From: Chromobacterium amazonense
Lineage (GTDB): Bacteria > Pseudomonadota > Gammaproteobacteria > Burkholderiales > Chromobacteriaceae
Reading direction: 5' to 3'
DNA length: 64,000 nt
Assembly (NCBI RefSeq): GCF_001855565.1
Contig: NZ_MKCR01000004.1
Location: 62,001 to 126,000, forward strand
The notes under the pieces are model-generated. The model worked only from the letters and a program-made list of their open reading frames with translations, did not search any database and was not told the origin of the DNA. Shown here piece by piece: positions 1-64,000 of this stretch. The position numbers were made by a program, and so were the translations under genes. The number at the start of each line of letters is the position of its first letter. Within the stretch, counting starts at the first letter, position 1.

Positions 1-178
1 CCAGCCGCGATCCGGCTTGCCGCCATAAACAGCAAGCTTATGAATCCGTGCTGACGCTATCCATCCCGCGCTCGCCAAGCGAGCGTCCATGGCGCTCCCT
101 TGAGCCGCCCGTCTTTCCATCTTCAGCGGCGCGCGCCTCGCGCGAGGCCATGCCGCGCCGCCACGCATAGGAGTATTG

Positions 179-1711
179 ATGGTCTTACGCCTGTCGCTAT
201 TGCTAACCGTATTATTCGCGCTGTGGGGCGTCGCCGCCCCGGAGCACATGACCCATACCGCCTCGCAGTGGTTGAGCTTCACCATTTCCCGCTTCGGCTG
301 GTTCTACCTGATGTCGGTGTTCGGCTTCCTGGTGTTCGCGCTGTACCTGGCCTTCGGCCGCTTCGGCCACATCCGCCTGGGCAAGGAGGACGACGAACCG
401 GAGTTCTCACGCATGAGCTGGTTCTCCATGCTGTTTTCCGCCGGCATGGGCATAGGCCTGGTGTTCTGGGGCGTAGCCGAGCCGCTGTCCCACTTCGCCA
501 CCCCGGCAAGCGCGTCCACCGCGCCGGAATCGGCCGAAGCCGCGCGCCTGGCAATGCGCCATGTGTTCTTCCACTGGGGCCTGCATCCATGGGCGGTATA
601 TAGCCTGACCGCGCTGGCCCTGGCCTACTTCAAGTTCAACCGCGGCCAGAAGGGGCTGATCAGTGCGGCCTTCCGTCCCTTGCTGGGAAACCGGGTCGAT
701 GGCCCCATCGGCACCGCCATCGATGTGCTGGCGGTGCTGGCCACCGTCTTCGGCGTCGCCACCACGCTGGGCTTCGGCGCGCTGCAGATCGAAAGCGGCA
801 TGCAGATGCTGTTCGGCATCGCGCCTTCGGACTGGCTGACCGTGGCCATCGTGGTCATCGCCACCGCGCTGTTCCTGCTGTCGTCGCTGACCGGCCTGTC
901 GCGCGGCATCAAGTGGCTGTCCAATCTGAACATCGTGCTAGCCATCCTGCTGTTCCTGGCCGTGGTGCTGCTCGGCCCCACTGGCTTCATCTTCGATACC
1001 TTCACCACCACGCTGGGCGATTATCTGGGCAATCTGACCAGCAGCAGCCTGCGCATGTCGCCGTTCAGCCAGGGCACCTGGATGGCCAACTGGACACTGT
1101 TCTACTGGGCGTGGTGGGTGACCTGGGCGCCGTTCGTCGGCATGTTCATCGCCCGCGTCTCGCGCGGCCGCACCATACGCGAATTCATGGTCGGCGTGCT
1201 GCTGGTGCCGGCGCTGGCCAGCTTCGTCTGGTTCTCCGCCTTCGGCGGCACCGCGCTGGACATGCAATTGTTCGGCGGCGTCGACCTGGTCGGCGCGGTG
1301 AAACATGACGTCTCCACCGCCTTGTACGTGATGTTCGAGCATCTGCCCGGCGGCCATGTCCTGTCCTTGCTGGCCATGCTGCTGGTGATCATCTTCTTCA
1401 TCACCTCGGCCGATTCGGCCACCTTCGTGCTGGGCATGTTCACCAGCGGCGGCAGCCTCAATCCCAGCCACCGCCTCAAGCTGATCTGGGGCGTGCTGCT
1501 GGCCGCCATCGCGCTGGTGCTGCTGCAAAGCGGCGGCCTGAAAGCGCTGCAGGCGGTGCTGATCGTCAGCGCGCTGCCCTTCATGCTGATCATGATAGGC
1601 ATGGCGGTGTCGCTGTACCGCGCGCTGGATGAGGAGGAGCGTGACGGCCGCCGCCGCGAGATCCGTCGCCTGCGCCAGCTGGAAGCGCTGGAAAAACGGC
1701 AGCAGAATTGA
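179..1711 (+). CDS. BCCT family betaine/choline/carnitine-type transporter
   Basis: Inner-membrane secondary transporter of the betaine-choline-carnitine family, which imports quaternary ammonium compounds with sodium or protons for osmoprotection or catabolism. About 510 residues with roughly 12 hydrophobic segments. The family signature lies around residues 305-325 (YWAWWVTWAPFVGMF followed by IARVSRGRTIREF), and the stretch MGIGLVFWGVAEP is near residue 100. A TTG lies three bases upstream, but the ATG at 179 sits 5 bases after a GGAG ribosome site, so I chose the ATG. The C-terminal tail is charged and short (EEERDGRRREIRRLRQLE), so a long osmosensing tail like that of BetP is absent. The substrate cannot be read from the sequence. 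The gene stands alone, 66 bp before yceH. Confidence 0.93.
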   Translation: MVLRLSLLLTVLFALWGVAAPEHMTHTASQWLSFTISRFGWFYLMSVFGFLVFALYLAFGRFGHIRLGKEDDEPEFSRMSWFSMLFSAGMGIGLVFWGVAEPLSHFATPASASTAPESAEAARLAMRHVFFHWGLHPWAVYSLTALALAYFKFNRGQKGLISAAFRPLLGNRVDGPIGTAIDVLAVLATVFGVATTLGFGALQIESGMQMLFGIAPSDWLTVAIVVIATALFLLSSLTGLSRGIKWLSNLNIVLAILLFLAVVLLGPTGFIFDTFTTTLGDYLGNLTSSSLRMSPFSQGTWMANWTLFYWAWWVTWAPFVGMFIARVSRGRTIREFMVGVLLVPALASFVWFSAFGGTALDMQLFGGVDLVGAVKHDVSTALYVMFEHLPGGHVLSLLAMLLVIIFFITSADSATFVLGMFTSGGSLNPSHRLKLIWGVLLAAIALVLLQSGGLKALQAVLIVSALPFMLIMIGMAVSLYRALDEEERDGRRREIRRLRQLEALEKRQQN

Positions 1712-1777
1712 GCGCATGGCGGGACGAACGGCCGATTTGCTGCCATCATCACGCTATCGTCTTGCCATGGAGAAGAT

Positions 1778-2407
1778 ATGGACACGCATCAACTAGACCC
1801 GGCGGAAGTGCGCGTGCTGGGCGCGCTGGCGGAAAAGCAGGCGCTGACGCCGGACGCCTACCCGATGACGCTGAACGGCCTGTCCAGCGCCTGCAACCAG
1901 CTGACCAGCCGCGAACCGGTGATGCAGCTGTCCGAGGCCGACATCAGCGCGGCGCTGGATGCGCTGATCGCCAAGAAGCTGGTGGCCGAGCGCATGCCGG
2001 CCGGCAGCCGGGTGGCCAAGTACGAGCATAGGCTCAACTACGAGTGGAATATCGAAGGCGCCAAGCTGGCCGCGCTGGCCATGCTGATGCTGCGCGGCAC
2101 GCAGACCGCCGCCGAAATCCGCACCCGTTCCGGCCGCCTGTACGCCTTCTCCGGCGTGGAGGAAGTGGAAACCGCGCTGAACGCGCTGGCCGACAAGTAT
2201 CCGCCGCTGGTGATGAAGCTGGAGCGCCAGCCCGGCGAGCGCGAGGCGCGCTGGTGCCATCTGCTGTCCGGCGAGCCCCAAGCCGCGCCGGCGCCGTCGT
2301 GCGAAGTGATAGACGTGGGCCTGACTGGCCGCGTGGCCGCGCTGGAGGCCGAAGTGGCGGCGCTGAAGGCCATGGTGCTGTCGCTGGAGCAGCGGCTGAA
2401 CAGCTGA
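1778..2407 (+). CDS. yceH: YceH family protein (DUF480)
   Basis: 209-residue soluble protein of the YceH/DUF480 family. The N-terminal signature is clear: RVLGALAEKQALTPDAYPMT then LNGLSSACNQ, with RMPAGSRVAKYEHR near residue 75. The family is built from two winged-helix-like domains and has no firmly established function; a DNA- or partner-binding role is inference from the fold. The C-terminus (VAALEAEVAALKAMVLSLEQRL) is a short coiled coil. A good ribosome site (GGAGAAGAT) precedes the ATG, and an intrinsic terminator follows the stop by about 30 bp, so it is probably monocistronic. Confidence 0.9.
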   Translation: MDTHQLDPAEVRVLGALAEKQALTPDAYPMTLNGLSSACNQLTSREPVMQLSEADISAALDALIAKKLVAERMPAGSRVAKYEHRLNYEWNIEGAKLAALAMLMLRGTQTAAEIRTRSGRLYAFSGVEEVETALNALADKYPPLVMKLERQPGEREARWCHLLSGEPQAAPAPSCEVIDVGLTGRVAALEAEVAALKAMVLSLEQRLNS

Positions 2408-2435
2408 GCCGCGCCTCTGCAAGCGCCCTGCCCCC

Positions 2436-2458
2436 AAGCCCGGTTCTGCCGGGCTTTT
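2436..2458 (+). terminator. Intrinsic terminator after yceH
   Basis: Perfect 8-bp stem AAGCCCGG / CCGGGCTT around a TTCTG loop, followed by TTCG. The T-run on the plus strand is short (four T's in all). It is placed correctly to end yceH transcripts. Confidence 0.75.
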
Positions 2459-2554
2459 CGTATTGCGCGGCCGTAACGGCCATGTCGTTCAATGAACTTG
2501 TTTTTTAGAAATCGGTCACTATCTGTTGCGTCTGAACCCAACAGGAAATACCGC

Positions 2555-3085
2555 ATGAAGCATTACGCACTCGCGCTGGCCTTGGCTGGCCTGGCCGGCG
2601 GCGCCCACGCCGCCGATTACATCGCCGGTTTCGGCAACGGCACCCAGCAATTCCAACGCACGCCGGACGGCTTCGGCATCGGCCTGAATCTGGATTACCT
2701 GCGCGACGACCATAAAGGCAGCGCCGGCGGCGCCGGGCTGGAATTCGCGCTGCCGCTCGGCCCGCTGACGGTAGCCGCCGGCGGCAAGCTGATGGCGCTG
2801 TCGCCGGACAGCGGCTCCGCCACCGCCACGCTGATCGGCGGCCGCGCCAGCTTCAATGTCTCGCCCAAGATCAAGCTGTTCGGCCAGGCCTATTACGCGC
2901 CCAGCAGCTTCGCCAGCGGCAGCATCAACCGCGTCAACGACTACGCCGCCGGCGTGCGCTGGAACGCGTTCGGCCCGCTCAGCGTGGAGGCCGGCTACCG
3001 CTACTTCGACATCCGCCGCGACGACGACAGCCGCAGCCGCCGGCTGGCCGACGGCGTCTATCTGGGCGCGGGCTTGAGCTTCTGA
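2555..3085 (+). CDS. YfaZ-like outer membrane beta-barrel protein
   Basis: 176 residues. The open frame extends upstream, but the ATG at 2555 has an AGGAAA ribosome site and opens a signal peptide (MKHYALALALAGLAGGAHA, cut before ADYIAGF). The mature part is made of alternating amphipathic strands rich in Gly, Ala and aromatics, and ends in LSF, the terminal-Phe pattern recognised by the outer-membrane barrel assembly machinery. The segment KIKLFGQAYYAPSSFASG followed by AGVRWNAFGPLSVEAGYRY matches the YfaZ type of small barrel (family knowledge). Function is unknown. The CTAG-flanked repeat element begins six bases after the stop and separates the gene from the hairpin terminator at 3371. 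Confidence 0.75.
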   Translation: MKHYALALALAGLAGGAHAADYIAGFGNGTQQFQRTPDGFGIGLNLDYLRDDHKGSAGGAGLEFALPLGPLTVAAGGKLMALSPDSGSATATLIGGRASFNVSPKIKLFGQAYYAPSSFASGSINRVNDYAAGVRWNAFGPLSVEAGYRYFDIRRDDDSRSRRLADGVYLGAGLSF

Positions 3086-3091
3086 GCCTAG

Positions 3092-3355
3092 GGGCTGTCG
3101 ACGTTTGGTGAGCGGTCGCGCCGGGATGCGTTTTGCGACGAATCGAGGCGTTTCGCGCGCCGCATAGTCATTCTCTGCCAGCGCGGAACAACGAAGAATC
3201 GGCGCGAAAGGCGCCCGGCCCTGCGGGTTTGGCCGCTTTGGGCCGGAAGCCGCGTTGCCCAGCCCTTGCATAGAATGACTATGCGTCGGACTGCGCGCCT
3301 TGCTTCCGGCCCAAATCGGCTCAAACGCGATCCACTCACCAAACGTCAACAGCCC
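3092..3355. mobile_element. MITE-like element with 21-bp terminal inverted repeats and CTAG flanks
   Basis: Ends are GGGCTGTCGACGTTTGGTGAG on the left and the reverse complement of GGGCTGTTGACGTTTGGTGAG on the right (one mismatch in 21). The 264-bp element is flanked on both sides by CTAG (3088-3091 and 3356-3359), the type of 4-bp target duplication used by IS5-group elements. Two more inverted pairs are nested inside: CGCATAGTCATTCT (from about 3161) with AGAATGACTATGCG (about 3271), and GCCGCTTTGGGCCGGAAG with CTTCCGGCCCAAATCGGC. There is no transposase frame, so it is non-autonomous if mobile. Confidence 0.7.
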
Positions 3356-3370
3356 CTAGCGGCCAGTCAT

Positions 3371-3400
3371 GAAAAACGGCAGCTCGCGCTGCCGTTTTTC
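3371..3400. terminator. Bidirectional intrinsic terminator between yfaZ-like gene and pepO-like gene
   Basis: GAAAAACGGCAGC, loop TCGC, GCTGCCGTTTTTC: an 8-bp GC-rich core with A5 on one side and T5 on the other. It can terminate the plus-strand YfaZ-like transcript and the minus-strand M13 peptidase transcript that meet here. Confidence 0.88.
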
Positions 3401-3414
3401 ATTGCCTCATCGAC

Positions 3415-5436
3415 TCACCACCATAGATGGAAACGCTTCTCCGGCGGCAGATACATCTTGTCGCCCGGCTTCACGCCGAAAGCCTGGTAGAACGGGTCGA
3501 GATTGCTGACGGTGCCGATCGGCCGCCAGATATCCGGCGTATGCGGATCGGACACCAGCTGCTGCACCGTGGCCGCGTCGCGGCTCTTGCTGCGCCAGGA
3601 CTGGGCGAAGGCGATGAAGAAGCGCTGGTCGCCGGTCATGCCGTCGATCACCGGCGCGTCCTTGCCGCCCAAGGCGATCTTGTAGGCCTTGTAGGCGATT
3701 TCCAGGCCGGCGTTGTCGGCGATGTTCTCGCCCAGGGTCAGCTCGCCGTTGACGCGGTGGCCCTTCACCGGCTCGAAAGCGCTGTACTGTTTGACCAGTC
3801 GAGCCGTCACTTCCTTGAAATGCTTCTCGTCGGCTGGCGTCCACCAATTGCGCATATTGCCGTCGCCGTCGAACTGGTGGCCCTGGTCGTCGAAACCGTG
3901 GCTGATCTCGTGGCCGATGGTGGCGCCGATGCTGCCGTAGTTGACCGCCAGATCGAAGCGGGGATCGAAGTAAGGCGATTGCAAAATGGCCGCCGGGAAT
4001 ACGATCTCGTTATTGGCGGCGTTGTAGTAGGCGTTGACCGTCTGCGGCGTCATGCCCCATTCGCTGCGGTCCACCGGCTGCCCCAGCCGCTTGGCGTCGC
4101 GCAGGTAATTGAACGCGCTGATCCTCGCCACATTGCCGGTCAGGTCGTCGGCCTTGATCTCCAGCGCGGAGTAGTCGCGCCACTTGTCCGGATAGCCTAT
4201 CTTCAGCATGTACTTTGACAGCTTGGCGTGGGCTTCCTTCTTGGTGGCCGGCTCCATCCAGTCCAGCGTGTCTATGCTCTGGTCGTAGGCCTTCAGCAGG
4301 TTGTGCACCAGCTCATCGGCCTGGCGCTTGGCCTCGGGCGTGAAGTATTTGGCGACATACAGCTTGCCCACCGCCTCGCCCAAGCCATCGTTGACCAGGG
4401 TCACCGCTTTCTTCCAGCGCGGCCGGTCCACGCCGCGGCCAGCCAGCGTCTTGCCGTAGAAGTCGAAATGCGCGGCCACCCACGGCTGGTCCAGATAGGG
4501 CGAATACACATCCAGCGTGCGCAGCGTCAGGTAGTCGCGCAGCACCGCCGGCGGCGTATGCGCCAGCAAGCCGGACAGCTTGGCCAGATAGCTCGGCTGG
4601 TCCAAATTGACATGCGTGGCGGCGGACAACTGCGCGCCGGCCATTAGCCGCGGCCAGTCATAACCGGGCAGAGTCTTGGGCAGATCGGCGACGGCCACCT
4701 TGTTATAGGTCTTTTGGATGTCGCGGTTCTCGACATTGCTCCACTGGATGCGCGCCAGCTTGTCTTCCAGCGCGTAGACCGCCTTGGCGCGCCGTTCGGC
4801 ATGCTTTTCGCCAGCCAAAGTCAGCAGCTTGCCCAGATAACGCTGATACGCCTGGCGCGCCTTGGCGAAGTCTGCCGATTTGCTGAGGTAGTAATCCCGC
4901 TCCATCCCCAGGCCGGACTGGTTCACCCCCGCCAGATAGACCGAAGAGTTCTTCGGGTCTTGCCCCACATAGAAGCGGAACGGCGTATCCACCGGTTGCG
5001 CCTGCAAGCCGGCCATATAGGCCACGATCTGCTGCGTCGACCCCAGGCCGGCGATGGCGTCCAGCTGGGGGCGCAAGGCGCTCAGCCCCCGCTTGGCGAT
5101 GGCGGCCTCGTCCATGAAGCTGCGATACAGGTCCGCGACCTTGCGGCCTTCGGCCGTGGCGGCATCGGCGTGTTCGATGATGTCGCGCACGCGCTGCTGG
5201 TTCAGGTCGTACAGATATTCGGCTACGCCGGTAGAAGAGCGCTCGGCCGGAATTTCTGCCTGTTTCATCCAGGCGCCGTTGGCATACAGCGAGATGTTGT
5301 CCTGGATGCGCAGCGAGTGGTCGATGCCCTTCAGGTCTATGCCATAGGCGCCATAATCGAGTTCTTGAGCCGATCCGGCCCAGGCCGCCTGCAGGCTCAA
5401 AGCTAGAACGAGCGGCAGCAATGTCTTCAAACGCAT
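3415..5436 (-). CDS. M13 family zinc metallopeptidase (PepO/neprilysin-like)
   Basis: 673-residue exported zinc endopeptidase related to neprilysin and bacterial PepO. The ATG at 5436 follows GAGGAAAACC and opens a signal peptide (MRLKTLLPLVLALSLQAAWA); the upstream in-frame extension is not signal-like. The zinc site HEISH is at residues 509-513, followed by GFDDQGHQFD. The third ligand is in GENIADNAGL near residue 569. The N-terminal M13 domain is full length (YDLNQQRVRDII, then the GLGMERDYYL region). The family cleaves peptides in the periplasm or outside the cell. It ends at a strong shared terminator. An S9 oligopeptidase lies 85 bp upstream on the same strand, so joint transcription is possible but not shown. 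Confidence 0.93.
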   Translation of the reverse strand: MRLKTLLPLVLALSLQAAWAGSAQELDYGAYGIDLKGIDHSLRIQDNISLYANGAWMKQAEIPAERSSTGVAEYLYDLNQQRVRDIIEHADAATAEGRKVADLYRSFMDEAAIAKRGLSALRPQLDAIAGLGSTQQIVAYMAGLQAQPVDTPFRFYVGQDPKNSSVYLAGVNQSGLGMERDYYLSKSADFAKARQAYQRYLGKLLTLAGEKHAERRAKAVYALEDKLARIQWSNVENRDIQKTYNKVAVADLPKTLPGYDWPRLMAGAQLSAATHVNLDQPSYLAKLSGLLAHTPPAVLRDYLTLRTLDVYSPYLDQPWVAAHFDFYGKTLAGRGVDRPRWKKAVTLVNDGLGEAVGKLYVAKYFTPEAKRQADELVHNLLKAYDQSIDTLDWMEPATKKEAHAKLSKYMLKIGYPDKWRDYSALEIKADDLTGNVARISAFNYLRDAKRLGQPVDRSEWGMTPQTVNAYYNAANNEIVFPAAILQSPYFDPRFDLAVNYGSIGATIGHEISHGFDDQGHQFDGDGNMRNWWTPADEKHFKEVTARLVKQYSAFEPVKGHRVNGELTLGENIADNAGLEIAYKAYKIALGGKDAPVIDGMTGDQRFFIAFAQSWRSKSRDAATVQQLVSDPHTPDIWRPIGTVSNLDPFYQAFGVKPGDKMYLPPEKRFHLWW

Positions 5437-5521
5437 GGTTTTCCTCTTTTTCTCATGGCCTGCGCCAGCCATTAGCCGGCGCAATGCATGACAATAACGT
5501 GAAACCTTGCGTTTGTCCGCT

Positions 5522-7564
5522 CTACATAAGCCGCTGATACAGATACACCAGCACCCGCGCCAGTTCGGTGGCGGTGTCTTCCTGTCCGGCGTTGCCGGCA
5601 TGGCCGCCACCGTCGGTTTCATAAAAGAGGGCGTCGTGGCCCAGCTCCAAGAGCCGCGCCACCATTTTGCGGGCGTGGCCTGGGTGCACCCGGTCGTCGC
5701 TGCCGCTGGTGGTGAACAAGGCCAGCGGGTAGCGCGCGTCGGCGCGCAGGTTGTGGTACGGCGAATAGGCGGCCAGCGCGGCGCGCTCGGCCTCGTCGTC
5801 CGGATCGCCGTATTCGTCTATCCAGCTGGCGCCGGCCAAGAGCTGGGTGTAGCGCAGCATGTCCAGCAAGGGCACCTCGCACACCACGGCCCGGAACAAT
5901 TCCGGCCGCTGCGCCATGGCCGCGCCCACCAGCAGGCCGCCGTTGCTGCCGCCTTCTATCGCCAGCTTGGCCGGCGAGGTCAAGCGGCGGTCTATCAAAT
6001 CCTCCGCCACCGCGATGAAGTCGTCGAAACTGATCTGGCGCTTGCTGCCTTGCGCCGCCTGGTGCCAGTGCGGGCCGAACTCGCCGCCGCCGCGGATGCA
6101 GGCCAGCACGAAGGCGCCGCCCTTGGCCAGCCAGTGCGGGCCAAAGTTTTCAATGTAGTACGGCAGCATCGGTACCTCGAAGCCGCCGTAGCCGTACAGC
6201 AGCGTCGGCGTCGCGCCATCGAAAGGCGCGTCGCGCCGCCGCACCACGAAGTACGGAATTCGCTCCCCGTCCGGCGCGGTGGCCTGCCACTGCTCGGCCA
6301 CATAGGGCGCGGAATCGAAGGCGGCCGGCTGGCGGCGCAGGCATTCCTGCTCCCCGCTGGCCACGTCCAGCCGGTACAGGCCGCTAGGCGTCAGGAAATC
6401 GCTGTAGGTGTAATACAGCACCTCGCTCTGCCAGGGCTGGTCGGCGATTTCGATCACGCCATCCACCGGAAGAGTCAGCGGCTGCTGGACCCAAACGCCA
6501 TCCTGCTTGGCAAAGCACAGCATGCGGCTCTTCACATTGTCCAGCAGGTTGACCAGCAAGCGGCTGCGCGTGGTTTCCACCATCGCCACCGCCAGCCGCG
6601 GCTCGGGTGCCTGCAGCAATTGCGGCGCCGGGCCGTCACCCAGCAGGCCCGCCAGGCCGACCGCCAGCAGGCTGCCACTGGGGTAAGTCTCGCCGCGCCA
6701 AGCCCAGTCCTCGGCCAGCTTGACGATGAAATCGCCGCCGATGTAGGCCTCGATCTCGGCCTTGGGCGGCAGCGGCAGGGCATGCGCGTCCAAGCCGCCG
6801 TCCAGCAGGTAATAGGTTTTGCGGTAGAAGCCGTCGGAAGCCTCGATCAGGTCGATGGCGCTGCCGTCGCTGTCGAGAAAGCGCCAGGCCGCCGTCATCA
6901 TGGCGTCTTCCGGCGCGGCGAATAGTTGGGTCCAGCCATGCTGGCCATCCTCTGCGCGCTCCACCAGCCACACTTCGCGCGGGTAGCCGGCGCGGGTCAA
7001 GGGCGCGCCCTTCCAGCCGGGGCAGACGAAGACGCTGTCCGGATCGCGCCAGGCGATGTGGTTCTTGCCCTCCGGGAAGCTGAAGCCCTGCTCGACCCAG
7101 CGCCGCGCCTCGACGTCGTACTCGCGCGCCACGGTGGCGTCGCCGCCGCCGTCGGTCAGGTGGACCAGCGCCCGCTCCGGCATCACCGTGCAATGCGACA
7201 CCCCATCCAGATACCAGTCGCGCTCGTCGGCGTCGGCCAGCGCGTCGATGTCCAGCACCGTCTGCCAGTCCTGGCTGCCGGCGCGGTAGGCGTCCAGCGT
7301 GGTGCGGCGGTAAATGCCGCGCGGATGCGCCTCGTCCTGATGAAAGTTGTACAGCCTGCCAGCATGTTCGGAAAAATACGGAATCTGCCGCGTGTCGCGC
7401 AGATCGGCCAGGATGTCTGCCTTCAGTCCGGCGAAGCGCGGATCGGCGTCCAGCACGCTCTCGGTGCGGGCGTTCTGCTCCGCCACCCAATCGGCGGCTT
7501 GGTCGGAATCCAGGCTTTCCAGCCAGGCGTGGGGGTCTTGGGACGGGTTCATGGCGATGGACAT
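5522..7564 (-). CDS. S9 family prolyl oligopeptidase-like serine peptidase
   Basis: 680-residue cytosolic serine peptidase, with an N-terminal beta-propeller half and a C-terminal alpha/beta-hydrolase half. The nucleophile elbow GGSNGGLLVG places Ser at about residue 538; SGSDDRVHPGH supplies Asp near 624 and DGGGHAG the His near 654. The N-terminus has the oligopeptidase pattern (DPHAWLESLDSDQAADWVAEQN) and no signal peptide. The start at 7564 was kept, although another ATG four codons later is possible and neither has a strong ribosome site. The family hydrolyses short peptides, often after proline, but exact specificity cannot be read here. It follows the small secreted hydrolase gene by about 50 bp. 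Confidence 0.9.
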   Translation of the reverse strand: MSIAMNPSQDPHAWLESLDSDQAADWVAEQNARTESVLDADPRFAGLKADILADLRDTRQIPYFSEHAGRLYNFHQDEAHPRGIYRRTTLDAYRAGSQDWQTVLDIDALADADERDWYLDGVSHCTVMPERALVHLTDGGGDATVAREYDVEARRWVEQGFSFPEGKNHIAWRDPDSVFVCPGWKGAPLTRAGYPREVWLVERAEDGQHGWTQLFAAPEDAMMTAAWRFLDSDGSAIDLIEASDGFYRKTYYLLDGGLDAHALPLPPKAEIEAYIGGDFIVKLAEDWAWRGETYPSGSLLAVGLAGLLGDGPAPQLLQAPEPRLAVAMVETTRSRLLVNLLDNVKSRMLCFAKQDGVWVQQPLTLPVDGVIEIADQPWQSEVLYYTYSDFLTPSGLYRLDVASGEQECLRRQPAAFDSAPYVAEQWQATAPDGERIPYFVVRRRDAPFDGATPTLLYGYGGFEVPMLPYYIENFGPHWLAKGGAFVLACIRGGGEFGPHWHQAAQGSKRQISFDDFIAVAEDLIDRRLTSPAKLAIEGGSNGGLLVGAAMAQRPELFRAVVCEVPLLDMLRYTQLLAGASWIDEYGDPDDEAERAALAAYSPYHNLRADARYPLALFTTSGSDDRVHPGHARKMVARLLELGHDALFYETDGGGHAGNAGQEDTATELARVLVYLYQRLM

Positions 7565-7616
7565 CTAGAATCTGTGAATGGCGGCGAGGGTAGCATCTGC
7601 GGACCGGGCTGCCAAA

Positions 7617-8384
7617 TCAGGGCCTGCCATGCGCCAGCATCCAGGCGCCGGCCAGGCTCAGCACCCGGCTCTCGATGCCGTTGTAGCCATGCCAGGCCCA
7701 GGGCTGGCATGGGTCGCCCTCGTTGGCGCCGCCATCCAGCAGCATCAGCTCCCGCGGCGCGTCGGCGCGCAGCCGGTCTATCACCGGCCCCAGGTTGTAG
7801 GCATGGCTGGCGCGGCAGTCGTCGCGGCGGTGCTGGATCATCAGCACCGGGATGGTCAGCCGCTCCAGCGGCAGTTGGGCCAGACTGCCGCGGCCGGCGT
7901 CTATGCTGGAGGTCAGCAGCAGGCCGTCCGCCTTGTCCGGCCGCAGCAGCGCGACCGCCGCCGCCGAGGTGGTGCCGCGGCTGGTGCCGGCCAGCCAGAC
8001 CGGCAGCGCCGCGCCCCGGCGCAGATAATCGACCACGGCGGCGATGTCGGTCGCATGCTCCGGGCTTTCGCGGAAATCGCCGAGCAGGCCGCGCGGCATG
8101 TCGGACGGCCCGTCAACGACCGCCACGCGGAAGCCCATATCGGACCAGCCTTGGCGGGTGCGGACCAGGAAGTTGCCGCGGCCCGCGCCCAGCTCGCCCG
8201 CCGCCGACAACTTGAGCAGCCCCTCGCCTCCTGTGAACAGAATCAGATTGGCGCGCGGCGGCCCCGGCGGCTCCAGCAGCAGGAAACGCAAGCTAACGCC
8301 GGGCCGGGTAGGCAATTCAATCATCCTCTCGGCCCAAGCAGGCAAAGACAGCAGGCAACACAGCAATATGGCGGGACCTCGCAT
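7617..8384 (-). CDS. Secreted alpha/beta-hydrolase-like protein
   Basis: 255 residues with a signal peptide (MRGPAILLCCLLSLPAWA). The segment VWLAGTSRGTTSAAAVALL is an alpha/beta-hydrolase nucleophile elbow with Ser135. An acidic residue in MIQHRRDDCRAS (about 204) and a histidine in WAWHGYNG (about 232) could complete the triad. Cysteines in the DDC and DPC motifs suggest a periplasmic disulfide. The substrate is unknown. It starts 19 bp after the stop of the solute-binding protein gene on the same strand, so the two are probably cotranscribed. Confidence 0.7.
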   Translation of the reverse strand: MRGPAILLCCLLSLPAWAERMIELPTRPGVSLRFLLLEPPGPPRANLILFTGGEGLLKLSAAGELGAGRGNFLVRTRQGWSDMGFRVAVVDGPSDMPRGLLGDFRESPEHATDIAAVVDYLRRGAALPVWLAGTSRGTTSAAAVALLRPDKADGLLLTSSIDAGRGSLAQLPLERLTIPVLMIQHRRDDCRASHAYNLGPVIDRLRADAPRELMLLDGGANEGDPCQPWAWHGYNGIESRVLSLAGAWMLAHGRP

Positions 8385-8403
8385 GGCGCATCCTTTCCGC
8401 GAC

Positions 8404-9111
8404 TTACGGCACCTCGGCCGCGGCCGCCTTGAACCGGGCGATCACTTCGGGCGGGGTGTCCTTATTGAAGGCGGCGTACAGCGCGCTGTCCAGCTTGTCC
8501 AGCTTGATGCCGCGCACCACCCGCTCGCGCGGCAAGCCCAAGGCCTTCAGCTTGCTGGCCAGGCCGGTCTCGGTGGACGGCAGCAGGTCGCAGCGGCCGT
8601 TGACGAACTTCTTGGCGTTGAGCGTGGAGTCCGACGACACCTCCAGCCGCAGAAAGCCCTCGGTCTCCAGATACTCATGCCGATAGTCGTTCAGCACCAC
8701 GCACACGCTGTACTTGCGGGCATCGTCGAAGGCATGTACCTGGATGTCGCCGCGCGCGGCCAGTCGATAGAAATAGACGTCGGTATCCAGAATCTTGAAG
8801 GTGAAATCGAGAAACTGCATGCGCTCGCGCGTCTTGGCGATGGGGAACACCATCGCATACGGATGGCTCTTGGCTTCCTGGTAGGCGCGCGCCCACGGCG
8901 CGGCCTGCAGGACGCTGGGCGGCACCCCTACCTTGCGCATCACCCGCGTCACTTTCTCCACCGTGGTGCCGCCCATCACTTGCCCGTCCGGGCTGACCAT
9001 CACATACGGCGGATCGTCGTCGGTGTAAATGCGCACCAGGTCCAGGCCGGCGGCGGCGGCCGGACACACGCGACACAGCGCCGCCAGCAGCGCGACTGCA
9101 ATCAAGCGCAT
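8404..9111 (-). CDS. Orphan periplasmic solute-binding protein, SBP_bac_3-like
   Basis: 235 residues. A signal peptide (MRLIAVALLAALCRVCPAAAA) precedes a type II periplasmic binding fold of the amino-acid family: VRIYTDDDPPYVMVSPDG at the start, APWARAYQEAKSHPYAMVFP (the usual 'W.R....' ligand-loop region), then KTRERMQFLDFTF. No permease or ATPase gene is adjacent, so it may serve a transporter encoded elsewhere or act in sensing. Such stand-alone proteins are common in Chromobacterium-like genomes (family knowledge). The ligand is not predictable. Confidence 0.75.
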   Translation of the reverse strand: MRLIAVALLAALCRVCPAAAAGLDLVRIYTDDDPPYVMVSPDGQVMGGTTVEKVTRVMRKVGVPPSVLQAAPWARAYQEAKSHPYAMVFPIAKTRERMQFLDFTFKILDTDVYFYRLAARGDIQVHAFDDARKYSVCVVLNDYRHEYLETEGFLRLEVSSDSTLNAKKFVNGRCDLLPSTETGLASKLKALGLPRERVVRGIKLDKLDSALYAAFNKDTPPEVIARFKAAAAEVP

Positions 9112-9165
9112 GCGGCCATGCTCCCATCGGTTTCCACCTCATGGTTATAGCCGCTGCGGCGCCGC

Positions 9166-10194
9166 TCAGTCGCTGAGTACGCGCTGCATCACCTCCAGCA
9201 AGCGGTCGATGTCGGCCCGGCTGACCTGCCAGTGGGTGACCAGCCGCATCGCGCCCTGGTGCGGCGGATTGGCCAGGAAGCCGGCCTGCTTCAGCGCCGA
9301 CATCAGCTCGCTGGCGTCGATTTCGGCATTGAAGCGGAACCACACCAGATTGATGTGGACGTCGGCCGGGTCCAGATCGATGCACGGCAGCTTGGCCAAG
9401 CCTTCTGCCAGATAACGGGCGTTCTGGTGGTCCTCATCCAGCCGGGCCGCCATCTCGGTCAAGGCCACGATGCCGGGCGCGGCGATCACGCCGGCCTGGC
9501 GCATGCCGCCGCCCAGCAGCTTGCGCTTGCGGCGCGCCCGGGCGATGAAGTCGGCGCGGCCGGCCAGTATCGAGCCGACCGGCGCGGCCAGGCCCTTGGA
9601 CAGGCAGAACATCACGCTGTCCGCATGGCGGGCGATTTCGCTCGCCTCGCAGCCCAGATGCGCCGCGGCATTGAACAAGCGCGCGCCGTCCAGGTGCACC
9701 GGCACGTCGTATGCGCGCGCCAGCGCGGCGGTGTCCGCCATCGCCGACAGCGGCAGCACGCGGCCGTTGCTGTGGGCGTTTTCCAGACAGATCAGGCCGG
9801 TGCGCGGCTCGTGGATGTCGTCGCCGACGCGGATGCGGCGCTCTATCGCCTCCACCGCCATCACGCCGCCCTCGCCCTCTATGGTGCGCATATGGGCGCC
9901 GGCGATCACCGCCGCCGCGCCGGCCTCATGCCAGACCAGGTGGCTATTGTCCTCGGCGATCACCTCGTCGCCGCGGCGGCAATGGGTGTACAGCGCCAGC
10001 TGGTTGCCGAAGGTGCCGCTGGGCACGAACAGCGCGGCCTCTTTGCCCAACGTGTCGGCGGCCAGCGCCTCCAGCTTCTGCACGGTGGGGTCGTCGCCAT
10101 AGACGTCGTCCCCCACCGGGGCGTCGAACATGGCCTGGCGCATGGCCGGCGTCGGTTGGGTCACGGTATCGCTGCGAAGGTCTATCCACTGCAT
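9166..10194 (-). CDS. ltaE: Low-specificity L-threonine aldolase
   Basis: 342-residue PLP enzyme of fold type I, splitting L-threonine or L-allo-threonine into glycine and acetaldehyde in the cytosol. The family opening is intact (IDLRSDTVTQPTPAMRQAM, then VGDDVYGDDPTV). LFVPSGTFGNQLAL, ICLENAHSNGRVLPL and VHLDGARLFNAAAHLG are the cofactor-contact segments, and the Schiff-base lysine is in MFCLSKGLAAPVGS near residue 200. Length is normal. It starts 13 bp after the TetR-type regulator gene on the same strand, so the two probably form an operon. Confidence 0.94.
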   Translation of the reverse strand: MQWIDLRSDTVTQPTPAMRQAMFDAPVGDDVYGDDPTVQKLEALAADTLGKEAALFVPSGTFGNQLALYTHCRRGDEVIAEDNSHLVWHEAGAAAVIAGAHMRTIEGEGGVMAVEAIERRIRVGDDIHEPRTGLICLENAHSNGRVLPLSAMADTAALARAYDVPVHLDGARLFNAAAHLGCEASEIARHADSVMFCLSKGLAAPVGSILAGRADFIARARRKRKLLGGGMRQAGVIAAPGIVALTEMAARLDEDHQNARYLAEGLAKLPCIDLDPADVHINLVWFRFNAEIDASELMSALKQAGFLANPPHQGAMRLVTHWQVSRADIDRLLEVMQRVLSD

Positions 10195-10207
10195 GTGTCG
10201 CTTCTCC

Positions 10208-10813
10208 TCAAGGGTGTGGCTGCGCCGGCAAGCCCAAAAAGCCAGCCAACGCGTCGGTAATCAGTTGTTCCAGCCCGGCAGGCGGCGCGCCGGCATCCAG
10301 CAGCAGGCCATGGACCAGGCTATCCGCCATGCGCAGCAGCACCTCGGCGCGCCCGGCCTCCAGGCCGCATGCCTGCAGCCAGACAGCCACGCGCTGCAAT
10401 AACGCCGCGTCCTGCGGATTGCTGGCGGGCGGCTCGTCGAACGCCGGCCATTCGCGCTCCAGCACTCGGTGCAGGCCCAGCTCGCGCCGATGCAGGTCCA
10501 GCGCCGCGGCCACCATCGCCGCCAGTTGCTCCCGCGGCGGACGCCCGTCGCTCGCCACCAAGGCGGCATCCAGCGCGGCCAGCGTCTCTTCGCCATGGCG
10601 GCGATGCAACGCCGCCACCAGCGCCTGCTTGTTGGGAAAGTACTGGTATAGCGAACCGATGCCGACGCCGGCCAGCTCAGCCACGCGGTTGGTGTTGAAC
10701 GCGGCATAGCCCTCGCTCGCCAGAATGCGAGCCGCCGCCTCAAGAATGGCGGCGACGGCATGGCGGGAACGGTTCTGGCGCGGCGTTTTGCGCGGTTGCG
10801 GGATGTCGTGCAT
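10208..10813 (-). CDS. TetR/AcrR family transcriptional regulator
   Basis: 201 residues. The N-terminal TetR helix-turn-helix is complete: AVAAILEAAARILASEGYAA, then FNTNRVAELAGVGIGSLYQY with FPNKQALV. The C-terminal ligand domain is alpha-helical and unspecific. It directly precedes ltaE (13 bp) and is divergent from the darcynin-like gene across about 100 bp, so it may regulate itself with ltaE, and possibly the divergent gene. The gap contains CTAGCTAAACACGAG, but I see no convincing long operator palindrome. Confidence 0.9.
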   Translation of the reverse strand: MHDIPQPRKTPRQNRSRHAVAAILEAAARILASEGYAAFNTNRVAELAGVGIGSLYQYFPNKQALVAALHRRHGEETLAALDAALVASDGRPPREQLAAMVAAALDLHRRELGLHRVLEREWPAFDEPPASNPQDAALLQRVAVWLQACGLEAGRAEVLLRMADSLVHGLLLDAGAPPAGLEQLITDALAGFLGLPAQPHP

Positions 10814-10914
10814 CGAACTAGCTAAACACGAGTTTTCGCCTATCGCAAGCCAGCTTACATTTTATGCAGCGCGGCGCCGGCCCGCCCTTCCCTATCCCGC
10901 TCTGGAGAATCACC

Positions 10915-11250
10915 ATGTCGCAACCCATGACTTTCTTCGCGTTGATGCGCGTCCATCCCAACTGGCTGCGCCTGAGCCGGCCGGAACGCCGCCGCTTCGA
11001 GCAGGAAACGCTGCAGCCGATTTATGCGCGCTTCCCCGGCGTAAAAATGCGCTGGTTCGACGCGGAAGCGTTCACCACGCGCTGCAGCGACGTCGCCATG
11101 TTCGAAGCCGAATCGGCCAAGGCGTTCTATTTTCTGATCGACGCGCTGCGCGACAGCCCGCTGATGACCGAACCGTACTTCGAATTCGTGGACATCATCC
11201 CGGCCGTGGAGGACGGCTTCCGCGACTACGACGCGCAGCTGGCGCGATAA
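10915..11250 (+). CDS. Darcynin-like small protein
   Basis: 111 residues, soluble, no signal peptide. The ATG at 10915 follows CTGGAGAATCACC. The pattern FFALMRVHPNWLRLSRPERR, then MRWFDAEAFTTRCSDVAMFE and FEFVDIIPAVEDGF resembles the darcynin family (domain of unknown function, dimeric ferredoxin-like fold expected). No catalytic residues can be assigned. It is divergent from the TetR gene and followed by a hairpin at 11257. The family name is from memory of its pattern, so moderate confidence. Confidence 0.6.
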   Translation: MSQPMTFFALMRVHPNWLRLSRPERRRFEQETLQPIYARFPGVKMRWFDAEAFTTRCSDVAMFEAESAKAFYFLIDALRDSPLMTEPYFEFVDIIPAVEDGFRDYDAQLAR

Positions 11251-11256
11251 AAGCCG

Positions 11257-11279
11257 ACGGCGGCCGCTGGGGCCGCCGT
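11257..11279 (+). terminator. GC-rich hairpin after the darcynin-like gene
   Basis: ACGGCGGCC / GGCCGCCGT with a short GCTGG loop, starting six bases after the stop codon. There is no T-run, so it may act as an RNA 3'-end stabiliser or a Rho-assisted stop rather than a classical terminator. A second smaller hairpin (GCCGGC/GCCGGC) lies near 11323-11339. Confidence 0.45.
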
Positions 11280-11370
11280 AATCGGTTGCGCTTGCGCGCC
11301 ACAGGCAAGGAACCTGTTGGAGCCGGCCCGAGGCCGGCGCGGGAGTCAACGGATTGTCAGCAAATCTTGC

Positions 11371-11595
11371 CTAGTGAATGCGATACGATTGTCGAATGGC
11401 GTCAGCCTGGCGTTCAGCTTTCTGGATTTCGGGAGCGCCCATGCTGATGTCGGCGCCGCAGCGGCAGCGCAAGGCATGGTCGGGTAGCAGGGACTTCAGG
11501 TGCATCCGGGTTTCGCGCCCGCACTCCTCGCAGGCGATCACCACCGTGGCGTTGTAATGCTTGTCCAAATCGATATCGAATCTTTGCTGCTTCAT
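11371..11595 (-). CDS. Small zinc-ribbon-like protein of unknown function
   Basis: 74 residues. ATG at 11595 after a GGGAGATTCCG ribosome site; longer upstream in-frame starts are not supported. Cysteines are arranged as CEEC (22-25) and CRC (44-46), which could bind zinc. The rest is charged (MKQQRFDIDLDKHYNATVVI, then EIQKAERQADAIRQSYRIH). No enzyme motif. It could be a nucleic-acid- or protein-binding accessory protein, but nothing nearby shows its role. Confidence 0.6.
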   Translation of the reverse strand: MKQQRFDIDLDKHYNATVVIACEECGRETRMHLKSLLPDHALRCRCGADISMGAPEIQKAERQADAIRQSYRIH

Positions 11596-11867
11596 CGGAA
11601 TCTCCCTAGTACTGAGAGTTGGCCGGCAGAGGAATCGCCGCAAGCCATTCGTGCCGGTCCCGCAACACATGCCCGGAAAAGCCGGGCACGTAATAGACAA
11701 GATACGGCTGATCCAAAAAGGTTCCAATCAATCAAGCAGTTGGATTGTAAAAAAATCTTCACGCCGGCCAGAAACGCCACAACGCGGCGGCAAAACCGCG
11801 CGCGAACTGGCACTGCGACGGCGGCTTGGTTATCCTTGGCCGTTTTTCGCAAGCCAGGTAATGCCAG

Positions 11868-12644
11868 ATGGACCACACAGCCGATCTCGACCGCCGCTTC
11901 GGCGGCATTGCCCGCCTCTATGGCGACGACGCGCTGGCGCGCTTTCGCCGCGCCCATGTCTGCGTGGTGGGCGTCGGCGGCGTCGGCTCCTGGGCCGTCG
12001 AGGCGCTGGCGCGCAGCGCCATCGGCAAACTGACGCTGATCGACCTGGACAATGTGGCGGAATCGAACACCAACCGCCAGCTGCCGGCGCTGGACCCGCT
12101 GTACGGCATGGCCAAGGTGACGGCGCTGGCCGAGCGGGTGAAGGCCATCAACCCGGCCTGCGAGGTGACGGAGATAGAGGACTTCGTCACCGAAGAGAAT
12201 ATGGACGAGCTGCTGGGCCGCGGTTACGACTACATCGTCGACTGCATCGACAGCCTGAAAGTGAAGACGGCGATGGCCGCCTGGTGCGCCAGGAAGCGCC
12301 AGCGCTTCATCGTGTCCGGCGGCGCCGGCGGCCAGATGGACCCGAGCCGGATCAAGCTGGCCGACCTGTCCGAGGTGACGCAGGACCCGCTGCTGTCCAA
12401 GCTGCGCTACAACCTGCGCCGCCATCACGGCTTCGCCCGCGACGGCAAGAAGATGGGCGTGCCCTGCGTCTACTCCACCGAGCAGCTGGTCTACCCGCAA
12501 GCCCAGGCCTGCGACGCTGGAGAGGCGCGCGGGCCTCAAGGCTTATCCTGCGCCGGCTTCGGCGCCGGCATGGTGGTGACGGCCAGCTTCGGCCTGTTCG
12601 CCGCATCGCGGGTGCTGACCGATCTGGCCAAGACTAAGAAGTAA
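11868..12644 (+). CDS. tcdA: tRNA threonylcarbamoyladenosine dehydratase
   Basis: 258-residue E1-like ATP-dependent enzyme (also called CsdL) that cyclises t6A37 to ct6A in ANN-decoding tRNAs. The ThiF/MoeB Rossmann core is clear: RFGGIARLYGDDALARFRRA, then VVGVGGVGSWAVEALARS, LTLIDLDNVAESNTNRQLPA and DYIVDCIDSLKVKTAM. The C-terminus has the family's GFGAGMVVTASFGLFAA membrane-like helix. Length is normal for TcdA. The gene stands alone, with a 270-bp upstream gap that holds only a small TGCCCGG/CCGGGCA hairpin near 11668-11686. Confidence 0.92.
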   Translation: MDHTADLDRRFGGIARLYGDDALARFRRAHVCVVGVGGVGSWAVEALARSAIGKLTLIDLDNVAESNTNRQLPALDPLYGMAKVTALAERVKAINPACEVTEIEDFVTEENMDELLGRGYDYIVDCIDSLKVKTAMAAWCARKRQRFIVSGGAGGQMDPSRIKLADLSEVTQDPLLSKLRYNLRRHHGFARDGKKMGVPCVYSTEQLVYPQAQACDAGEARGPQGLSCAGFGAGMVVTASFGLFAASRVLTDLAKTKK

Positions 12645-12745
12645 GCAGGCCCCAGTTGCTTACAAAAACACACGGTTTTGCATCCGCTACGCGGATGATG
12701 ATTTCCATTGCCGGGGCTGCCCTCCACCCCTAAAGGCCACCCTGC

Positions 12746-12935
12746 AAGCCTGGCCTTCGCCTCCCCGCTGGGTCCCGCCAGGCCCGAGGCGCGGCTGAAC
12801 TCTCTGCGTGCGAATCTCTCACGAGGCGAGGCAAAGCCTCGCACGTAGAGATTCGCTCAGCGATGCGCGCTAACGTCGCTGGGCTCAAACAAACAGCCGC
12901 TTAAAACCTCGGGCCTGCCACCCAGCGGCAGGCTT
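12746..12935. repeat. Nested inverted-repeat (palindromic) intergenic element
   Basis: The 372-bp gap 12645-13016 has no convincing gene. It contains an outer inverted pair (AAGCCTGG and CCGCTGGGT...AGGCCCGAGG at 12746-12790, against CCTCGGGCCT...ACCCAGCGG and CAGGCTT at 12907-12935). Inside is a long hairpin: GCGAATCTCT (12810-12819) with AGAGATTCGC (12847-12856), and at its tip GCGAGGC-AAA-GCCTCGC (12826-12842). A separate CATCCGC-TAC-GCGGATG hairpin is at 12681-12697. The nesting resembles a REP/MITE-type element. Confidence 0.55.
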
Positions 12936-13016
12936 AAAGGGACCGGGGCACATCGAAAACGTCATGTATCCGCAACAACAAGCGCAAATGCTGCGCCAAG
13001 AATAGCCAATCGATGC

Positions 13017-13409
13017 TCAGCCCTTGCGCTGAATCAGATCCCACTGATTGCCGCACAAGTCGCGGAACACCGCCACCGTGCCGTAGTCCTGCACCATAGG
13101 CTCGCGGGTGAACTCCACGCCCGCCGCGCGGTAGCGCTCGTAATCGCGCCAGAAATCGTCGGTGTTCAGGAACAGCCACACCCGGCCGCCGGCCTGATTG
13201 CCGATGGCGGCGCGCTGAACGTCGTTGCTGGCCTTGGCCAATAGCAGGCTGGCCGCCGAACCGGGCGGCGTCACCACCACCCAGCGTTTGTCCTGCTCCG
13301 GCTGGTAGCTATCCTCGGTCAGCTCGAAACCCAGCTTGCCGACAAAGAAATCGATGGCCTCGTCGTAGTCGGCCACCACCAGCGACACCAGCGCCAAACT
13401 CTGCTTCAT
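13017..13409 (-). CDS. VOC family (glyoxalase/bleomycin-resistance fold) protein
   Basis: 130 residues with one vicinal-oxygen-chelate unit pair: LALVSLVVADYDEAIDFFVG, LGFELTEDSYQ, then WVVVTPPGSAASLLLAKA in the first half, and GRVWLFLNTDDFWRDYERYR, VEFTREPM, GTVAVFRDLCGNQWDLIQ in the second. The metal-site pattern (E/D in the last strand before the end) fits small lyases and dioxygenase-like proteins. The substrate is unknown. The ATG at 13409 follows GGAGCAAGAAC. About 160 bp of non-coding sequence separates it from the cdh gene upstream. Confidence 0.88.
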   Translation of the reverse strand: MKQSLALVSLVVADYDEAIDFFVGKLGFELTEDSYQPEQDKRWVVVTPPGSAASLLLAKASNDVQRAAIGNQAGGRVWLFLNTDDFWRDYERYRAAGVEFTREPMVQDYGTVAVFRDLCGNQWDLIQRKG

Positions 13410-13568
13410 GTTCTTGCTCCACAGCCAGGCGCCGCCGGCGGGACATCCGCCAGCCTGCGCCGCGCCTCGGCAAAAGCTCGATGATACAGCGGGCCGCTGC
13501 CCTCAGGCGCGGTGGATGGTATGACAACTTGCCGTTTTGCTGCAGCAAGGGACAGCCCTTGTTCGCGC

Positions 13569-14330
13569 TCACGGCTGCAGAATCTTGCAGTCGTGGTCCT
13601 GCAGCTCCTCGGCTGACGCTCGGTTAACGCTAAGCAGGTCGGCGCGCGTAGCCAGCAGCACAAACCCGGGGCCATCGGCAAAGCCCGCCGGCAGCAAGGC
13701 CAAACCATAGCGGCCCATTTCCTCTCGCGCGCCGGGGAGGCCGTCGGCCAGCATGCGGAACGGATCGGCTGCTGGATCGCCATTGGCGTCGGCATCGACG
13801 CGGCGCGCCCAATATGAGTGCCCCTCCAGCTCCACCGGCAACTGCCGCCAGCCGGCATTCAGGCTGTCATTCAGATCATCCACCTGCTGCCTCACCTTGC
13901 GGTCGACGCAGGATATGTGGATGTGCAGCTGGTTCTGGCTGCGCCCGTACTGCGAATTGATCGCCAGCGACACCGCCTGCCGCGGCAGCGGCTGGCCGCG
14001 CTTGGTATCCATGAAACGGCGCGCCTGCCAGGCCTCGCGCCAATAGGCCGGCGCGTCGTTCTGCAGCAGCCGCGGGCTTTCGATGCCGCTGACCCGCTCC
14101 GTGGGAATCAACAGGTACTGCAGCGCGCCGTTGCGGTCCTTCAGCACCGCCACGCCTTGTTGCAGCTTGACCTCCGCGCACGGCTCGGGGGCACCCTTGG
14201 CCTGCATGTCCGGCACGCACTGCTCGCCGACGATGCGCCACAGCGCGTCGCTGTCCGCCAAGGCACGATAGGACACGCCGGCCGCCAGCAAGGCGCATAG
14301 GCTGAGGCCGACAAAGATTCTTTTTTTCAT
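13569..14330 (-). CDS. cdh: CDP-diacylglycerol diphosphatase
   Basis: 253 residues. The enzyme hydrolyses CDP-diacylglycerol to phosphatidate and CMP at the inner membrane. The start at 14330 opens a signal or anchor segment (MKKRIFVGLSLCALLAAGVS). The body matches the Cdh family throughout: DALWRIVGEQCVP, VLKDRNGALQYLLIPTERVS, RQAVSLAINSQYGRSQNQLH and HIHISC (a HIT-like histidine triad pattern), ending RASAEELQDHDCKIL. Transcription is divergent from the LuxC/LuxE cluster across an AT-rich region. I see no functional link beyond position. Confidence 0.9.
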   Translation of the reverse strand: MKKRIFVGLSLCALLAAGVSYRALADSDALWRIVGEQCVPDMQAKGAPEPCAEVKLQQGVAVLKDRNGALQYLLIPTERVSGIESPRLLQNDAPAYWREAWQARRFMDTKRGQPLPRQAVSLAINSQYGRSQNQLHIHISCVDRKVRQQVDDLNDSLNAGWRQLPVELEGHSYWARRVDADANGDPAADPFRMLADGLPGAREEMGRYGLALLPAGFADGPGFVLLATRADLLSVNRASAEELQDHDCKILQP

Positions 14331-14619
14331 GGGAATCCGGGAAGAAAATGGGAAGGCGACTGAAAAATTTCCGCGCATGGCGGCCCTGATCGGTAGCTCA
14401 ATTACATCAAACATGTGGTTAAAACCACAAAAATGTTTCGATAAATTTTCGTGTTTCGACCTTATCTTTCGTAAATGTGACAAACAATAGAACAAAAGAA
14501 TAAGTTCAATACTTAAGGACAGGTTTTTATCTGCTCATATGGCATATCTTTGCCCCGCCGCGCAGATCCCGCCGCGGCCAAGCAATCCTAATGTTATCGA
14601 TGCAGAAACCGCAACAACC
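14331..14619. promoter_or_regulatory. AT-rich divergent regulatory region between cdh and the LuxC/LuxE cluster
   Basis: The region is much more AT-rich than its surroundings. It contains a perfect 16-bp palindrome TGTGGTTAAAACCACA (14414-14429), a plausible dimeric regulator site. TTTCG is then repeated at four places between about 14436 and 14475, with irregular spacing. No single promoter pair is convincing. The position between two divergent starts makes it the likely control point for the cluster. An in-frame ATG at 14539 within it would lengthen the exporter by 27 residues. Confidence 0.45.
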
Positions 14620-15876
14620 ATGTCCGAAGAATCATTCCGTCCGCTGCTGTACCTTTCCCGCCGCCAGGCCTTGCTGTTCTGCCTGCTGCTTACTGCCTTT
14701 GAGCTATTGACCTATCTGGCCAGCGATATGGTGATGCCCGCCATGCTGCAGGTCACACGGGATCTCTCCGCCGCCAGCCACCACGTCCCCACTGCGCTGA
14801 ACGCCTTCCTGCTGGGCGGCATCGCCTTCCAGTGGCTGATCGGCCCATTGTCCGACCGCTTCGGCCGCCGTCCGACGCTGCTGGCCGGCACGCTGATCTT
14901 CGCCCTCGCCTGCCTCGCCGCCGCCGGCAGCCAGCACATAGGCTGGTTCAACCTGCTGCGCTTCGTCCAGGGCATCGCGCTGGGCTTCATCGTGGTGGTC
15001 AGCTATCCCGCGCTGCAGGAGATCTTCAACGAGCGCGACGCGGTGCGGCTGATGGCCTTGCTGGCCAATATCGCCTTGCTGTCGCCGCTGGCCGGCCCTT
15101 TGCTGGGCAGCCTGCTGCTGGAAGTCCTGTCTTGGCGCCAGCTGTTCGCCGCGCTCGGCGCAGCCACCGTGCTGGTGACGCTGGGCCTGTGGCGCTGGAT
15201 GCCGGAAACGCTGGGCGCGCCGCGGCGCGACGGCCCGGCGCAGCAGCCGGTGCCGCTGCGCCTGGGCGTGGCGCTGGCCAATTACCTGGCGCTGCTCAAA
15301 CACCGCGACTTCGTCTGCGGCAGCCTGGCGCTGGGCCTGCTGACTCTGCCGCTGATCGCCTGGATCGGCCTGTCGCCGCTGCTGCTGATCCGCCAGCTGG
15401 GTTACAGCAGCCTGCAATACGGCCTGTGGCAGCTGCCGGTGTTCGCCGCGATGATAGGCGGCAATCTGCTCTTGAACCGGATGGCCGGGCGGATGGAATT
15501 GTCCAGCCTGCTGCGGCTGGCGCTGTGGCCGATGGCCGGCGGCCTGCTGCTGACCGGACTCGCCGCCCCGCTGTCGCCGTCGCTGCCGGCCTTGGTCGCC
15601 TGCTTCTGCGTCTACGCCTTCGGCCTGGGGCTGGGCAACGCCACCCTGTATCGGCTGACGCTGTATTGCAGCGACAACGCCAAAGGCAGCGTCGCCGCGA
15701 TGCTGGGCATGTTGTCCACCGCCATGCTGGGCGGCGGCAGCGCCATGCTCGCCCTTCTGGACGCCGGCGACAGCCCGTCCCGCTTCGCCGCCGGCGTCAG
15801 CTTGGCCTCGCTGCTGGCCTTGCCGCCCTTGTGGCTGCTGCTGCGCCGCCCGCAGCTCGAGCCCGTCTCCGCCTGA
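14620..15876 (+). CDS. MdfA-like major facilitator multidrug/metabolite exporter
   Basis: About 418 residues from the ATG at 14620 (MSEESFRPLLYLSRRQALL); the ATG at 14539 would add a non-membrane tail. Twelve hydrophobic segments. The first contains FELLTYLASDM, keeping both acidic residues that correspond to MdfA Glu26 and Asp34, followed by the MFS loop motif GPLSDRFGRRPTLLAG and the motif C-like region SPLAGPLLGSLLLE. MdfA-type pumps exchange protons for small cationic or neutral compounds. First gene of a five-gene set whose other members are acyl-activating, reducing and acetylating enzymes, so it probably exports the product or protects the cell from it (inference). Confidence 0.88.
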   Translation: MSEESFRPLLYLSRRQALLFCLLLTAFELLTYLASDMVMPAMLQVTRDLSAASHHVPTALNAFLLGGIAFQWLIGPLSDRFGRRPTLLAGTLIFALACLAAAGSQHIGWFNLLRFVQGIALGFIVVVSYPALQEIFNERDAVRLMALLANIALLSPLAGPLLGSLLLEVLSWRQLFAALGAATVLVTLGLWRWMPETLGAPRRDGPAQQPVPLRLGVALANYLALLKHRDFVCGSLALGLLTLPLIAWIGLSPLLLIRQLGYSSLQYGLWQLPVFAAMIGGNLLLNRMAGRMELSSLLRLALWPMAGGLLLTGLAAPLSPSLPALVACFCVYAFGLGLGNATLYRLTLYCSDNAKGSVAAMLGMLSTAMLGGGSAMLALLDAGDSPSRFAAGVSLASLLALPPLWLLLRRPQLEPVSA

Positions 15877-15905
15877 CTTCCGATTTCTTCATCACGGGAA
15901 CCGTC

Positions 15906-17036
15906 ATGATCACACTCCCCCATGTCGAGGCCTTGTGCGCGTTGGAACACCCCTACCGCGCCGACGCCGAATGCGACCGTCTGTTCGACGCCGCGATGCG
16001 CCAACTGGTCGACTACCACTGCGAACACAGCCCCGGCTACCGCAGCTGGCTGGAACAGAACGGCTTCACGCCGCAGCGGCTGGCCAGCCTGACCGACTGG
16101 TCCGAATTGCCGCCCATCTTCGCCAATTACTTCAAACGCCGGCTGCTGCTGAGCAAAACCGGCGAAGACGCGCTGGAGCTGACCTCGTCCGGCACCACCG
16201 GCCAGAAGAGCCGCATGCGCTATGACGAACGCAGCATCCACGCCGCCCAGCGCATGGTGGACCGCATCTTCGACCACTACGGCTGGAATACGCCGGAGCA
16301 ACCGTGCAACTACCTGCTGCTCAGCTACGAGCCGGCCGGCGCCATCACCCTGGGCACCGCCTACACCGACCAGTTCCTGTGCAAATACGCGCCGATCAAC
16401 CGCGCCCTCTACGCGCTGCGCCACAACGGCAAGGGCAATGAGTTCGACCCTTTCGGGACGATACGCGCGCTGCAGGAATTCGCCGAGGAAGGCCTGCCGG
16501 TGCGCATCTTCGGCTTCCCCGCCTTCCTGTGGTTCACGCTGCAACGGATGCGCGACATGGGTCTGCCCCCGCTGGCCCTGCATCCGGAATCGCTGGTTCT
16601 GCTCGGCGGCGGCTGGAAAACCCATGCCGACCAAGCGATACCGAAGATCGAACTGTACCGCCGGCTGGGCGAGCAACTGGGCCTGCCCGACGAACGCTGC
16701 CGCGACGGCTACGGTTCGGTCGAGCACCCGGTGCCTTATAACGAATGCCCGCGCCACCGCCTGCACGTGCCCAGCTGGGCGCGCGCCTGGATCCGCGACA
16801 CCGCCACCCTGGCACGCCTGCCTTACGGCCAGCCCGGCTTCCTGCACTTGGCTTCGCCCTACATCACGTCCAGCCCGGCGCACAGCATGCTGCTGAGCGA
16901 TCTGGCCGTGCTGCAGCCGGCCGAGCGCTGCGGCTGCGGCCTGGCCACCGACTGGTTCGAACTGCTGGGCCGCGCCGGCACCAGCAAGAGCCGCAGCTGC
17001 GCCATGGCGGCGTCTGAACTGATCAAGGAGTCCTGA
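15906..17036 (+). CDS. LuxE-like acyl-protein synthetase
   Basis: 376 residues, soluble. LuxE-family enzymes activate a carboxylate with ATP and hold it as a thioester on a cysteine near the C-terminus before handing it to the LuxC reductase. Seen here: an adenylate-binding loop ELTSSGTTGQKS (91-102), the core GYGSVEHPVPYNEC (268-281), a CGCG pair (342-345) in the C-terminal part, and SRSCAMAASELI with Cys365, close to the acyl-accepting cysteine reported for LuxE. It begins 29 bp after the exporter, and the stop is one base before the next ATG. A carboxylate-activating role is well supported; the acid is unknown. It could instead be a PaaK-type CoA ligase. Confidence 0.82.
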   Translation: MITLPHVEALCALEHPYRADAECDRLFDAAMRQLVDYHCEHSPGYRSWLEQNGFTPQRLASLTDWSELPPIFANYFKRRLLLSKTGEDALELTSSGTTGQKSRMRYDERSIHAAQRMVDRIFDHYGWNTPEQPCNYLLLSYEPAGAITLGTAYTDQFLCKYAPINRALYALRHNGKGNEFDPFGTIRALQEFAEEGLPVRIFGFPAFLWFTLQRMRDMGLPPLALHPESLVLLGGGWKTHADQAIPKIELYRRLGEQLGLPDERCRDGYGSVEHPVPYNECPRHRLHVPSWARAWIRDTATLARLPYGQPGFLHLASPYITSSPAHSMLLSDLAVLQPAERCGCGLATDWFELLGRAGTSKSRSCAMAASELIKES

Positions 17037-17037
17037 T

Positions 17038-19443
17038 ATGTATCTGATCCATGGAGAATTGCGCAGCGACCTCACGCTCGCTGCCGCGCTGGACGCGCTG
17101 CGCCCGCGCCTGGCCGATACCCTGGCCGCGCCGCTGGACGCGGAGACGGTGCTGGCCTGCGCCGAACGCTTCGCGCTGGCCCTTATCGCGGCCGAGCACC
17201 ACCCCTTGCTGGACGCGGCCTCGCGCGCGCAACTGGCCGCCCTTTGCCGCCGCGAGGCGCTGCAAGCCAAACGGGAGCGGGAACTGGGCGAGCGGCCATT
17301 TTCCCTGCGCCGCCGCGACTACCGCGAACCGCGCTTCGAAGCCTGGCAGCCGCTGGGCCTGGTGCTGCACGTCACGCCCGCCAACGCCGCGCTGTTGCCC
17401 TTCCTGGCCGCGCTGGAAGGCTTGCTGGCGGGCAATGTCAACTGGCTGCGCCCCAGCAGCAGCGATCAGGGGCGCAGCGCGCGCTTGCTGGCCGAGCTGC
17501 TGCATCACGACGCCAGCGGCCGCTTGGCCGAGCATATCGCCGTGCTGCCGGCAGCGAACACCGAGCTCTCGCAGCTGCTGGCCGACGCGGACGGAGTATC
17601 CGCCTGGGGCGGCGACGCCGCGCTCGCGGCCATCCGCGCCCAGCTGCCGCCCGGCTGCCGCTGGATAGACTGGGGACACCGCATCAGCTTCGCCTATCTC
17701 GATCCCGCCGCCGCCAGCGACGAGCAGCTGGACGCGCTGGCCGACGATGTCTGCCGCCATGACCAGCAAGCCTGCTCCAGCCCGCAAGCGCTGCTGGTGG
17801 ACAGCGACGATCCGGCCGTGATCCGCGACATGGCGAGCCGGCTCTCCGCCGCGCTGCAGCGGCGCGCGCCGCTATGGCCGGCCTTGACGCCGGACTTGCA
17901 GGAAGCCGCCGAGATCAGCACCCGCATGGCTTTTCACCGCCTGGACCAGGCTTTTGCCGATAGCCAGGGGCAATTGCTGACCGGCGACGGCTGGCGGCTG
18001 GCCTGGAATATGGATCAGGAACTGGCGCCGTCGCCTTTATTCCGCAGCGTGGAACTGAGGCCGGCTCCGCGCGCTGCGCTGGCCCGCATCCTGCGCCCCT
18101 GGCGCACCCATCTGCAAAGCAGCGGCCTGATCGCGCCGCCCGCGCGCTTGCCGGAGCTGAGCCGCATGCTGCTGGCGGCCGGCGTCAGCCGCGTTGCCCC
18201 GGCCGGCCGCATGCACGACGGCTACCACGGCGAGCCGCACGACGGCGTCTACGCGCTGCAGCGGCTGTCGCGCCGGGTGTCGGTCAGCCTGGACGACGCC
18301 GCGCTACCCGGCCACGCCACGCTGGACGAGCCGCCGGCCGAGCCGGAAGGCCTGGCCCAGCTGCCGATCATGGACAAGACCGACTTCCAGAACCAGCCGC
18401 CCAACGACAAGGCCCAGCTATTCTTCCGCAGCGGCGGCAGCAGCGGCGCGCCCAAACTGGCCGGCGTCAGCTACCGCGACTATCACCACCATATGCGCGC
18501 CGCGGCCGACGGCATGCTGGCCGCCGGCCTGAACCCGGCCACCGACCGCGCGATGAACCTGCTCTACGGCGGCAAGATGTACGGCGGCATGCTGAGCTTC
18601 TTCACGATATTGGACTACCTGGGCGTGGCCCAATACCCGATGGGCGGCCCGTCCGACGACGACTTCAGCGAAATCGCCCACTTCATCGTCGAGCAGAAGA
18701 TCAACACCCTGATCGGTATGCCCGGCACCGTGCATAGGCTGTTCGAATGCGAAAGCGCAGTGCTGCGCCGCTACGGCGGCGTGCGCAAGGTGTTCTGCGG
18801 CGGCGAGCACATCAGCGACGGCCAACGCGCCTACATCGGCAGCTTCGGCGTGGAGCGGATACGCTCGGCGATGTATGGCTCGGTCGACGCCGGCCCGCTG
18901 GGCCACGCCTGCGCGCACGGCGGCGACGGCGAATTTCACCTGCTGGCCGCAGCGCAGTGGCTGGAGATACTGGAAACCGACAGCGACCAGGCCGCCGCGC
19001 CCGGCGCAATCGGCCGCCTGGTGTTCACCTCGCGCGAACGCGAGGCGCAGCGCGTGGAGCGCTACGACCTGGGCGATTTGGGACAATGGCTGCCAGGCCC
19101 CTGCCCCTGCGGCCTGGCCACGCCGCGTTTCCGCCTGGCCGGCCGCCACGGCGCGCTGCTGCGGGCGGGCACCATCTTCCTCAACCCGGCCGCGCTGAGC
19201 GAGCAGCTGGGCCTGCCGCTGCAATGGCTGGTCGACCGCGGCGACAACGGCGGCGACCGCATCCGGCTGCTGGCCGACGGCGATACGCGGCCCCTGCGCC
19301 AACGCCTGCTGCAAGACCCCATGCTGCACGAGGTGGTCAGCGGCGGGCTGCTCCAGCTGGACATCATCGCCACGCCAGCCGCCGAATTCCGCCGCCATCC
19401 GCATAGCGGCAAGACCCCCCTGGTACTGGACCTTAGACGCTGA
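17038..19443 (+). CDS. LuxC-like acyl reductase fused to a PaaK/LuxE-like adenylating domain
   Basis: 801 residues, two domains. Residues 1 to about 412 are a LuxC-type NAD(P)H-dependent acyl-thioester reductase: LVLHVTPANAALLPF (109-123), LLAGNVNWLRPSSS (129-142), DQQACSSPQ with the expected catalytic Cys246, and HDGVYALQRLSR (401-412) at the domain end. Residues about 440-801 are a phenylacetate-CoA-ligase/LuxE-like domain: LFFRSGGSSGAPKLAG (461-476), AMYGSVDAGPLGHAC, and CPCGLATPRFRLAGR near the end. The second domain lacks a LuxE-like terminal cysteine. AAGGAG lies 7 bp before the ATG. The fusion suggests activation and reduction of an acyl group to an aldehyde in one polypeptide (inference). 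No luciferase genes are nearby. Confidence 0.85.
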   Translation: MYLIHGELRSDLTLAAALDALRPRLADTLAAPLDAETVLACAERFALALIAAEHHPLLDAASRAQLAALCRREALQAKRERELGERPFSLRRRDYREPRFEAWQPLGLVLHVTPANAALLPFLAALEGLLAGNVNWLRPSSSDQGRSARLLAELLHHDASGRLAEHIAVLPAANTELSQLLADADGVSAWGGDAALAAIRAQLPPGCRWIDWGHRISFAYLDPAAASDEQLDALADDVCRHDQQACSSPQALLVDSDDPAVIRDMASRLSAALQRRAPLWPALTPDLQEAAEISTRMAFHRLDQAFADSQGQLLTGDGWRLAWNMDQELAPSPLFRSVELRPAPRAALARILRPWRTHLQSSGLIAPPARLPELSRMLLAAGVSRVAPAGRMHDGYHGEPHDGVYALQRLSRRVSVSLDDAALPGHATLDEPPAEPEGLAQLPIMDKTDFQNQPPNDKAQLFFRSGGSSGAPKLAGVSYRDYHHHMRAAADGMLAAGLNPATDRAMNLLYGGKMYGGMLSFFTILDYLGVAQYPMGGPSDDDFSEIAHFIVEQKINTLIGMPGTVHRLFECESAVLRRYGGVRKVFCGGEHISDGQRAYIGSFGVERIRSAMYGSVDAGPLGHACAHGGDGEFHLLAAAQWLEILETDSDQAAAPGAIGRLVFTSREREAQRVERYDLGDLGQWLPGPCPCGLATPRFRLAGRHGALLRAGTIFLNPAALSEQLGLPLQWLVDRGDNGGDRIRLLADGDTRPLRQRLLQDPMLHEVVSGGLLQLDIIATPAAEFRRHPHSGKTPLVLDLRR

Positions 19444-19485
19444 AACCCGGCCGGCGCTTCGCCGCCGGCATCTACACACATAATC

Positions 19486-20748
19486 ATGAATCCGAAACTG
19501 ATCTCGCTGGTCAAACACGCCCGCAACCATTCGCCATACTACCGCTCGCTCTACCATGGCCTGCCCGCCGCAGGCTGGCGCTTGTCCGACCTGCCCCCGG
19601 TCGACCCCTCCGCCTACTGGCGCGACTCTCAAGACCTGTCGCGCTGGCCGGCGCTGACCGCCTCCGCGCTCGACGGCCATGTTTTCAAGACCGGCGGCTC
19701 CACCGGCGACGGCAAATTGTCCGTATTCAGCCGCGACGAATGGCAGGCTTTCGTCCGCGCCTTCGGCGCCGGCCTCGCTCGCCAGCTGCGGCCAGGCGAC
19801 CGCGTCGCCAATCTGTTCTTCGCCGGCGACCTCTACACCAGCCTGCTGTTCACCCATGGCGCGCTGTCTCACACGCCGGTGCCGGTGCTGGAATACCCGT
19901 TCAGCTGCACTGTCGATCACGACGCGCTCATCGACGCCATCCGCCGCCACCGCATCAATGTGCTGGCCGGCGTGCCGGCCCAGTTGCTGCGCCTTGTCCA
20001 TCATCTGGAACAGCTCTCGCTGACGCTGCCTGGCGTCGAAACGGTGCTGTATGCCGGCGAAAGCCTGTTCGGCGAGCAGATCGCTCTGTTGAAGCAGGTG
20101 TTCCCGCAGGCCCGCATCGGTTCGATAGGCTGCGCCAGCGTCGACGCCGGCCTGATCGGCTTTGCCGACCCGGACTGCGACCATGGCGAACACCGGGTGT
20201 TCGACGCCGACAGCATCATCGAAATCATCGACGAAGACAGCGGAGAAGCGATAGACGAGCCCGGCCGCCGCGGCCTGCTGCTGGTGACCAATCTGCAGCG
20301 CCGGCTGATGCCGGTGATCCGCTACCCCAGCGGCGACCTGGCCTGCTGGCGCGAGCCGCCCGGTCCGCAGCGCAAGTTCGCGCTGCTGGGCCGCGCCGGC
20401 AACGGCCACCGCGTGCGCGTCGGCACCCTGTCGCTGTTCCCGGACGAGCTGGGCCGCGCGCTGGGCGAACAGCAAGACTTGCTGGCATGGCAGCTGGAAA
20501 TCTCGCGCCGGGACGGGCGCAACTGTCTGGAATTGTTGCTGGCGGCGCGCGCGCCATTGGATTTGCCGCGGCTGCGCCAGGCCCTGCTGGCCAGCCAGCC
20601 GGCCATCGCCGAGCAATGCGGAAAACAACAGCTGAGCCTGGCGCTGCGGCAGGCCTCCCCGGAAGCGATGCGGACCCATCCGCGCTCCGGCAAGCTGCTG
20701 CGCGTGGTGGACCGCCGCGATTATCAACTGGCGGAGGCGCAGCCATGA
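19486..20748 (+). CDS. PaaK-like (phenylacetate-CoA ligase family) adenylate-forming enzyme
   Basis: 420 residues. The N-terminus KLISLVKHARNHSPYYRSLY is the usual PaaK-family opening. FKTGGSTGDGK (68-77) is the phosphate-binding loop, VETVLYAGESLFGEQI a conserved middle segment, and LMPVIRYPSGDLA the adenylate-binding D/R region, followed by a small C-terminal lid ending in HPRSGKLLRV. The family couples ATP use to formation of an acyl-adenylate and then a thioester or amide. It is the third adenylating domain in this cluster. A 42-bp gap with a small GCCGGCG/CGCCGGC-type hairpin precedes it, and its stop overlaps the next start as ATGA. Confidence 0.83.
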   Translation: MNPKLISLVKHARNHSPYYRSLYHGLPAAGWRLSDLPPVDPSAYWRDSQDLSRWPALTASALDGHVFKTGGSTGDGKLSVFSRDEWQAFVRAFGAGLARQLRPGDRVANLFFAGDLYTSLLFTHGALSHTPVPVLEYPFSCTVDHDALIDAIRRHRINVLAGVPAQLLRLVHHLEQLSLTLPGVETVLYAGESLFGEQIALLKQVFPQARIGSIGCASVDAGLIGFADPDCDHGEHRVFDADSIIEIIDEDSGEAIDEPGRRGLLLVTNLQRRLMPVIRYPSGDLACWREPPGPQRKFALLGRAGNGHRVRVGTLSLFPDELGRALGEQQDLLAWQLEISRRDGRNCLELLLAARAPLDLPRLRQALLASQPAIAEQCGKQQLSLALRQASPEAMRTHPRSGKLLRVVDRRDYQLAEAQP

Positions 20749-21683
20749 GCGTCCGCCATCCTGAAACCGCCTGGGTCCGCGACTACCAGCCAGCCGACGC
20801 CGCCGGCATCAGCGCGCTGTTCCGCGCCATCTACGACGACCGCTATTTCTACGCCGATGTCTATCTGCCCAGCCAGATCCAGCAACGCAACGCCAGCGGC
20901 CAGTGGCGCTCGGCGGTGGCAATGCAAGGCGACAGGCTGGTCGGCCACGCGGCGCTGTGGCTGAATCCGGCCTATCCGGGCCAGGCCGAACTGGCGATGA
21001 ACGTGGTGGACCCCGATGCGCGCGGCCAAGGCATCGCCAGCCTGCTGGGCCGGCACCTGCGCGCCGCGGCCGCCGATCTGGGCGTCGCGCTGCTGACCAT
21101 CAAGCAAGTATGCTCGCATCCGCGCAGCCAGTACGTGGCGCAGGCACTGGGCTTTCACAACACGGCGCTGCTGCCGGACTACATCGACACGCCATTTGCC
21201 GGTCCGGTGCCGGAAAGCATCCTCTTGGGCTGCCTGCCGCTGCAAGCTCGGCCGCTGCCGAAGCTGGCGTGGCCGACAGAGTGGGAAAGCTGGCTGGCGC
21301 CGCTGCGCCAGGCTTTCGGAGAGGGAGAGAACGCGCCCGCCGGCGCGGCACTGCCGGGCTTGGCGCTGGCGCGCCACGGCCGGCGGCTGGAGCTGACCGC
21401 GTCACGGCCGACGCCGGCGCGGCTGGCGGAAATCGCCAAGCTGCCCGGCAGCCAGCTGATCTATCTGAAATTGCCGGCCAGCGCGGAAACGCTGGCCTTG
21501 CGGACGCAGCTGCGAGACGCCGGATTTCGCTTCGGCGGCCTGCTGCCGGCGGCGGCCGGAGGCTGGCAACTGCTATGGCTGCGTGGCGTCTCCGAACAAG
21601 ATATCCACTTCAGCGACGAACAGGCCGCGCGTCTGTACCGGCTGTGCCGTTACAGCGGCTCTACCCGCACGGCCGTGCCGTAG
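20745..21683 (+). CDS. GNAT family acetyltransferase with extended C-terminal half
   Basis: 312 residues. Residues about 8-150 form a GNAT domain: VRDYQPADAAGISALFRAIY, a strand ELAMNVVDPDARGQGIASLL with the acetyl-CoA loop RGQGIA, then QALGFHNTALLPDYIDT. The second half (about 160-312) is an extra region with LRDAGFRFGGLLPAA, reminiscent of a degenerate second GNAT fold; that is inference. The start overlaps the PaaK-like stop by 4 bp, so translation is coupled and the gene belongs to the cluster. A role in acylating an amine intermediate or the product is plausible. Its 3' end overlaps the convergent ybjQ gene by 34 bp. Confidence 0.82.
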   Translation: MSVRHPETAWVRDYQPADAAGISALFRAIYDDRYFYADVYLPSQIQQRNASGQWRSAVAMQGDRLVGHAALWLNPAYPGQAELAMNVVDPDARGQGIASLLGRHLRAAAADLGVALLTIKQVCSHPRSQYVAQALGFHNTALLPDYIDTPFAGPVPESILLGCLPLQARPLPKLAWPTEWESWLAPLRQAFGEGENAPAGAALPGLALARHGRRLELTASRPTPARLAEIAKLPGSQLIYLKLPASAETLALRTQLRDAGFRFGGLLPAAAGGWQLLWLRGVSEQDIHFSDEQAARLYRLCRYSGSTRTAVP

Positions 21684-21982
21684 CACAGCACCTCGGTCAG
21701 GCCGGCCATCACGTCGGTGGCGTCGTAGCGCATGCCGATCACGGCATTGGCGCCGAGCATCGTCGCGTGGTCGCACATCAGCGCGTAGGTTTCCGAGCGC
21801 GCCTGCTCGCACAGGCTGGTATAGATGGTGATGTTGCCGCCAAACAGCGACTGCAAGCCGCCGAAAAAATTGCCGATGACCGAGCGCGAACGCACGGTGA
21901 TGCCGCGCACGACGCCGAGGTTGGCGGTGATCCGGTAGCCCGGCAGTTCGAAAGCGGTGGTGACCATTCTGGCTGGCAACAT
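21650..21982 (-). CDS. YbjQ/UPF0145 family heavy-metal-binding-domain protein
   Basis: 110 residues. ATG at 21982 after a CAGGAGATTTC ribosome site. The sequence fits the YbjQ (UPF0145) family: GYRITANLGVVRGITVRSRS, then ALMCDHATMLGANAVIGMRYD and TEVLCYGTAVRVEP. These small proteins form beta-rich pentamers and carry the old annotation 'heavy-metal-binding domain', but their role is not established. Its last 34 bases run antisense through the end of the GNAT gene. No terminator is visible for either transcript. Confidence 0.88.
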   Translation of the reverse strand: MLPARMVTTAFELPGYRITANLGVVRGITVRSRSVIGNFFGGLQSLFGGNITIYTSLCEQARSETYALMCDHATMLGANAVIGMRYDATDVMAGLTEVLCYGTAVRVEPL

Positions 21983-22046
21983 GGAAATCTCCTGGTGATG
22001 AAACCCGTCCCGAACAGGATGGGCCCCATCATGATATCTGGGAAGC

Positions 22047-22757
22047 TCAGACCGGACGATATTCGCCGTCGCGCAACAGCGGCACGCAGCGGCTGACATC
22101 GTGCTGCGCCGCCAGCGTCACGTCCTCCGGAAAGCCGCGCTCGACCAGTTCGCAGGCCGACAGGCCCTGGCTCAGCTGGCGCTCCAGATCGTTGCGCGCC
22201 AGCACAAAGGCCGCTTCCGCCGCCAGCGCCTCCGGCGACTTGGTGCCGGCGAGATTGTGAATGATGGCGCCGGCGCCGATGAAATCTTCGTAGGCGAAAC
22301 GCAGGCTGCCATCCGGATTCAGCTCGCCCGCCGCGATCAGCAGCACCGAACCGTCCTGATCATTCAGATAGTTGGCCACCACCGAGGCGTTGCGCAGGCA
22401 GCCGGCGATGGTGCGCGACGACTCGCTGGCCAGGCTGACGGCCGCGCCATTTGGCGACGGCAACACCAGCCGGGTGCCGAAGGCCAGCCGCTGCATCGAA
22501 GACGGCGACAGCGACGGCTGCGTGCGGCTGCGCTTGCCAGCCAGCAGCGCCTGCCGGCTGGCGGCGAAGTCCTGCGCGCTGTCGTCCTTGACCCGATACG
22601 GCAACACCACCACGCCGTTGCCGCAGGCGACATCGACACAGGTACTGAAGGACAACACATCGACGACAACGCAACTGTCCGCCTGCCGGCTCAACTGCCT
22701 CGCCGCTTCCACTCCCCACTGCAGCCGAACTGAAAATTCCTGTTGCGTATGTGGCAT
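22047..22757 (-). CDS. ComB-like 2-phosphosulfolactate phosphatase family protein
   Basis: 236 residues from the ATG at 22757 (AGGGA about 8 bp upstream; a longer frame exists). ComB-family signatures: SCVVVDVLSFSTCVDVACGN (phosphate and magnesium site region), TRLVLPSPNGAAVSLAS, VLLIAAGELNPDGSLRFAYE and DFIGAGAIIHNL. In archaea ComB makes sulfolactate for coenzyme M. Proteobacteria generally lack that pathway, so the physiological substrate here is uncertain. The gap to ybjQ is 64 bp on the same strand, so the two may be cotranscribed. Confidence 0.82.
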   Translation of the reverse strand: MPHTQQEFSVRLQWGVEAARQLSRQADSCVVVDVLSFSTCVDVACGNGVVVLPYRVKDDSAQDFAASRQALLAGKRSRTQPSLSPSSMQRLAFGTRLVLPSPNGAAVSLASESSRTIAGCLRNASVVANYLNDQDGSVLLIAAGELNPDGSLRFAYEDFIGAGAIIHNLAGTKSPEALAAEAAFVLARNDLERQLSQGLSACELVERGFPEDVTLAAQHDVSRCVPLLRDGEYRPV

Positions 22758-23141
22758 TCTTCGTCCCTGAAAAATGGCAAGCCGCCGGTTTGCCGGCGGC
22801 GGTTCAATGTCCGACACGGCGCGCCCTGCCCTTCCAGCCCCTTGGCGATGCGCGCCGCGCGATCCGCCCAGGCCTGCGGCCTGTTATCGGATCGAAATAA
22901 TTATTATTGGAAAGGTCGAAAGCTTAACCATTGGCCATCAAAAACTCAAAGAAATCATATGAAAACGCCCCCGGATGCGACTCCGGAGGCGTTTTCGCTG
23001 CGCGATTTCCAACAATGCGCCATCGCGCCTAGCGATTCTATTAAGCGTCAGCAGATATTCTCCGCCATGCTCGCCTGGACGCGCGACAATCGCAGCCCGC
23101 TCATGGATCAACCATCAGCGCAATCCTGGACTTCGGAAAAG
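22758..23141. other. Gene-free region with two hairpins, including an orphan terminator-like hairpin
   Basis: A GCCGCCGG-TTTG-CCGGCGGC hairpin lies near 22783-22802, in the comB 5' region. GAAAACGCC...GGCGTTTTC with inner CCGGA/TCCGG (22961-22996) resembles a two-way terminator, but no annotated gene ends at it. It is preceded by an AT-rich stretch (22895-22960). The frame at 22774-22962 (62 codons) is low-complexity and has no recognisable features, so I do not call it. A small RNA ending at the hairpin is possible. Confidence 0.4.
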
Positions 23142-23174
23142 AAAAACGCCGCCGGTGCCAAGAACCGGCGGCGT
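23142..23174 (-). terminator. Intrinsic terminator of the opp operon
   Basis: Read on the minus strand: ACGCCGCCGGT, a 7-base loop, ACCGGCGGCGT, then TTTTC. It has an 11-bp perfect stem with a U-run and starts about 25 bp after the oppF stop. Confidence 0.88.
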
Positions 23175-23197
23175 GGATCAAACCGGCGACAAGCGCG

Positions 23198-24179
23198 TCA
23201 AGCCAGCAGGCAGGAGGACTGCGTGTTTTCGCTCAATTTGCGCAGCTTGGGCGCCTCTTGCGCGCAACGCGCCTCCGCCTGCGGGCAGCGGGTGCGGAAC
23301 ACGCAGCCGGACGGCGGGTTAATCGGGCTGGGCAGGTCGCCCTGCAGGATCTGGATGGTCTTGTTCTTCTCCAGCTTGGGGTCCGGAATGGGAATCGCCG
23401 ACAGCAGCGCGCGGGTGTACGGGTGCGAGGGCACGTCGTACAGAGCGTGCTTGTTGGCCAGCTCCATCTCGCGGCCCAGGTACATCACCAGGATGCGGTC
23501 GGAGATATGCTTGACCACGGCCAGATCGTGGGCGATGAAGATCAGCGCCAGGCCCATCTCGCGCTGCAGTTCCTTCAGCAGATTGATGATCTGCGCCTGG
23601 ATCGACACGTCCAGCGCCGACACCGGCTCGTCGCAGATGATCAGCTTGGGCTCCAGGATCAGCGCGCGGGCGATGCCGATGCGCTGGCACTGGCCGCCGG
23701 AGAACTCGTGCGGATAGCGGTTGATCATCTGCTCGCGCAGGCCGACGCGCTTCATCATCGCCTTGACGCGCTTCATGACTTCTTCCGCCGACAGCTCAGG
23801 CTTGTGCACGCGCAAGGGCTCGCCGATGATCTGGGCGATGGTCATGCGCGGGTTCAGCGACGCCAGCGGATCCTGGAAGATCATCTGGATATCCTTGCGC
23901 ACATTCAGCCAATCCTTCTGGCTCCCCTTGCGCAAGTCCTTGCCCATCCACACGATCTCGCCGTCGGTGGCCGGGATCAGGTTCAGAATGGCGCGGGACA
24001 GCGTGGACTTGCCGCAGCCGGATTCGCCGACCACGCCCAGCGTCTCGCCGGCGCGCAGATCGAAGCTGACGCCGTCGACGGCCTTCAGCGTCTTCTTCGG
24101 GCTCCACGGCCAGGCGTCGCCGCCCTTGACCTGGAAGTGCACTTTGACGTTGCGCACCGACAGAATGATTGGCTTGTTC

Positions 24180-24187
<8 letters not shown>
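23198..24187 (-). CDS. oppF: Oligopeptide ABC transporter ATP-binding protein OppF
   Basis: 329-residue cytoplasmic ATPase of the oligopeptide importer. Walker A GVVGESGCGKSTLSRAIL near residue 55, signature FSGGQCQRIGIARAL, Walker B LIICDEPVSALDV. The C-terminal oligopeptide-transporter extension has the family cysteines CVFRTRCPQAEARC. It overlaps the oppD stop by 8 bp and is the last gene of oppABCDF, followed by a strong terminator. Confidence 0.94.
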
Positions 24188-25181
<994 letters not shown>

Positions 25182-25204
25182 GTCTTGCCTCGTCTATCCT
25201 GGGG

Positions 25205-26119
25205 TCAGCGGTCTTTCGGGTCCAGCGCGTCGCGCAGGCCGTCGCCGATATAGTTGGCGCAGTAAAGCGTCAAGGACAGCATGCCGGCCGGAAACAGCAA
25301 CATCCACGGCTGGCTCTCCATGGCCTTGGTGCCGTCGCCGATCAGCACGCCCCAGCTGGTCATCGGCTCCTGCACGCCCAGGCCGAGGAAGGACAGCACC
25401 GATTCGGTCAGGATCACCCCCGGCACCGTCACCGTGGTGTAGATCACCACGATGCCCAAGAGGTTGGGCACGATATGGCGGAAAATGATGGTGGGGGTGG
25501 ACACGCCGATGGCATGCGCGGCTTCGATGTATTCCTTGGAGCGGATGGCCAGCGTCTGGCCGCGCACCACGCGCGCCATGTCCATCCAGCCCAGGATGGT
25601 GATGGTCAACACCACCAAGTAGAACTCGCGGCCCAGCAGCGTCACCATCAGGATGGCGATCAACAGGTAGGGCACGGCATACATCATGTCGACGATGCGC
25701 ATCATCACATTGTCTACCTTGCCGCCGAGGAAGCCCGCGGTGGCGCCCCACAGCACGCCGATGATCACCGCGGCGATGGTGGCCAGCAGGCCGACCATCA
25801 GCGAGATGCGGCCGCCGATCAGGGTGCGCACCAGCAAGTCGCGGCCCAGTTCATCGGTGCCGAACAGGTGCAGGTTGTGGAAGGTCGGCGCCAGGCTGAT
25901 CGCATCCCAGTCAGTGTCGGCGTAGCCATGCGGCAGCAGCCAGGGGCCGACGATACAGGACAGGGTGATCAGGGTCAGGATCACCAGGCTCACCACGGCG
26001 GCCTTGTTGCGGAAAAAACGGATGCGGGCGTCGCGCCAGGGGCTGCGGCCCTCGGTCGCGGCCTCGACCAGACCGGTTTCCAGCGCCGCGGCAACCGCGG
26101 CTTGTTTGCTTTTCATCAT
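25205..26119 (-). CDS. oppC: Oligopeptide ABC transporter permease OppC
   Basis: 304-residue inner-membrane permease. A soluble N-terminal tail (to about residue 35) is followed by six predicted membrane segments. The cytoplasmic EAA-type loop (KEYIEAAHAIGVSTPTIIFR HIVPNLLG) contacts the ATPases. FGTDELGRDLLVRTLIGGRI is the classic DppC/OppC N-terminal motif. It starts 13 bp after oppB. Confidence 0.93.
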   Translation of the reverse strand: MMKSKQAAVAAALETGLVEAATEGRSPWRDARIRFFRNKAAVVSLVILTLITLSCIVGPWLLPHGYADTDWDAISLAPTFHNLHLFGTDELGRDLLVRTLIGGRISLMVGLLATIAAVIIGVLWGATAGFLGGKVDNVMMRIVDMMYAVPYLLIAILMVTLLGREFYLVVLTITILGWMDMARVVRGQTLAIRSKEYIEAAHAIGVSTPTIIFRHIVPNLLGIVVIYTTVTVPGVILTESVLSFLGLGVQEPMTSWGVLIGDGTKAMESQPWMLLFPAGMLSLTLYCANYIGDGLRDALDPKDR

Positions 26120-26132
26120 TGCGAAATCCCCC

Positions 26133-27053
26133 TCAGTAGCGGATCTTCGGATCGAGCAGGGCGTATGCCAGGTCGACGAGGAGGTTGAACACCACGGTGA
26201 TCACCGTCACCAGCACCACCAGGCCCAGCACCAGCGTGTAATCGCGGTTGGACGCGCCGTTGACGATCAGCTTGCCCAGGCCAGGCAGCGAGAAGATGGA
26301 CTCGGTCACCACGGCGGAGGTGACGGAGGAGATGGCCAGCGGCCCCAGCAGCGTCACCACCGGCATCAGCGCCGGCTTCAGCGCGTGGCGCAGCACGATG
26401 GTGCGCAGCGGCAGGCCCTTGGCGCGGGCGGTGCGGATGAAGTTGCTGTTCATCACCTCGATCAGGCTGCCGCGCATCACGCGGCCGATGGTGGCCACGT
26501 TGATGAACACCAGCAAGGCCACCGGCAACACCATGTAGGAAATGGCGAAATCATCCCAGCCGCCGGACGGCAGCCAGTGCAGCAGCATCGAGAAGATCAG
26601 CACCAGCACCGGGCCGATGATGAAAGACGGGAAGGCGCTGCCCATATTGCCGACCAGCATCACCAGATAGTCAATGACGCTGTTCTGGCGCAAGGCGGCG
26701 ATGGTGCCGAGCAGCACGCCTATCACCAGCGAAATCAGGATGGCGCTGCCGCCGATGGCGGCGGAAACCGGCAGCGCGTGCGCCACCAGATCGTTGACGC
26801 TCCAGTCCGCATAGCGGAAGGACGCGCCCAGATCGCCATGCAGCAGGCTGTTCAGGTAATACAGATATTGCTTCCACAAGGGCAAGTCCAGATGGTACTT
26901 GGCCTGCAGATTGGCCAGCACTTCCGGCGACACCTTGCGTTCGCCGTCGAAAGGACCGCCAGGGGTCAAGTGCAGCAACAGGTAACAGACCGTCGTAACG
27001 GCCCAGACGGTTGGTATCGTCACCAACACGCGGCGAAGAGTGTAAGACCACAT
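26133..27053 (-). CDS. oppB: Oligopeptide ABC transporter permease OppB
   Basis: 306 residues from the ATG at 27053, the same length as E. coli OppB; the longer frame upstream is not supported. The N-terminus MWSYTLRRVLVTIPTVWAVT begins the first membrane segment, followed by TPGGPFDGER. The EAA-like loop reads NFIRTARAKGLPLRTIVLRH, and the tail LVDLAYALLDPKIRY is typical of the family. With OppC it forms the membrane channel for peptides delivered by OppA. Confidence 0.93.
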   Translation of the reverse strand: MWSYTLRRVLVTIPTVWAVTTVCYLLLHLTPGGPFDGERKVSPEVLANLQAKYHLDLPLWKQYLYYLNSLLHGDLGASFRYADWSVNDLVAHALPVSAAIGGSAILISLVIGVLLGTIAALRQNSVIDYLVMLVGNMGSAFPSFIIGPVLVLIFSMLLHWLPSGGWDDFAISYMVLPVALLVFINVATIGRVMRGSLIEVMNSNFIRTARAKGLPLRTIVLRHALKPALMPVVTLLGPLAISSVTSAVVTESIFSLPGLGKLIVNGASNRDYTLVLGLVVLVTVITVVFNLLVDLAYALLDPKIRY

Positions 27054-27133
27054 CGCATGAAACTCCCGTTCGCCCCGCTTCGGCGGCAGGCGGGCGCCGG
27101 CCGCTCGCCCGGGGCGAGAACACCACAATCATC

Positions 27134-27162
27134 GGCCGGTTGCCCTTGCGGGACAACCGGCC
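27134..27162 (-). promoter_or_regulatory. Hairpin between oppA and oppB
   Basis: GGCCGGTTG / CAACCGGCC 9-bp perfect stem in the 140-bp gap between oppA and oppB. It has no U-run. In many binding-protein transporter operons such a structure stabilises the 5' binding-protein message or attenuates downstream genes, giving more OppA than permease; that role is inference here. Confidence 0.5.
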
Positions 27163-27193
27163 TCGTCACGCGGAACTTCCCGCGCGGAATCGC

Positions 27194-28810
27194 TTAGTGC
27201 TGAATGATGTACAGGTACTTGCTGCGATAGCGGTCAGCCGTGTTCTTCAGCGAGTAGCCACCGACATAAGGCTTGACCAGACGCGGCAAGGTGTACTGCA
27301 GCACCGGGATCATCGGGTAGTCTTCCATCACCAGCTTGGTGGCTTGGGTCAACAACTCGGTGCGCTTGGCGGCATCGGTGGTCTCGTTGCCCTGCTGGAT
27401 CAGCGCGTCAGCCTTCTTGTTGCAGTTGAAGTTGTCGTTCTGGGTGTTGCCGCACTGGATCAGCGCCAGGAAAGTGGTGGCGTCGTTGTAGTCGGCCAGC
27501 CAGCCGTTGCGGGCGATCTGGTAATCGCCGTCATGGCGCTTCTTCAGGAATACCTTGAACTCGGTGTTGTCCATAGCGGTATTCAGGCCCAGCTTGGTCT
27601 TCCACTCCGAAGCCACAAAGATGGCCATCTTCTTGTGGTAGTCGCTGGTATTGTAAGAGAGCTTGATGGTGGTGCCCGGCTTCACGCCGGCCTGGGCCAG
27701 CAGCTTCTTGGCCTCTTCCACGCGCTTGGCCATCGGCCATTTCACCCAATCGTAGGTGGACGGCTTGGCGCCGTGCACGCCGTTGACCATCACGCTATAG
27801 GCCGGCACCTGGCCGTCGGCAGTGATCTTGGCGGCCAAGAGGTCGCGGTCCAGCACCATGGACAGCGCCTTGCGCACGCGCACGTCCTTCATCAGCGGGT
27901 CTTTATGGTTCAGGCTGTAGTAGCGCAGGCCCAGAATGGTGTTGTTCTTCAGATCCTTGGGCATTTCGCTCTTCAGCTTGGCGAAGGAGCCGGGCGGAAT
28001 CTCATAAGTCATGTCGGTCTGGCCGGACAGATACAGCTTGTTGTCGGCGTTCTGGTCTTCGATCGGCAGGAAGCTGACCTTGGTCAGCTGGACGTTCTTG
28101 GCGTCCCAGTACTGCGTGTTCTTCTCGATCACGACTTTGCTGTTGACCTGCCAGTCTTTCAGCACGAACGGGCCGTTGGACACCATCTTGCCCGGCTTGG
28201 TCCAGTCCTTGCCATACTTGTCGATCACGGCCTTGGGTGCCGGGCCGAGCTGGGCGTTGGACATCAGTTCCGGCAGGTAGGACACCGGGAAGGCGGTCTT
28301 CACTTCCAGCGTGTACTTGTCCAAGGCCTTGACGCCGATGGCGGTATTCGGCTTCTTGCCGGCCACGATATCCGGGCCGTTTTCAAAGAAAATGCCGAAG
28401 GTGCCGGCATACGGGGCGGCCAGCTTGGGGTCGACCAGGCGGCGGATGCCGTAGACGAAGTCGTCTGCGGTCACGGGGCTGCCGTCGGACCACTTGGCGG
28501 TTTTGCGCAGGTGGAATACCCAGGTGGTCGGGTTGGTCTGTTTCCAGGATTCGGCCACGCCCGGCAGCAGCTTGCCTTCGTTGTCGGTGGCGGTCAGGCC
28601 TTCGAACAGGTCATGGGTAATGATGTTGGCGGGCACGCCTTCCACCACCATAGGGTCCAGCGATTCCGGCTCGGAACCGTTGGAGCGCACCAGCTCCTGT
28701 TTAGCGGCCAGTTTGACGCCGGCCGGCACATTGGCGGCCAGCACGGAACTGGAAACCAGGGCCAGCGCGACAGCGGCGGCGATCCCCTGCAGCGATTGCT
28801 TGTTAGTCAT
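27194..28810 (-). CDS. oppA: Oligopeptide-binding periplasmic protein OppA
   Basis: 538 residues. Signal peptide [25 protein letters not shown], with cleavage likely before ANVPAG. The SBP_bac_5 fold starts with ELVRSNGSEPESLDPMVVEG and includes NPTTWVFHLRKTAKWSDGSP VTADDFVYGIRRL, the standard family signature. No lipobox cysteine, so it is a soluble periplasmic receptor. AAGGAGAG precedes the ATG. It is the first gene of the opp operon and lies behind a candidate sigma70 promoter at 28895-28924. Confidence 0.94.
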   Translation of the reverse strand: MTNKQSLQGIAAAVALALVSSSVLAANVPAGVKLAAKQELVRSNGSEPESLDPMVVEGVPANIITHDLFEGLTATDNEGKLLPGVAESWKQTNPTTWVFHLRKTAKWSDGSPVTADDFVYGIRRLVDPKLAAPYAGTFGIFFENGPDIVAGKKPNTAIGVKALDKYTLEVKTAFPVSYLPELMSNAQLGPAPKAVIDKYGKDWTKPGKMVSNGPFVLKDWQVNSKVVIEKNTQYWDAKNVQLTKVSFLPIEDQNADNKLYLSGQTDMTYEIPPGSFAKLKSEMPKDLKNNTILGLRYYSLNHKDPLMKDVRVRKALSMVLDRDLLAAKITADGQVPAYSVMVNGVHGAKPSTYDWVKWPMAKRVEEAKKLLAQAGVKPGTTIKLSYNTSDYHKKMAIFVASEWKTKLGLNTAMDNTEFKVFLKKRHDGDYQIARNGWLADYNDATTFLALIQCGNTQNDNFNCNKKADALIQQGNETTDAAKRTELLTQATKLVMEDYPMIPVLQYTLPRLVKPYVGGYSLKNTADRYRSKYLYIIQH

Positions 28811-28894
28811 TTTCTACTCTCCTTGTTCTGTCTCGACACGTGAGCAACGGGTCGCGATTCTTTTTCACTCGATTGTATCCAGAGTGGATGGCTG

Positions 28895-28924
28895 ATTATG
28901 CGCCGAGGGTTTTGAATACTTCAA
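28895..28924 (-). promoter_or_regulatory. Candidate sigma70 promoter of oppABCDF
   Basis: On the minus strand TTGAAG (28919-28924), an 18-bp spacer, then CATAAT (28895-28900). A start near 28888 would give a leader of about 80 bases to oppA. A second possible -10, TACAAT, lies at 28872-28877. The rest of the 433-bp gap 28811-29243 is AT-rich and holds only the pyrC terminator; I see no gene in it. Confidence 0.5.
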
Positions 28925-29185
28925 GCCCTAAAGCGCGCGCAATTCCATTCATTTTCCTCAACATGCAAGATTTGTCCGACAATGGACTATTAGCGCAAAT
29001 CAATGGCTTGCTCATTTACTATTTTTTATACCCATCGCATTTTTGCATGCCAAATTCTGTGGCCTCAAATCAGCCAAACTCATGCCTGTCATGCCTCGCG
29101 CCAGGATGGCGCAGGCTTGGATCGACGTATGCTAATGCGCTTGAATCATCGAAAGAAGCATTTTCCGCAGCCGCTTCGCCTGAAA

Positions 29186-29212
29186 TGAAAAAAGCCGCTG
29201 AAAAGCGGCTTT
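29186..29212 (-). terminator. Intrinsic terminator of pyrC
   Basis: On the minus strand AAAGCCGCT, loop, AGCGGCTTT followed by a T-rich run (TTTTTTCATT). It lies about 30 bp after the pyrC stop. Confidence 0.85.
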
Positions 29213-29243
29213 ACCATCAATTTTTCTCAACACTGACGGTGTT

Positions 29244-30278
29244 TTACAGTTTCATGCGCCAGCCCACGCTGTCGCCGGCCCGCAGCGGCACGAGGACATC
29301 GCCGGGATACGGCAGTTCGGCCGGCACCGTCCAGCTTTCCTTGACCAGCATGATGCGGTCCGCGTTGGCGGACAGGCCGTAGAATGCCGGGCCATTCAGA
29401 CTGGCGAAGGCCTCCAGCTTGTCCAGCGCGCCGGCGGCCTCGAAGGCCTCGGCGTACAGCTCGATCGCGGCATGGGCGGTATACATGCCGGCGCAGCCGC
29501 AAGCGGACTCCTTGGCGCCCTTGGCGTGCGGCGCGCTGTCGGTGCCGAGGAAGAACTTGGCCGAGCCGGACGTGGCCGCCTTAACCAGCGCCTGGCGGTG
29601 CAATTCGCGCTTGAGCACCGGCAGGCAGTAATGATGCGGCCGGATGCCGCCGACGAACAGCGCGTTGCGGTTCATCAGCAGATGGTGGGCGGTGATGGTG
29701 GCGGCGATGTTGTCCGGCGCGGCGGCGACGAACTCGGCGGCCTCGCGCGTGGTGATGTGCTCGAACACCACCTTCAAATTCGGCAGCTTGGCCAGCAGCG
29801 GTTTCATCACCCTTTCGATGAACACCGCCTCGCGGTCGAACACGTCAATGTCGGCGTCGGTGACTTCGCCGTGCACCAAGAGCGGCATGCCCATTTCCGC
29901 CATCGCCTGCAGCGCCGGCATGGCATGGGCGATGTCGGTAACGCCATGATCGGAGTTGGTGGTGGCGCCGGCCGGGTACAGCTTGACGCCGTGGACGAAA
30001 CCGCTGGCCTTGGCCTTGCGGATCTCCTCGGCGCGGGTCTTGTCGGTCAGGTACAGCGTCATCAGCGGCTCGAAGGCGCTGCCGGCCGGACGCGCGGCCA
30101 AAATCCGCTCGCGGTAGGCCGCGGCGGCTTCGACAGTGGTGACCGGCGGCTTCAGATTAGGCATCACGATGGCGCGGCCCATCTGGCGACAGGTATCGGG
30201 CAACACGGCGGCCAGCGCGGCGTCGTCGCGCAGGTGCAGGTGCCAGTCGTCGGGGCGGATCAGGGTCAGTGTCTGCAT
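29244..30278 (-). CDS. pyrC: Dihydroorotase
   Basis: 344-residue zinc amidohydrolase of the short class I PyrC type, cyclising carbamoyl-aspartate to dihydroorotate in pyrimidine synthesis. The metal site [10 protein letters not shown] is near residue 11. [10 protein letters not shown] and [20 protein letters not shown] carry the carbamylated lysine region, and [14 protein letters not shown] and [15 protein letters not shown] give the later histidine and aspartate ligands. Full length. A hairpin separates it from the upstream TusA-like gene. Confidence 0.95.
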
Positions 30279-30310
30279 GGTGGATCGCTTGCGTAACGGT
30301 GGATGAAACG

Positions 30311-30334
30311 ATGGCGACGGAAAACCGTCGCCAT
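30311..30334 (-). terminator. Perfect hairpin between the TusA-like gene and pyrC
   Basis: ATGGCGACGG-AAAA-CCGTCGCCAT, a 10-bp perfect stem four bases after the TusA-like stop. The sequence after it on the minus strand (CGTTTC) is only weakly T-rich, so termination may be partial. Confidence 0.55.
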
Positions 30335-30338
30335 GGGC

Positions 30339-30569
30339 TTATTTGCGGCGCAGCACCATTCGGAACTTGCCTTCTGCTGTCGTGGTCGACTCCATCAGGC
30401 CATTGCCGGTCTGGCGGCAGAAGGCCTCGAAATCCTTGGGCGCGCCCGGATCGGTGGCGATCACCTCCAGCACCGCGCCGCTGGCCATGTCCGCCAACGC
30501 CTTTTTGGCGCGCAAAATCGGCAAGGGGCAGTTCAAGCCGGAGAGGTCGATGTGTTTGTCGGGTGTCAT
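30339..30569 (-). CDS. TusA/SirA-like sulfur carrier protein
   Basis: 76 residues. The TusA-fold motif LSGLNCPLPILRAKKAL places the sulfur-carrying cysteine at residue 14 within CPLP, followed by the expected two-strand core (VLEVIATDPGAPKDFEAFCR). These proteins relay persulfide sulfur for tRNA thiolation or other sulfur transfer. No tRNA-thiolation partners are adjacent, so it could be TusA itself or one of its paralogues. It is upstream of pyrC on the same strand with a hairpin between. Confidence 0.85.
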   Translation of the reverse strand: MTPDKHIDLSGLNCPLPILRAKKALADMASGAVLEVIATDPGAPKDFEAFCRQTGNGLMESTTTAEGKFRMVLRRK

Positions 30570-30692
30570 GGGCCGGTGTCCTCAGCCATATCGGGTTACA
30601 ATGAGGGGAACATGGCGCGGCCGCGATGCGCGGCAAGCCGTGGCCGTATAGTTTACGCCAGTCGTCAAGCCTTACCCAAATCGGTCCGTATC

Positions 30693-31457
30693 ATGTGCAT
30701 CATCGCCTTCGCCTATAAAACGCCGGGCTTGGGCCAGCTGGTCTTGCTGGCCAACCGCGACGAATACTACGCCCGCCCCGCCGCGCCGCTGGATTGGTGG
30801 CCGGAATACCCCAACACGCTGGGCGGCCGCGACTTGCAGTCCGGCGGCAGCTGGCTGATGGTGGACGGCCGCAACCGCATCGCCGCCATCACCAACTTCC
30901 GCGACGGCTTCCCGCCCAAGGCGGAGCGTTCGCGCGGCGAGCTGGTGGAGCGCTTCGTCAGCGGCGACGACGATCCTTTCGCCTTCGCCGACTGGCTGCG
31001 GGCCGAGAGCCATCATTACGCGCCGTTCAATCTGCTGTTCGGCAGCAGCGCCGACCTGTTCTTCTTCCACAGCCCCAACAAGCAGATCGCCCGCGTCACG
31101 CCCGGCATCCACACGCTGTCCAACGCCACGCTGGACACGCCATGGTTCAAATGCCGACGGCTGGCGGAGTACCTGACCGAATTCGGCCGGCCGCCGACCG
31201 AAGACCAGGCCTATGCCGCGCTGGCCGATCCGACGCCGGGCGGGCCGGGTGAGTTGCCCAACACCCGCATCGGCATGGCGCTGGAAAAAACGCTGTCGCC
31301 CATCTTCATCCAGGGCCGCGACTACGGCACCCGCAGCTCCATGCTGCTGACCGTGAGCAACCGCGGCGATATCGGATTTTCCGAACGCAGCTGGGGCCTG
31401 GCCGGGCGCGAAACCGGCCGCCGCCACTACAACCTGCGCGCCGGCACGGCGCGCTGA
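30693..31457 (+). CDS. NRDE family protein (TANGO2-like)
   Basis: 254 residues. It starts with the family signature MCIIAFAYKTPGLGQLVLLA followed by NRDEYYARPAAPLDWWPE (the Asn-Arg-Asp-Glu motif), then GGSWLMVDGRNRIAAITNFR and SRGELVERF. The N-terminal cysteine at position 2 may become the catalytic N-terminus, as in related Ntn-like folds; this is inference. The biochemical role is unsettled (the human homologue is linked to heme and lipid handling). A CNP1-like gene follows after 14 bp, so the two are probably cotranscribed. Confidence 0.88.
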   Translation: MCIIAFAYKTPGLGQLVLLANRDEYYARPAAPLDWWPEYPNTLGGRDLQSGGSWLMVDGRNRIAAITNFRDGFPPKAERSRGELVERFVSGDDDPFAFADWLRAESHHYAPFNLLFGSSADLFFFHSPNKQIARVTPGIHTLSNATLDTPWFKCRRLAEYLTEFGRPPTEDQAYAALADPTPGGPGELPNTRIGMALEKTLSPIFIQGRDYGTRSSMLLTVSNRGDIGFSERSWGLAGRETGRRHYNLRAGTAR

Positions 31458-31471
31458 TCCGGAGCATTGCA

Positions 31472-31978
31472 TTGAAATTCCGTCATACCCTGCCGGCGCT
31501 GCTGGCGCTGTGCCTGAGCCTGACGGCGCAAGCCGAAGGCAAGCTGATCAAGAACAACAACTACGCCCTCGATGTGGACAAGCCGTGGGAGGAGCAAGCC
31601 TACTCGCTGCCGGCCTACCCGCAGGCGGCCGACTGGATAGAGGTGAAGCCAGACTGGCTGCAGAGCAACCGCTTCTTTGTCGACGGCAATACCTTGAGCG
31701 TGGGCCAGGACGGCGTGGTGCGCTTCATCAGCCGCGTCCTCAGCGGCAAGGTGGAGAACCTCAGCGTCGAGGGCATCCAGTGCAAGAGCAATCAATACCG
31801 TGCCTATGGCTTCGGCGACAGCGTCAACCAGCGCTGGATCGAGCCGATGCGCCCGCTGTGGCAGGACATCGTCTACAGCGACAAGCTGCGCCGCGAGCTG
31901 CGCACGCTGCTGTGCCCGTTTGGCAGCGCGCCGCGCGACGCCGCGCAGGCGGTGGAGTCGCTGCGCAAAGGCGGCTGA
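31472..31978 (+). CDS. CNP1-like periplasmic protein
   Basis: 168 residues, TTG start after CCGGAG. Signal peptide (MKFRHTLPALLALCLSLTAQA). The body has WEEQAYSLPAYPQAADWIEV, FFVDGNTLSVGQDGVVRFIS and GIQCKSNQYRAYGFGD, a pattern I associate with the CNP1-like family of small exported betaproteobacterial proteins. Two cysteines (in IQCKS and LLCPF) may pair. Function is unknown. It follows the NRDE gene by 14 bp. Confidence 0.7.
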   Translation: MKFRHTLPALLALCLSLTAQAEGKLIKNNNYALDVDKPWEEQAYSLPAYPQAADWIEVKPDWLQSNRFFVDGNTLSVGQDGVVRFISRVLSGKVENLSVEGIQCKSNQYRAYGFGDSVNQRWIEPMRPLWQDIVYSDKLRRELRTLLCPFGSAPRDAAQAVESLRKGG

Positions 31979-32046
31979 AGGCGGCTGCGGATAGCCGGAT
32001 GGATGTTCTAAGATAAAGCATCTGTCTTGCATTCGCGTAGGCGCCG

Positions 32047-32652
32047 ATGGATCAGCAAACTCTGCAGGAAAATCGCGAAAGGGAATGGGTCAGGCGGCTG
32101 TTTGAGCAGAAAGGCATCGCGCCCATTGATGTCAGATCGCTGAAGTGCCCGGCGCCCGATGTCGGCGTGGCGCTGTCAGACGGCCGCTTTCTGGCCATCG
32201 AGGTGACCGAGGTGCTGGCCGGCGAGCACGCCCGCCGCAATGCCCGCAAGAAGGAAGTTCAGCAGGCCCAGCAGGCCGCCGGCGGCATAGGCTCGATGTT
32301 CACCCGGCCGGCCAGCGCGCTGGACGTCGCCTGCCGCATAGAGGCCAAGGTGGGCAAGGACTACCATGTGCCGAACGGCCATCAGCTGCATCTGCTGCTG
32401 GCGGCCGGCACCTTCGAACACGGCGCGATGGCGTCCACCCTGCTGCTATACATCTCGATTCCGGAGTTGAACCAGCTGACCCACAGCATGCTGGCCCATT
32501 CGCGCTACCAGCACGTCTATTTGCATCTGCAGCGCGGCTGCGGCCTGTACGAATGGAACCGCCACGACCGCTGGCATGAGATCCACCCGCCCACGGCGCA
32601 TCAGGACGCTTACCTCAGCACGCAGCTATTGGGCCAGGAGGCTGGCAAATAG
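32047..32652 (+). CDS. Unknown protein, possible PD-(D/E)XK nuclease-like fold
   Basis: 201 residues, soluble, no signal peptide. I do not recognise the family. Residues about 33-57 read LKCPAPDVGVALSDGRFLAI then EVTEV. A PD dipeptide, a short hairpin and an E-x-T pattern resemble the PD-(D/E)XK nuclease core with Thr in place of the usual Lys, but this is only a pattern match. The middle is Gln/Ala-rich (EVQQAQQAAGGIGSMF), and the C-terminus is aromatic and histidine-rich (YEWNRHDRWHEIHPP). It has its own 68-bp upstream gap and converges on moaC. Confidence 0.55.
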   Translation: MDQQTLQENREREWVRRLFEQKGIAPIDVRSLKCPAPDVGVALSDGRFLAIEVTEVLAGEHARRNARKKEVQQAQQAAGGIGSMFTRPASALDVACRIEAKVGKDYHVPNGHQLHLLLAAGTFEHGAMASTLLLYISIPELNQLTHSMLAHSRYQHVYLHLQRGCGLYEWNRHDRWHEIHPPTAHQDAYLSTQLLGQEAGK

Positions 32653-32704
32653 CCTACCCGCCCAGCCGGTGCGCAGGCGCGGCCTCCGATTAAAGAAACA
32701 GCCC

Positions 32705-33184
32705 CTAGCCCTCCGCCCGCCAGCTGCCGCTCTTGCCGCCGTCTTTTTCCAGCAAGCGGATGCCGCTGATTTCCATGCCGCGGTCCACCGCCTTGCACAT
32801 GTCGTAGATGGTCAAGAGGCCTATATTGACGGCCGTAAGCGCCTCCATCTCCACCCCGGTCTGGCCATGGCATTCCGCCGTGACTTCGATGCGCACGGCC
32901 GACTCGCCGTCCAGCAGCTCGAACTCCACCGCCAGCCGCGTCAAGGCGATGGGGTGGCACAGCGGGATCAGGTCCCAGGTCTTCTTGGCCGCCATGATGG
33001 CGGCGACGCGGGCGATGCCGAGCACGTCTCCCTTCTTGTGGCCGCCGCTTTTCACCAGCGAGAACGTGGACGGCAACATGCGGATCATGCCCTCGGCCAC
33101 GGCGCGGCGCGCTGTGGCAGCCTTGCCGCCGACATCGACCATATGGGCCTGGCCGGCGGCGTCGAAATGGGTCAGTCGGGTCAT
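32705..33184 (-). CDS. moaC: Cyclic pyranopterin monophosphate synthase
   Basis: 159 residues, usual length. With MoaA it converts GTP to cyclic pyranopterin monophosphate, the first step of molybdenum cofactor synthesis. Signatures: [51 protein letters not shown] and [20 protein letters not shown], with the catalytic lysine in the [11 protein letters not shown] tail. I chose the ATG at 33184 over an upstream frame that runs through the repeat element. The stop codon lies inside ACAGCCCCTAG, which matches the end of the element at 3092-3355. Confidence 0.94.
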
Positions 33185-33209
33185 GGCGAACCTTTCGGGT
33201 AATACGTGA

Positions 33210-33326
33210 TTAGCCACGGAAGCGCACGGAAAGACACGGACAAAATCTGCCAAGGCTTTTTTAACAAGGCACGAGCCCGGTCGTCCAAGCGTCTAAGTTC
33301 CGTGTTCTTCCGTGGCAATGGCTAAT
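33210..33326. repeat. CACGGAA-type inverted repeat, copy 1
   Basis: Left arm TAGCCACGGAAGCGCACGGA then AAGACACGGA (33211-33240); right arm TCCGTGTTCTTCCGTGGC plus GGCTAA (33299-33326), inverted relative to the left. The arms contain tandem variants of CACGGAA at about 10-bp steps. A second copy lies at 53031-53133. It occupies the gap between moaC and the small membrane-protein gene. Confidence 0.7.
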
Positions 33327-33342
33327 TTGTTCAGGACTGCAT

Positions 33343-33525
33343 TCAACGCAGCAGGCGGAATATCAGCCAGAAACAGGCGACGATAAGCAGCAGGCCGGCG
33401 CTCCAGCGGACGATGGCCAGCACGCGGCGCAGATAGCGGCGGTCATGGGTCAGCGCGAAGCACAGCAGCGCCCAGCCTATCGCCAGTATCGTCGCCAGCA
33501 GCCACAGCCGCCAGAAGCCGAACAC
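33343..33525 (-). CDS. Small two-helix membrane protein after lpxC
   Basis: 60 residues: MFGFWRLWLLATILAIGWAL (first membrane helix), a charged loop THDRRYLRRVL, then WSAGLLLIVACFWLIFRLLR (second helix). It starts 3 bp after the lpxC stop, so it could be translated by coupling. No known domain. The close spacing and clean membrane pattern argue that it is real, but short hydrophobic frames can arise by chance. Confidence 0.5.
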   Translation of the reverse strand: MFGFWRLWLLATILAIGWALLCFALTHDRRYLRRVLAIVRWSAGLLLIVACFWLIFRLLR

Positions 33526-33528
33526 GGC

Positions 33529-34443
33529 TTAATCCTGCTGTGGCAGCTGGTGGAAGCTGGACGGCGCGTCCAGCGGATCGTCGAAGCTGACGAACTCCCA
33601 GGCCTCCGGCGTTTCCAGCAGCTTGCGCAGCAGTTTGTTGTTCATCGCATGGCCGGACTTGTGGCCGGAGAAGGCCGCGATCAGCGGATGGCCGACGATG
33701 TAGAGGTCGCCGATCGCATCCAGGATCTTGTGGCGGACGAACTCGTCCGGAAAACGCAGGCCCTCCGGATTCAGCACGTATTCGTCGTCGATCACGATGG
33801 CGTTGTCCAGGCTGCCGCCGCGGCCCAGGCCGTGGTTGCGCATGTATTCCACCTCGTGCATGAAGCCGAAAGTGCGGGCGCGGCTGATTTCGTCGCTATA
33901 CGAGTGACGGGCGAAATCCACCACCACGGTCTGCGGCGCGCGATTGAACGCCGGATGGTTGAACTCGATGGACAGGGTGATCTTGAAGCCGTCGTATGGG
34001 TCCAGACGGACCCATACGCCGCGGTCTTCCACCATCACGGTCTGTTTGACGCGGATGAAACGCTTTTTCTTGGGCTGCTCGACAATCCCGGCCGTCTGCA
34101 ACAGATACAGGAACGGCGCGGCGGAACCATCCATGATGGGAATTTCCGCCGCCGTCACTTCGACGACCAGGTTGTCGATGCCGAAACCCGCGAAGGCCGA
34201 CATCAGATGCTCGATCGTGCCGACACGCACGCCGGTGTCCGTCACCAGCGTGGAGGAGAGGCGCGTGTCGTTGACGAGCAATGGGTCCACCTTCACATCT
34301 ACCGGCTCGGGCAAGTCGGTGCGACGGAAGAGGATGCCGGTATCGGGCGGCGCCGGCAGCAGGGTGAGCTTCACCCGCTCGCCGGAATGCAGACCGACGC
34401 CCGTGGCGCTGATCGCTTGCTTCAGCGTGCGCTGCAAGATCAT
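33529..34443 (-). CDS. lpxC: UDP-3-O-acyl-N-acetylglucosamine deacetylase
   Basis: 304-residue zinc deacetylase, the committed step of lipid A synthesis. It opens [24 protein letters not shown]. Zinc ligands are in [13 protein letters not shown] and [15 protein letters not shown]; the substrate loop contains [13 protein letters not shown]. It has the standard position after ftsZ at the end of the dcw cluster. The 110-bp gap to ftsZ carries a candidate promoter. Confidence 0.96.
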
Positions 34444-34553
34444 TTCAGGCTACTCAATCCAGACGGGAAAACCCGATTCTAGCATAGCGACTGCCTATGC
34501 TTTATTGATTGATTCGCTAGCATGAATAGCGTTTATCTATCCGCATCCCTCGC
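34444..34553 (-). promoter_or_regulatory. AT-rich ftsZ-lpxC spacer with candidate lpxC promoter
   Basis: On the minus strand an extended -10, TGCTAGAAT (34476-34484), lies about 33 bp before the lpxC start, with no strong -35. GCATAG...CTATGC forms a 6-bp inverted pair just upstream of it. This would let lpxC be expressed apart from ftsZ; inference only. Confidence 0.35.
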
Positions 34554-35741
34554 TCAGTCGGCCTGCTTGCGCAGGAAGGCCGGAATATCGTAGCTCTCGC
34601 TGACTTCCGGATTGGAAAAGTCCAAGGACTGCGCGGCGCGGCGACGGCCTGTGCGCATGATGGCCGGCGCGTCCAGGTCCTCGTAGTTCACCATTTCCAC
34701 TGCGCGGTCGTCGGTGCCGGTCTTGACGATCTTGATGTACTCCGGACGATCCTCGTTGCGGGCAGCCTTCTTCTGGCCCAGGCCGGTGGCGATCAGCGTC
34801 ACGCGGATGGTGTCTTCCGGCATGTCTTCCACTTCGGCAGTGCCGAACTTGATCTGCGCGTCTTCGTCCGCGTACTGGCGGATGATGCCCATGATCTCGC
34901 GGTACTCGCTCATCTTCAGGCAGCCCGGGGCGGTGGAGATGTTCACCAGCACGCCGCGCGCGCCTTCCAAGGTGATGTTGTCCAAGAGCGGGCTGGCCAC
35001 GGCCTGCTCGGCGGCCACGCGGGCGCGGTCGATGCCGGAGGCGTAGGCGGAACCCATCATCGCCAGGCCCATTTCGCTCATCACGGTGCGCACGTCGGCG
35101 AAGTCGACGTTGATCAGGCCCGGGCAGGTAATCACTTCGGCGATGCCGGCCACGGCGCCTTTCAATACATCGTCGGCGGCGCGGAAGGCTTCGCGCATGG
35201 TGACGTCGTCGCCCAGCACTTCCATCAGCTTCTCGTTGGGGATCACGATCAGCGAGTCCACATGCTTCTTCAGGTCCTCGATGCCGTTCTGCGCCACTTT
35301 CATGCGCTTGCCTTCATGGTCGAACGGACGCGTGACCACGCCCACGGTCAGGATGCCCATTTCCTTGGCCACTTCCGCCACTACCGGGGCGGCGCCGGTG
35401 CCGGTGCCGCCGCCCATGCCGGCGGTGACGAACACCATATTGGCGCCGCGCAGGGTTTCCGCGATGCGTTCGCGGTCTTCCAGCGCCGCGCTGCGGCCCA
35501 CTTCCGGATTGGCGCCGGCGCCCAGGCCGCGCGTCAGGTTGGTGCCCAGCTGCAGCTTCTGCGGCGCGCGATTGCGCTGCAGCGACTGCGCGTCGGTGTT
35601 GGCGCAAATGAATTCCACGCCGTGCACGTTGCCGGAGATCATGTTGTCGATGGCATTGCAACCGCCGCCGCCCACGCCGATTACCTTGATCACGGCCGAG
35701 TTGGCCGTCTCTTGCATCACTTCGAATACCATTCCGCTCAT
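34554..35741 (-). CDS. ftsZ: Cell division protein FtsZ
   Basis: 395 residues from the ATG at 35741 (GAGAGGGAA upstream; MVFEVM three codons later is an alternative). Tubulin-like GTPase that forms the division ring. IKVIGVGGGGCNAIDNMI near residue 20, the tubulin signature GGGTGTGAAPVVAE, and T7-loop residues INVDFADVRTVMSEMGLAMM. The linker is short and the conserved tail is ESYDIPAFLRKQAD, the binding site for FtsA/ZipA-type partners. It follows ftsA by 101 bp, a gap with a GCCGCC/GGCGGC hairpin (35811-35832). Confidence 0.97.
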   Translation of the reverse strand: MSGMVFEVMQETANSAVIKVIGVGGGGCNAIDNMISGNVHGVEFICANTDAQSLQRNRAPQKLQLGTNLTRGLGAGANPEVGRSAALEDRERIAETLRGANMVFVTAGMGGGTGTGAAPVVAEVAKEMGILTVGVVTRPFDHEGKRMKVAQNGIEDLKKHVDSLIVIPNEKLMEVLGDDVTMREAFRAADDVLKGAVAGIAEVITCPGLINVDFADVRTVMSEMGLAMMGSAYASGIDRARVAAEQAVASPLLDNITLEGARGVLVNISTAPGCLKMSEYREIMGIIRQYADEDAQIKFGTAEVEDMPEDTIRVTLIATGLGQKKAARNEDRPEYIKIVKTGTDDRAVEMVNYEDLDAPAIMRTGRRRAAQSLDFSNPEVSESYDIPAFLRKQAD

Positions 35742-35842
35742 TTCCCTCTCCTCACATAAAAGATGAGCCAATCAAACTGCTTTGTACTGCGCCCGAACAA
35801 CATTGGATGCGCCGCCAGCCCTCGCCGGCGGCCCGAATCCCA

Positions 35843-37084
35843 TCAGAAATTGCTGCCAAACCAAGCCTTCATCCGCGAGAACATCTGGCCGACGCCGGCC
35901 GACTCGGCCTTCACCGGGCCGGCATAGCCCTGGATCTGCTCCTTGCCGTACAGCAGCAAGCCTACGCCGGTGGAGAAGCGCGGCGTCTTCACCACTTCCG
36001 CCAGGCCGCCGACATACTTGGGCACGCCCACGCGCACCGGAAGGTGGAACACTTCCTCGGCCAGCTCCACCATGCCCGGCATCAGGCTTGCGCCGCCGGT
36101 CAGCACCATGCCGGATGACAACATCTCTTCAAAACCGCTGCGGCGCAGCTCCTGCTGCACCAGCTGGAACAGCTCTTCCACCCGCGGCTCGATCACCTCG
36201 GCCAGGGTGGCGCGCGACATCTGGCGCGGACCGCGCTCGCCCACGCCCGGCACTTCTATCATCTGGGCCGGATCGGCCATGCCCACCAGGGCCACGCCAT
36301 GCTGGATCTTGATGTCCTCGGCTTCCTTGGTCGGGGTGCGCAAGGCCATGGCGATGTCGTTGGTGATCTGGTCGCCGGCGATCGGAATCACCGCGGTGTG
36401 GCGGATCGCGCCACCCACGTACACGGCGATGTCAGTGGTGCCGCCGCCGATGTCGATCAGGCACACGCCCAGGTCCTTCTCATCCTCGGACAGCACGGCG
36501 ATGGCCGAGGCCATCGGCTGCAGCACCAGGTCGGACACTTCCAGGCCGCAGCGGCGCACGCACTTGGTCACGTTCTGGGCGGCGGACACCGCGCCGGTGA
36601 CGATGTGCACCTTGGCTTCCAGCCGCACGCCGCTCATGCCCAGCGGCTCGCGCACGCCTTCCTGGCCGTCGATGCTGTATTCCTGGGTCAGGATGTGCAA
36701 TACCTGGTGGTCCGGCGGAATGGTCACGGCGCGCGCGGTCTCGATCACGCGATCGATGTCCATCTTGGTGACTTCGCGGTCCTTGATCGCCACCATGCCG
36801 TGCGAGTTCACGCTCTTGATGTGGCTGCCGGCGATGCCGACGAACACCTCGTGAATCTTGCAGTCGGCCATCAGCTCGGCCTCCTCCAGCGCGCGCTGGA
36901 TCGCCTGCACGGTGGATTCGATGTTCACCACCATGCCGCGCTTCAAGCCGCGCGAAGGCGTATGGCCCATGCCGACGATGTTCAGCTGGCCGTCTTCCAG
37001 CACCTCGGCCACGATCGCCACGATCTTGGAGGTGCCGATGTCCAGGCCGACCAGCATGTTCTTGCTTTCCTTTGGTTTGCTCAC
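35843..37084 (-). CDS. ftsA: Cell division protein FtsA
   Basis: About 413 residues. Actin-like ATPase that tethers FtsZ to the membrane. I chose the GTG at 37084, which has GGAG 6 bp upstream; a TTG four codons earlier is an alternative. LVGLDIGTSKIVAIVAEV opens the ATPase core, CLIDIGGGTTDIAVYVGGAI is the phosphate 2 loop, and GMVLTGGASLMPGMVELAEE the adenosine motif. The C-terminal amphipathic helix (VGQMFSRMKAWFGSNF) for membrane binding is present. It follows ftsQ by 19 bp. Confidence 0.96.
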   Translation of the reverse strand: MSKPKESKNMLVGLDIGTSKIVAIVAEVLEDGQLNIVGMGHTPSRGLKRGMVVNIESTVQAIQRALEEAELMADCKIHEVFVGIAGSHIKSVNSHGMVAIKDREVTKMDIDRVIETARAVTIPPDHQVLHILTQEYSIDGQEGVREPLGMSGVRLEAKVHIVTGAVSAAQNVTKCVRRCGLEVSDLVLQPMASAIAVLSEDEKDLGVCLIDIGGGTTDIAVYVGGAIRHTAVIPIAGDQITNDIAMALRTPTKEAEDIKIQHGVALVGMADPAQMIEVPGVGERGPRQMSRATLAEVIEPRVEELFQLVQQELRRSGFEEMLSSGMVLTGGASLMPGMVELAEEVFHLPVRVGVPKYVGGLAEVVKTPRFSTGVGLLLYGKEQIQGYAGPVKAESAGVGQMFSRMKAWFGSNF

Positions 37085-37103
37085 CTGTCGCTCCAACGCC
37101 TAA

Positions 37104-37829
37104 TCACTTGTTTCCCTTGGCCGGCGGCGCCTTGTAGTCGGGCATCCGCACGGCGAATCCATTTGGATAGCGCAGGTCGACGTATTCGATGTGATACGGC
37201 AACCGCGCCAACTCGCTCTTCCAGTAGGTGGCGAAGCGCTCCGCCCTCGCCACCGCGTCATTCCGTCCCAGCTCCAGCTGCAGCTGGTTGTCCAGCCCCA
37301 CTTTCCATGCCCGCCGCGACGACAGCCACAGCTCGCGCGGGACCAGGCCTGACGGCTGCAATGCCTGGCGCAGTTGCGTCAGCATCGCCGTCATGTCCTT
37401 CTCCGTCCCGGCCGGGCCGTAAAACACTGGCAGTTTGGCGTCGCTGGCGGCGTCGAAACGCTCGCCGCGCGTATTGACCAGACCGTTTTCTCCCCAGCGC
37501 GCCAGCGCCACATGCTCCTCCACGGTGATATCCAGCGCGTCCGGCCAGCGCCGTCTCACCTGCGCGTCGCGCACCCACGGCAGCTTGCCGAAGGCGGCGC
37601 GCGTCTTGTCGATATCCAAGGTGAAGAAGGTGCCGGCCAGCTCATGCTCCGCGATGAACCTCAACTGCTCTGCCGTCACCCGATTCATGTCGCCCTGAAT
37701 CCGTATCTTCTTCACCGGGAACACCGGCTCGTGCGTCAGCCAGAATCCCCCCGCGTACAGCAACATCAGCGCTGCCGCGCCCAGCATCCAATTAGCCAGG
37801 CCCCGGAGCAGCCGATGGTTATCCCACAT
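37104..37829 (-). CDS. ftsQ: Cell division protein FtsQ
   Basis: 241 residues. A short cytoplasmic tail and one membrane helix ([18 protein letters not shown]) are followed by a POTRA domain ([20 protein letters not shown]) and the beta domain with [29 protein letters not shown]. It bridges early and late division proteins in the periplasm. The first 11 bases overlap the end of ddlB, in the usual dcw order. Confidence 0.94.
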
Positions 37830-38727
37830 GCACCGTATCCAATACCTTCAGACACAGGTCCTCGTATGCGATCCCTTCGGCCTTGGCCGCCATCGGCACC
37901 AGGCTATGGCTGGTCATCCCCGGGTTGGTGTTGGCTTCCAGCAAATAGATGCCGCCGGCCTCGTCCATCAGGAAATCCACCCGGCCCCAGCCCTGGCAAC
38001 CCAGCACCTTGAACGCCGTCAGACACAGTTCGCGCGCACGGCGTTCCGCCTCGCCGGCCAGGCCAGGACAGCGGTACACCGTGTCGTCGCGGAAATACTT
38101 GGCGTCATAGTCGTAGTACTCGGTCGCCGGTTCGATCTTCACCGTCGGGTAGGCGGCCTCGCCTATCACCGCGCAGGTGTATTCGCCGCCGCCGATGAAC
38201 TGCTCTGCGATCACCACGCGGTCGTACTTGCGCGCTTCCTCATACGCCGCCTTCAGGCCGCCCGCTTGCTTGACCTTGGTCACGCCGATGCTGGAACCCT
38301 CGGTCGACGGCTTGACGAAGATGGGCAAGCCCAGCTTCCGCTCGATCGCGTCGAAATCGCTGTCGTCGGACAGCAGCTCGAAGGCCGGAATCGGCAAACC
38401 GGCGCCCTTCCACAACAGCTTGGTGCGCCACTTGTCCATGCTGATGGCCGAAGCCATCACGCCGCAGCCGGTATACGGCACGCCCAAGGCTTCCAAGGCG
38501 CCCTGCAGGGTGCCGTCTTCGCCGAACGGGCCGTGCAGCACGTTGAACACGCGGTCGAATCCTTCTTCCTTCAGCGCCGCAAGCGGTTTTTCCGACGGGT
38601 CGAACTTGTGCGCGTCCACGCCTTTGCTCAGCAAGGCAGTCAATACGCCGTTGCCGCTCATCAGCGACACCTCGCGCTCCGCCGAGCTTCCGCCCATCAA
38701 CACCGCTACCTTGCCGTACTGCTTCAT
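37819..38727 (-). CDS. ddlB: D-alanine-D-alanine ligase
   Basis: 302-residue ATP-grasp enzyme making the D-Ala-D-Ala dipeptide for Mur[21 protein letters not shown] at the N-terminus, [20 protein letters not shown] in the substrate site, [16 protein letters not shown] for ATP binding, and [19 protein letters not shown] for magnesium. Placement between murC and ftsQ supports the DdlB assignment. Confidence 0.96.
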
Positions 38728-38773
38728 CTGTCTATCCTCAACACGCCCGCGCCGCGCGCGGGCAAAAATCCAT

Positions 38774-40168
38774 TCAAACGGCCTGCGCCACCACTTTGGC
38801 CGGCACCGCGCCGATCGAGCCGGCGCCCATCGTCACCACCACGTCGCCGTCCTGCGCCGCATCCAGAATGGCCTGCGGCATGTCGGCGATGGCTTCGACG
38901 AACAGCGGCTCCACTTTGCCGCCCACGCGCACCGCGCGGGACAGGGCGCGGCCGTCGGCCGCCACGATGGGCGTTTCGCCGGCGGCGTACACCTCGGACA
39001 GCAGCAGCGCGTCGACGCCGGACAGCACTTTCACGAAGTCTTCGAACAAATCGCGGGTGCGGGTGTAACGATGCGGCTGAAAGGCCAGCAGCAGCCGGCG
39101 GTCCGGGAAGGCGCCGCGCACCGCCGCCAGCGTGGCGGCCATCTCCACCGGGTGGTGGCCGTAGTCGTCGATCAGCGTGAAGCTGCCGCCATCCTTGGCT
39201 TTCACCTCGCCATAGCGCTGGAAACGGCGGCCCACGCCGGCGAACTCGGCCAGCCCCTGTTGAATGGCCTCGATGCTGGCGCCGCACTCCAGGCCGATGG
39301 CGATCGCCGACAACGCGTTCAACACGTTGTGGCGGCCCGGGAAATTCAATACCACAGGGAAGCGGGTGATGGCGCCGTTCTTCACCACCACGTCGAAATG
39401 CATCTGGCCGGCGGCCGCGCGCACGTTCTCGGCATAGATGTCGGCCGAATCGTCCAGCCCGTAGGTGGTCACCGGCTTGGTGATGCGGTCCTTGATTTCG
39501 CGCACATTGGGATCATCGACGCACAACACGGCGCGGCCGTAGAACGGCATGCGCTGCAGGAAATCGACGAAGGCCTGCTTCAGCTTGTCGAAGCTGTGGT
39601 CGTAAGTGTCCATGTGGTCGGCGTCGATATTGGTCACCACCGCCATCACCGGGGTCAGGTGCAGGAAGGACGCGTCCGATTCGTCGGCTTCCGCCACCAG
39701 GAACTCGCCGGAACCGAGCTTGGCATTGGTGCCGGCTGCGGTCAGCTTGCCGCCGATGACGAAGGTCGGGTCCAGGCCCGCGGCGCCCAGCACCGACGCC
39801 GTCAGGCTGGTGGTGGTGGTCTTGCCGTGGGTGCCGGCGATGGCGATGCCCTGCTTGAAGCGCATCAGCTCGGCCAGCATCATCGCGCGCGGGATCACCG
39901 GGATGCGCTTGTCGCGCGCCGCCAGCACCTCCGGGTTGTCCGCCTTCACCGCGGTGGAGGTCACCACCACGTCGGCGCCTTGGATATAAGTGGCGTCGTG
40001 GCCGAAGAATACGCGCACGCCCTCCGCCGCCAGCCGCTTAGTGGCGGCGCCGTCGGCCATGTCCGAGCCGGACACGGTATAGCCGAGGCCGTGCAGCACC
40101 TCGGCGATGCCGCACATGCCGACGCCGCCTATGCCCACGAAATGTATATGTTTGACCCTGTGTTTCAT
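38774..40168 (-). CDS. murC: UDP-N-acetylmuramate-L-alanine ligase
   Basis: 464 residues. It adds L-alanine to UDP-MurNAc. [20 protein letters not shown] at the N-terminus, ATP loop [20 protein letters not shown] near residue 105, and the Mur ligase C-terminal domain with [16 protein letters not shown]. It lies 12 bp after murG and 46 bp before ddlB. Confidence 0.97.
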
Positions 40169-40180
40169 GTCTGTATGTCT

Positions 40181-41290
40181 CTACTGGGACGCTTCTGCGG
40201 CGTCCGGTCTATCCCCGGCCAACTGCTGGCACAGCGCGGCCACCCGGCCGGCCGCGCCGGAACGGGCCAGCGCGCGCGCGCGCTCGGCCTTGTCCAGCAA
40301 TTGGTCTCTGTCCAGCTGCGCCAACAGGCTGGCAAGCTTGTCGGCATTCAATTCTGTTTGCGGCAAATGCCAGGCCGCGCCCGCTTGGGCCATCCACTCG
40401 GCGTTGTCGCGCTGATGGCTGGTGGTGGACACCACCAGCGGCACCAGCACGCTGGGCACGCCGGCGGCGCACAGCTCGCTGACCGTGATGGCGCCGGCGC
40501 GGCAGATCACCAGATCGCACTCGGCCAGGCGCCCCGGCATGTCGTCGACGAAAGGCAGCAGCTCTACCTGATCCCGTAGGCCTGCGTCCTGATAGGCGGC
40601 TTCGACGGCGGCGAAATTGGCCTCGCCGGTTTGATGCGTCAGCTGCGGCCGCCGCTCCGCCGGCAGCATGGCCATCGCCTGCGGCAAGGTTTCATTCAAA
40701 ATCCGGGCGCCCAGGCTGCCGCCCACCACCAGCACCTTCAAAGGGCCGCCGCGGCCGGCGAAGCGCTCGGCCGGCGAAGCGATGGCCTCGATCTCGCGCC
40801 GCACCGGATTGCCGGTGACCAGCGCCTTGGCGTCGCGCGCCGCGCTGCCGTCGAAGCCGCACACCAGCTTCTTGGCAAACGGCAGCAGGGCCCGATTGCT
40901 GAGCAGCAGGCTGGCGTCGGCATTGACCAGCACCAGCGGCTTCCACAGCAGACCGGTCATCACGCCGCCGGGCAGGCAGACATAACCGCCCATGCCCAGC
41001 ACCACGTCCGGGCGGTGCCGGAAGATCAGCGCGCCGCTTTTGAAAAACGCGCCCACCAGCTGCAAGGCGCCTTTCAGCGAGCCCAATAAACCTTTGCCGC
41101 GAACGCCATGGAAATTCAGCCGCTCCAGCGGGATGCCGGTGGGCGGCACCAGCTTGTTTTCCATGCCGCGGCGCGTGCCCAGCCATACCACTTTCCAGCC
41201 GCGCTGTTGCAGTTCCTTGGCCACGGCGATGCCGGGGACGATGTGTCCACCCGTGCCTGCCGCCATCACCATGACCGTTCGATTCGCCAT
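40181..41290 (-). CDS. murG: UDP-GlcNAc transferase to lipid I, MurG
   Basis: 369 residues from the ATG at 41290 (a TTG three codons earlier is possible). Peripheral glycosyltransferase that makes lipid II at the inner face of the membrane. VMVMAAGTGGHIVPGIAVAK is the N-terminal glycine loop, VVGGSLGARILNETLPQAM the second, and ICRAGAITVSELCAAGVPSV LVPL the UDP-GlcNAc site. It begins 5 bp after ftsW. Confidence 0.96.
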   Translation of the reverse strand: MANRTVMVMAAGTGGHIVPGIAVAKELQQRGWKVVWLGTRRGMENKLVPPTGIPLERLNFHGVRGKGLLGSLKGALQLVGAFFKSGALIFRHRPDVVLGMGGYVCLPGGVMTGLLWKPLVLVNADASLLLSNRALLPFAKKLVCGFDGSAARDAKALVTGNPVRREIEAIASPAERFAGRGGPLKVLVVGGSLGARILNETLPQAMAMLPAERRPQLTHQTGEANFAAVEAAYQDAGLRDQVELLPFVDDMPGRLAECDLVICRAGAITVSELCAAGVPSVLVPLVVSTTSHQRDNAEWMAQAGAAWHLPQTELNADKLASLLAQLDRDQLLDKAERARALARSGAAGRVAALCQQLAGDRPDAAEASQ

Positions 41291-41295
41291 CTTCG

Positions 41296-42453
41296 TCAAA
41301 CCTTGTACCCGCGCATGATGCGCCGGTTCTCATAGTCAACCCGCAACAGCACCGCCATCGCGATCAAATTCATCAACATCGCCGAACCGCCGAATGACAT
41401 CAGCGGCAGCGTCAAACCCTTGGTCGGCAGCAAACCCATGTTCACGCCGATATTGAAAAACACCTGGATGCCCAGCCAGATGCCCATGCCCTGCGCCACC
41501 AGCGCCTGGTAGTAGCGCTCCAGCTTTTTCGACTCCACGCCGATGTGAAAAGCGCGGCGCACGATCCAGGCATACAGGCCGATCAGGACGCAGATGCCGG
41601 CGAAGCCGAACTCCTCGGCGATCACCGCCAGGATGAAGTCGGTATGCGCCTCCGGCAGGTAGAACAGCTTCTCGATGCTGCCGCCCAGGCCAACGCCGAA
41701 CCATTCGCCGCGGCCGATGGCGATCAGCGAGTGAGACAGCTGATAACCCTTGCCATACGGGTCATCCCACGGGTCCATGAAGCCCAGCACCCGCTTCAAG
41801 CGGTACGGCGACGACACGATCAGCAGCACGATGGCCACGATGGCCATGGCCGCCAGCCCGCTGAAGATGCGCATATTGATGCCGCCAAGGAATAACAGGC
41901 CCATGGCGATGGACATCACCACCATCAAGGCGCCGAAGTCCGGCTCGCGCAGCAGCAGGAAGGCCACCACCACCATGGCGGCGAACATCGGCGCGAAACC
42001 CTCCTTCAGGCTGTGCATCAGGTGCGTCTTGCGCACCGTGTAATCGGCCGCGTACAACACGGTGGCGAACTTCATCACCTCCGACGGCTGCAGGTTCAGC
42101 ACAAACAGATTGATCCAGCGCCGCGACCCATTGACCACCTTGCCGATGCCGGGGATCAGCACCAGCACCAGCATCACCAGGCCGATCAGGAAAATCTTTC
42201 CCGAATACTTCTGCCAAAACGCGGTCGGCACCTGGAACGCGGCGTAGGCAACAGACAGCCCGATCACCATGAACACGATGTGGCGGATCAGGTAGAAGTG
42301 CCGGTTCTGCGTCGCCGCATCGGCCTCCGCGTAGGCGATGGACGCCGAATACACCATCACCAGGCTGATCGACAACAACAGCGCCAGCGCCCAGGCCAAA
42401 GCCTCGTCCAGCGGGGTGATCGCCGTGTAGCGGCGCGCCGGGTTGCGGATCAT
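41296..42453 (-). CDS. ftsW: Septal peptidoglycan glycosyltransferase FtsW
   Basis: 385 residues from the ATG at 42453, whose first bases overlap the murD stop (ATGA). SEDS-family polymerase with about ten membrane helices, working with Fts[34 protein letters not shown] and [20 protein letters not shown] carry the conserved residues including the catalytic Asp region; the C-terminus has [20 protein letters not shown]. The upstream in-frame extension is murD antisense-type noise and was left out. Confidence 0.96.
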
Positions 42454-43820
42454 GGCCGTTCCGCCTTCAGCGCCGCCACGGTGTCGATGAACACCTGGGC
42501 GCGGTGCGCGTAGTTCTTGAACATGTCCAGGCTGGCGCAAGCCGGCGACAGCAGCACCGCATCGCCCGGCTGCGCCAGGTCCGCCGCGCGGCGCGTCGCC
42601 GCCTCCAGCGTATCGAAGCGCTCCAGCGCGATGCCGCTGCCGGCCAGCGCGGCCTCGATCTTGCCGGCGTCGCGGCCGATCAGCAGCACGGCGCGCGCGA
42701 TGCGCTGGCAGGCCGGCTTCAGCGGCGCGAAGTCCTGGCCCTTGCCGTCGCCGCCGGCGATCAGCACCACCGGCCGCGTCATGCCGGACAGCGCCGCCTC
42801 GGTGGCGCCGACATTCGTCCCCTTGGAATCATCGATAAACGCGACGCCGCCGAATTCGTCTACCAGCTCGACGCGATGGGCCAGCCCGCGGAAGGTTTTC
42901 AGCCCGTCCAGCAGTTTGTCTAGCGGCAGGCCTATGCCCTGGCACAGCGCCAGCGCGGCCAGCGCGTTGGCGGCATTGTGCAGGCCTTGCAGCTGCATGT
43001 CGGCGCAGTCGAATACTTTTTCGCCGGCAACGCTGAGCCAATGGCGGCCGCCTTCATGCAGCAGGGCGTAATCGGCGTCGCCCGCGCGCGAAAACCACTT
43101 CACCGGGCGGCCCGGGCGCGCCATGGCGCGCACCAGCGCGTCGTCGCGGTTCAGCACCTGCAAACCCTGGCCGTGGAACACCTGGGTCTTGGCATGGGCG
43201 TAGTCCAGCAAATCGTGGTAGCGGTCGAGGTGGTCCTCGGAAATGTTCAGCACGGTGGCGGCGTCGGCTTGCAGGCTCCGGGTCGATTCAAGCTGGAAGC
43301 TGGACAGTTCCAGCACCCACACATCCGGACGTTTGCCGCTCCGCTCCCGCTCCAGTTGCGCCTCCAGCACCGCCAGGCCGATATTGCCGGCGACGACGGT
43401 GTCGAGACCTGCCGTCTGGCACAGATGGCCCACCAGGCTGGTGACCGTGGTCTTGCCGTTGGAGCCGGTGATGGCGATCACCCTGCTGCCGTCGCCCTGG
43501 ATCGCGCGCGCCAGGATCTCGATATCGCCCACCACCTCGCCGCCGTCGAGGCGGAAGGCGGCGATGGCCGGATTGGCCAGCGGCACGCCGGGGCTGACCA
43601 CCAGCAGGTCGGCGCCAGCGAAAGTGCGCTCGTCGAATACGCCGCTGATCACCTCGGTGCCGGGCAGATGGCGCTCCAGCTCGGCCAGCCGCTCGGCGGA
43701 CGGCTTAGCGTCCGCCACGCGCACGCGCGCGCCGTGGGCAGCCAGGTAGCGCGCGGCCGCCAGGCCCGAGCCTCCCAGTCCCACTACCGTCGCTTGTCGA
43801 TTGGCGTAATCCATTCCCAT
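42450..43820 (-). CDS. murD: UDP-N-acetylmuramoylalanine-D-glutamate ligase
   Basis: 456 residues. Adds D-glutamate. [20 protein letters not shown] begins the UDP-binding domain, [18 protein letters not shown] is the ATP loop, and [19 protein letters not shown] the C-terminal domain signature. It lies 4 bp after mraY and overlaps ftsW by 4 bp. An ATG two codons in is an alternative start. Confidence 0.96.
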
Positions 43821-43824
43821 ATCC

Positions 43825-44910
43825 TCAGCGCAGCTTCAGCGTCGACAGGCCGATCAGCACCAGCATCATGGTGATGATCCAGAAGCGCACCACCACCTGC
43901 GTTTCCTTCCAGCCCTTCAATTCGTAGTGGTGGTGCAGCGGCGCCATGCGGAACACGCGCTTGCCGGTCAGCTTGAACGAGCCGACCTGTATCATCACCG
44001 ACAGCGCCTCCATCACGAACAGGCCGCCCATGATGAACAGCACCACTTCCTGCCGCACGATCACGGCCACGGTGCCCAAGGCGGCGCCCAGCGCCAGCGC
44101 GCCGACATCACCCATGAACACCTGGGCCGGGTAGGCGTTGAACCACAAGAAGCCGAGACAGGCGCCGCACATCGCCGCGCAGAACACCACGACCTCATGC
44201 GCGCCGGGAATGAAGGGCACGCCCAGATACTTGGAGAACACCGCGTGGCCGGCGACATAGGCGAAAATCGACAAGCCGGCCGCCACCAGCACGGTAGGCA
44301 GCGCCGCCAGGCCGTCCAGGCCGTCGGTCAGGTTCACCGCGTTGGAGGTGCCGACAATCACCAGATAGGTCAGCACGCAGAAACCCACCGCGCCCAGCGG
44401 ATAGGAGATGGTCTTGACGAAGGGCACGATGAACTCGGTGGACGCCGGCAGCTTGGCGGTGGCGATCAGGAACACGCCGGCGCCGATGGCGATGGCGGAC
44501 TGCCACGCCATCTTGAACTTGGCGGACACGCCTTTCGGGTCCTTGTACACCACCTTGCGCCAATCGTCGTAAAAGCCCAGCGCGCCGGTGCCCAGCATCA
44601 CCGCCAGCAGCAGCCACACGTATTTGTTGGACAGGTCCGACCACAGCAGCGTGGTCAGGGTGATGGACAGCAGGATCAGCGACCCGCCCATGGTCGGCGT
44701 GCCGGCCTTGACCAGGTGCGACTGCGGGCCGTCGTTGCGCACCGCCTGGCCGACTTTCAGCTCGGTCAGTTTGCGGATCACCCACGGCCCCATCAGCAGG
44801 GAAATCGTCAACGAAGTCAGCGCCGCCATCACCGCGCGCAGCGTGATGTAGTTGAAGACATTGAAGGCCCGGATATGCGAGCCCAACAGATCAGCCAGCC
44901 AAAGCAGCAC
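43825..44910 (-). CDS. mraY: Phospho-N-acetylmuramoyl-pentapeptide transferase MraY
   Basis: 361 residues, GTG start with AAGGAG inside the end of murF. Ten-helix membrane enzyme that makes lipid I from UDP-MurNAc-pentapeptide and undecaprenyl phosphate. Signatures include [60 protein letters not shown] and [20 protein letters not shown] (the conserved HHH motif). Confidence 0.97.
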
Positions 44911-44911
44911 C

Positions 44912-46276
44912 TTATACTCCTTCTTTCTTTGCTTGCATCAGGTGTTCCACCACCCGTTCCATGCGCATGAAGCGCGAACCTTTGACCAGAACGGCGGTAC
45001 CCGACGCCAGCTGGCTATCCAGGCACTCCAACAACTCGTCAATCGAATCAAATCCTCGCCCCGCGCCGCCAAACGCGGCCACGGCGCGGCGAGACATCTC
45101 GCCCAGCGCGAACAGTTGCTCGATGCCGCGCGCGCGGGCGTGGGCGCCGACCTCGGCGTGCAGCTCGGGAGCGGCCTCGCCCAGTTCGCCGATATCGCCC
45201 ATCACGAAGCAGCGCGGACCAGGCAAGCCGGCCAGCACGTCGATGCCGGCCTTCATCGAGTCCGGATTGGCGTTGTAGCTGTCGTCGATCACGGTCAGGC
45301 CGCGCGGGCTGCGCTTGATCTGCAGCCGGCCCTTGGCGCCGCCGAACGCGGCCAGGCCGCGGGCGATGGCTGCCAGCGGCACCTCCAGCGCCAAGGCCAC
45401 GGCCGCCGCGGCCAGGGCGTTGCGCACGTTGTGCTCGCCCGGCGCCGGCAGCGCGATCTGGGTCTCGCCCGCGGGCGAAACCAATGTGAATCGGCTCTCC
45501 AGCGCGGAGCACTGCGCATCGCGCGCCGTCACGTCGGCCCCGGCCGTCAGGCCGAAACTCAGCTGACGATGGCCATCGGCTGCGCGGCGGAACAGCGCCA
45601 GATTGGCGTCGTCGGCGTTGACCACGGCCACGCCGTCGTCGGCCAGCCCTTCAAAAATTTCCGCCTTGGCGCGGGCCACTTCTTCGGTGGAGCCGAAATG
45701 GCCGAAGTGCGCGCGCATGGCGTTGTTGACCAGCGCCACCCGCGGCCGGGTCAACCCGGTCAGGTAGCGCAGCTCGCCGTGATGGTTCATGCCCATCTCG
45801 ATCACCGCGTAGCGATGCTGCGGCTTCAGCTGCAGCAAGGTCAGCGGCAGGCCGATGTCGTTATTGAAATTGCCGGCGGTGGCCAGCACGGCGTCGTCGC
45901 CGGCATGGGCGCGCAGAATGCCGGCCAGCATTTCCTTGACCGTGGTCTTGCCGTTGGAGCCGGTGACACCGATGCGCACGGCCGGCTGCGTCTCGCGCCA
46001 GCCGGCTGCCAGGCGGCCCAGCGCCAGGCGGGTGTCGTCTCCGGCCAGGATCAGGCTGGCGCCCGGCAGCTCGAAGCCGTCGCGCACCAGCGCGGCGGCG
46101 CCCTTGGCCGTCACCTCGGCGACGAAATCATGCGCGTCGAAGCGCTCGCCCTTCAGCGCGACGAACAGATCGCCCGGCTGCGCCTGGCGGCTGTCGGTGA
46201 TCACGCGGCGCACTTCGCCATCGGCGCCGACAAGGCGGCCTTGGGCGAAACGGGCGGCTTGGCTCAGCGTCATCAT
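44912..46276 (-). CDS. murF: UDP-MurNAc-tripeptide-D-alanyl-D-alanine ligase
   Basis: 454 residues. Adds the D-Ala-D-Ala dipeptide. Starts [37 protein letters not shown] is the N-terminal family pattern, [19 protein letters not shown] the ATP loop, and [20 protein letters not shown] the C-terminal signature. Start/stop overlap with murE (ATGA) and one base before mraY: translation is tightly coupled. Confidence 0.97.
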
Positions 46277-47754
46277 GCTTGGGCTCCCCAGGCGGTCAAC
46301 GCCTCTTCCGCGACGCGGAAGTCGGAGAACGGCCGCTTGACGCCGGCGATGTCCTGGTATTCCTCATGGCCCTTGCCGGCCACCAGCACCACGTCGCCGA
46401 CCTGGGCCTGCGCCACGGCCCAATGGATGGCTGCCTCGCGGTCGGCTTCGATATGGGCCTTGCCTGCCGCCATGCCTGCCAGCACATCGCGGATGATGGC
46501 CTGCGGATCCTCGCTGCGCGGGTTGTCGCTGGTGACCACGGCGACATCGGCGTATTGCTCGGCGATGGCGCCCATCATCGGGCGCTTGCCCGGGTCGCGG
46601 TCGCCGCCGCAGCCGAACACGCAGAACAAGCGGCCGCCGGCCGGGCGGATCTCCGACAGCGTGGTCAGCGCCTTCTCAAGCGCGTCCGGCGTGTGCGCGT
46701 AATCGATCACCACCAGCGGCTCATGCGTGCCGCCTATGCTCTGCATGCGGCCGCGCGCCGGCTGGATGCGCGCCATCACGGCGGCGGCATCCTGCAGGCT
46801 GACGCCGTTGACGCACAGCGTGGCCAGACAGGCCAGCAGATTGGCGGCGTTGAAACGGCCCACCAGGCCGGTGCGCACGTCCACCACGCCCCACGGCGTG
46901 GCGACGGTCAGCTGCAGGCCTTCCAGCGTGGCGGCCAGCGCCAGCGGACGCACATCGCCCTGCTCCAGGCCGTAAGTCACCACTTGGGTTGTTTCCGGAT
47001 CGATCGCGGCGGCAAGCTCGCGGCCGAAAGCGTCGTCGGCGTTGATTACCGCGTGCTTCAGACCCTCCCAGAAGAACAGCTTTTTCTTGGAGGCGCCGTA
47101 AGCCTCCATCGAACCGTGGTAGTCCAGATGATCGCGCGTCAGATTGGTGAACACCGCGGTGGCGAACTCGACGCCGTTGACGCGGCACTGGTCCAGGCCA
47201 TGGCTGGACACTTCCATGGTCACCACATGCGCGCCCTGGCGGCGGTATTCGGCCAGCTTCTGCTGCACCGTCACCGGGTCCGGCGTGGTGTGGGTGGTTT
47301 CGGTCAATTGGCCGTAGAAGCCGTTGCCTACGGTGCCGATCAGCGCGGCCTTCTGGCCCAGCAGCGAAAACGCCTGCGCCAGCCAGTGCGAAATGGAGGT
47401 CTTGCCGTTGGTGCCGGTGATGCCGACCACGGTCAGGTCGCGCGAGGGCTGGCCCAGCACGTGGGCGGCGACGATGCCGGCGCGCTCGCGCAGATTCGGC
47501 ACGGCCAGGTTGGGCACCTGCCACTCGGCCTTCCAGGCGAAGCCGTCGGCGTCGTCCCACAGCACCGCGGCCGCGCCCTTTTCCAAGGCGGCGGCGATGA
47601 AATCGCGGCCGTCGGTATACTCGCCGCGGCAGGCGAGAAAGACATCGCCCGGCAACACGCGGCGGCTGTCGGCCTCCACCCGTTTGATCGGGAGGCTCAG
47701 CTGTTGCAACAAGGCCGGATTCCAATCCGGCAGCGGAGTCAAACGGCTCTTCAT
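46273..47754 (-). CDS. murE: UDP-MurNAc-tripeptide synthetase MurE
   Basis: 493 residues. Adds the third amino acid. VFLACRGEYTDGRDFIAAAL, ATP loop GITGTNGKTSISHWLAQAF, THTTPDPVTVQQKL and VIDYAHTPDALEKAL. The SDNPRSEDPQ segment contains the DNPR motif that marks meso-diaminopimelate-adding MurE, matching Gram-negative peptidoglycan. It lies 4 bp after ftsI. Confidence 0.97.
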   Translation of the reverse strand: MKSRLTPLPDWNPALLQQLSLPIKRVEADSRRVLPGDVFLACRGEYTDGRDFIAAALEKGAAAVLWDDADGFAWKAEWQVPNLAVPNLRERAGIVAAHVLGQPSRDLTVVGITGTNGKTSISHWLAQAFSLLGQKAALIGTVGNGFYGQLTETTHTTPDPVTVQQKLAEYRRQGAHVVTMEVSSHGLDQCRVNGVEFATAVFTNLTRDHLDYHGSMEAYGASKKKLFFWEGLKHAVINADDAFGRELAAAIDPETTQVVTYGLEQGDVRPLALAATLEGLQLTVATPWGVVDVRTGLVGRFNAANLLACLATLCVNGVSLQDAAAVMARIQPARGRMQSIGGTHEPLVVIDYAHTPDALEKALTTLSEIRPAGGRLFCVFGCGGDRDPGKRPMMGAIAEQYADVAVVTSDNPRSEDPQAIIRDVLAGMAAGKAHIEADREAAIHWAVAQAQVGDVVLVAGKGHEEYQDIAGVKRPFSDFRVAEEALTAWGAQA

Positions 47755-47758
47755 GATC

Positions 47759-49510
47759 TTAGAAGTCCACCGGAACCGGCGTCGATTCCGGCAATAAAGT
47801 ATTGTTGGATGGCTCGTCCGGCGCGATATTCAATACCCGCAACGCGCCGCCCGCCACCTTGGAGAACACCGGCGCCGAGACAGCGCCGCCGTAGTATTTG
47901 CCTGCTGACGGCTCGTCTATCATCACCGCCACGATCACCTTGGGCGCATGCCCTGGCGCGAATCCCATGAACAGCGCGCGGTGCTTGTTGGCCACATAGC
48001 TGCGGCCCTCCAGCTTGCGCGCGGTGCCGCTCTTGCCGCCTATGCTGTAGCCGATGATGCGGCCGCCGACGGCGCCGCCGCCGGGCTGGCTGTTGGCGAT
48101 CAACAAGTCGCGCATTTCGTGCGCGATTTTCTCGCTGATCACTCGCTTGCCCGGCATCGGCGCCGCCGTCCGGTACAAGGAGATCGGCAACATCACGCCG
48201 TCGTTGGCGAAAATGGTGTAGGCGCGCGCCATCTGAATCAGGCTGACCGACACGCCATAGCCGAAGGACATGGTGGCCTGTTCGATCGGCCGCCACTTGT
48301 GCCAGTCGCGCAGGCGGCCGGCGGCCTCGCCGGGAAAGCCGGTATTCGGCGCGCGGCCAAAACCCAGCGCGTCGTAGTGCTTCCAAAACTCTTCCGGGCT
48401 GTTCATCAGCGCCAGCTTGCTGGTGCCGACGTTGGACGATTTCTGAATGATGCCCAGGATGTCCAGGCTGGACTGCGGCGACACGTCGCGGATGACAGCC
48501 GGGCCAATCATATAGCTATGGGTATCCAGCACCGTGTTGATCCTGGCTTTGCCATGCTCCAGCGCCAGCGCGATCGACAATGGCTTCATGGTGGAACCCG
48601 GCTCGAACAGATCGATCACGCCGCGGTTGCGCATCATTTCCGGCGTCACCCCAGTGCGGTTATTCGGGTTGAACGACGGGTAATTGGCCAACGCCAGCAG
48701 CTCGCCGGTCTTGGCATCCAGCACCACCACGCTGCCCGCCTTGGCCTTGTTCTCCTCCACCGCGGCCTTGATCTCGCGGTAAGCCAGATACTGGATGCGG
48801 TGATCCACCGCCAAGGCCAGCTTCTGGCCGTCGCGCGGTGGCTCGATGGCGGCGATGTCTTCAATGATGTGGCCGCGCCTATCCTTCAGCACCACGCGGC
48901 GGCCGTCCTTGCCGGCCAGCATCTTCTCACGGGCCAGCTCCACGCCTTCCTGCCCTTTGCCGTCCACCCCGGTGAAGCCGATGATGTGCGACACCACTTC
49001 GCCGGCAGGATAGAAACGGCGGTATTCCTGCTGCTTGGCAACGCCGGGGATGCCCAGGGCAATCACCTTGTCGGCCAGCTCCGGACTGATCTGGCGCTTG
49101 ATGTAGACGAATTCTTTCTTGCGGTCGGACAGCTTGGCCGCCAGCTCTTCCGGCGACAACTCCAGCAAAGCCGCCAGCTCGCGCAGCTTGGCAGGCGGCA
49201 CCGGCTCCATGTCGGCCGGGCTGGCCCAGATGGTCTGCACCGGCGAGCTGATCGCCAACGGTTCGCCATTGCGGTCCGTGATCACGCCGCGATTGGCCTC
49301 CAGGGTCATCGCGCGGCGAAAGCGCGCCTCGCCCTGGCCCTGCAGAAAGTCCTGTTGCGCCACCTGCAGATACATGGCGCGGCCGATCAGCGCCAGGAAC
49401 AGCAGGGCCAGCACCAGCAGCACGCAACGCACGCGCGTGCTCGTCATGCGCAAGGCCGGACTCGCCGACATCGGACGCTGGCGTATGCTGTAGCTGGACC
49501 CGGCGCGCAT
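47759..49510 (-). CDS. ftsI: Septal peptidoglycan transpeptidase FtsI (PBP3)
   Basis: 583 residues. Class B penicillin-binding protein cross-linking septal wall with FtsW. One N-terminal membrane helix (CVLLVLALLFLALIGRAMYL) and the pedestal domain with ANRGVITDRNGEPLAISSPV precede the transpeptidase motifs: EPGSTMKP with active Ser near residue 304, KSSNVG, and GGKSGTARK near 490. The start overlaps the ftsL stop by one base (TGATG). Confidence 0.96.
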   Translation of the reverse strand: MRAGSSYSIRQRPMSASPALRMTSTRVRCVLLVLALLFLALIGRAMYLQVAQQDFLQGQGEARFRRAMTLEANRGVITDRNGEPLAISSPVQTIWASPADMEPVPPAKLRELAALLELSPEELAAKLSDRKKEFVYIKRQISPELADKVIALGIPGVAKQQEYRRFYPAGEVVSHIIGFTGVDGKGQEGVELAREKMLAGKDGRRVVLKDRRGHIIEDIAAIEPPRDGQKLALAVDHRIQYLAYREIKAAVEENKAKAGSVVVLDAKTGELLALANYPSFNPNNRTGVTPEMMRNRGVIDLFEPGSTMKPLSIALALEHGKARINTVLDTHSYMIGPAVIRDVSPQSSLDILGIIQKSSNVGTSKLALMNSPEEFWKHYDALGFGRAPNTGFPGEAAGRLRDWHKWRPIEQATMSFGYGVSVSLIQMARAYTIFANDGVMLPISLYRTAAPMPGKRVISEKIAHEMRDLLIANSQPGGGAVGGRIIGYSIGGKSGTARKLEGRSYVANKHRALFMGFAPGHAPKVIVAVMIDEPSAGKYYGGAVSAPVFSKVAGGALRVLNIAPDEPSNNTLLPESTPVPVDF

Positions 49511-49782
49511 CAGACGCCTCCTCCGGACGAAATCACCTGGATCTGGCGCGGATCCGGCGTGTGCATGCCCAGGCGGGTGGATGCGGCCTTTTCGATCACG
49601 GCGTGCGCGCCCCAGGTGCTCTGCTCCAGCTGCAACTGGCCGAACTCCACCTCAAGCTGCTGCGCCGACTTGGTTTCCTTCTGCAAGTCGCTGTACAGCT
49701 TGCGCGAGACGTGGGTGGACGTGACCACCGACCAGGCGGAAAACACGGCCATCGCCAGCAGCACGCCGTTGAGCTTGTTCAT
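49510..49782 (-). CDS. ftsL: Cell division protein FtsL
   Basis: 90 residues from the ATG at 49782, which overlaps the rsmH stop (ATGA). A single membrane helix ([20 protein letters not shown]) is followed by a short coiled coil ([20 protein letters not shown]). It forms the FtsQLB complex that activates FtsWI. FtsL sequences diverge quickly, so identity rests on size, topology and position between rsmH and ftsI. Confidence 0.92.
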
Positions 49783-50741
49783 GCGTCGCCCTCCCGCCAC
49801 GGCGCGGCGGTGCGCTCGGCCACGCGCATGATGGCGCTGCGGGCGCGCGGGTTTTCCCGCACCTCCTCGTCGCCGGCGCGGATGGCCTTGCCGACCAGCG
49901 CGATCGGCGGCTTGGCCATATCGGCCGCGCGCACCATCGCCCACTGCGGCAGCTTTTCCTCGCTGCTGACGTCGCGCAGGTATTGCTTGACGATGCGGTC
50001 TTCCAGCGAATGGAAGCTGATGACCGCCAGCCGTCCGCCTTCGCCGAGCAGGCGCGCCGCCTGCGGCAGCACGGCCTTCAGCTCGTCCAGCTCGCGGTTC
50101 ACAAAGATCCGGATCGCCTGGAAGGTGCGCGTAGCCGGGTCTTGACCCGGTTCGCGAGTACGGACGTTTTGCCCAACGAGCACAGCGAGCTCACGGGTCG
50201 TCGTGATGGGGCTTTCGTCCCGTTGCGCAACAATGGCTGCTGCGATCTTGCGAGCAAACCGCTCTTCACCATAAGTCTTGATGACCTCTCTGATATCGGC
50301 CTCATCGGCCGTTGCCAACCACTCGGCGGCGGTCATGCCGCGCGTGGTGTCCATGCGCATGTCCAGCGGCGCGTCGAAACGGAAACTGAAACCGCGGCTG
50401 CCGTCGTCGATTTGCGGCGAGGACACGCCCAGATCCATCAGCACGCCGTCGACGCGGCTCACGCCCAGGCGGGCCAGCTCGGCCGACAACGTCTCGAAAC
50501 CGTTGTGGACAATGTTGAAACGGGCATCTTCCGTCGCCAGTTGTTCGGCGACGGCGATGGCTTGCGGGTCCTTGTCGAAAGCGATCAAGCGGCCGTTCGG
50601 GCCGAGCTTCGACAGGATCAGACGGCTGTGGCCTCCGCGGCCGAAGGTGCAGTCGACATATACCCCATCGTCGCGGATGGCGAGCGCGTCGACCGCCTCG
50701 GTCAGCAGTACCGTGCGGTGCACGAAGGTAGGGGTGGTCAC
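49779..50741 (-). CDS. rsmH: 16S rRNA (cytosine-1402-N4)-methyltransferase RsmH
   Basis: 320 residues, GTG start overlapping the mraZ stop (GTGA). SAM-dependent methyltransferase for C1402 of 16S rRNA. Opens [33 protein letters not shown] is the SAM loop, [20 protein letters not shown] the family signature, and [20 protein letters not shown] plus [16 protein letters not shown] the C-terminal core. From about 50130 to 50320 the codons are unlike the rest of the gene: by my count 25 of 63 end in A or T, against about 9 of 63 near the start. The protein stays normal in sequence. Confidence 0.96.
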
Positions 50742-51184
50742 AGCGTGAAATCTCCAAGGTGTTGGGCCAAATCGGCCTGATCGAGGGCCAGCGCGTCAGC
50801 AGTTTGGCTGTCCCACTCCTCGGCGTTCCACAGTTCGAAGCGGTTGCCCATGCCTACCAGGGCAACGTCTTTGTCCAGCGCGGTCAGTTCGCGCAGGCGG
50901 GCCGGCAGCAGAATGCGGCCGGCGGCGTCCATTTCCAGCGTCTCGGCATGGCCGAGCACCAGTCTTTGATAGCGTTTCAGGGTGGGATTGCCGGTGGGCA
51001 GGGCCAACAGACGGGCCTCGACCGGGCGCCAATTGGGTTCGGGGTACAGCAGGAGGTGGTCCTGGGATTCGAGGGTAACGATGAGCTTGTGGCCGAAAGC
51101 GGACAGCAGCGTCTCACGGTGTTTGGCCGGAATAGCCAAACGCCCCTTGCTATCGAGAGACAAGATGCTGACGCCACCAATCAT
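50738..51184 (-). CDS. mraZ: Transcriptional regulator MraZ
   Basis: 148 residues, first gene of the dcw operon. Two SpoVT/AbrB-like swapped-hairpin repeats: [20 protein letters not shown] and [20 protein letters not shown], each with the DXXXR motif. MraZ binds TGGG-containing direct repeats upstream of its own gene and represses the operon; such repeats are present at 51236-51275. Confidence 0.96.
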
Positions 51185-51235
51185 GATTTGAAGAATCCGC
51201 TGACCGAGAAAACGGAGCCGTCGCTCCGGAGGGCA

Positions 51236-51275
51236 ATTGCCCCACTTTCACCCACTTTACCCCACTTTTCGCCAC
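51236..51275 (-). promoter_or_regulatory. MraZ operator: four 10-bp direct repeats
   Basis: On the minus strand, in order: GTGGCGAAAA, GTGGGGTAAA, GTGGGTGAAA, GTGGGGCAAT, exactly in phase at 10-bp steps between the promoter and mraZ. TGGG-type boxes at one helical turn are the known MraZ binding pattern; three boxes are canonical and the promoter-proximal one has GTGGCG. Confidence 0.85.
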
Positions 51276-51302
51276 TATAAGAAAGAACCGCCCCACGGTC
51301 AA
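51274..51302 (-). promoter_or_regulatory. Sigma70 promoter of the dcw operon
   Basis: TTGACC (51297-51302), 17-bp spacer, TATAGT (51274-51279) on the minus strand. The -10 touches the first MraZ box, so bound MraZ would cover the start site, expected near 51267. Confidence 0.82.
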
Positions 51303-51364
51303 CATCGGAATTCCCTAATTCGCCTTTTGAGACAATGACTTACGGGAGAGCATAAAAATGGAAT

Positions 51365-51530
51365 GCTTGACAAATCAGGGACTTAAATTCACCTATAAAA
51401 GTGGGACATGAAGATTGCGGATCACAAGAGATGCAACACGATGGAAACAATCAATGACGGAAGTATTTGGCTCGGCGACATCTTCAAGAAAAACAAAAAA
51501 ATCCGCGCGGGGATTTTCATCTTGCATTTA
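51365..51530 (+). other. Possible small transcript or 62-codon ORF between the dcw and gat operons
   Basis: TTGACA (51367-51372) and TATAAA (51394-51399) lie 21 bp apart, too far for a normal promoter. After them an ATG at 51408 opens a 62-codon frame (MKIADHKRCNTMETINDGSI then WLGDIFKKNKKIRAGIF) running to 51596. AAAATCC-GCGCGG-GGATTTT (51500-51517) resembles a weak forward terminator inside that frame. The region is AT-rich and ends in the gatB terminator. Either a short RNA or nothing; I would not call a gene. Confidence 0.25.
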
Positions 51531-51569
51531 AAAAAACAGCATGGCGGCTTAAATAGCCGCCATGCTGTT
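51528..51569 (-). terminator. Strong intrinsic terminator of the gatCAB operon
   Basis: AACAGCATGGCGGCT (51535-51549) pairs perfectly with AGCCGCCATGCTGTT (51555-51569) around a 5-base loop. On the minus strand it is followed by a run of T's (TTTTTTAAAT), about 12 bp after the gatB stop. Confidence 0.92.
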
Positions 51570-51580
51570 CAAACCAAAGC

Positions 51581-53008
51581 TCAAGCCAACTTTTGACGCA
51601 GAATATCCTGCACCTGCGCCGGATTGGCCTTGCCCTTGGACGCCTTCATCACCTGGCCGGCCAGGGCGTTCAGCGCCTTTTCCTTGCCGGCGCGGAACTC
51701 TTCCACCGCCTTGGGATTGGCGGCGATGGCTTCTTCCACCATCTTCTCGATGGCGCCGACGTCGGACACTTGCTTCAAACCGTCGCGCTCGATGATCGCG
51801 TCAGCGCTCAGATCGCTGTCCCACAGCGCGTCGAACACCTGCTTGGCCAGCTTGCTGGACAAGGTGTTGTCGGCGATGCGCGCGATCAGGCCGGACAAAC
51901 GCTCGACCGAGATCGGGCAATCGGCGATGTCCTTGCCGTCGCGGTTCAGGCGGGCGGCGATTTCGCCATTGATCCAGTTGGCGGCCAACTTGCCCTGGCC
52001 GGAGGCCTTGGCAACGGCTTCGAAATACTGCGCCAGCGCTAGGCTCCCAGTCAGCAACGCCGCGTCGTAGGCCGACACGCCGTAGCTTTCCACGAAACGG
52101 GCCTGCATCGCGCCCGGCAGCTCGGGCATCTCGCCCTTGATGCGGGCGATCTGCTCGTCGGAGATGCGCACCGGCAGCAGGTCCGGATCCGGGAAGTAGC
52201 GGTAGTCATGCGCGTCTTCCTTGCTGCGCATCATGCGGGTTTCGCCGGTATCCGGGTCGAACAGCACGGTGGCCTGCTGAACTTTGCCGCCGTCTTCCAG
52301 GGTGTCGATCTGCCACTGGATCTCGTACTTGGCGGCCTGCTCCAGGAAGCGGAAGGAGTTGAGGTTCTTGATCTCGCGACGGGTGCCGAATTCCTTCTGG
52401 CCTTCCGGACGCACCGACACGTTGACGTCCATGCGGAAGCTGCCTTCCTGCATATTGCCGTCGCAGATGCCCAGCCACGTCACCAAGGTGTACAGCGCCT
52501 TGACGTAGGCCAGCGCCTCGTCGACCGAGCGCATGTCCGGCTCGGACACCACTTCCAAGAGCGGGGTGCCGGCGCGGTTGAGGTCGATGCCGGACAGGCC
52601 ATGGAAGTCTTCATGCAAGCTCTTGCCGGCGTCTTCTTCCATGTGGGCGCGCGTCACGCCGATGACTTTTTCCTGATCGCCGACCAGGATTTTCAGCTTG
52701 CCGTGCTCGACGATGGGCAGCTCCATCTGGCTGATCTGGTAGCCCTTGGGGAGGTCCGGGTAGAAGTAGTTCTTGCGGGCGAACACGTTCTTCTGGTTGA
52801 TCTTGGCGTCCAGCGCCAAGCCCAGGCGGATGGCCTTGTCCACCACGGCGCGGTTCAGCACCGGCAGCACGCCGGGCAGCGCCAGCTCCACCGCGGAAGC
52901 CTGGGTGTTCGGTTCGGCGCCGAAAGCGGTGCTGGCGCCGGAGAAAATCTTGGAGGCGGTATTGAGCTGCACATGCACCTCGATACCGATTACGACTTCC
53001 CATTTCAT
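51581..53008 (-). CDS. gatB: Asp-tRNA(Asn)/Glu-tRNA(Gln) amidotransferase subunit B
   Basis: 475 residues. Kinase subunit that phosphorylates and transamidates misacylated tRNA with ammonia from Gat[41 protein letters not shown] and [20 protein letters not shown] are GatB signatures; the C-terminal YqeY-like tail domain (about 330-475) contacts tRNA. It follows gatA after a gap of about 160 bp filled by an inverted repeat. Confidence 0.97.
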
Positions 53009-53030
53009 AGTCGAGTCCTAATCACTATTT

Positions 53031-53133
53031 TTAGCCACGGAAGCACACGGAAAAACACGGAAAACTGCTGAGGTCGAATAGATCAAGCTTGCGGCTTTGC
53101 TCCGCTCCGTGTTCTTCCGTGTGCTTCCGTGGC
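53031..53133. repeat. CACGGAA-type inverted repeat, copy 2
   Basis: Left arm TAGCCACGGAAGCACACGGA then AAAACACGGA (53032-53061); right arm TCCGTGTTCTTCCGTGTGCT then TCCGTGGC (53106-53133). The arms are complementary over about 28 bases with one mismatch, and both match the element at 33210-33326. A further CGTGGCTAA lies at 53150-53158. It lies in the gatA-gatB gap. Confidence 0.75.
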
Positions 53134-53167
53134 CAATTCATCGCTTTTTCGTGGCTAACTCATTCAA

Positions 53168-54619
53168 TCACAATGCTGGCGCGCGGGTGTGCCAGTCAGT
53201 CGCCTGCTGGAACTGGTGCGCCACGTTCAGCATCCTGGCTTCGGCAAAGTAGTTGCCGATGATCTGCAGGCCGATCGGGCGGCCGTTGGCGGCGAAGCCG
53301 GCCGGCACGCTCATGCCCGGTAAACCGGCCAAGTTCACCGACAGCGTGTAGATGTCGGACAGATACATCTCTACCGGATCGGACGACAGCTGGCCCAGGT
53401 CGAAGGCGGCGGTCGGCGCCACCGGCCCCAGGATCACGTCGCACTGCGCGAAGGCGGCCTTGAAATCGTTGGCGATCAGGCGGCGGATCTTCTGCGCCTT
53501 GATATAGTAGGCATCGTAGTAACCGTGGCTCAGCACGTAGCTGCCCACCAGGATGCGGCGCTTGACCTCGTCGCCGAAGCCTTCGGCGCGGGTCTTTTCG
53601 TACATCTCCACCAGGTCCTTGTACTCCTTGGCGCGATGGCCGTAGCGCACGCCGTCGTAGCGGGACAGGTTGGTGGAGGCCTCGGCCGGCGCGATCACGT
53701 AGTAGGCCGGGATGGACAGCTCGGTGTTCGGCAGGCTGATTTCCACCGCCTCGGCGCCCAGCTTCTTCAGTTCGCTCACGGCGTTATCGACCGCGCGGGC
53801 GACGTCGGCATCGAGGCCGGCTGCGAAGTATTCGCGCGGCAGGCCCACCTTCAGGCCGGCCAACGACTGGTTCAGATCGCGGGTGTAGTCTTCGCGGGCG
53901 CGTTCCAGGCTAGTGGAATCGCGCTCGTCGAAGCCGGCCATCACGTTCAGCATCAGCGCGCAGTCTTCGGCAGTCTGGGCGATCGGGCCGCCCTGATCCA
54001 GCGAGGAGGCGAAGGCCACCATGCCGTAACGCGACACCACGCCATAGGTCGGCTTGATGCCGGTGACGCCGCAATGGCTGGCCGGCTGACGGATGGAGCC
54101 GCCGGTGTCGGTGGCGGTGGCCGCCGGCGCCAGGCGCGCGGCGACGGCCGCGGCGGAGCCGCCGGAGCTGCCGCCCGGAATGGCGTTCAGATCCCACGGG
54201 TTCTTCACTGCGCCGTAGAACGAGTTCTCATTGGACGAACCCATGGCGAACTCATCCATATTGGCGCGGCCCAATGTCACCATGCCGGCGGCGGCGCACT
54301 GCTCCACCACGTGGGCGCTGTAAGGCGAGACGAAGTTGTCCAGCATCTTGGAGCCGCAGCTGGTCTTCCAGCCCTCCTGGCAGAACAGGTCCTTGTGCAG
54401 CAGCGGCACGCCGGTCAGCGCATGGGCGCTGCCCGCGGCGAGGCGCGCGTCGGCCGCCCGCGCCTCGGACAAGGTTTTTTCGCGATCAACGGAGATGACG
54501 GCGTTGAGTTGCGGATTCAGCGCCTCGATGCGATCGAGGTACTGGCTGGCCAGTTCTACGCTGGAAACTTGCTTTGCCGCCAATTGCTGCGACAATTGCT
54601 TGAGAGTGGCTTGTGTCAT
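53168..54619 (-). CDS. gatA: Asp-tRNA(Asn)/Glu-tRNA(Gln) amidotransferase subunit A
   Basis: 483 residues from the ATG at 54619; an in-frame extension upstream is not supported. Amidase that releases ammonia from glutamine. The Ser-cisSer-Lys triad is visible: Lys in [17 protein letters not shown], Ser in [17 protein letters not shown], Ser in [17 protein letters not shown]. It follows gatC by 83 bp in a gatC-gatA-gatB operon. Confidence 0.97.
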
Positions 54620-54702
54620 TTCGATCAAAATCTTGCTATCCGGATAGTCGGGCCCGGTCGGCAGAATGGAGGGAACCATTGGCGCCGGGACGGCTCACAG
54701 GC

Positions 54703-54990
54703 TTACTCGATCACTTTGGGAACGAGGAACAGGCCTTTTTCCACTTGCGGGGCGACCGCCTGGAAACGTTCGCGCTGATTGGTTTCGGTGACCACGTCGT
54801 CGCGCAGACGCAACGACACGTCCTGCGGGTGGGCCATAGGCTCGATGCCGTCGGTATTCACCCCCTGCATCTTTTCGATCAGGCCGAAAATGTTGTTAAG
54901 CTGATCCGCCGTGGCGGCGATTTCCGCCTCGCTCACATCGATGCGGGCAAGCTTGGCGATCCGTGCGACATCCTGGTGCGTCAGCGACAT
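54703..54990 (-). CDS. gatC: Asp-tRNA(Asn)/Glu-tRNA(Gln) amidotransferase subunit C
   Basis: 95 residues. Small wrap-around subunit stabilising GatA-GatB. MSLTHQDVARIAKLARIDVS EAEIAATADQLNNIFGLIEK and EPMAHPQDVSLRLRDDVVTE are the family patterns. First gene of the gat operon. Divergent from mreB across 350 bp. Confidence 0.95.
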   Translation of the reverse strand: MSLTHQDVARIAKLARIDVSEAEIAATADQLNNIFGLIEKMQGVNTDGIEPMAHPQDVSLRLRDDVVTETNQRERFQAVAPQVEKGLFLVPKVIE

Positions 54991-56384
<1,394 letters not shown>

Positions 56385-56449
56385 ACTTCCACCAATACCA
56401 CCGATAAAGCGAGCGAACCCCGCGCCGTCAAGGCGCGGCGGCTGTGCCC

Positions 56450-57358
56450 ATGGATTTCGCCAACACCCCCAGCTTTTTCCGCTCCGGGCCGCCTGCTGGC
56501 GCGCGCCTGGCGATGAGCGTTGCCGCGTCCATCGTGCTGTTGATCGGCGACAGCCGTTACGGTTTGATGGAGCAGGCGCGCGAAGCGCTGTCGCTGGCGC
56601 TGTACCCGGTTCAGCGCGCCGTGAATTTGCCGGCGCAGGCCATGCGCCACGTCGGCGACTACCTGACCTCGCAAACCGAGCTGAAGCTGGAAAACACCGA
56701 ACTGCGCGCGCGCCAGATGCAGATGACGGCGCAGCTGAGCCGCCTGCAGACATTGGAACGCGAGCTGAACGAACTGCGCCGGATGAATGAAATCCGCAGC
56801 CAGCGCGACGACGCGGCCCAGATCGCCGAGACGCTGTACACCGGCCGCGACCCCTTCTCGTACAAGATCATCATCGACAAGGGCGCGGACGCCAAACTGC
56901 TGCCCGGCCAGCCGGTGGTGGACTCGCGCGGCCTGCTAGGCCAGATCACCCGCGTGCAGCCTTTGACGGCCGAGGTGACGCTGATCATCGACAAGAACCA
57001 GATGGTGCCGGTCATGGTGGAACGCACCGGCGAGCGCGCCATCCTGTACGGCTATGGCGGCGGCGTGGAGCTGCGCTATCTGCCGCAGAGTTCGGACATC
57101 AAGGAAAACGATCGCATCGTCACCTCCGGCCTCGACGGACTGTTCCCGGAAGGCATCCCGGTGGCGATGGTGACCAAGGTGGACCGCAATGCCGGCGCCG
57201 CCTTCACCCGCGTCAGCACCCAGCCGCTGGCCGGCGTGCAGCAGACCCGCTACGTGCTGGCCTTGCAAGCCAAGCAAACAGCGGCGCGGCCGGCGGAACC
57301 GCCGCCGCTGCCGGAGAAAAAGACCAAGGGCGGCAGAAAGTCCGCCGACGAGGAGTAA
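56450..57358 (+). CDS. mreC: Rod-shape-determining protein MreC
   Basis: 302 residues from the ATG at 56450 (GTG two codons earlier is possible). One N-terminal membrane helix (LAMSVAASIVLLIGDSRYGL), a coiled coil near residues 70-110 (ENTELRARQMQMTAQLSRLQ), then the beta-barrel region with LPGQPVVDSRGLLGQITRVQ and ENDRIVTSGLDGLFPEGIPV. The tail is proline/lysine-rich. Periplasmic scaffold binding PBP2. The 65-bp gap after mreB has a CCGCGCC/GGCGCGG hairpin. Confidence 0.95.
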   Translation: MDFANTPSFFRSGPPAGARLAMSVAASIVLLIGDSRYGLMEQAREALSLALYPVQRAVNLPAQAMRHVGDYLTSQTELKLENTELRARQMQMTAQLSRLQTLERELNELRRMNEIRSQRDDAAQIAETLYTGRDPFSYKIIIDKGADAKLLPGQPVVDSRGLLGQITRVQPLTAEVTLIIDKNQMVPVMVERTGERAILYGYGGGVELRYLPQSSDIKENDRIVTSGLDGLFPEGIPVAMVTKVDRNAGAAFTRVSTQPLAGVQQTRYVLALQAKQTAARPAEPPPLPEKKTKGGRKSADEE

Positions 57359-57364
57359 GCGCCG

Positions 57365-57868
57365 ATGTCGTTGGACCGACCCAAGGAACTGCTCAAGCCG
57401 GTCAAGCGCCGCTTCATTTTCCTGACTTTCGTGCTCGCCGTGCTGATAGAGCTGGTGCCGCTGCCGCACGGCAGCACCCGCTGGCTGCCCGATTTCATCG
57501 GCCTGCTGATTCTGTACTGGGTGATCAACCAGCCTCGCCGCGTCAGCATCGGCATCGCCTTCCTGATGGGCATCGTCGCCGACGTGTCCACCGCGGGGCT
57601 GTTCGGCCAGCACGCGCTGGCCTACTCCATTACCGCTTTCCTCGCCATGAGCCGCCAGCGCCAGCTGGTGATGTTCAATCTGGGCCAACAGGCGCTGGTG
57701 GTGCTGGGCCTGATGTTCACCAACCAGCTCATCATGGTGGTGGTGAGAATGCTGACCGGCTCGGCCTTCGTCGGCTGGAGCTATTTCCTGCCGCCCTTGA
57801 TCGGCGCGCTGCTGTGGCCGCTGCTGACCAAGCTGATGCTCGTACCTTACCGCCAACACTCGGCATGA
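57365..57868 (+). CDS. mreD: Rod-shape-determining protein MreD
   Basis: 167 residues with five or six membrane segments (FLTFVLAVLIELVPLP, LPDFIGLLILYWVINQPRRV, GIAFLMGIVADVSTAGLFGQ). The last part (LPPLIGALLWPLLTKLML) is typical. Inner-membrane partner of MreC in the elongasome. It starts 6 bp after mreC. Confidence 0.93.
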   Translation: MSLDRPKELLKPVKRRFIFLTFVLAVLIELVPLPHGSTRWLPDFIGLLILYWVINQPRRVSIGIAFLMGIVADVSTAGLFGQHALAYSITAFLAMSRQRQLVMFNLGQQALVVLGLMFTNQLIMVVVRMLTGSAFVGWSYFLPPLIGALLWPLLTKLMLVPYRQHSA

Positions 57869-57882
57869 AACCTGACTGATCC

Positions 57883-59823
57883 ATGCGCCGCCCAACCCGC
57901 TTCAAGAACCCGCAGAACGACGAGGAGCAGTTCGAGCTGCGGCTGGTCATCGCTTACGCGCTGATCATATTGATGTTCCTGGTGCTGCTGTCGCGCTTCA
58001 TCTGGCTGCAGGTGTTGCAGCACGACCACTTCTCCACGCTGGCGCAAAACAACCGCATTTCGCTGGTGCCCATCCTGCCCAATCGCGGCCTGATCCTGGA
58101 CCGCAACGGCGTGGTGCTGGCGCAAAACTATTCGGCCTATACGCTGGAGCTGACGCCCAGCAAGATGCCGGACCTGGACGCCACCATCAAAAAACTCAAG
58201 ACGCTGGCCGACGTGACCCCGCGCGACGAGAAGCTGTTCAAAAAGCTGCTGGCCGAGAGCAAGAACTTCGAATCCATCCCGCTGAAAGTCAAGCTGACCG
58301 ACGCCGAAGCGGCCCGCGTGGCCTCCCACGCCTGGGAACTGCCCGGCGTGGAGGTCAAAGCGCGGCTGTTCCGCGACTATCCGTACAAAGAGATGACCAG
58401 CCATGTGCTGGGTTATATCGGCCGCATCAACCAGAAGGACAAGGAGCGGCTGGACGACGAGGACAAGACCACCAACTACAAGGGCACCAACTACATTGGC
58501 AAGACCGGTCTGGAAGCGGTGTACGAGGATGATCTGCATGGACAGGTGGGCTTCGAGGAAGTGGAAACCGACTCCGGCGGCCGCGCGGTGCGCACGCTGC
58601 GCCGCACGCCGCCGATCAACGGCAACACGCTGAAGCTGGCGCTGGACATCCGGCTGCAGGAAATGGCCGACAAACTGTTCGGCGACCGCCGCGGCGCGCT
58701 GGTGGCGATAGACCCGAACACCGGCGGCGTGCTGGCCTTCCTGTCCAAACCGGGCTTCGACCCCAGCCTGTTCATCGACGGCATCGACAGCCAGACCTGG
58801 TCCTCGCTGAACGCCGATTGGCAAAAGCCGCTGGTCAACCGGGCGCTGCGCGGCACCTATCCGCCTGGCTCCACTTTCAAGCCCTTCATGTCGATGGCGG
58901 CGCTGGTCACCCATAGCATAGGCATGCACGACATCCGTCCGGCGCCCGGCTATTTCACCCTGCCCGGCTCCAGCCACCAGTTCCGCGACAGCAAGAAGGG
59001 CGGCAACGGCATGGTCAATCTGCAACGCGCCATCACCGTATCCAGCGACACCTTCTTCTACAAGCTGGCCTGGGACATGGGCATAGACAAGATCCACCCG
59101 GTGGTCGGATCGTTCGGCCTGGGCAGCAAAACCGGCATCGACCTGGACGGCGAGGCCAGCGGCGTGCTGCCGTCCAAGGAGTGGAAGGCCAAGCGTTTCG
59201 CCCGCTACAAGCCGGAAGTGCGGCGCTGGTATCCGGCCGATGTGGTCAGCGTCGGCATCGGCCAGGGCTTCAATTCCTACACCCCGCTGCAGATGGCCAA
59301 CGCCACCGCCATCATGGCCAATAACGGCATCGCCTTCAAACCGCACCTTGTGCAACAAGTGGTCGACTCCAAAACCGGCCAGGTGCGCCTGATTGAACCC
59401 AAGCCGGTCAAGCAGCTGCCCTACCCGCAGGAGTACTTCGACTACATCAAGGAAGGCATGCACAACGTGATGATCTCCGGCACCGGCGCGCGCGTCGGCC
59501 AGGGGCTGCAATACACCATGGCCGGCAAGACCGGCACCGCCCAAGTGGTGGCGATCAAGCAGGGCGCCAAGTACAACGCCGCAGCGCTGGCAGAGCAATA
59601 CCGCGACCACAGCTGGTTCATCGCCTTCGCTCCGGTGGAGAAACCGAAGATCGCGGTGGCCATCATCGTGGAGAACGCCGGCTTCGGCGCCGCCGCCGCC
59701 GCGCCGGTGGCGCGCGGCCTGTTCGACTTCTATCTATTGGGCAAGGTGCCCAAAGACATGAATGGCCTGCTGAAGACCATCCCGCAGGAAAACGGAGACG
59801 TGAGTGAAGACGCCGCTGATTAA
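57883..59823 (+). CDS. mrdA: Penicillin-binding protein 2
   Basis: 646 residues. Class B PBP, transpeptidase of lateral wall synthesis with RodA. N-terminal membrane helix (LRLVIAYALIILMFLVLLSR), pedestal motif PNRGLILDRNGVVLAQNYSA, then SxxK in YPPGSTFKP with Ser330, SSDTFFYK as the second motif, and GKTGTAQV near residue 549. The second motif reads S-x-D rather than S-x-N, which is usual for PBP2. Its 3' end overlaps rodA by 20 bp. Confidence 0.96.
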   Translation: MRRPTRFKNPQNDEEQFELRLVIAYALIILMFLVLLSRFIWLQVLQHDHFSTLAQNNRISLVPILPNRGLILDRNGVVLAQNYSAYTLELTPSKMPDLDATIKKLKTLADVTPRDEKLFKKLLAESKNFESIPLKVKLTDAEAARVASHAWELPGVEVKARLFRDYPYKEMTSHVLGYIGRINQKDKERLDDEDKTTNYKGTNYIGKTGLEAVYEDDLHGQVGFEEVETDSGGRAVRTLRRTPPINGNTLKLALDIRLQEMADKLFGDRRGALVAIDPNTGGVLAFLSKPGFDPSLFIDGIDSQTWSSLNADWQKPLVNRALRGTYPPGSTFKPFMSMAALVTHSIGMHDIRPAPGYFTLPGSSHQFRDSKKGGNGMVNLQRAITVSSDTFFYKLAWDMGIDKIHPVVGSFGLGSKTGIDLDGEASGVLPSKEWKAKRFARYKPEVRRWYPADVVSVGIGQGFNSYTPLQMANATAIMANNGIAFKPHLVQQVVDSKTGQVRLIEPKPVKQLPYPQEYFDYIKEGMHNVMISGTGARVGQGLQYTMAGKTGTAQVVAIKQGAKYNAAALAEQYRDHSWFIAFAPVEKPKIAVAIIVENAGFGAAAAAPVARGLFDFYLLGKVPKDMNGLLKTIPQENGDVSEDAAD

Positions 59824-60901
59824 GCAAATCTGGCAACAGATCAAGGAACCGCTGGATGGCTGGTTGATGCTGTTTCTGGGCTTGCTGTTCCTGGTCAGCA
59901 TGGTGCTGCTGTATTCCGCCAACAATCAGTCCTTCGACAAGATAGACAACAAGCTGATCTACACCGCGATGGCGCTGACGGTGATGTGGCTGATCGCGCG
60001 AATGCGTCCGCAGAGCGTGATGAACTTCGCGCCGCCGATCTACGCGCTGGGTGTGCTGCTGCTGCTGGCGGTGCATTTCAAGGGCATCACCGTCAATGGC
60101 TCCACCCGCTGGCTCAGCCTGGGCGTCACCCGCATCCAGCCGTCGGAAATCCTGAAGATCGCGCTGCCGATGATGCTGGCCTGGTTCTTCCAGAAGAACG
60201 AACTGTCGCTGCGCTGGTGGCATTATCTGGTGGCCGCGGCGCTGATGCTGGTGCCGGTAGGCCTGGTGCTGAAACAGCCCGACCTCGGCACCGCCTTATT
60301 GATCGCCGCCGCCGGCTTCTTCGTGCTGTTCTTCGCCGGCCTGCCGTGGAAGGTGATCCTGGGCGGCATCGTGCTGGCCGCCGCCAGCATGCCCCTGGTG
60401 TGGAACCACCTGCACGATTACCAGCGCAAGCGCGTGCTGACGCTGATCGACCCCACCACCGACCCGCTGGGCACCGGCTACCACATCATCCAGTCCATGA
60501 TCGCCATCGGCTCCGGCGGGCCTTGGGGCAAGGGCTGGCTCAATGGCACGCAGACTCACCTGGATTACATCCCGGAACGCACCACCGACTTCATCTTCGC
60601 GGTGTACTCCGAAGAGTTCGGCCTGGCCGGCAACCTGGTGCTGCTCACGCTCTATCTGCTGATTCTGAGCCGCGCCATGATGATCACCGCCAGCGCGCAA
60701 ACGCTGTACGGCCGGCTGATGGCAGGCTCCATCACCATGTCCTTCTTCGTCTACGCCTTCATCAATATGGGCATGGTGTCCGGCATCTTGCCGGTGGTGG
60801 GCGTGCCCTTGCCTTTCATGTCCTACGGCGGCACCGCTACCGTGACGCTGTTCATCGGCATGGGCATGCTGATGGGCATCAGCAATCTGCGCAGGCTGTA
60901 A
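59804..60901 (+). CDS. rodA: Peptidoglycan glycosyltransferase RodA (MrdB)
   Basis: 365 residues, GTG start with GGAGAC upstream inside mrdA. SEDS polymerase with about ten membrane helices. FKGITVNGSTRWLSLGVTRI QPSEILKIALPM, KQPDLGTALLIAAAGFFVLF, LNGTQTHLDYIPERTTDFIF and PFMSYGGTATVTLFIGMGML are the conserved loops. It pairs with PBP2 in the elongasome. It converges on dinB: the dinB frame runs 79 bases into the rodA 3' end. Confidence 0.96.
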   Translation: MKTPLIKQIWQQIKEPLDGWLMLFLGLLFLVSMVLLYSANNQSFDKIDNKLIYTAMALTVMWLIARMRPQSVMNFAPPIYALGVLLLLAVHFKGITVNGSTRWLSLGVTRIQPSEILKIALPMMLAWFFQKNELSLRWWHYLVAAALMLVPVGLVLKQPDLGTALLIAAAGFFVLFFAGLPWKVILGGIVLAAASMPLVWNHLHDYQRKRVLTLIDPTTDPLGTGYHIIQSMIAIGSGGPWGKGWLNGTQTHLDYIPERTTDFIFAVYSEEFGLAGNLVLLTLYLLILSRAMMITASAQTLYGRLMAGSITMSFFVYAFINMGMVSGILPVVGVPLPFMSYGGTATVTLFIGMGMLMGISNLRRL

Positions 60902-62142
60902 GCCGCTGGCAAAAGCCCTGATCCTGCGTTGCGCCTCCTTGCCGCACTCAATGTACTGCCTGCATCGGCGCGCCTTGGCTCGGGACTTTCTCCAGCGGCT
61001 TGGCGTTGAACAAGCGCGGGTCCCCGCTTGCGCCGTCCGGCGTCAGTCGGCAGCGCGCTGTCCGGCAGCGGCCGGCCGTGGCGGTCGAACAGCCTGAGCT
61101 GGCGCGGCAGATCGTGCTCGTCGGCCAGCTTCACGCCGATGCCGAGCAACCGCACCGGCCGCGCGCCGCGCGCGAAGCCGGTGCGCAGCAACTGGGCGAA
61201 CACAGGCATCGACAAGGCCTGGCCCAGTTGCTCCACCGTGGTCTGGCTGAAATCGTCGAACTTCAACTTGACCGACAAACCCTTGAATTCCGGGTTGCCG
61301 TTGCGCGCCAGCCTGGCCTGCAGCCGCTCCACCAGCTCCGGCAGCTTGGACAGGCAACTGGTCAGGTCCGGCAGGTCCTGGGCATAAGTCTCCTCCACGC
61401 TGATCGACTTGCGGCTGCGGTCCGGCGACACCGGCCGCTCGTCCACCCCGTGCGCCATCGCCAGCAATTGTTCGCCGAAGCGTCCGAAATGGCGAAACAG
61501 GTCGGCCGGCGTCCAGCGCCGCAAATCGCCGCAGCTGTGGATGCCTAGCCTGTGCAAGCGCTCCGCCGTCACCTTGCCCACGCCATGCACTTTTTCCACT
61601 GGCAAGGCGGCGACAAAGGCGTCCACGTCCTGCGGCCGCACCAGGAATTGCCCATCAGGCTTGTTCCAGTCGCTGGCCACTTTGGCCAGGAATTTGTTCG
61701 GCGCGATGCCGGCCGAGGCGGTGATGCCGACCTCGTCGCGAATCTGACGGCGGATGGCCTCGGCCATCCGCGTGGCGCTGCCCTGCTCGTGCGGCCGGCC
61801 GCTGACGTCCAGATACGCCTCATCCAGCGACAAGGGCTCGATCAGTTCGGTATAACGCTGGTAGATGGCCATGATCTGCTGACTGGCCAGGCGGTAGCGC
61901 GCCATGTCCGGCGGCAGGATCACCAGCTCCGGGCACAGCCGCAGCGCGCGCGCCGAAGCCATCGCCGAATGCACGCCGAAACGGCGCGCCACATAATTGC
62001 AGGTGGCCACCACGCCGCGCGTTTCAGGCCGCCCGCCGATGGCCAGCGGCACCTCGCGCAAGCTGGGATCGTCGCGCATTTCGATCGCGGCGTAGAAGCA
62101 GTCGCAATCGACATGGATGATCTTGCGCTGGATGGCGTTCAT
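60823..62142 (-). CDS. dinB: DNA polymerase IV (Y family) with an unusual C-terminal tail
   Basis: 439 residues. Error-prone translesion polymerase. IIHVDCDCFYAAIEM (first metal aspartate), SLDEAYLDV (second acidic pair), ASAGIAPNKFLAKVASDWNK and GVGKVTAERLHRLGI (helix-hairpin-helix) are intact, and the little-finger domain ends near QLRLFDRHGRPLPDSALP, about residue 365. DinB is usually near 350-360 residues. The last ~70 residues are Arg/Ala/Pro-rich and then a stretch antisense to rodA, without family similarity. A frameshift near 61030-61080 or a genuine read-through extension could explain it. I see no beta-clamp motif at the very end. Confidence 0.88.
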   Translation of the reverse strand: MNAIQRKIIHVDCDCFYAAIEMRDDPSLREVPLAIGGRPETRGVVATCNYVARRFGVHSAMASARALRLCPELVILPPDMARYRLASQQIMAIYQRYTELIEPLSLDEAYLDVSGRPHEQGSATRMAEAIRRQIRDEVGITASAGIAPNKFLAKVASDWNKPDGQFLVRPQDVDAFVAALPVEKVHGVGKVTAERLHRLGIHSCGDLRRWTPADLFRHFGRFGEQLLAMAHGVDERPVSPDRSRKSISVEETYAQDLPDLTSCLSKLPELVERLQARLARNGNPEFKGLSVKLKFDDFSQTTVEQLGQALSMPVFAQLLRTGFARGARPVRLLGIGVKLADEHDLPRQLRLFDRHGRPLPDSALPTDAGRRKRGPALVQRQAAGESPEPRRADAGSTLSAARRRNAGSGLLPAAYSLRRLLMPISMPMPMNSVTVAVPP

Positions 62143-62155
62143 GGCGATAGGGTTC

Positions 62156-62458
62156 TCAAGCGGGGCGGTCGCTATGGCCCAGCGGCTTGTCCGGGGCGAT
62201 GCGGTCGCGCAGCCGCTGCTTGAGCAGCTTCAGTTCCGGAAAGCCGTCATCCTGTTTGCGGTCCCACAGGCACTCGCCGTCTACCTCGACGCGGAACACC
62301 CCGCCGCTGCCGGGGCGCAGGGCGACTTCGGACACTTCTTTTTCAAACGTGGTCAGCAGTTCCTGGGCCAGCCAGCCTGCGCGCAGCAGCCAGCGGCAAC
62401 CGGTGCAGTAATGAATGACGACTCGGGGAAGGAAAGCGGGAGTGGCGGAATCAGACAT
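62156..62458 (-). CDS. Rdx/SelT-W-H family selenoprotein-like protein
   Basis: 100 residues from the ATG at 62458. VVIHYCTGCRWLLRAGWLAQ contains the CxxC redox motif at the N-terminus of a thioredoxin-like fold; GSGGVFRVEVDGECLWDRKQ DDGFPELKLLKQRLRD matches the Rdx family C-terminal part. Selenocysteine is replaced by cysteine. Function is unsettled; a redox role is assumed. It starts 13 bp upstream of dinB, so cotranscription is likely. Confidence 0.85.
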   Translation of the reverse strand: MSDSATPAFLPRVVIHYCTGCRWLLRAGWLAQELLTTFEKEVSEVALRPGSGGVFRVEVDGECLWDRKQDDGFPELKLLKQRLRDRIAPDKPLGHSDRPA

Positions 62459-62752
62459 GGCGGGAAGGCGACGAGACAAAACGAAAGCATAACGCAGAAA
62501 AATGACGCCGGCCCCCTGTCTTAATTTGTTTTCGGGTGCATGGCACCCGCTCCTCCATCATTCTCTTTTGTATTGGCAGACTTGGCGCAAAACCAGTTTC
62601 GGGAGCCGGCGGCCAGGGTAAAGTCTTGTTCAAAACTCGTCGCAGAACCGAGTGTGCCCAGTCGCAATCTGGCTGTAAAGCGAGCGCTAAGCATATAATT
62701 CATTGCTGCAAAGCAATATGTAACTTCGGCGCAACGAAACCCGATACGCATA
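62459..62752. other. Gene-poor region upstream of the Rdx-like gene
   Basis: No confident gene. A perfect GGGTGC-ATG-GCACCC hairpin lies at 62535-62549 and ATTGCT-GCAA-AGCAAT at 62702-62717. A minus-strand frame (62521-62751, 76 codons) has no recognised domain and no ribosome site that I trust. Lower GC than the neighbours. Confidence 0.35.
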
Positions 62753-62796
62753 AAAAACAGCAGCTTGCCCGATTATCCGATGCAAGCTGCCGTTTA
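62753..62796 (-). terminator. Intrinsic terminator of the copper chaperone gene
   Basis: GGCAGCTTGC (62785-62794 read on the minus strand) pairs with GCAAGCTGC around a 13-base loop, followed on the minus strand by TGTTTTTTA. It lies about 35 bp after the PCuAC stop. Confidence 0.8.
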
Positions 62797-62830
62797 CCGA
62801 GATCCGGCCGGAATAGTCCAGCCGCAACGC

Positions 62831-63289
62831 TCAGTGGCTATGTTCCGCGGCCGCGCCGCCATCCTGCACGACGACGTCCACTTTCACGCTGCCGGCCTTC
62901 TCGAACTTCAGCGTCAGCGGGAAATGATCGCCGGCCTTCAGCGGCTGTTTCAGGCCCATCAGCATCACATGGTAGCTGCCGGGGGCGAACTTGACGGTTT
63001 TGCCCGGCGCCAGCTCCACGCTGTCCACTTTGCGCATCCGCATCACGCCGTTGTCGTTGACGTGGGTGTGCAGTTCGGCGGTGTCGGCGCGCGGCGTGCT
63101 GGCCGATACCAGCTTGTCAGTCTCCTTGCCCTGGTTTTCCAGAGACAGGTACACGCTGCCGGTGGCGCTGGTTTCCGGCATCGCGCGGCTCCACGGATGG
63201 CCGATGTGGATGGAACCGAGCTGGAAAGAATGGGCGGCAACCAGACCGGACAGGCACATGCCCAACAGGGCGGCGGCAAAACGTTTCAT
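62831..63289 (-). CDS. PCuAC-type periplasmic copper chaperone
   Basis: 152 residues. ATG at 63289 opens a signal peptide (MKRFAAALLGMCLSGLVAA); the much longer upstream frame is not supported. The Cu(I) site pattern H-x(n)-M...H-x-M is present: AELHTHVNDNGVMRMRKV and GSYHVMLMGLKQPLKAGDHF. IHIGHPWSRAMPETSATGSV is the family's front segment. Such proteins deliver copper to cytochrome oxidase CuA or protect against copper. Histidines at the very end (EHSH) may add binding capacity. Confidence 0.9.
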   Translation of the reverse strand: MKRFAAALLGMCLSGLVAAHSFQLGSIHIGHPWSRAMPETSATGSVYLSLENQGKETDKLVSASTPRADTAELHTHVNDNGVMRMRKVDSVELAPGKTVKFAPGSYHVMLMGLKQPLKAGDHFPLTLKFEKAGSVKVDVVVQDGGAAAEHSH

Positions 63290-63481
63290 CGCGGACTCCA
63301 TGAAATGATCGAAAATACCTTTGACTGTACCATCGCGCGCCCATCGCGGGGCGCGACAAAATGTCGCAGCCCGTCGCCGATGCAACACCTCTTCATGCCA
63401 TCGTTTTAAAGCGCGTCTAGTCGCTACCCGCTGGCCGCGGAACCCTCTACAATCGCATGGCTTCTCCATCGGCCCTGCATC

Positions 63482-64000
63482 ATGTTCAAAACGTTGTCGC
63501 TGCAATTCCTGTTTGGCGGTCTGCTCAGCCTGATCACCATCACCAATCCCTTGTCCAAGATTCCGCTGTTCATCACGCTGACGCGCGAAATGAGCGACTC
63601 GCACCGCGACTCGCAAGCCAAGCGCGCCTGCGTGTTCGCAGCAGCCATCATGGCGGTGAGCCTGTTGGCCGGCAACCTGATCATGGCCGCCTTCGGCATC
63701 TCATACGGCGCGCTGCGCATTGCCGGCGGTTTCGTGGTGGCGGTGCTGGGCTACCGCATGCTGTTCCTTTCGCAAGACCCGGGCCAGGCGCCCAAGCAAT
63801 CCGGCGAGCGCGAGGACTACGCCTTCTTCCCGCTGGCCATGCCCGGCATCAGCGGCCCCGGCACCATCGCGGTGGTAATCGGCATCTCCACCGAAATCGC
63901 CGAACTATCCACCTTGCCGGCCAAGGCCATCGCCTTTTTCATGACCTTCGCCGCCATCGGCCTGACCTGCGTCGGCATGTGGCTGACGCTGAAGTCGTCC
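63482..64000 (+). CDS. MarC/UPF0056 family membrane protein (cut by window end)
   Basis: At least 173 residues, open at the window edge. ATG at 63482. Membrane helices with the MarC signature: TITNPLSKIPLFITLTREMS near the start, LAGNLIMAAFGISYGALRIA GGFVVAVLGYRMLF, and FFPLAMPGISGPGTIAVVIG. The family was once linked to multiple antibiotic resistance; the transported molecule is unknown. It is divergent from the copper chaperone across 190 bp. Confidence 0.88.
   Translation, partial: MFKTLSLQFLFGGLLSLITITNPLSKIPLFITLTREMSDSHRDSQAKRACVFAAAIMAVSLLAGNLIMAAFGISYGALRIAGGFVVAVLGYRMLFLSQDPGQAPKQSGEREDYAFFPLAMPGISGPGTIAVVIGISTEIAELSTLPAKAIAFFMTFAAIGLTCVGMWLTLKSS

Follow-up and report, generated by a model that had tools for sequence, protein, structure and literature searches.

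Within the window, that is, the whole 64,000-nucleotide stretch of Chromobacterium amazonense DNA that was analysed, lies a five-gene cassette which is very probably a leupeptin-type peptide-aldehyde operon, consisting of leupABCD and its own MFS exporter and here predicted in Chromobacterium. Leupeptin is a small protease inhibitor that is widely used in laboratories. The Chromobacterium cassette is a further example of a described pathway, not a new pathway. Open reading frames together with Pfam matches placed five co-directional genes, of the families that the initial annotation had named, at 14620-21683:

14620..15876, plus strand: MFS exporter, MdfA/Bcr-CflA type (Pfam MFS_1, 1.1e-35)
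15906..17036, plus strand: leupA homologue, LuxE-like acyl-adenylate / acyl-thioester enzyme (Pfam LuxE, 6.3e-26)
17038..19443, plus strand: leupB homologue, LuxC-AMP-binding fusion (Pfam LuxC, 4e-135; AMP-binding, 2.7e-7)
19486..20748, plus strand: leupC homologue, stand-alone PaaK-like AMP-forming ligase (Pfam AMP-binding, 6e-8)
20745..21683, plus strand: leupD homologue, GNAT (Pfam Acetyltransf_1, 1.9e-9)

The successive genes are spaced by 29, 1 and 42 bases, after which the PaaK-like and GNAT genes overlap by 4 bases. A further ATG lies upstream in the MFS reading frame, at 14539. The window contained no match to an Rfam family and no tRNA gene. Three terminator-like sites were counted against a mean of 4.6 by chance, i.e. 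not above chance, and a promoter scan gave no sigma-70-like promoter, which is weak evidence either way.

The identity of the cassette can be read from published primers. PMC8283571, in its accessible part, gives the PCR primers leupA_f and leupB_r with an amplicon of 1,235 bp. At the Klebsiella michiganensis DSM 25444 locus (L084), leupA_f matched positions 10053-10073 in the LuxE-like gene and leupB_r matched positions 11268-11287 in the LuxC-fusion gene, with 0 mismatches each; the span between them is 1,235 bp, equal to the published amplicon, and chance primer matches had a mean of 0.00 in 100 shuffles. The same part of PMC8283571 describes leupABCD with "the adjacent transporter" at 315,353-321,183 of CAV1374 (5,831 bp), and "transporter" is the only word used there for that gene. 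The four genes of L084 take up about 5.8 kb, and an MFS gene lies just upstream of them. The order leupA, leupB, leupC, leupD on one strand is present both in the window and in L084, where the third and fourth genes are taken as leupC and leupD from the order of the published locus tags and not from a published sequence match. The window genes are orthologous to these leup genes, with protein identities of 68% for LuxE, 55% for the LuxC fusion, 53% for PaaK and 44% for GNAT; the adjacent transporter is present as well, and is 54% identical to the MFS protein of L084.

The phylogenetic placement agrees with this identity. In a tree made by a quick method, the window copy belongs to a 14-row clade with five Photorhabdus copies and one X. 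bovienii copy (SH-aLRT 95), and the K. michiganensis copy lies outside this clade, so reported producer groups stand on both sides of the window copy; the strains named as producers differ from those whose genomes were fetched, e.g., X. bovienii T228 and K. michiganensis DSM 25444. Li et al. 2020 is said to be the founding paper on the leup operons of Photorhabdus and Xenorhabdus. According to the available parts of the cited papers, leupeptins or their derivatives are made from the leup operons of Klebsiella, Photorhabdus and Xenorhabdus by AMP-dependent ligases and a reductase, and PMC11212599, likewise in part, ascribes the leupeptin of X. bovienii SS-2004 to a reductase and separate AMP-dependent ligases. 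In the window, both kinds of enzyme are present with intact motifs (LuxE Cys365, LuxC Cys246 and the adenylation residues). No earlier report of leupeptin biosynthesis in Chromobacterium was found in the open-licence literature, as judged by titles and the starts of abstracts.

The motif residues were picked from conserved columns and known motifs. Cys365 of the LuxE-like protein was present in 85 of 85 rows and aligns with a C-terminal cysteine in the LuxE chain of 7xc6, a LuxC-LuxE structure; we propose it as the acyl-carrying residue. The leupB homologue combines a LuxC-like reductase (about residues 31-413) with a PaaK-like AMP-forming ligase (about 440-801), and its AlphaFold model (pLDDT 82.5, pTM 0.64) gave matches to PaaK-type ligases as well as to the LuxC chain in 7xc6. 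Cys246 of the fusion protein aligns with that LuxC chain; together with six adenylation residues, it was found in all 80 rows kept, 5 of 85 rows having been left out. The aligned cysteines of LuxE and LuxC in 7xc6 are the residues that we take to be catalytic. For the stand-alone PaaK-like ligase, which we propose to be an amide synthetase, 2 of 82 rows were left out, and five of six chosen residues were invariant in all 80 rows kept, with S218 varying.

For the GNAT protein, the predicted fold spans residues 7-173 (AlphaFold pLDDT 90.7), and VIA-align was uninformative for the C-terminal half. Its best solved sequence relative is the phosphinothricin N-acetyltransferase 5dwm (E 1.6e-5), an amino-acid-type N-acetyltransferase, and we propose that it acts as a leucine N-alpha-acetyltransferase. 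The structure matches comprised several GNAT kinds that were nearly tied, and such a mix does not point to an amino-acid substrate in particular. Moreover, since the K. michiganensis GNAT is 44% identical, the choice of acyl group or amino acid could differ. A related possibility is that the same enzyme family makes another peptide aldehyde here, with a different N-acyl group or different residues, or serves mainly to produce a pyrazinone signal; it is a variant within the leupeptin reading, not exclusive of it. In the available text of the cited papers, leup operons are reported to yield lysine and homoarginine forms as well as derived pyrazinones. Leupeptin is given there with an [M+H]+ of 427.30 m/z; the lysine congener has 399.30. 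GNAT (44%) and the PaaK-like protein (53%) diverge most from K. michiganensis. Set against these points, the reported producer groups flank the window copy in the tree and the motif residues are conserved, and we regard such a variant as rather unlikely.

The exporter scored best with the NCBIfam model of the MdfA family (329 bits, below the cut-off of 439), and leupeptin is its proposed cargo. Of the 80 genome loci (the best 80 of 360), 43 had an MFS gene immediately upstream on the same strand. The gap rule was passed by 42 of these, and the other is L041, where the MFS match extends as far as the start of LuxE; in L089, one of the 43, there were fragments only. None of the 32 Photorhabdus/Xenorhabdus loci had a same-strand MFS gene directly upstream (L046 and L076 with less than 1.5 kb of upstream sequence), and therefore the exporter is not a universal part of the cassette.

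From these assignments we infer a route, including which ligase forms which bond, what the exporter carries and the exact residues of the Chromobacterium product. The GNAT protein (LeupD) would acetylate leucine. At the expense of ATP, two PaaK-like ligases, LeupC and the C-terminal part of LeupB, would then form the amide bonds that link Ac-Leu with Leu and Ac-Leu-Leu with arginine. The tripeptide acid would be adenylated by LeupA, the LuxE-like protein, carried as a thioester on Cys365 and handed to Cys246 in the LuxC domain of LeupB, which with NAD(P)H would give acetyl-Leu-Leu-argininal, and the MFS protein would export it. The three adenylating domains counted by the initial annotation fit two amide bonds and one ATP-dependent carboxyl reduction in acetyl-Leu-Leu-argininal. 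The outline given in that annotation, of ATP activation of acids, reduction of one to an aldehyde, acetylation and export likewise fits the leupeptin pathway.

The relatives that we examined are the best 80 of 360 confirmed, and therefore the counts describe the closest relatives. LuxE, LuxC, PaaK and GNAT genes came in one order in 77 of these 80, across many genera, and the other three were cut by contig ends. Within the genus Chromobacterium, the fusion protein occurred in 15 of 19 genomes, whole in 12 and cut by contig ends in 3. Since 15 of the 19 genus genomes have the fusion and the four-gene order holds in 77 of 80 (the best 80 of 360), the arrangement exceeds chance. A lack of synteny outside this strain had been set as a refutation of the initial annotation; the opposite was found, with the order conserved in the genus and in these relatives. 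The cassette relatives include Chromobacterium, other beta-proteobacteria, Pseudomonas, one Rhizobiales genome, actinomycete plasmids and Salmonella plasmids, a range much wider than the genera that the cited leup literature names, as far as it was available. In a Streptomyces plasmid version (L034, positions 6857-14298), the genes are rearranged to PaaK-MFS-GNAT-LuxE-LuxC fusion and the exporter has no detectable BLASTP similarity; relatives of LuxE, the LuxC fusion and PaaK lie on two further actinomycete plasmids. Leupeptin in actinomycetes is attributed to NRPSs. It is a real though not a probable possibility that the leup cassette moves between phyla as a mobile module, that the Streptomyces plasmid form is a non-NRPS basis of leupeptin in actinomycetes, and that the Chromobacterium form makes congeners of its own.

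The neighbourhood of the cassette bears on a rival reading, in which a reductive LuxC/LuxE module serves to modify a lipid, tetronate or glycan, like those of flagellin glycosylation islands or O-antigen loci. The available text of PMC4875605 and PMC4522980 describes flagellar islands that carry LuxC/LuxE genes alongside ACP genes and genes of fatty-acid type. However, outside the cassette, a single gene family (LysR-like by eye) is shared by at least three genera across the 80 loci (the best 80 of 360), and hence there is no recurring ACP, FAS or glycosyltransferase neighbour; the orthology to leupAB is direct, and such a module is highly improbable.

Equally improbable is the reading of the initial annotation itself, an undescribed reductive pathway with the substrate unspecified. 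The gene families alone name no product, and the generic labels LuxE, PaaK and GNAT conceal the leup operon in annotation; in the open-licence literature, the gene set appears undescribed under enzyme-family words, and the product name alone leads to its descriptions. Nevertheless, the published primers and the cited papers, in their available parts, identify the gene set as leupABCD with the adjacent transporter, and the claim that it is undescribed falls, leaving the interpretation as a whole partly supported. With the leupeptin assignment, what had looked like a new pathway becomes one that can be tested, and a protease inhibitor of the leupeptin type is probably produced by Chromobacterium species. 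In Klebsiella, leup genes correlate with respiratory isolates, according to the available part of the cited work.

Other assignments were considered and rejected. The initial annotation had noted the lack of luxA, luxB and luxD, and Pfam indeed placed none of them among the five proteins and eight flanking ORFs; the NCBIfam scores were far below the cut-offs (LuxE model, 68 of 550 bits; LuxC model, 54 of 750 bits). On both grounds a lux operon supplying aldehyde to luciferase was rejected, and a fatty-aldehyde or lux-like role was dropped. An NRPS-made peptide aldehyde of the antipain type was rejected because none of the five proteins showed a carrier or condensation domain at E values up to 0.1. 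A further idea, which predated the leupeptin link, was that amino aldehydes condense with one another into pyrazines and that no peptide bond is made; it was also dropped.

Among known systems, leupABCD and the transporter of Klebsiella michiganensis/oxytoca (CAV1374; ATCC 8724) resemble the window in genes, order, strand and the kind of upstream MFS gene, but belong to another bacterial order and have diverged in sequence (44-68% protein identity between the window and L084). The leup loci of Photorhabdus and Xenorhabdus have the four-gene order in 32 of 32 fetched loci, with LuxC in two pieces in L069, and their LuxE proteins are 74-78% identical to that of the window; in L067, an MFS-related match lies on the opposite strand, unlike the same-strand MFS gene of the window. 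The LuxC-LuxE fatty acid reductase complex of Photobacterium phosphoreum (7xc6) is proposed to work alike, through adenylation, a thioester on the C-terminal cysteine of LuxE and reduction on the LuxC cysteine. By contrast, the LuxC of the window is fused to an extra AMP ligase, and an N-acyl peptide takes the place of the fatty acid as the proposed substrate. NatL2 (6siw), AjiA1 (6wuq) and ClxA (9s3l) have the AMP-forming ligase family and fold in common with the PaaK-like enzymes of the cassette. The PDB titles name salicylic acid as the ligand for NatL2 and 3-amino-4-hydroxybenzoic acid for ClxA, whereas the cassette ligases are proposed to form peptide amide bonds.

All five genes that the initial annotation had proposed as one cluster were confirmed at their positions on the forward strand, and their families agreed with Pfam and NCBIfam.

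Genes of the cassette in the window, with Pfam/NCBIfam families
14620-15876, + strand, MFS exporter gene
15906-17036, + strand, LuxE-like gene
17038-19443, + strand, LuxC-AMP-binding fusion gene
19486-20748, + strand, PaaK-like gene
20745-21683, + strand, GNAT gene; C-terminal half (protein residues ~174-312) conserved

From the MFS to the PaaK gene the spacings are 29, 1 and 42 bases, followed by a 4-base overlap with the GNAT gene, and all five frames are open. The conservation in the C-terminal half of the GNAT protein includes, for example, G192, G265, W274 and R280, which are invariant in 26 rows. True lux enzymes were rejected: because scores with the NCBIfam LuxE and LuxC models fell far under the cut-offs, the two window proteins are relatives of the lux enzymes and not lux enzymes themselves.

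Literature searches by enzyme names turned up no description of this gene set. The hosts Photorhabdus, Xenorhabdus and Klebsiella michiganensis pointed to the leupeptin operon as a candidate match, and this idea was then tested. For K. oxytoca CAV1374, PMC8283571 as excerpted locates leupABCD at 315,353-321,183, next to a transporter, and gives a product of 1,235 bp for the PCR primers leupA_f and leupB_r. On the K. michiganensis DSM 25444 locus (L084), both primers matched with 0 mismatches, leupA_f at 10053-10073 (+) within the LuxE-like gene and leupB_r at 11268-11287 (-) within the LuxC-fusion gene, and their span is 1,235 bp, equal to the published product. These positions equate leupA with the LuxE-like gene and leupB with the LuxC fusion; assigned by gene order only, leupC would be the PaaK-like gene and leupD the GNAT gene. 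The window proteins share 68% (LuxE), 55% (LuxC fusion), 53% (PaaK), 44% (GNAT) and 54% (MFS) identity with those of L084. From sequence, we infer that the operon in the window, real and well conserved, is the leupeptin operon, a known kind. Downstream of it, at 23198-28810 on the reverse strand, there is an oligopeptide ABC transporter gene set including an ATPase with an oligo_HPY domain and a family 5 solute-binding protein; its place next to a peptide-aldehyde operon is probably a coincidence.

The host genome of the window is 4.0 Mb in size. Counting this genome, the fusion protein was found in 15 of the 19 Chromobacterium genomes (12 whole; three at contig ends, in G013, G018 and G027) and was absent from four. 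The 42 family genomes of other genera gave weak, partial matches at most (best 1.3e-11), and among 398 genomes sampled evenly across the phylum two carried the protein at E <= 1e-60, including the window's own. A LuxE-profile scan, with one genome per species, yielded 360 confirmed relatives, and the locus counts refer to the best 80 of these 360. The order LuxE, LuxC fusion, PaaK, GNAT was unchanged in 77 of these best 80 loci; the remaining three (L037, L038 and L059) are ended by a contig border. In 43 of the 80 the cassette is immediately preceded by a same-strand MFS of the window's family, in L089 by fragments only. The 13 Photorhabdus and 19 Xenorhabdus loci showed none, and neither did L077, L088, L090, L091 and L106; L046, L076 and L077 carry less than 1.5 kb of upstream sequence and are uninformative on this point. 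L067 has an MFS-related match, but on the opposite strand. The upstream exporter is not universal among cassette loci. Outside the cassette, the only gene family shared by three genera among the 80 loci is one judged LysR-like by eye, so the cassette is a self-contained unit.

Some copies show irregularities. LuxC and PaaK are shortened in L091, LuxC is split into two pieces in L069, and a stop was counted inside the matched stretch of PaaK in L036 and of GNAT in L039, L040 and L083. Decay, sequencing error and an alignment overrunning the stop are the candidate causes.

A LeupA+LeupB tree was built by a quick method with SH-aLRT only and a midpoint root; its 44 rows are the window, 39 of the 80 genome loci and four of the five plasmid loci. 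The window copy, 96% identical in LeupA+LeupB to that of Chromobacterium sinusclupearum, pairs with it. A 14-row clade (SH-aLRT 95) holds the window, other Chromobacterium, one Burkholderia multivorans, five Photorhabdus and one X. bovienii. Since the K. michiganensis copy falls outside this clade, reported producer groups stand on both sides of the window copy, the strains in the tree being different from those tested for leupeptin products. Both flanks of L036, L039 and L040 match the window's flanks, as does the upstream flank of L037 and L038, whose downstream side is cut off. No match to these flanks was found in the C. haemolyticum group (L043, L045, L047 and L059), so the cassette seems to occupy more than one site in the genus. 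The tree includes three copies of this group (L043, L045 and L047), and their clustering with those of Photorhabdus and X. bovienii suggests that distant families have exchanged the cassette. The Pantoea and Pseudomonas entomophila copies at L088 and L090 are close neighbours there (end branches 0.039 and 0.026), which suggests a recent transfer between families.

The leup set also occurs on two Salmonella enterica IncF plasmids typed as conjugative (L031, 10467-16630; L032, 10467-16563), where the MFS is a short remnant only, matching residues 12-81. In L032 the GNAT has no gene-table entry and its match is broken into two parts. Three Streptomyces/Streptantibioticus plasmids (L033, L034 and L035) match at 56% for LuxE and 40-44% for the LuxC fusion, with the PaaK-like gene upstream; for L035 the check covered PaaK, LuxE and the LuxC fusion only. 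The annotated Streptomyces plasmid L034 has the order PaaK-MFS-GNAT-LuxE-LuxC fusion at 6857-14298, and the ORFs of L033 give the same order by eye. By hhalign, the L034 GNAT, a longer protein, shows relationship to the leupD family across ~200 residues (probability 94.3%, E 9.8e-8), and the L034 MFS has no significant BLASTP similarity to the window MFS. Streptomyces leupeptin is attributed to NRPSs, in sources including the excerpted PMC11212599, which makes the reordered plasmid set of interest: judged from its genes, it could let actinomycetes make leupeptin without NRPSs.

For X. bovienii SS-2004, excerpts of PMC11212599 state that leupeptin is made without NRPSs by separate AMP-dependent ligases, which form the amide bonds, and a reductase, which forms the aldehyde. 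Excerpts of PMC11480411 assign leupeptin and a lysine analogue to the K. oxytoca leup cluster (K. michiganensis ATCC 8724), a leupeptin-derived Leu-Arg pyrazinone to the P. luminescens operon, and the homoarginine form of this pyrazinone to Xenorhabdus and Photorhabdus operons; as excerpted, the statements of both papers go back to Li et al. 2020. Any congener made by the Chromobacterium operon could differ. Of most interest in the present operon are its occurrence in a new group of hosts and how widely the leupeptin operon is spread.
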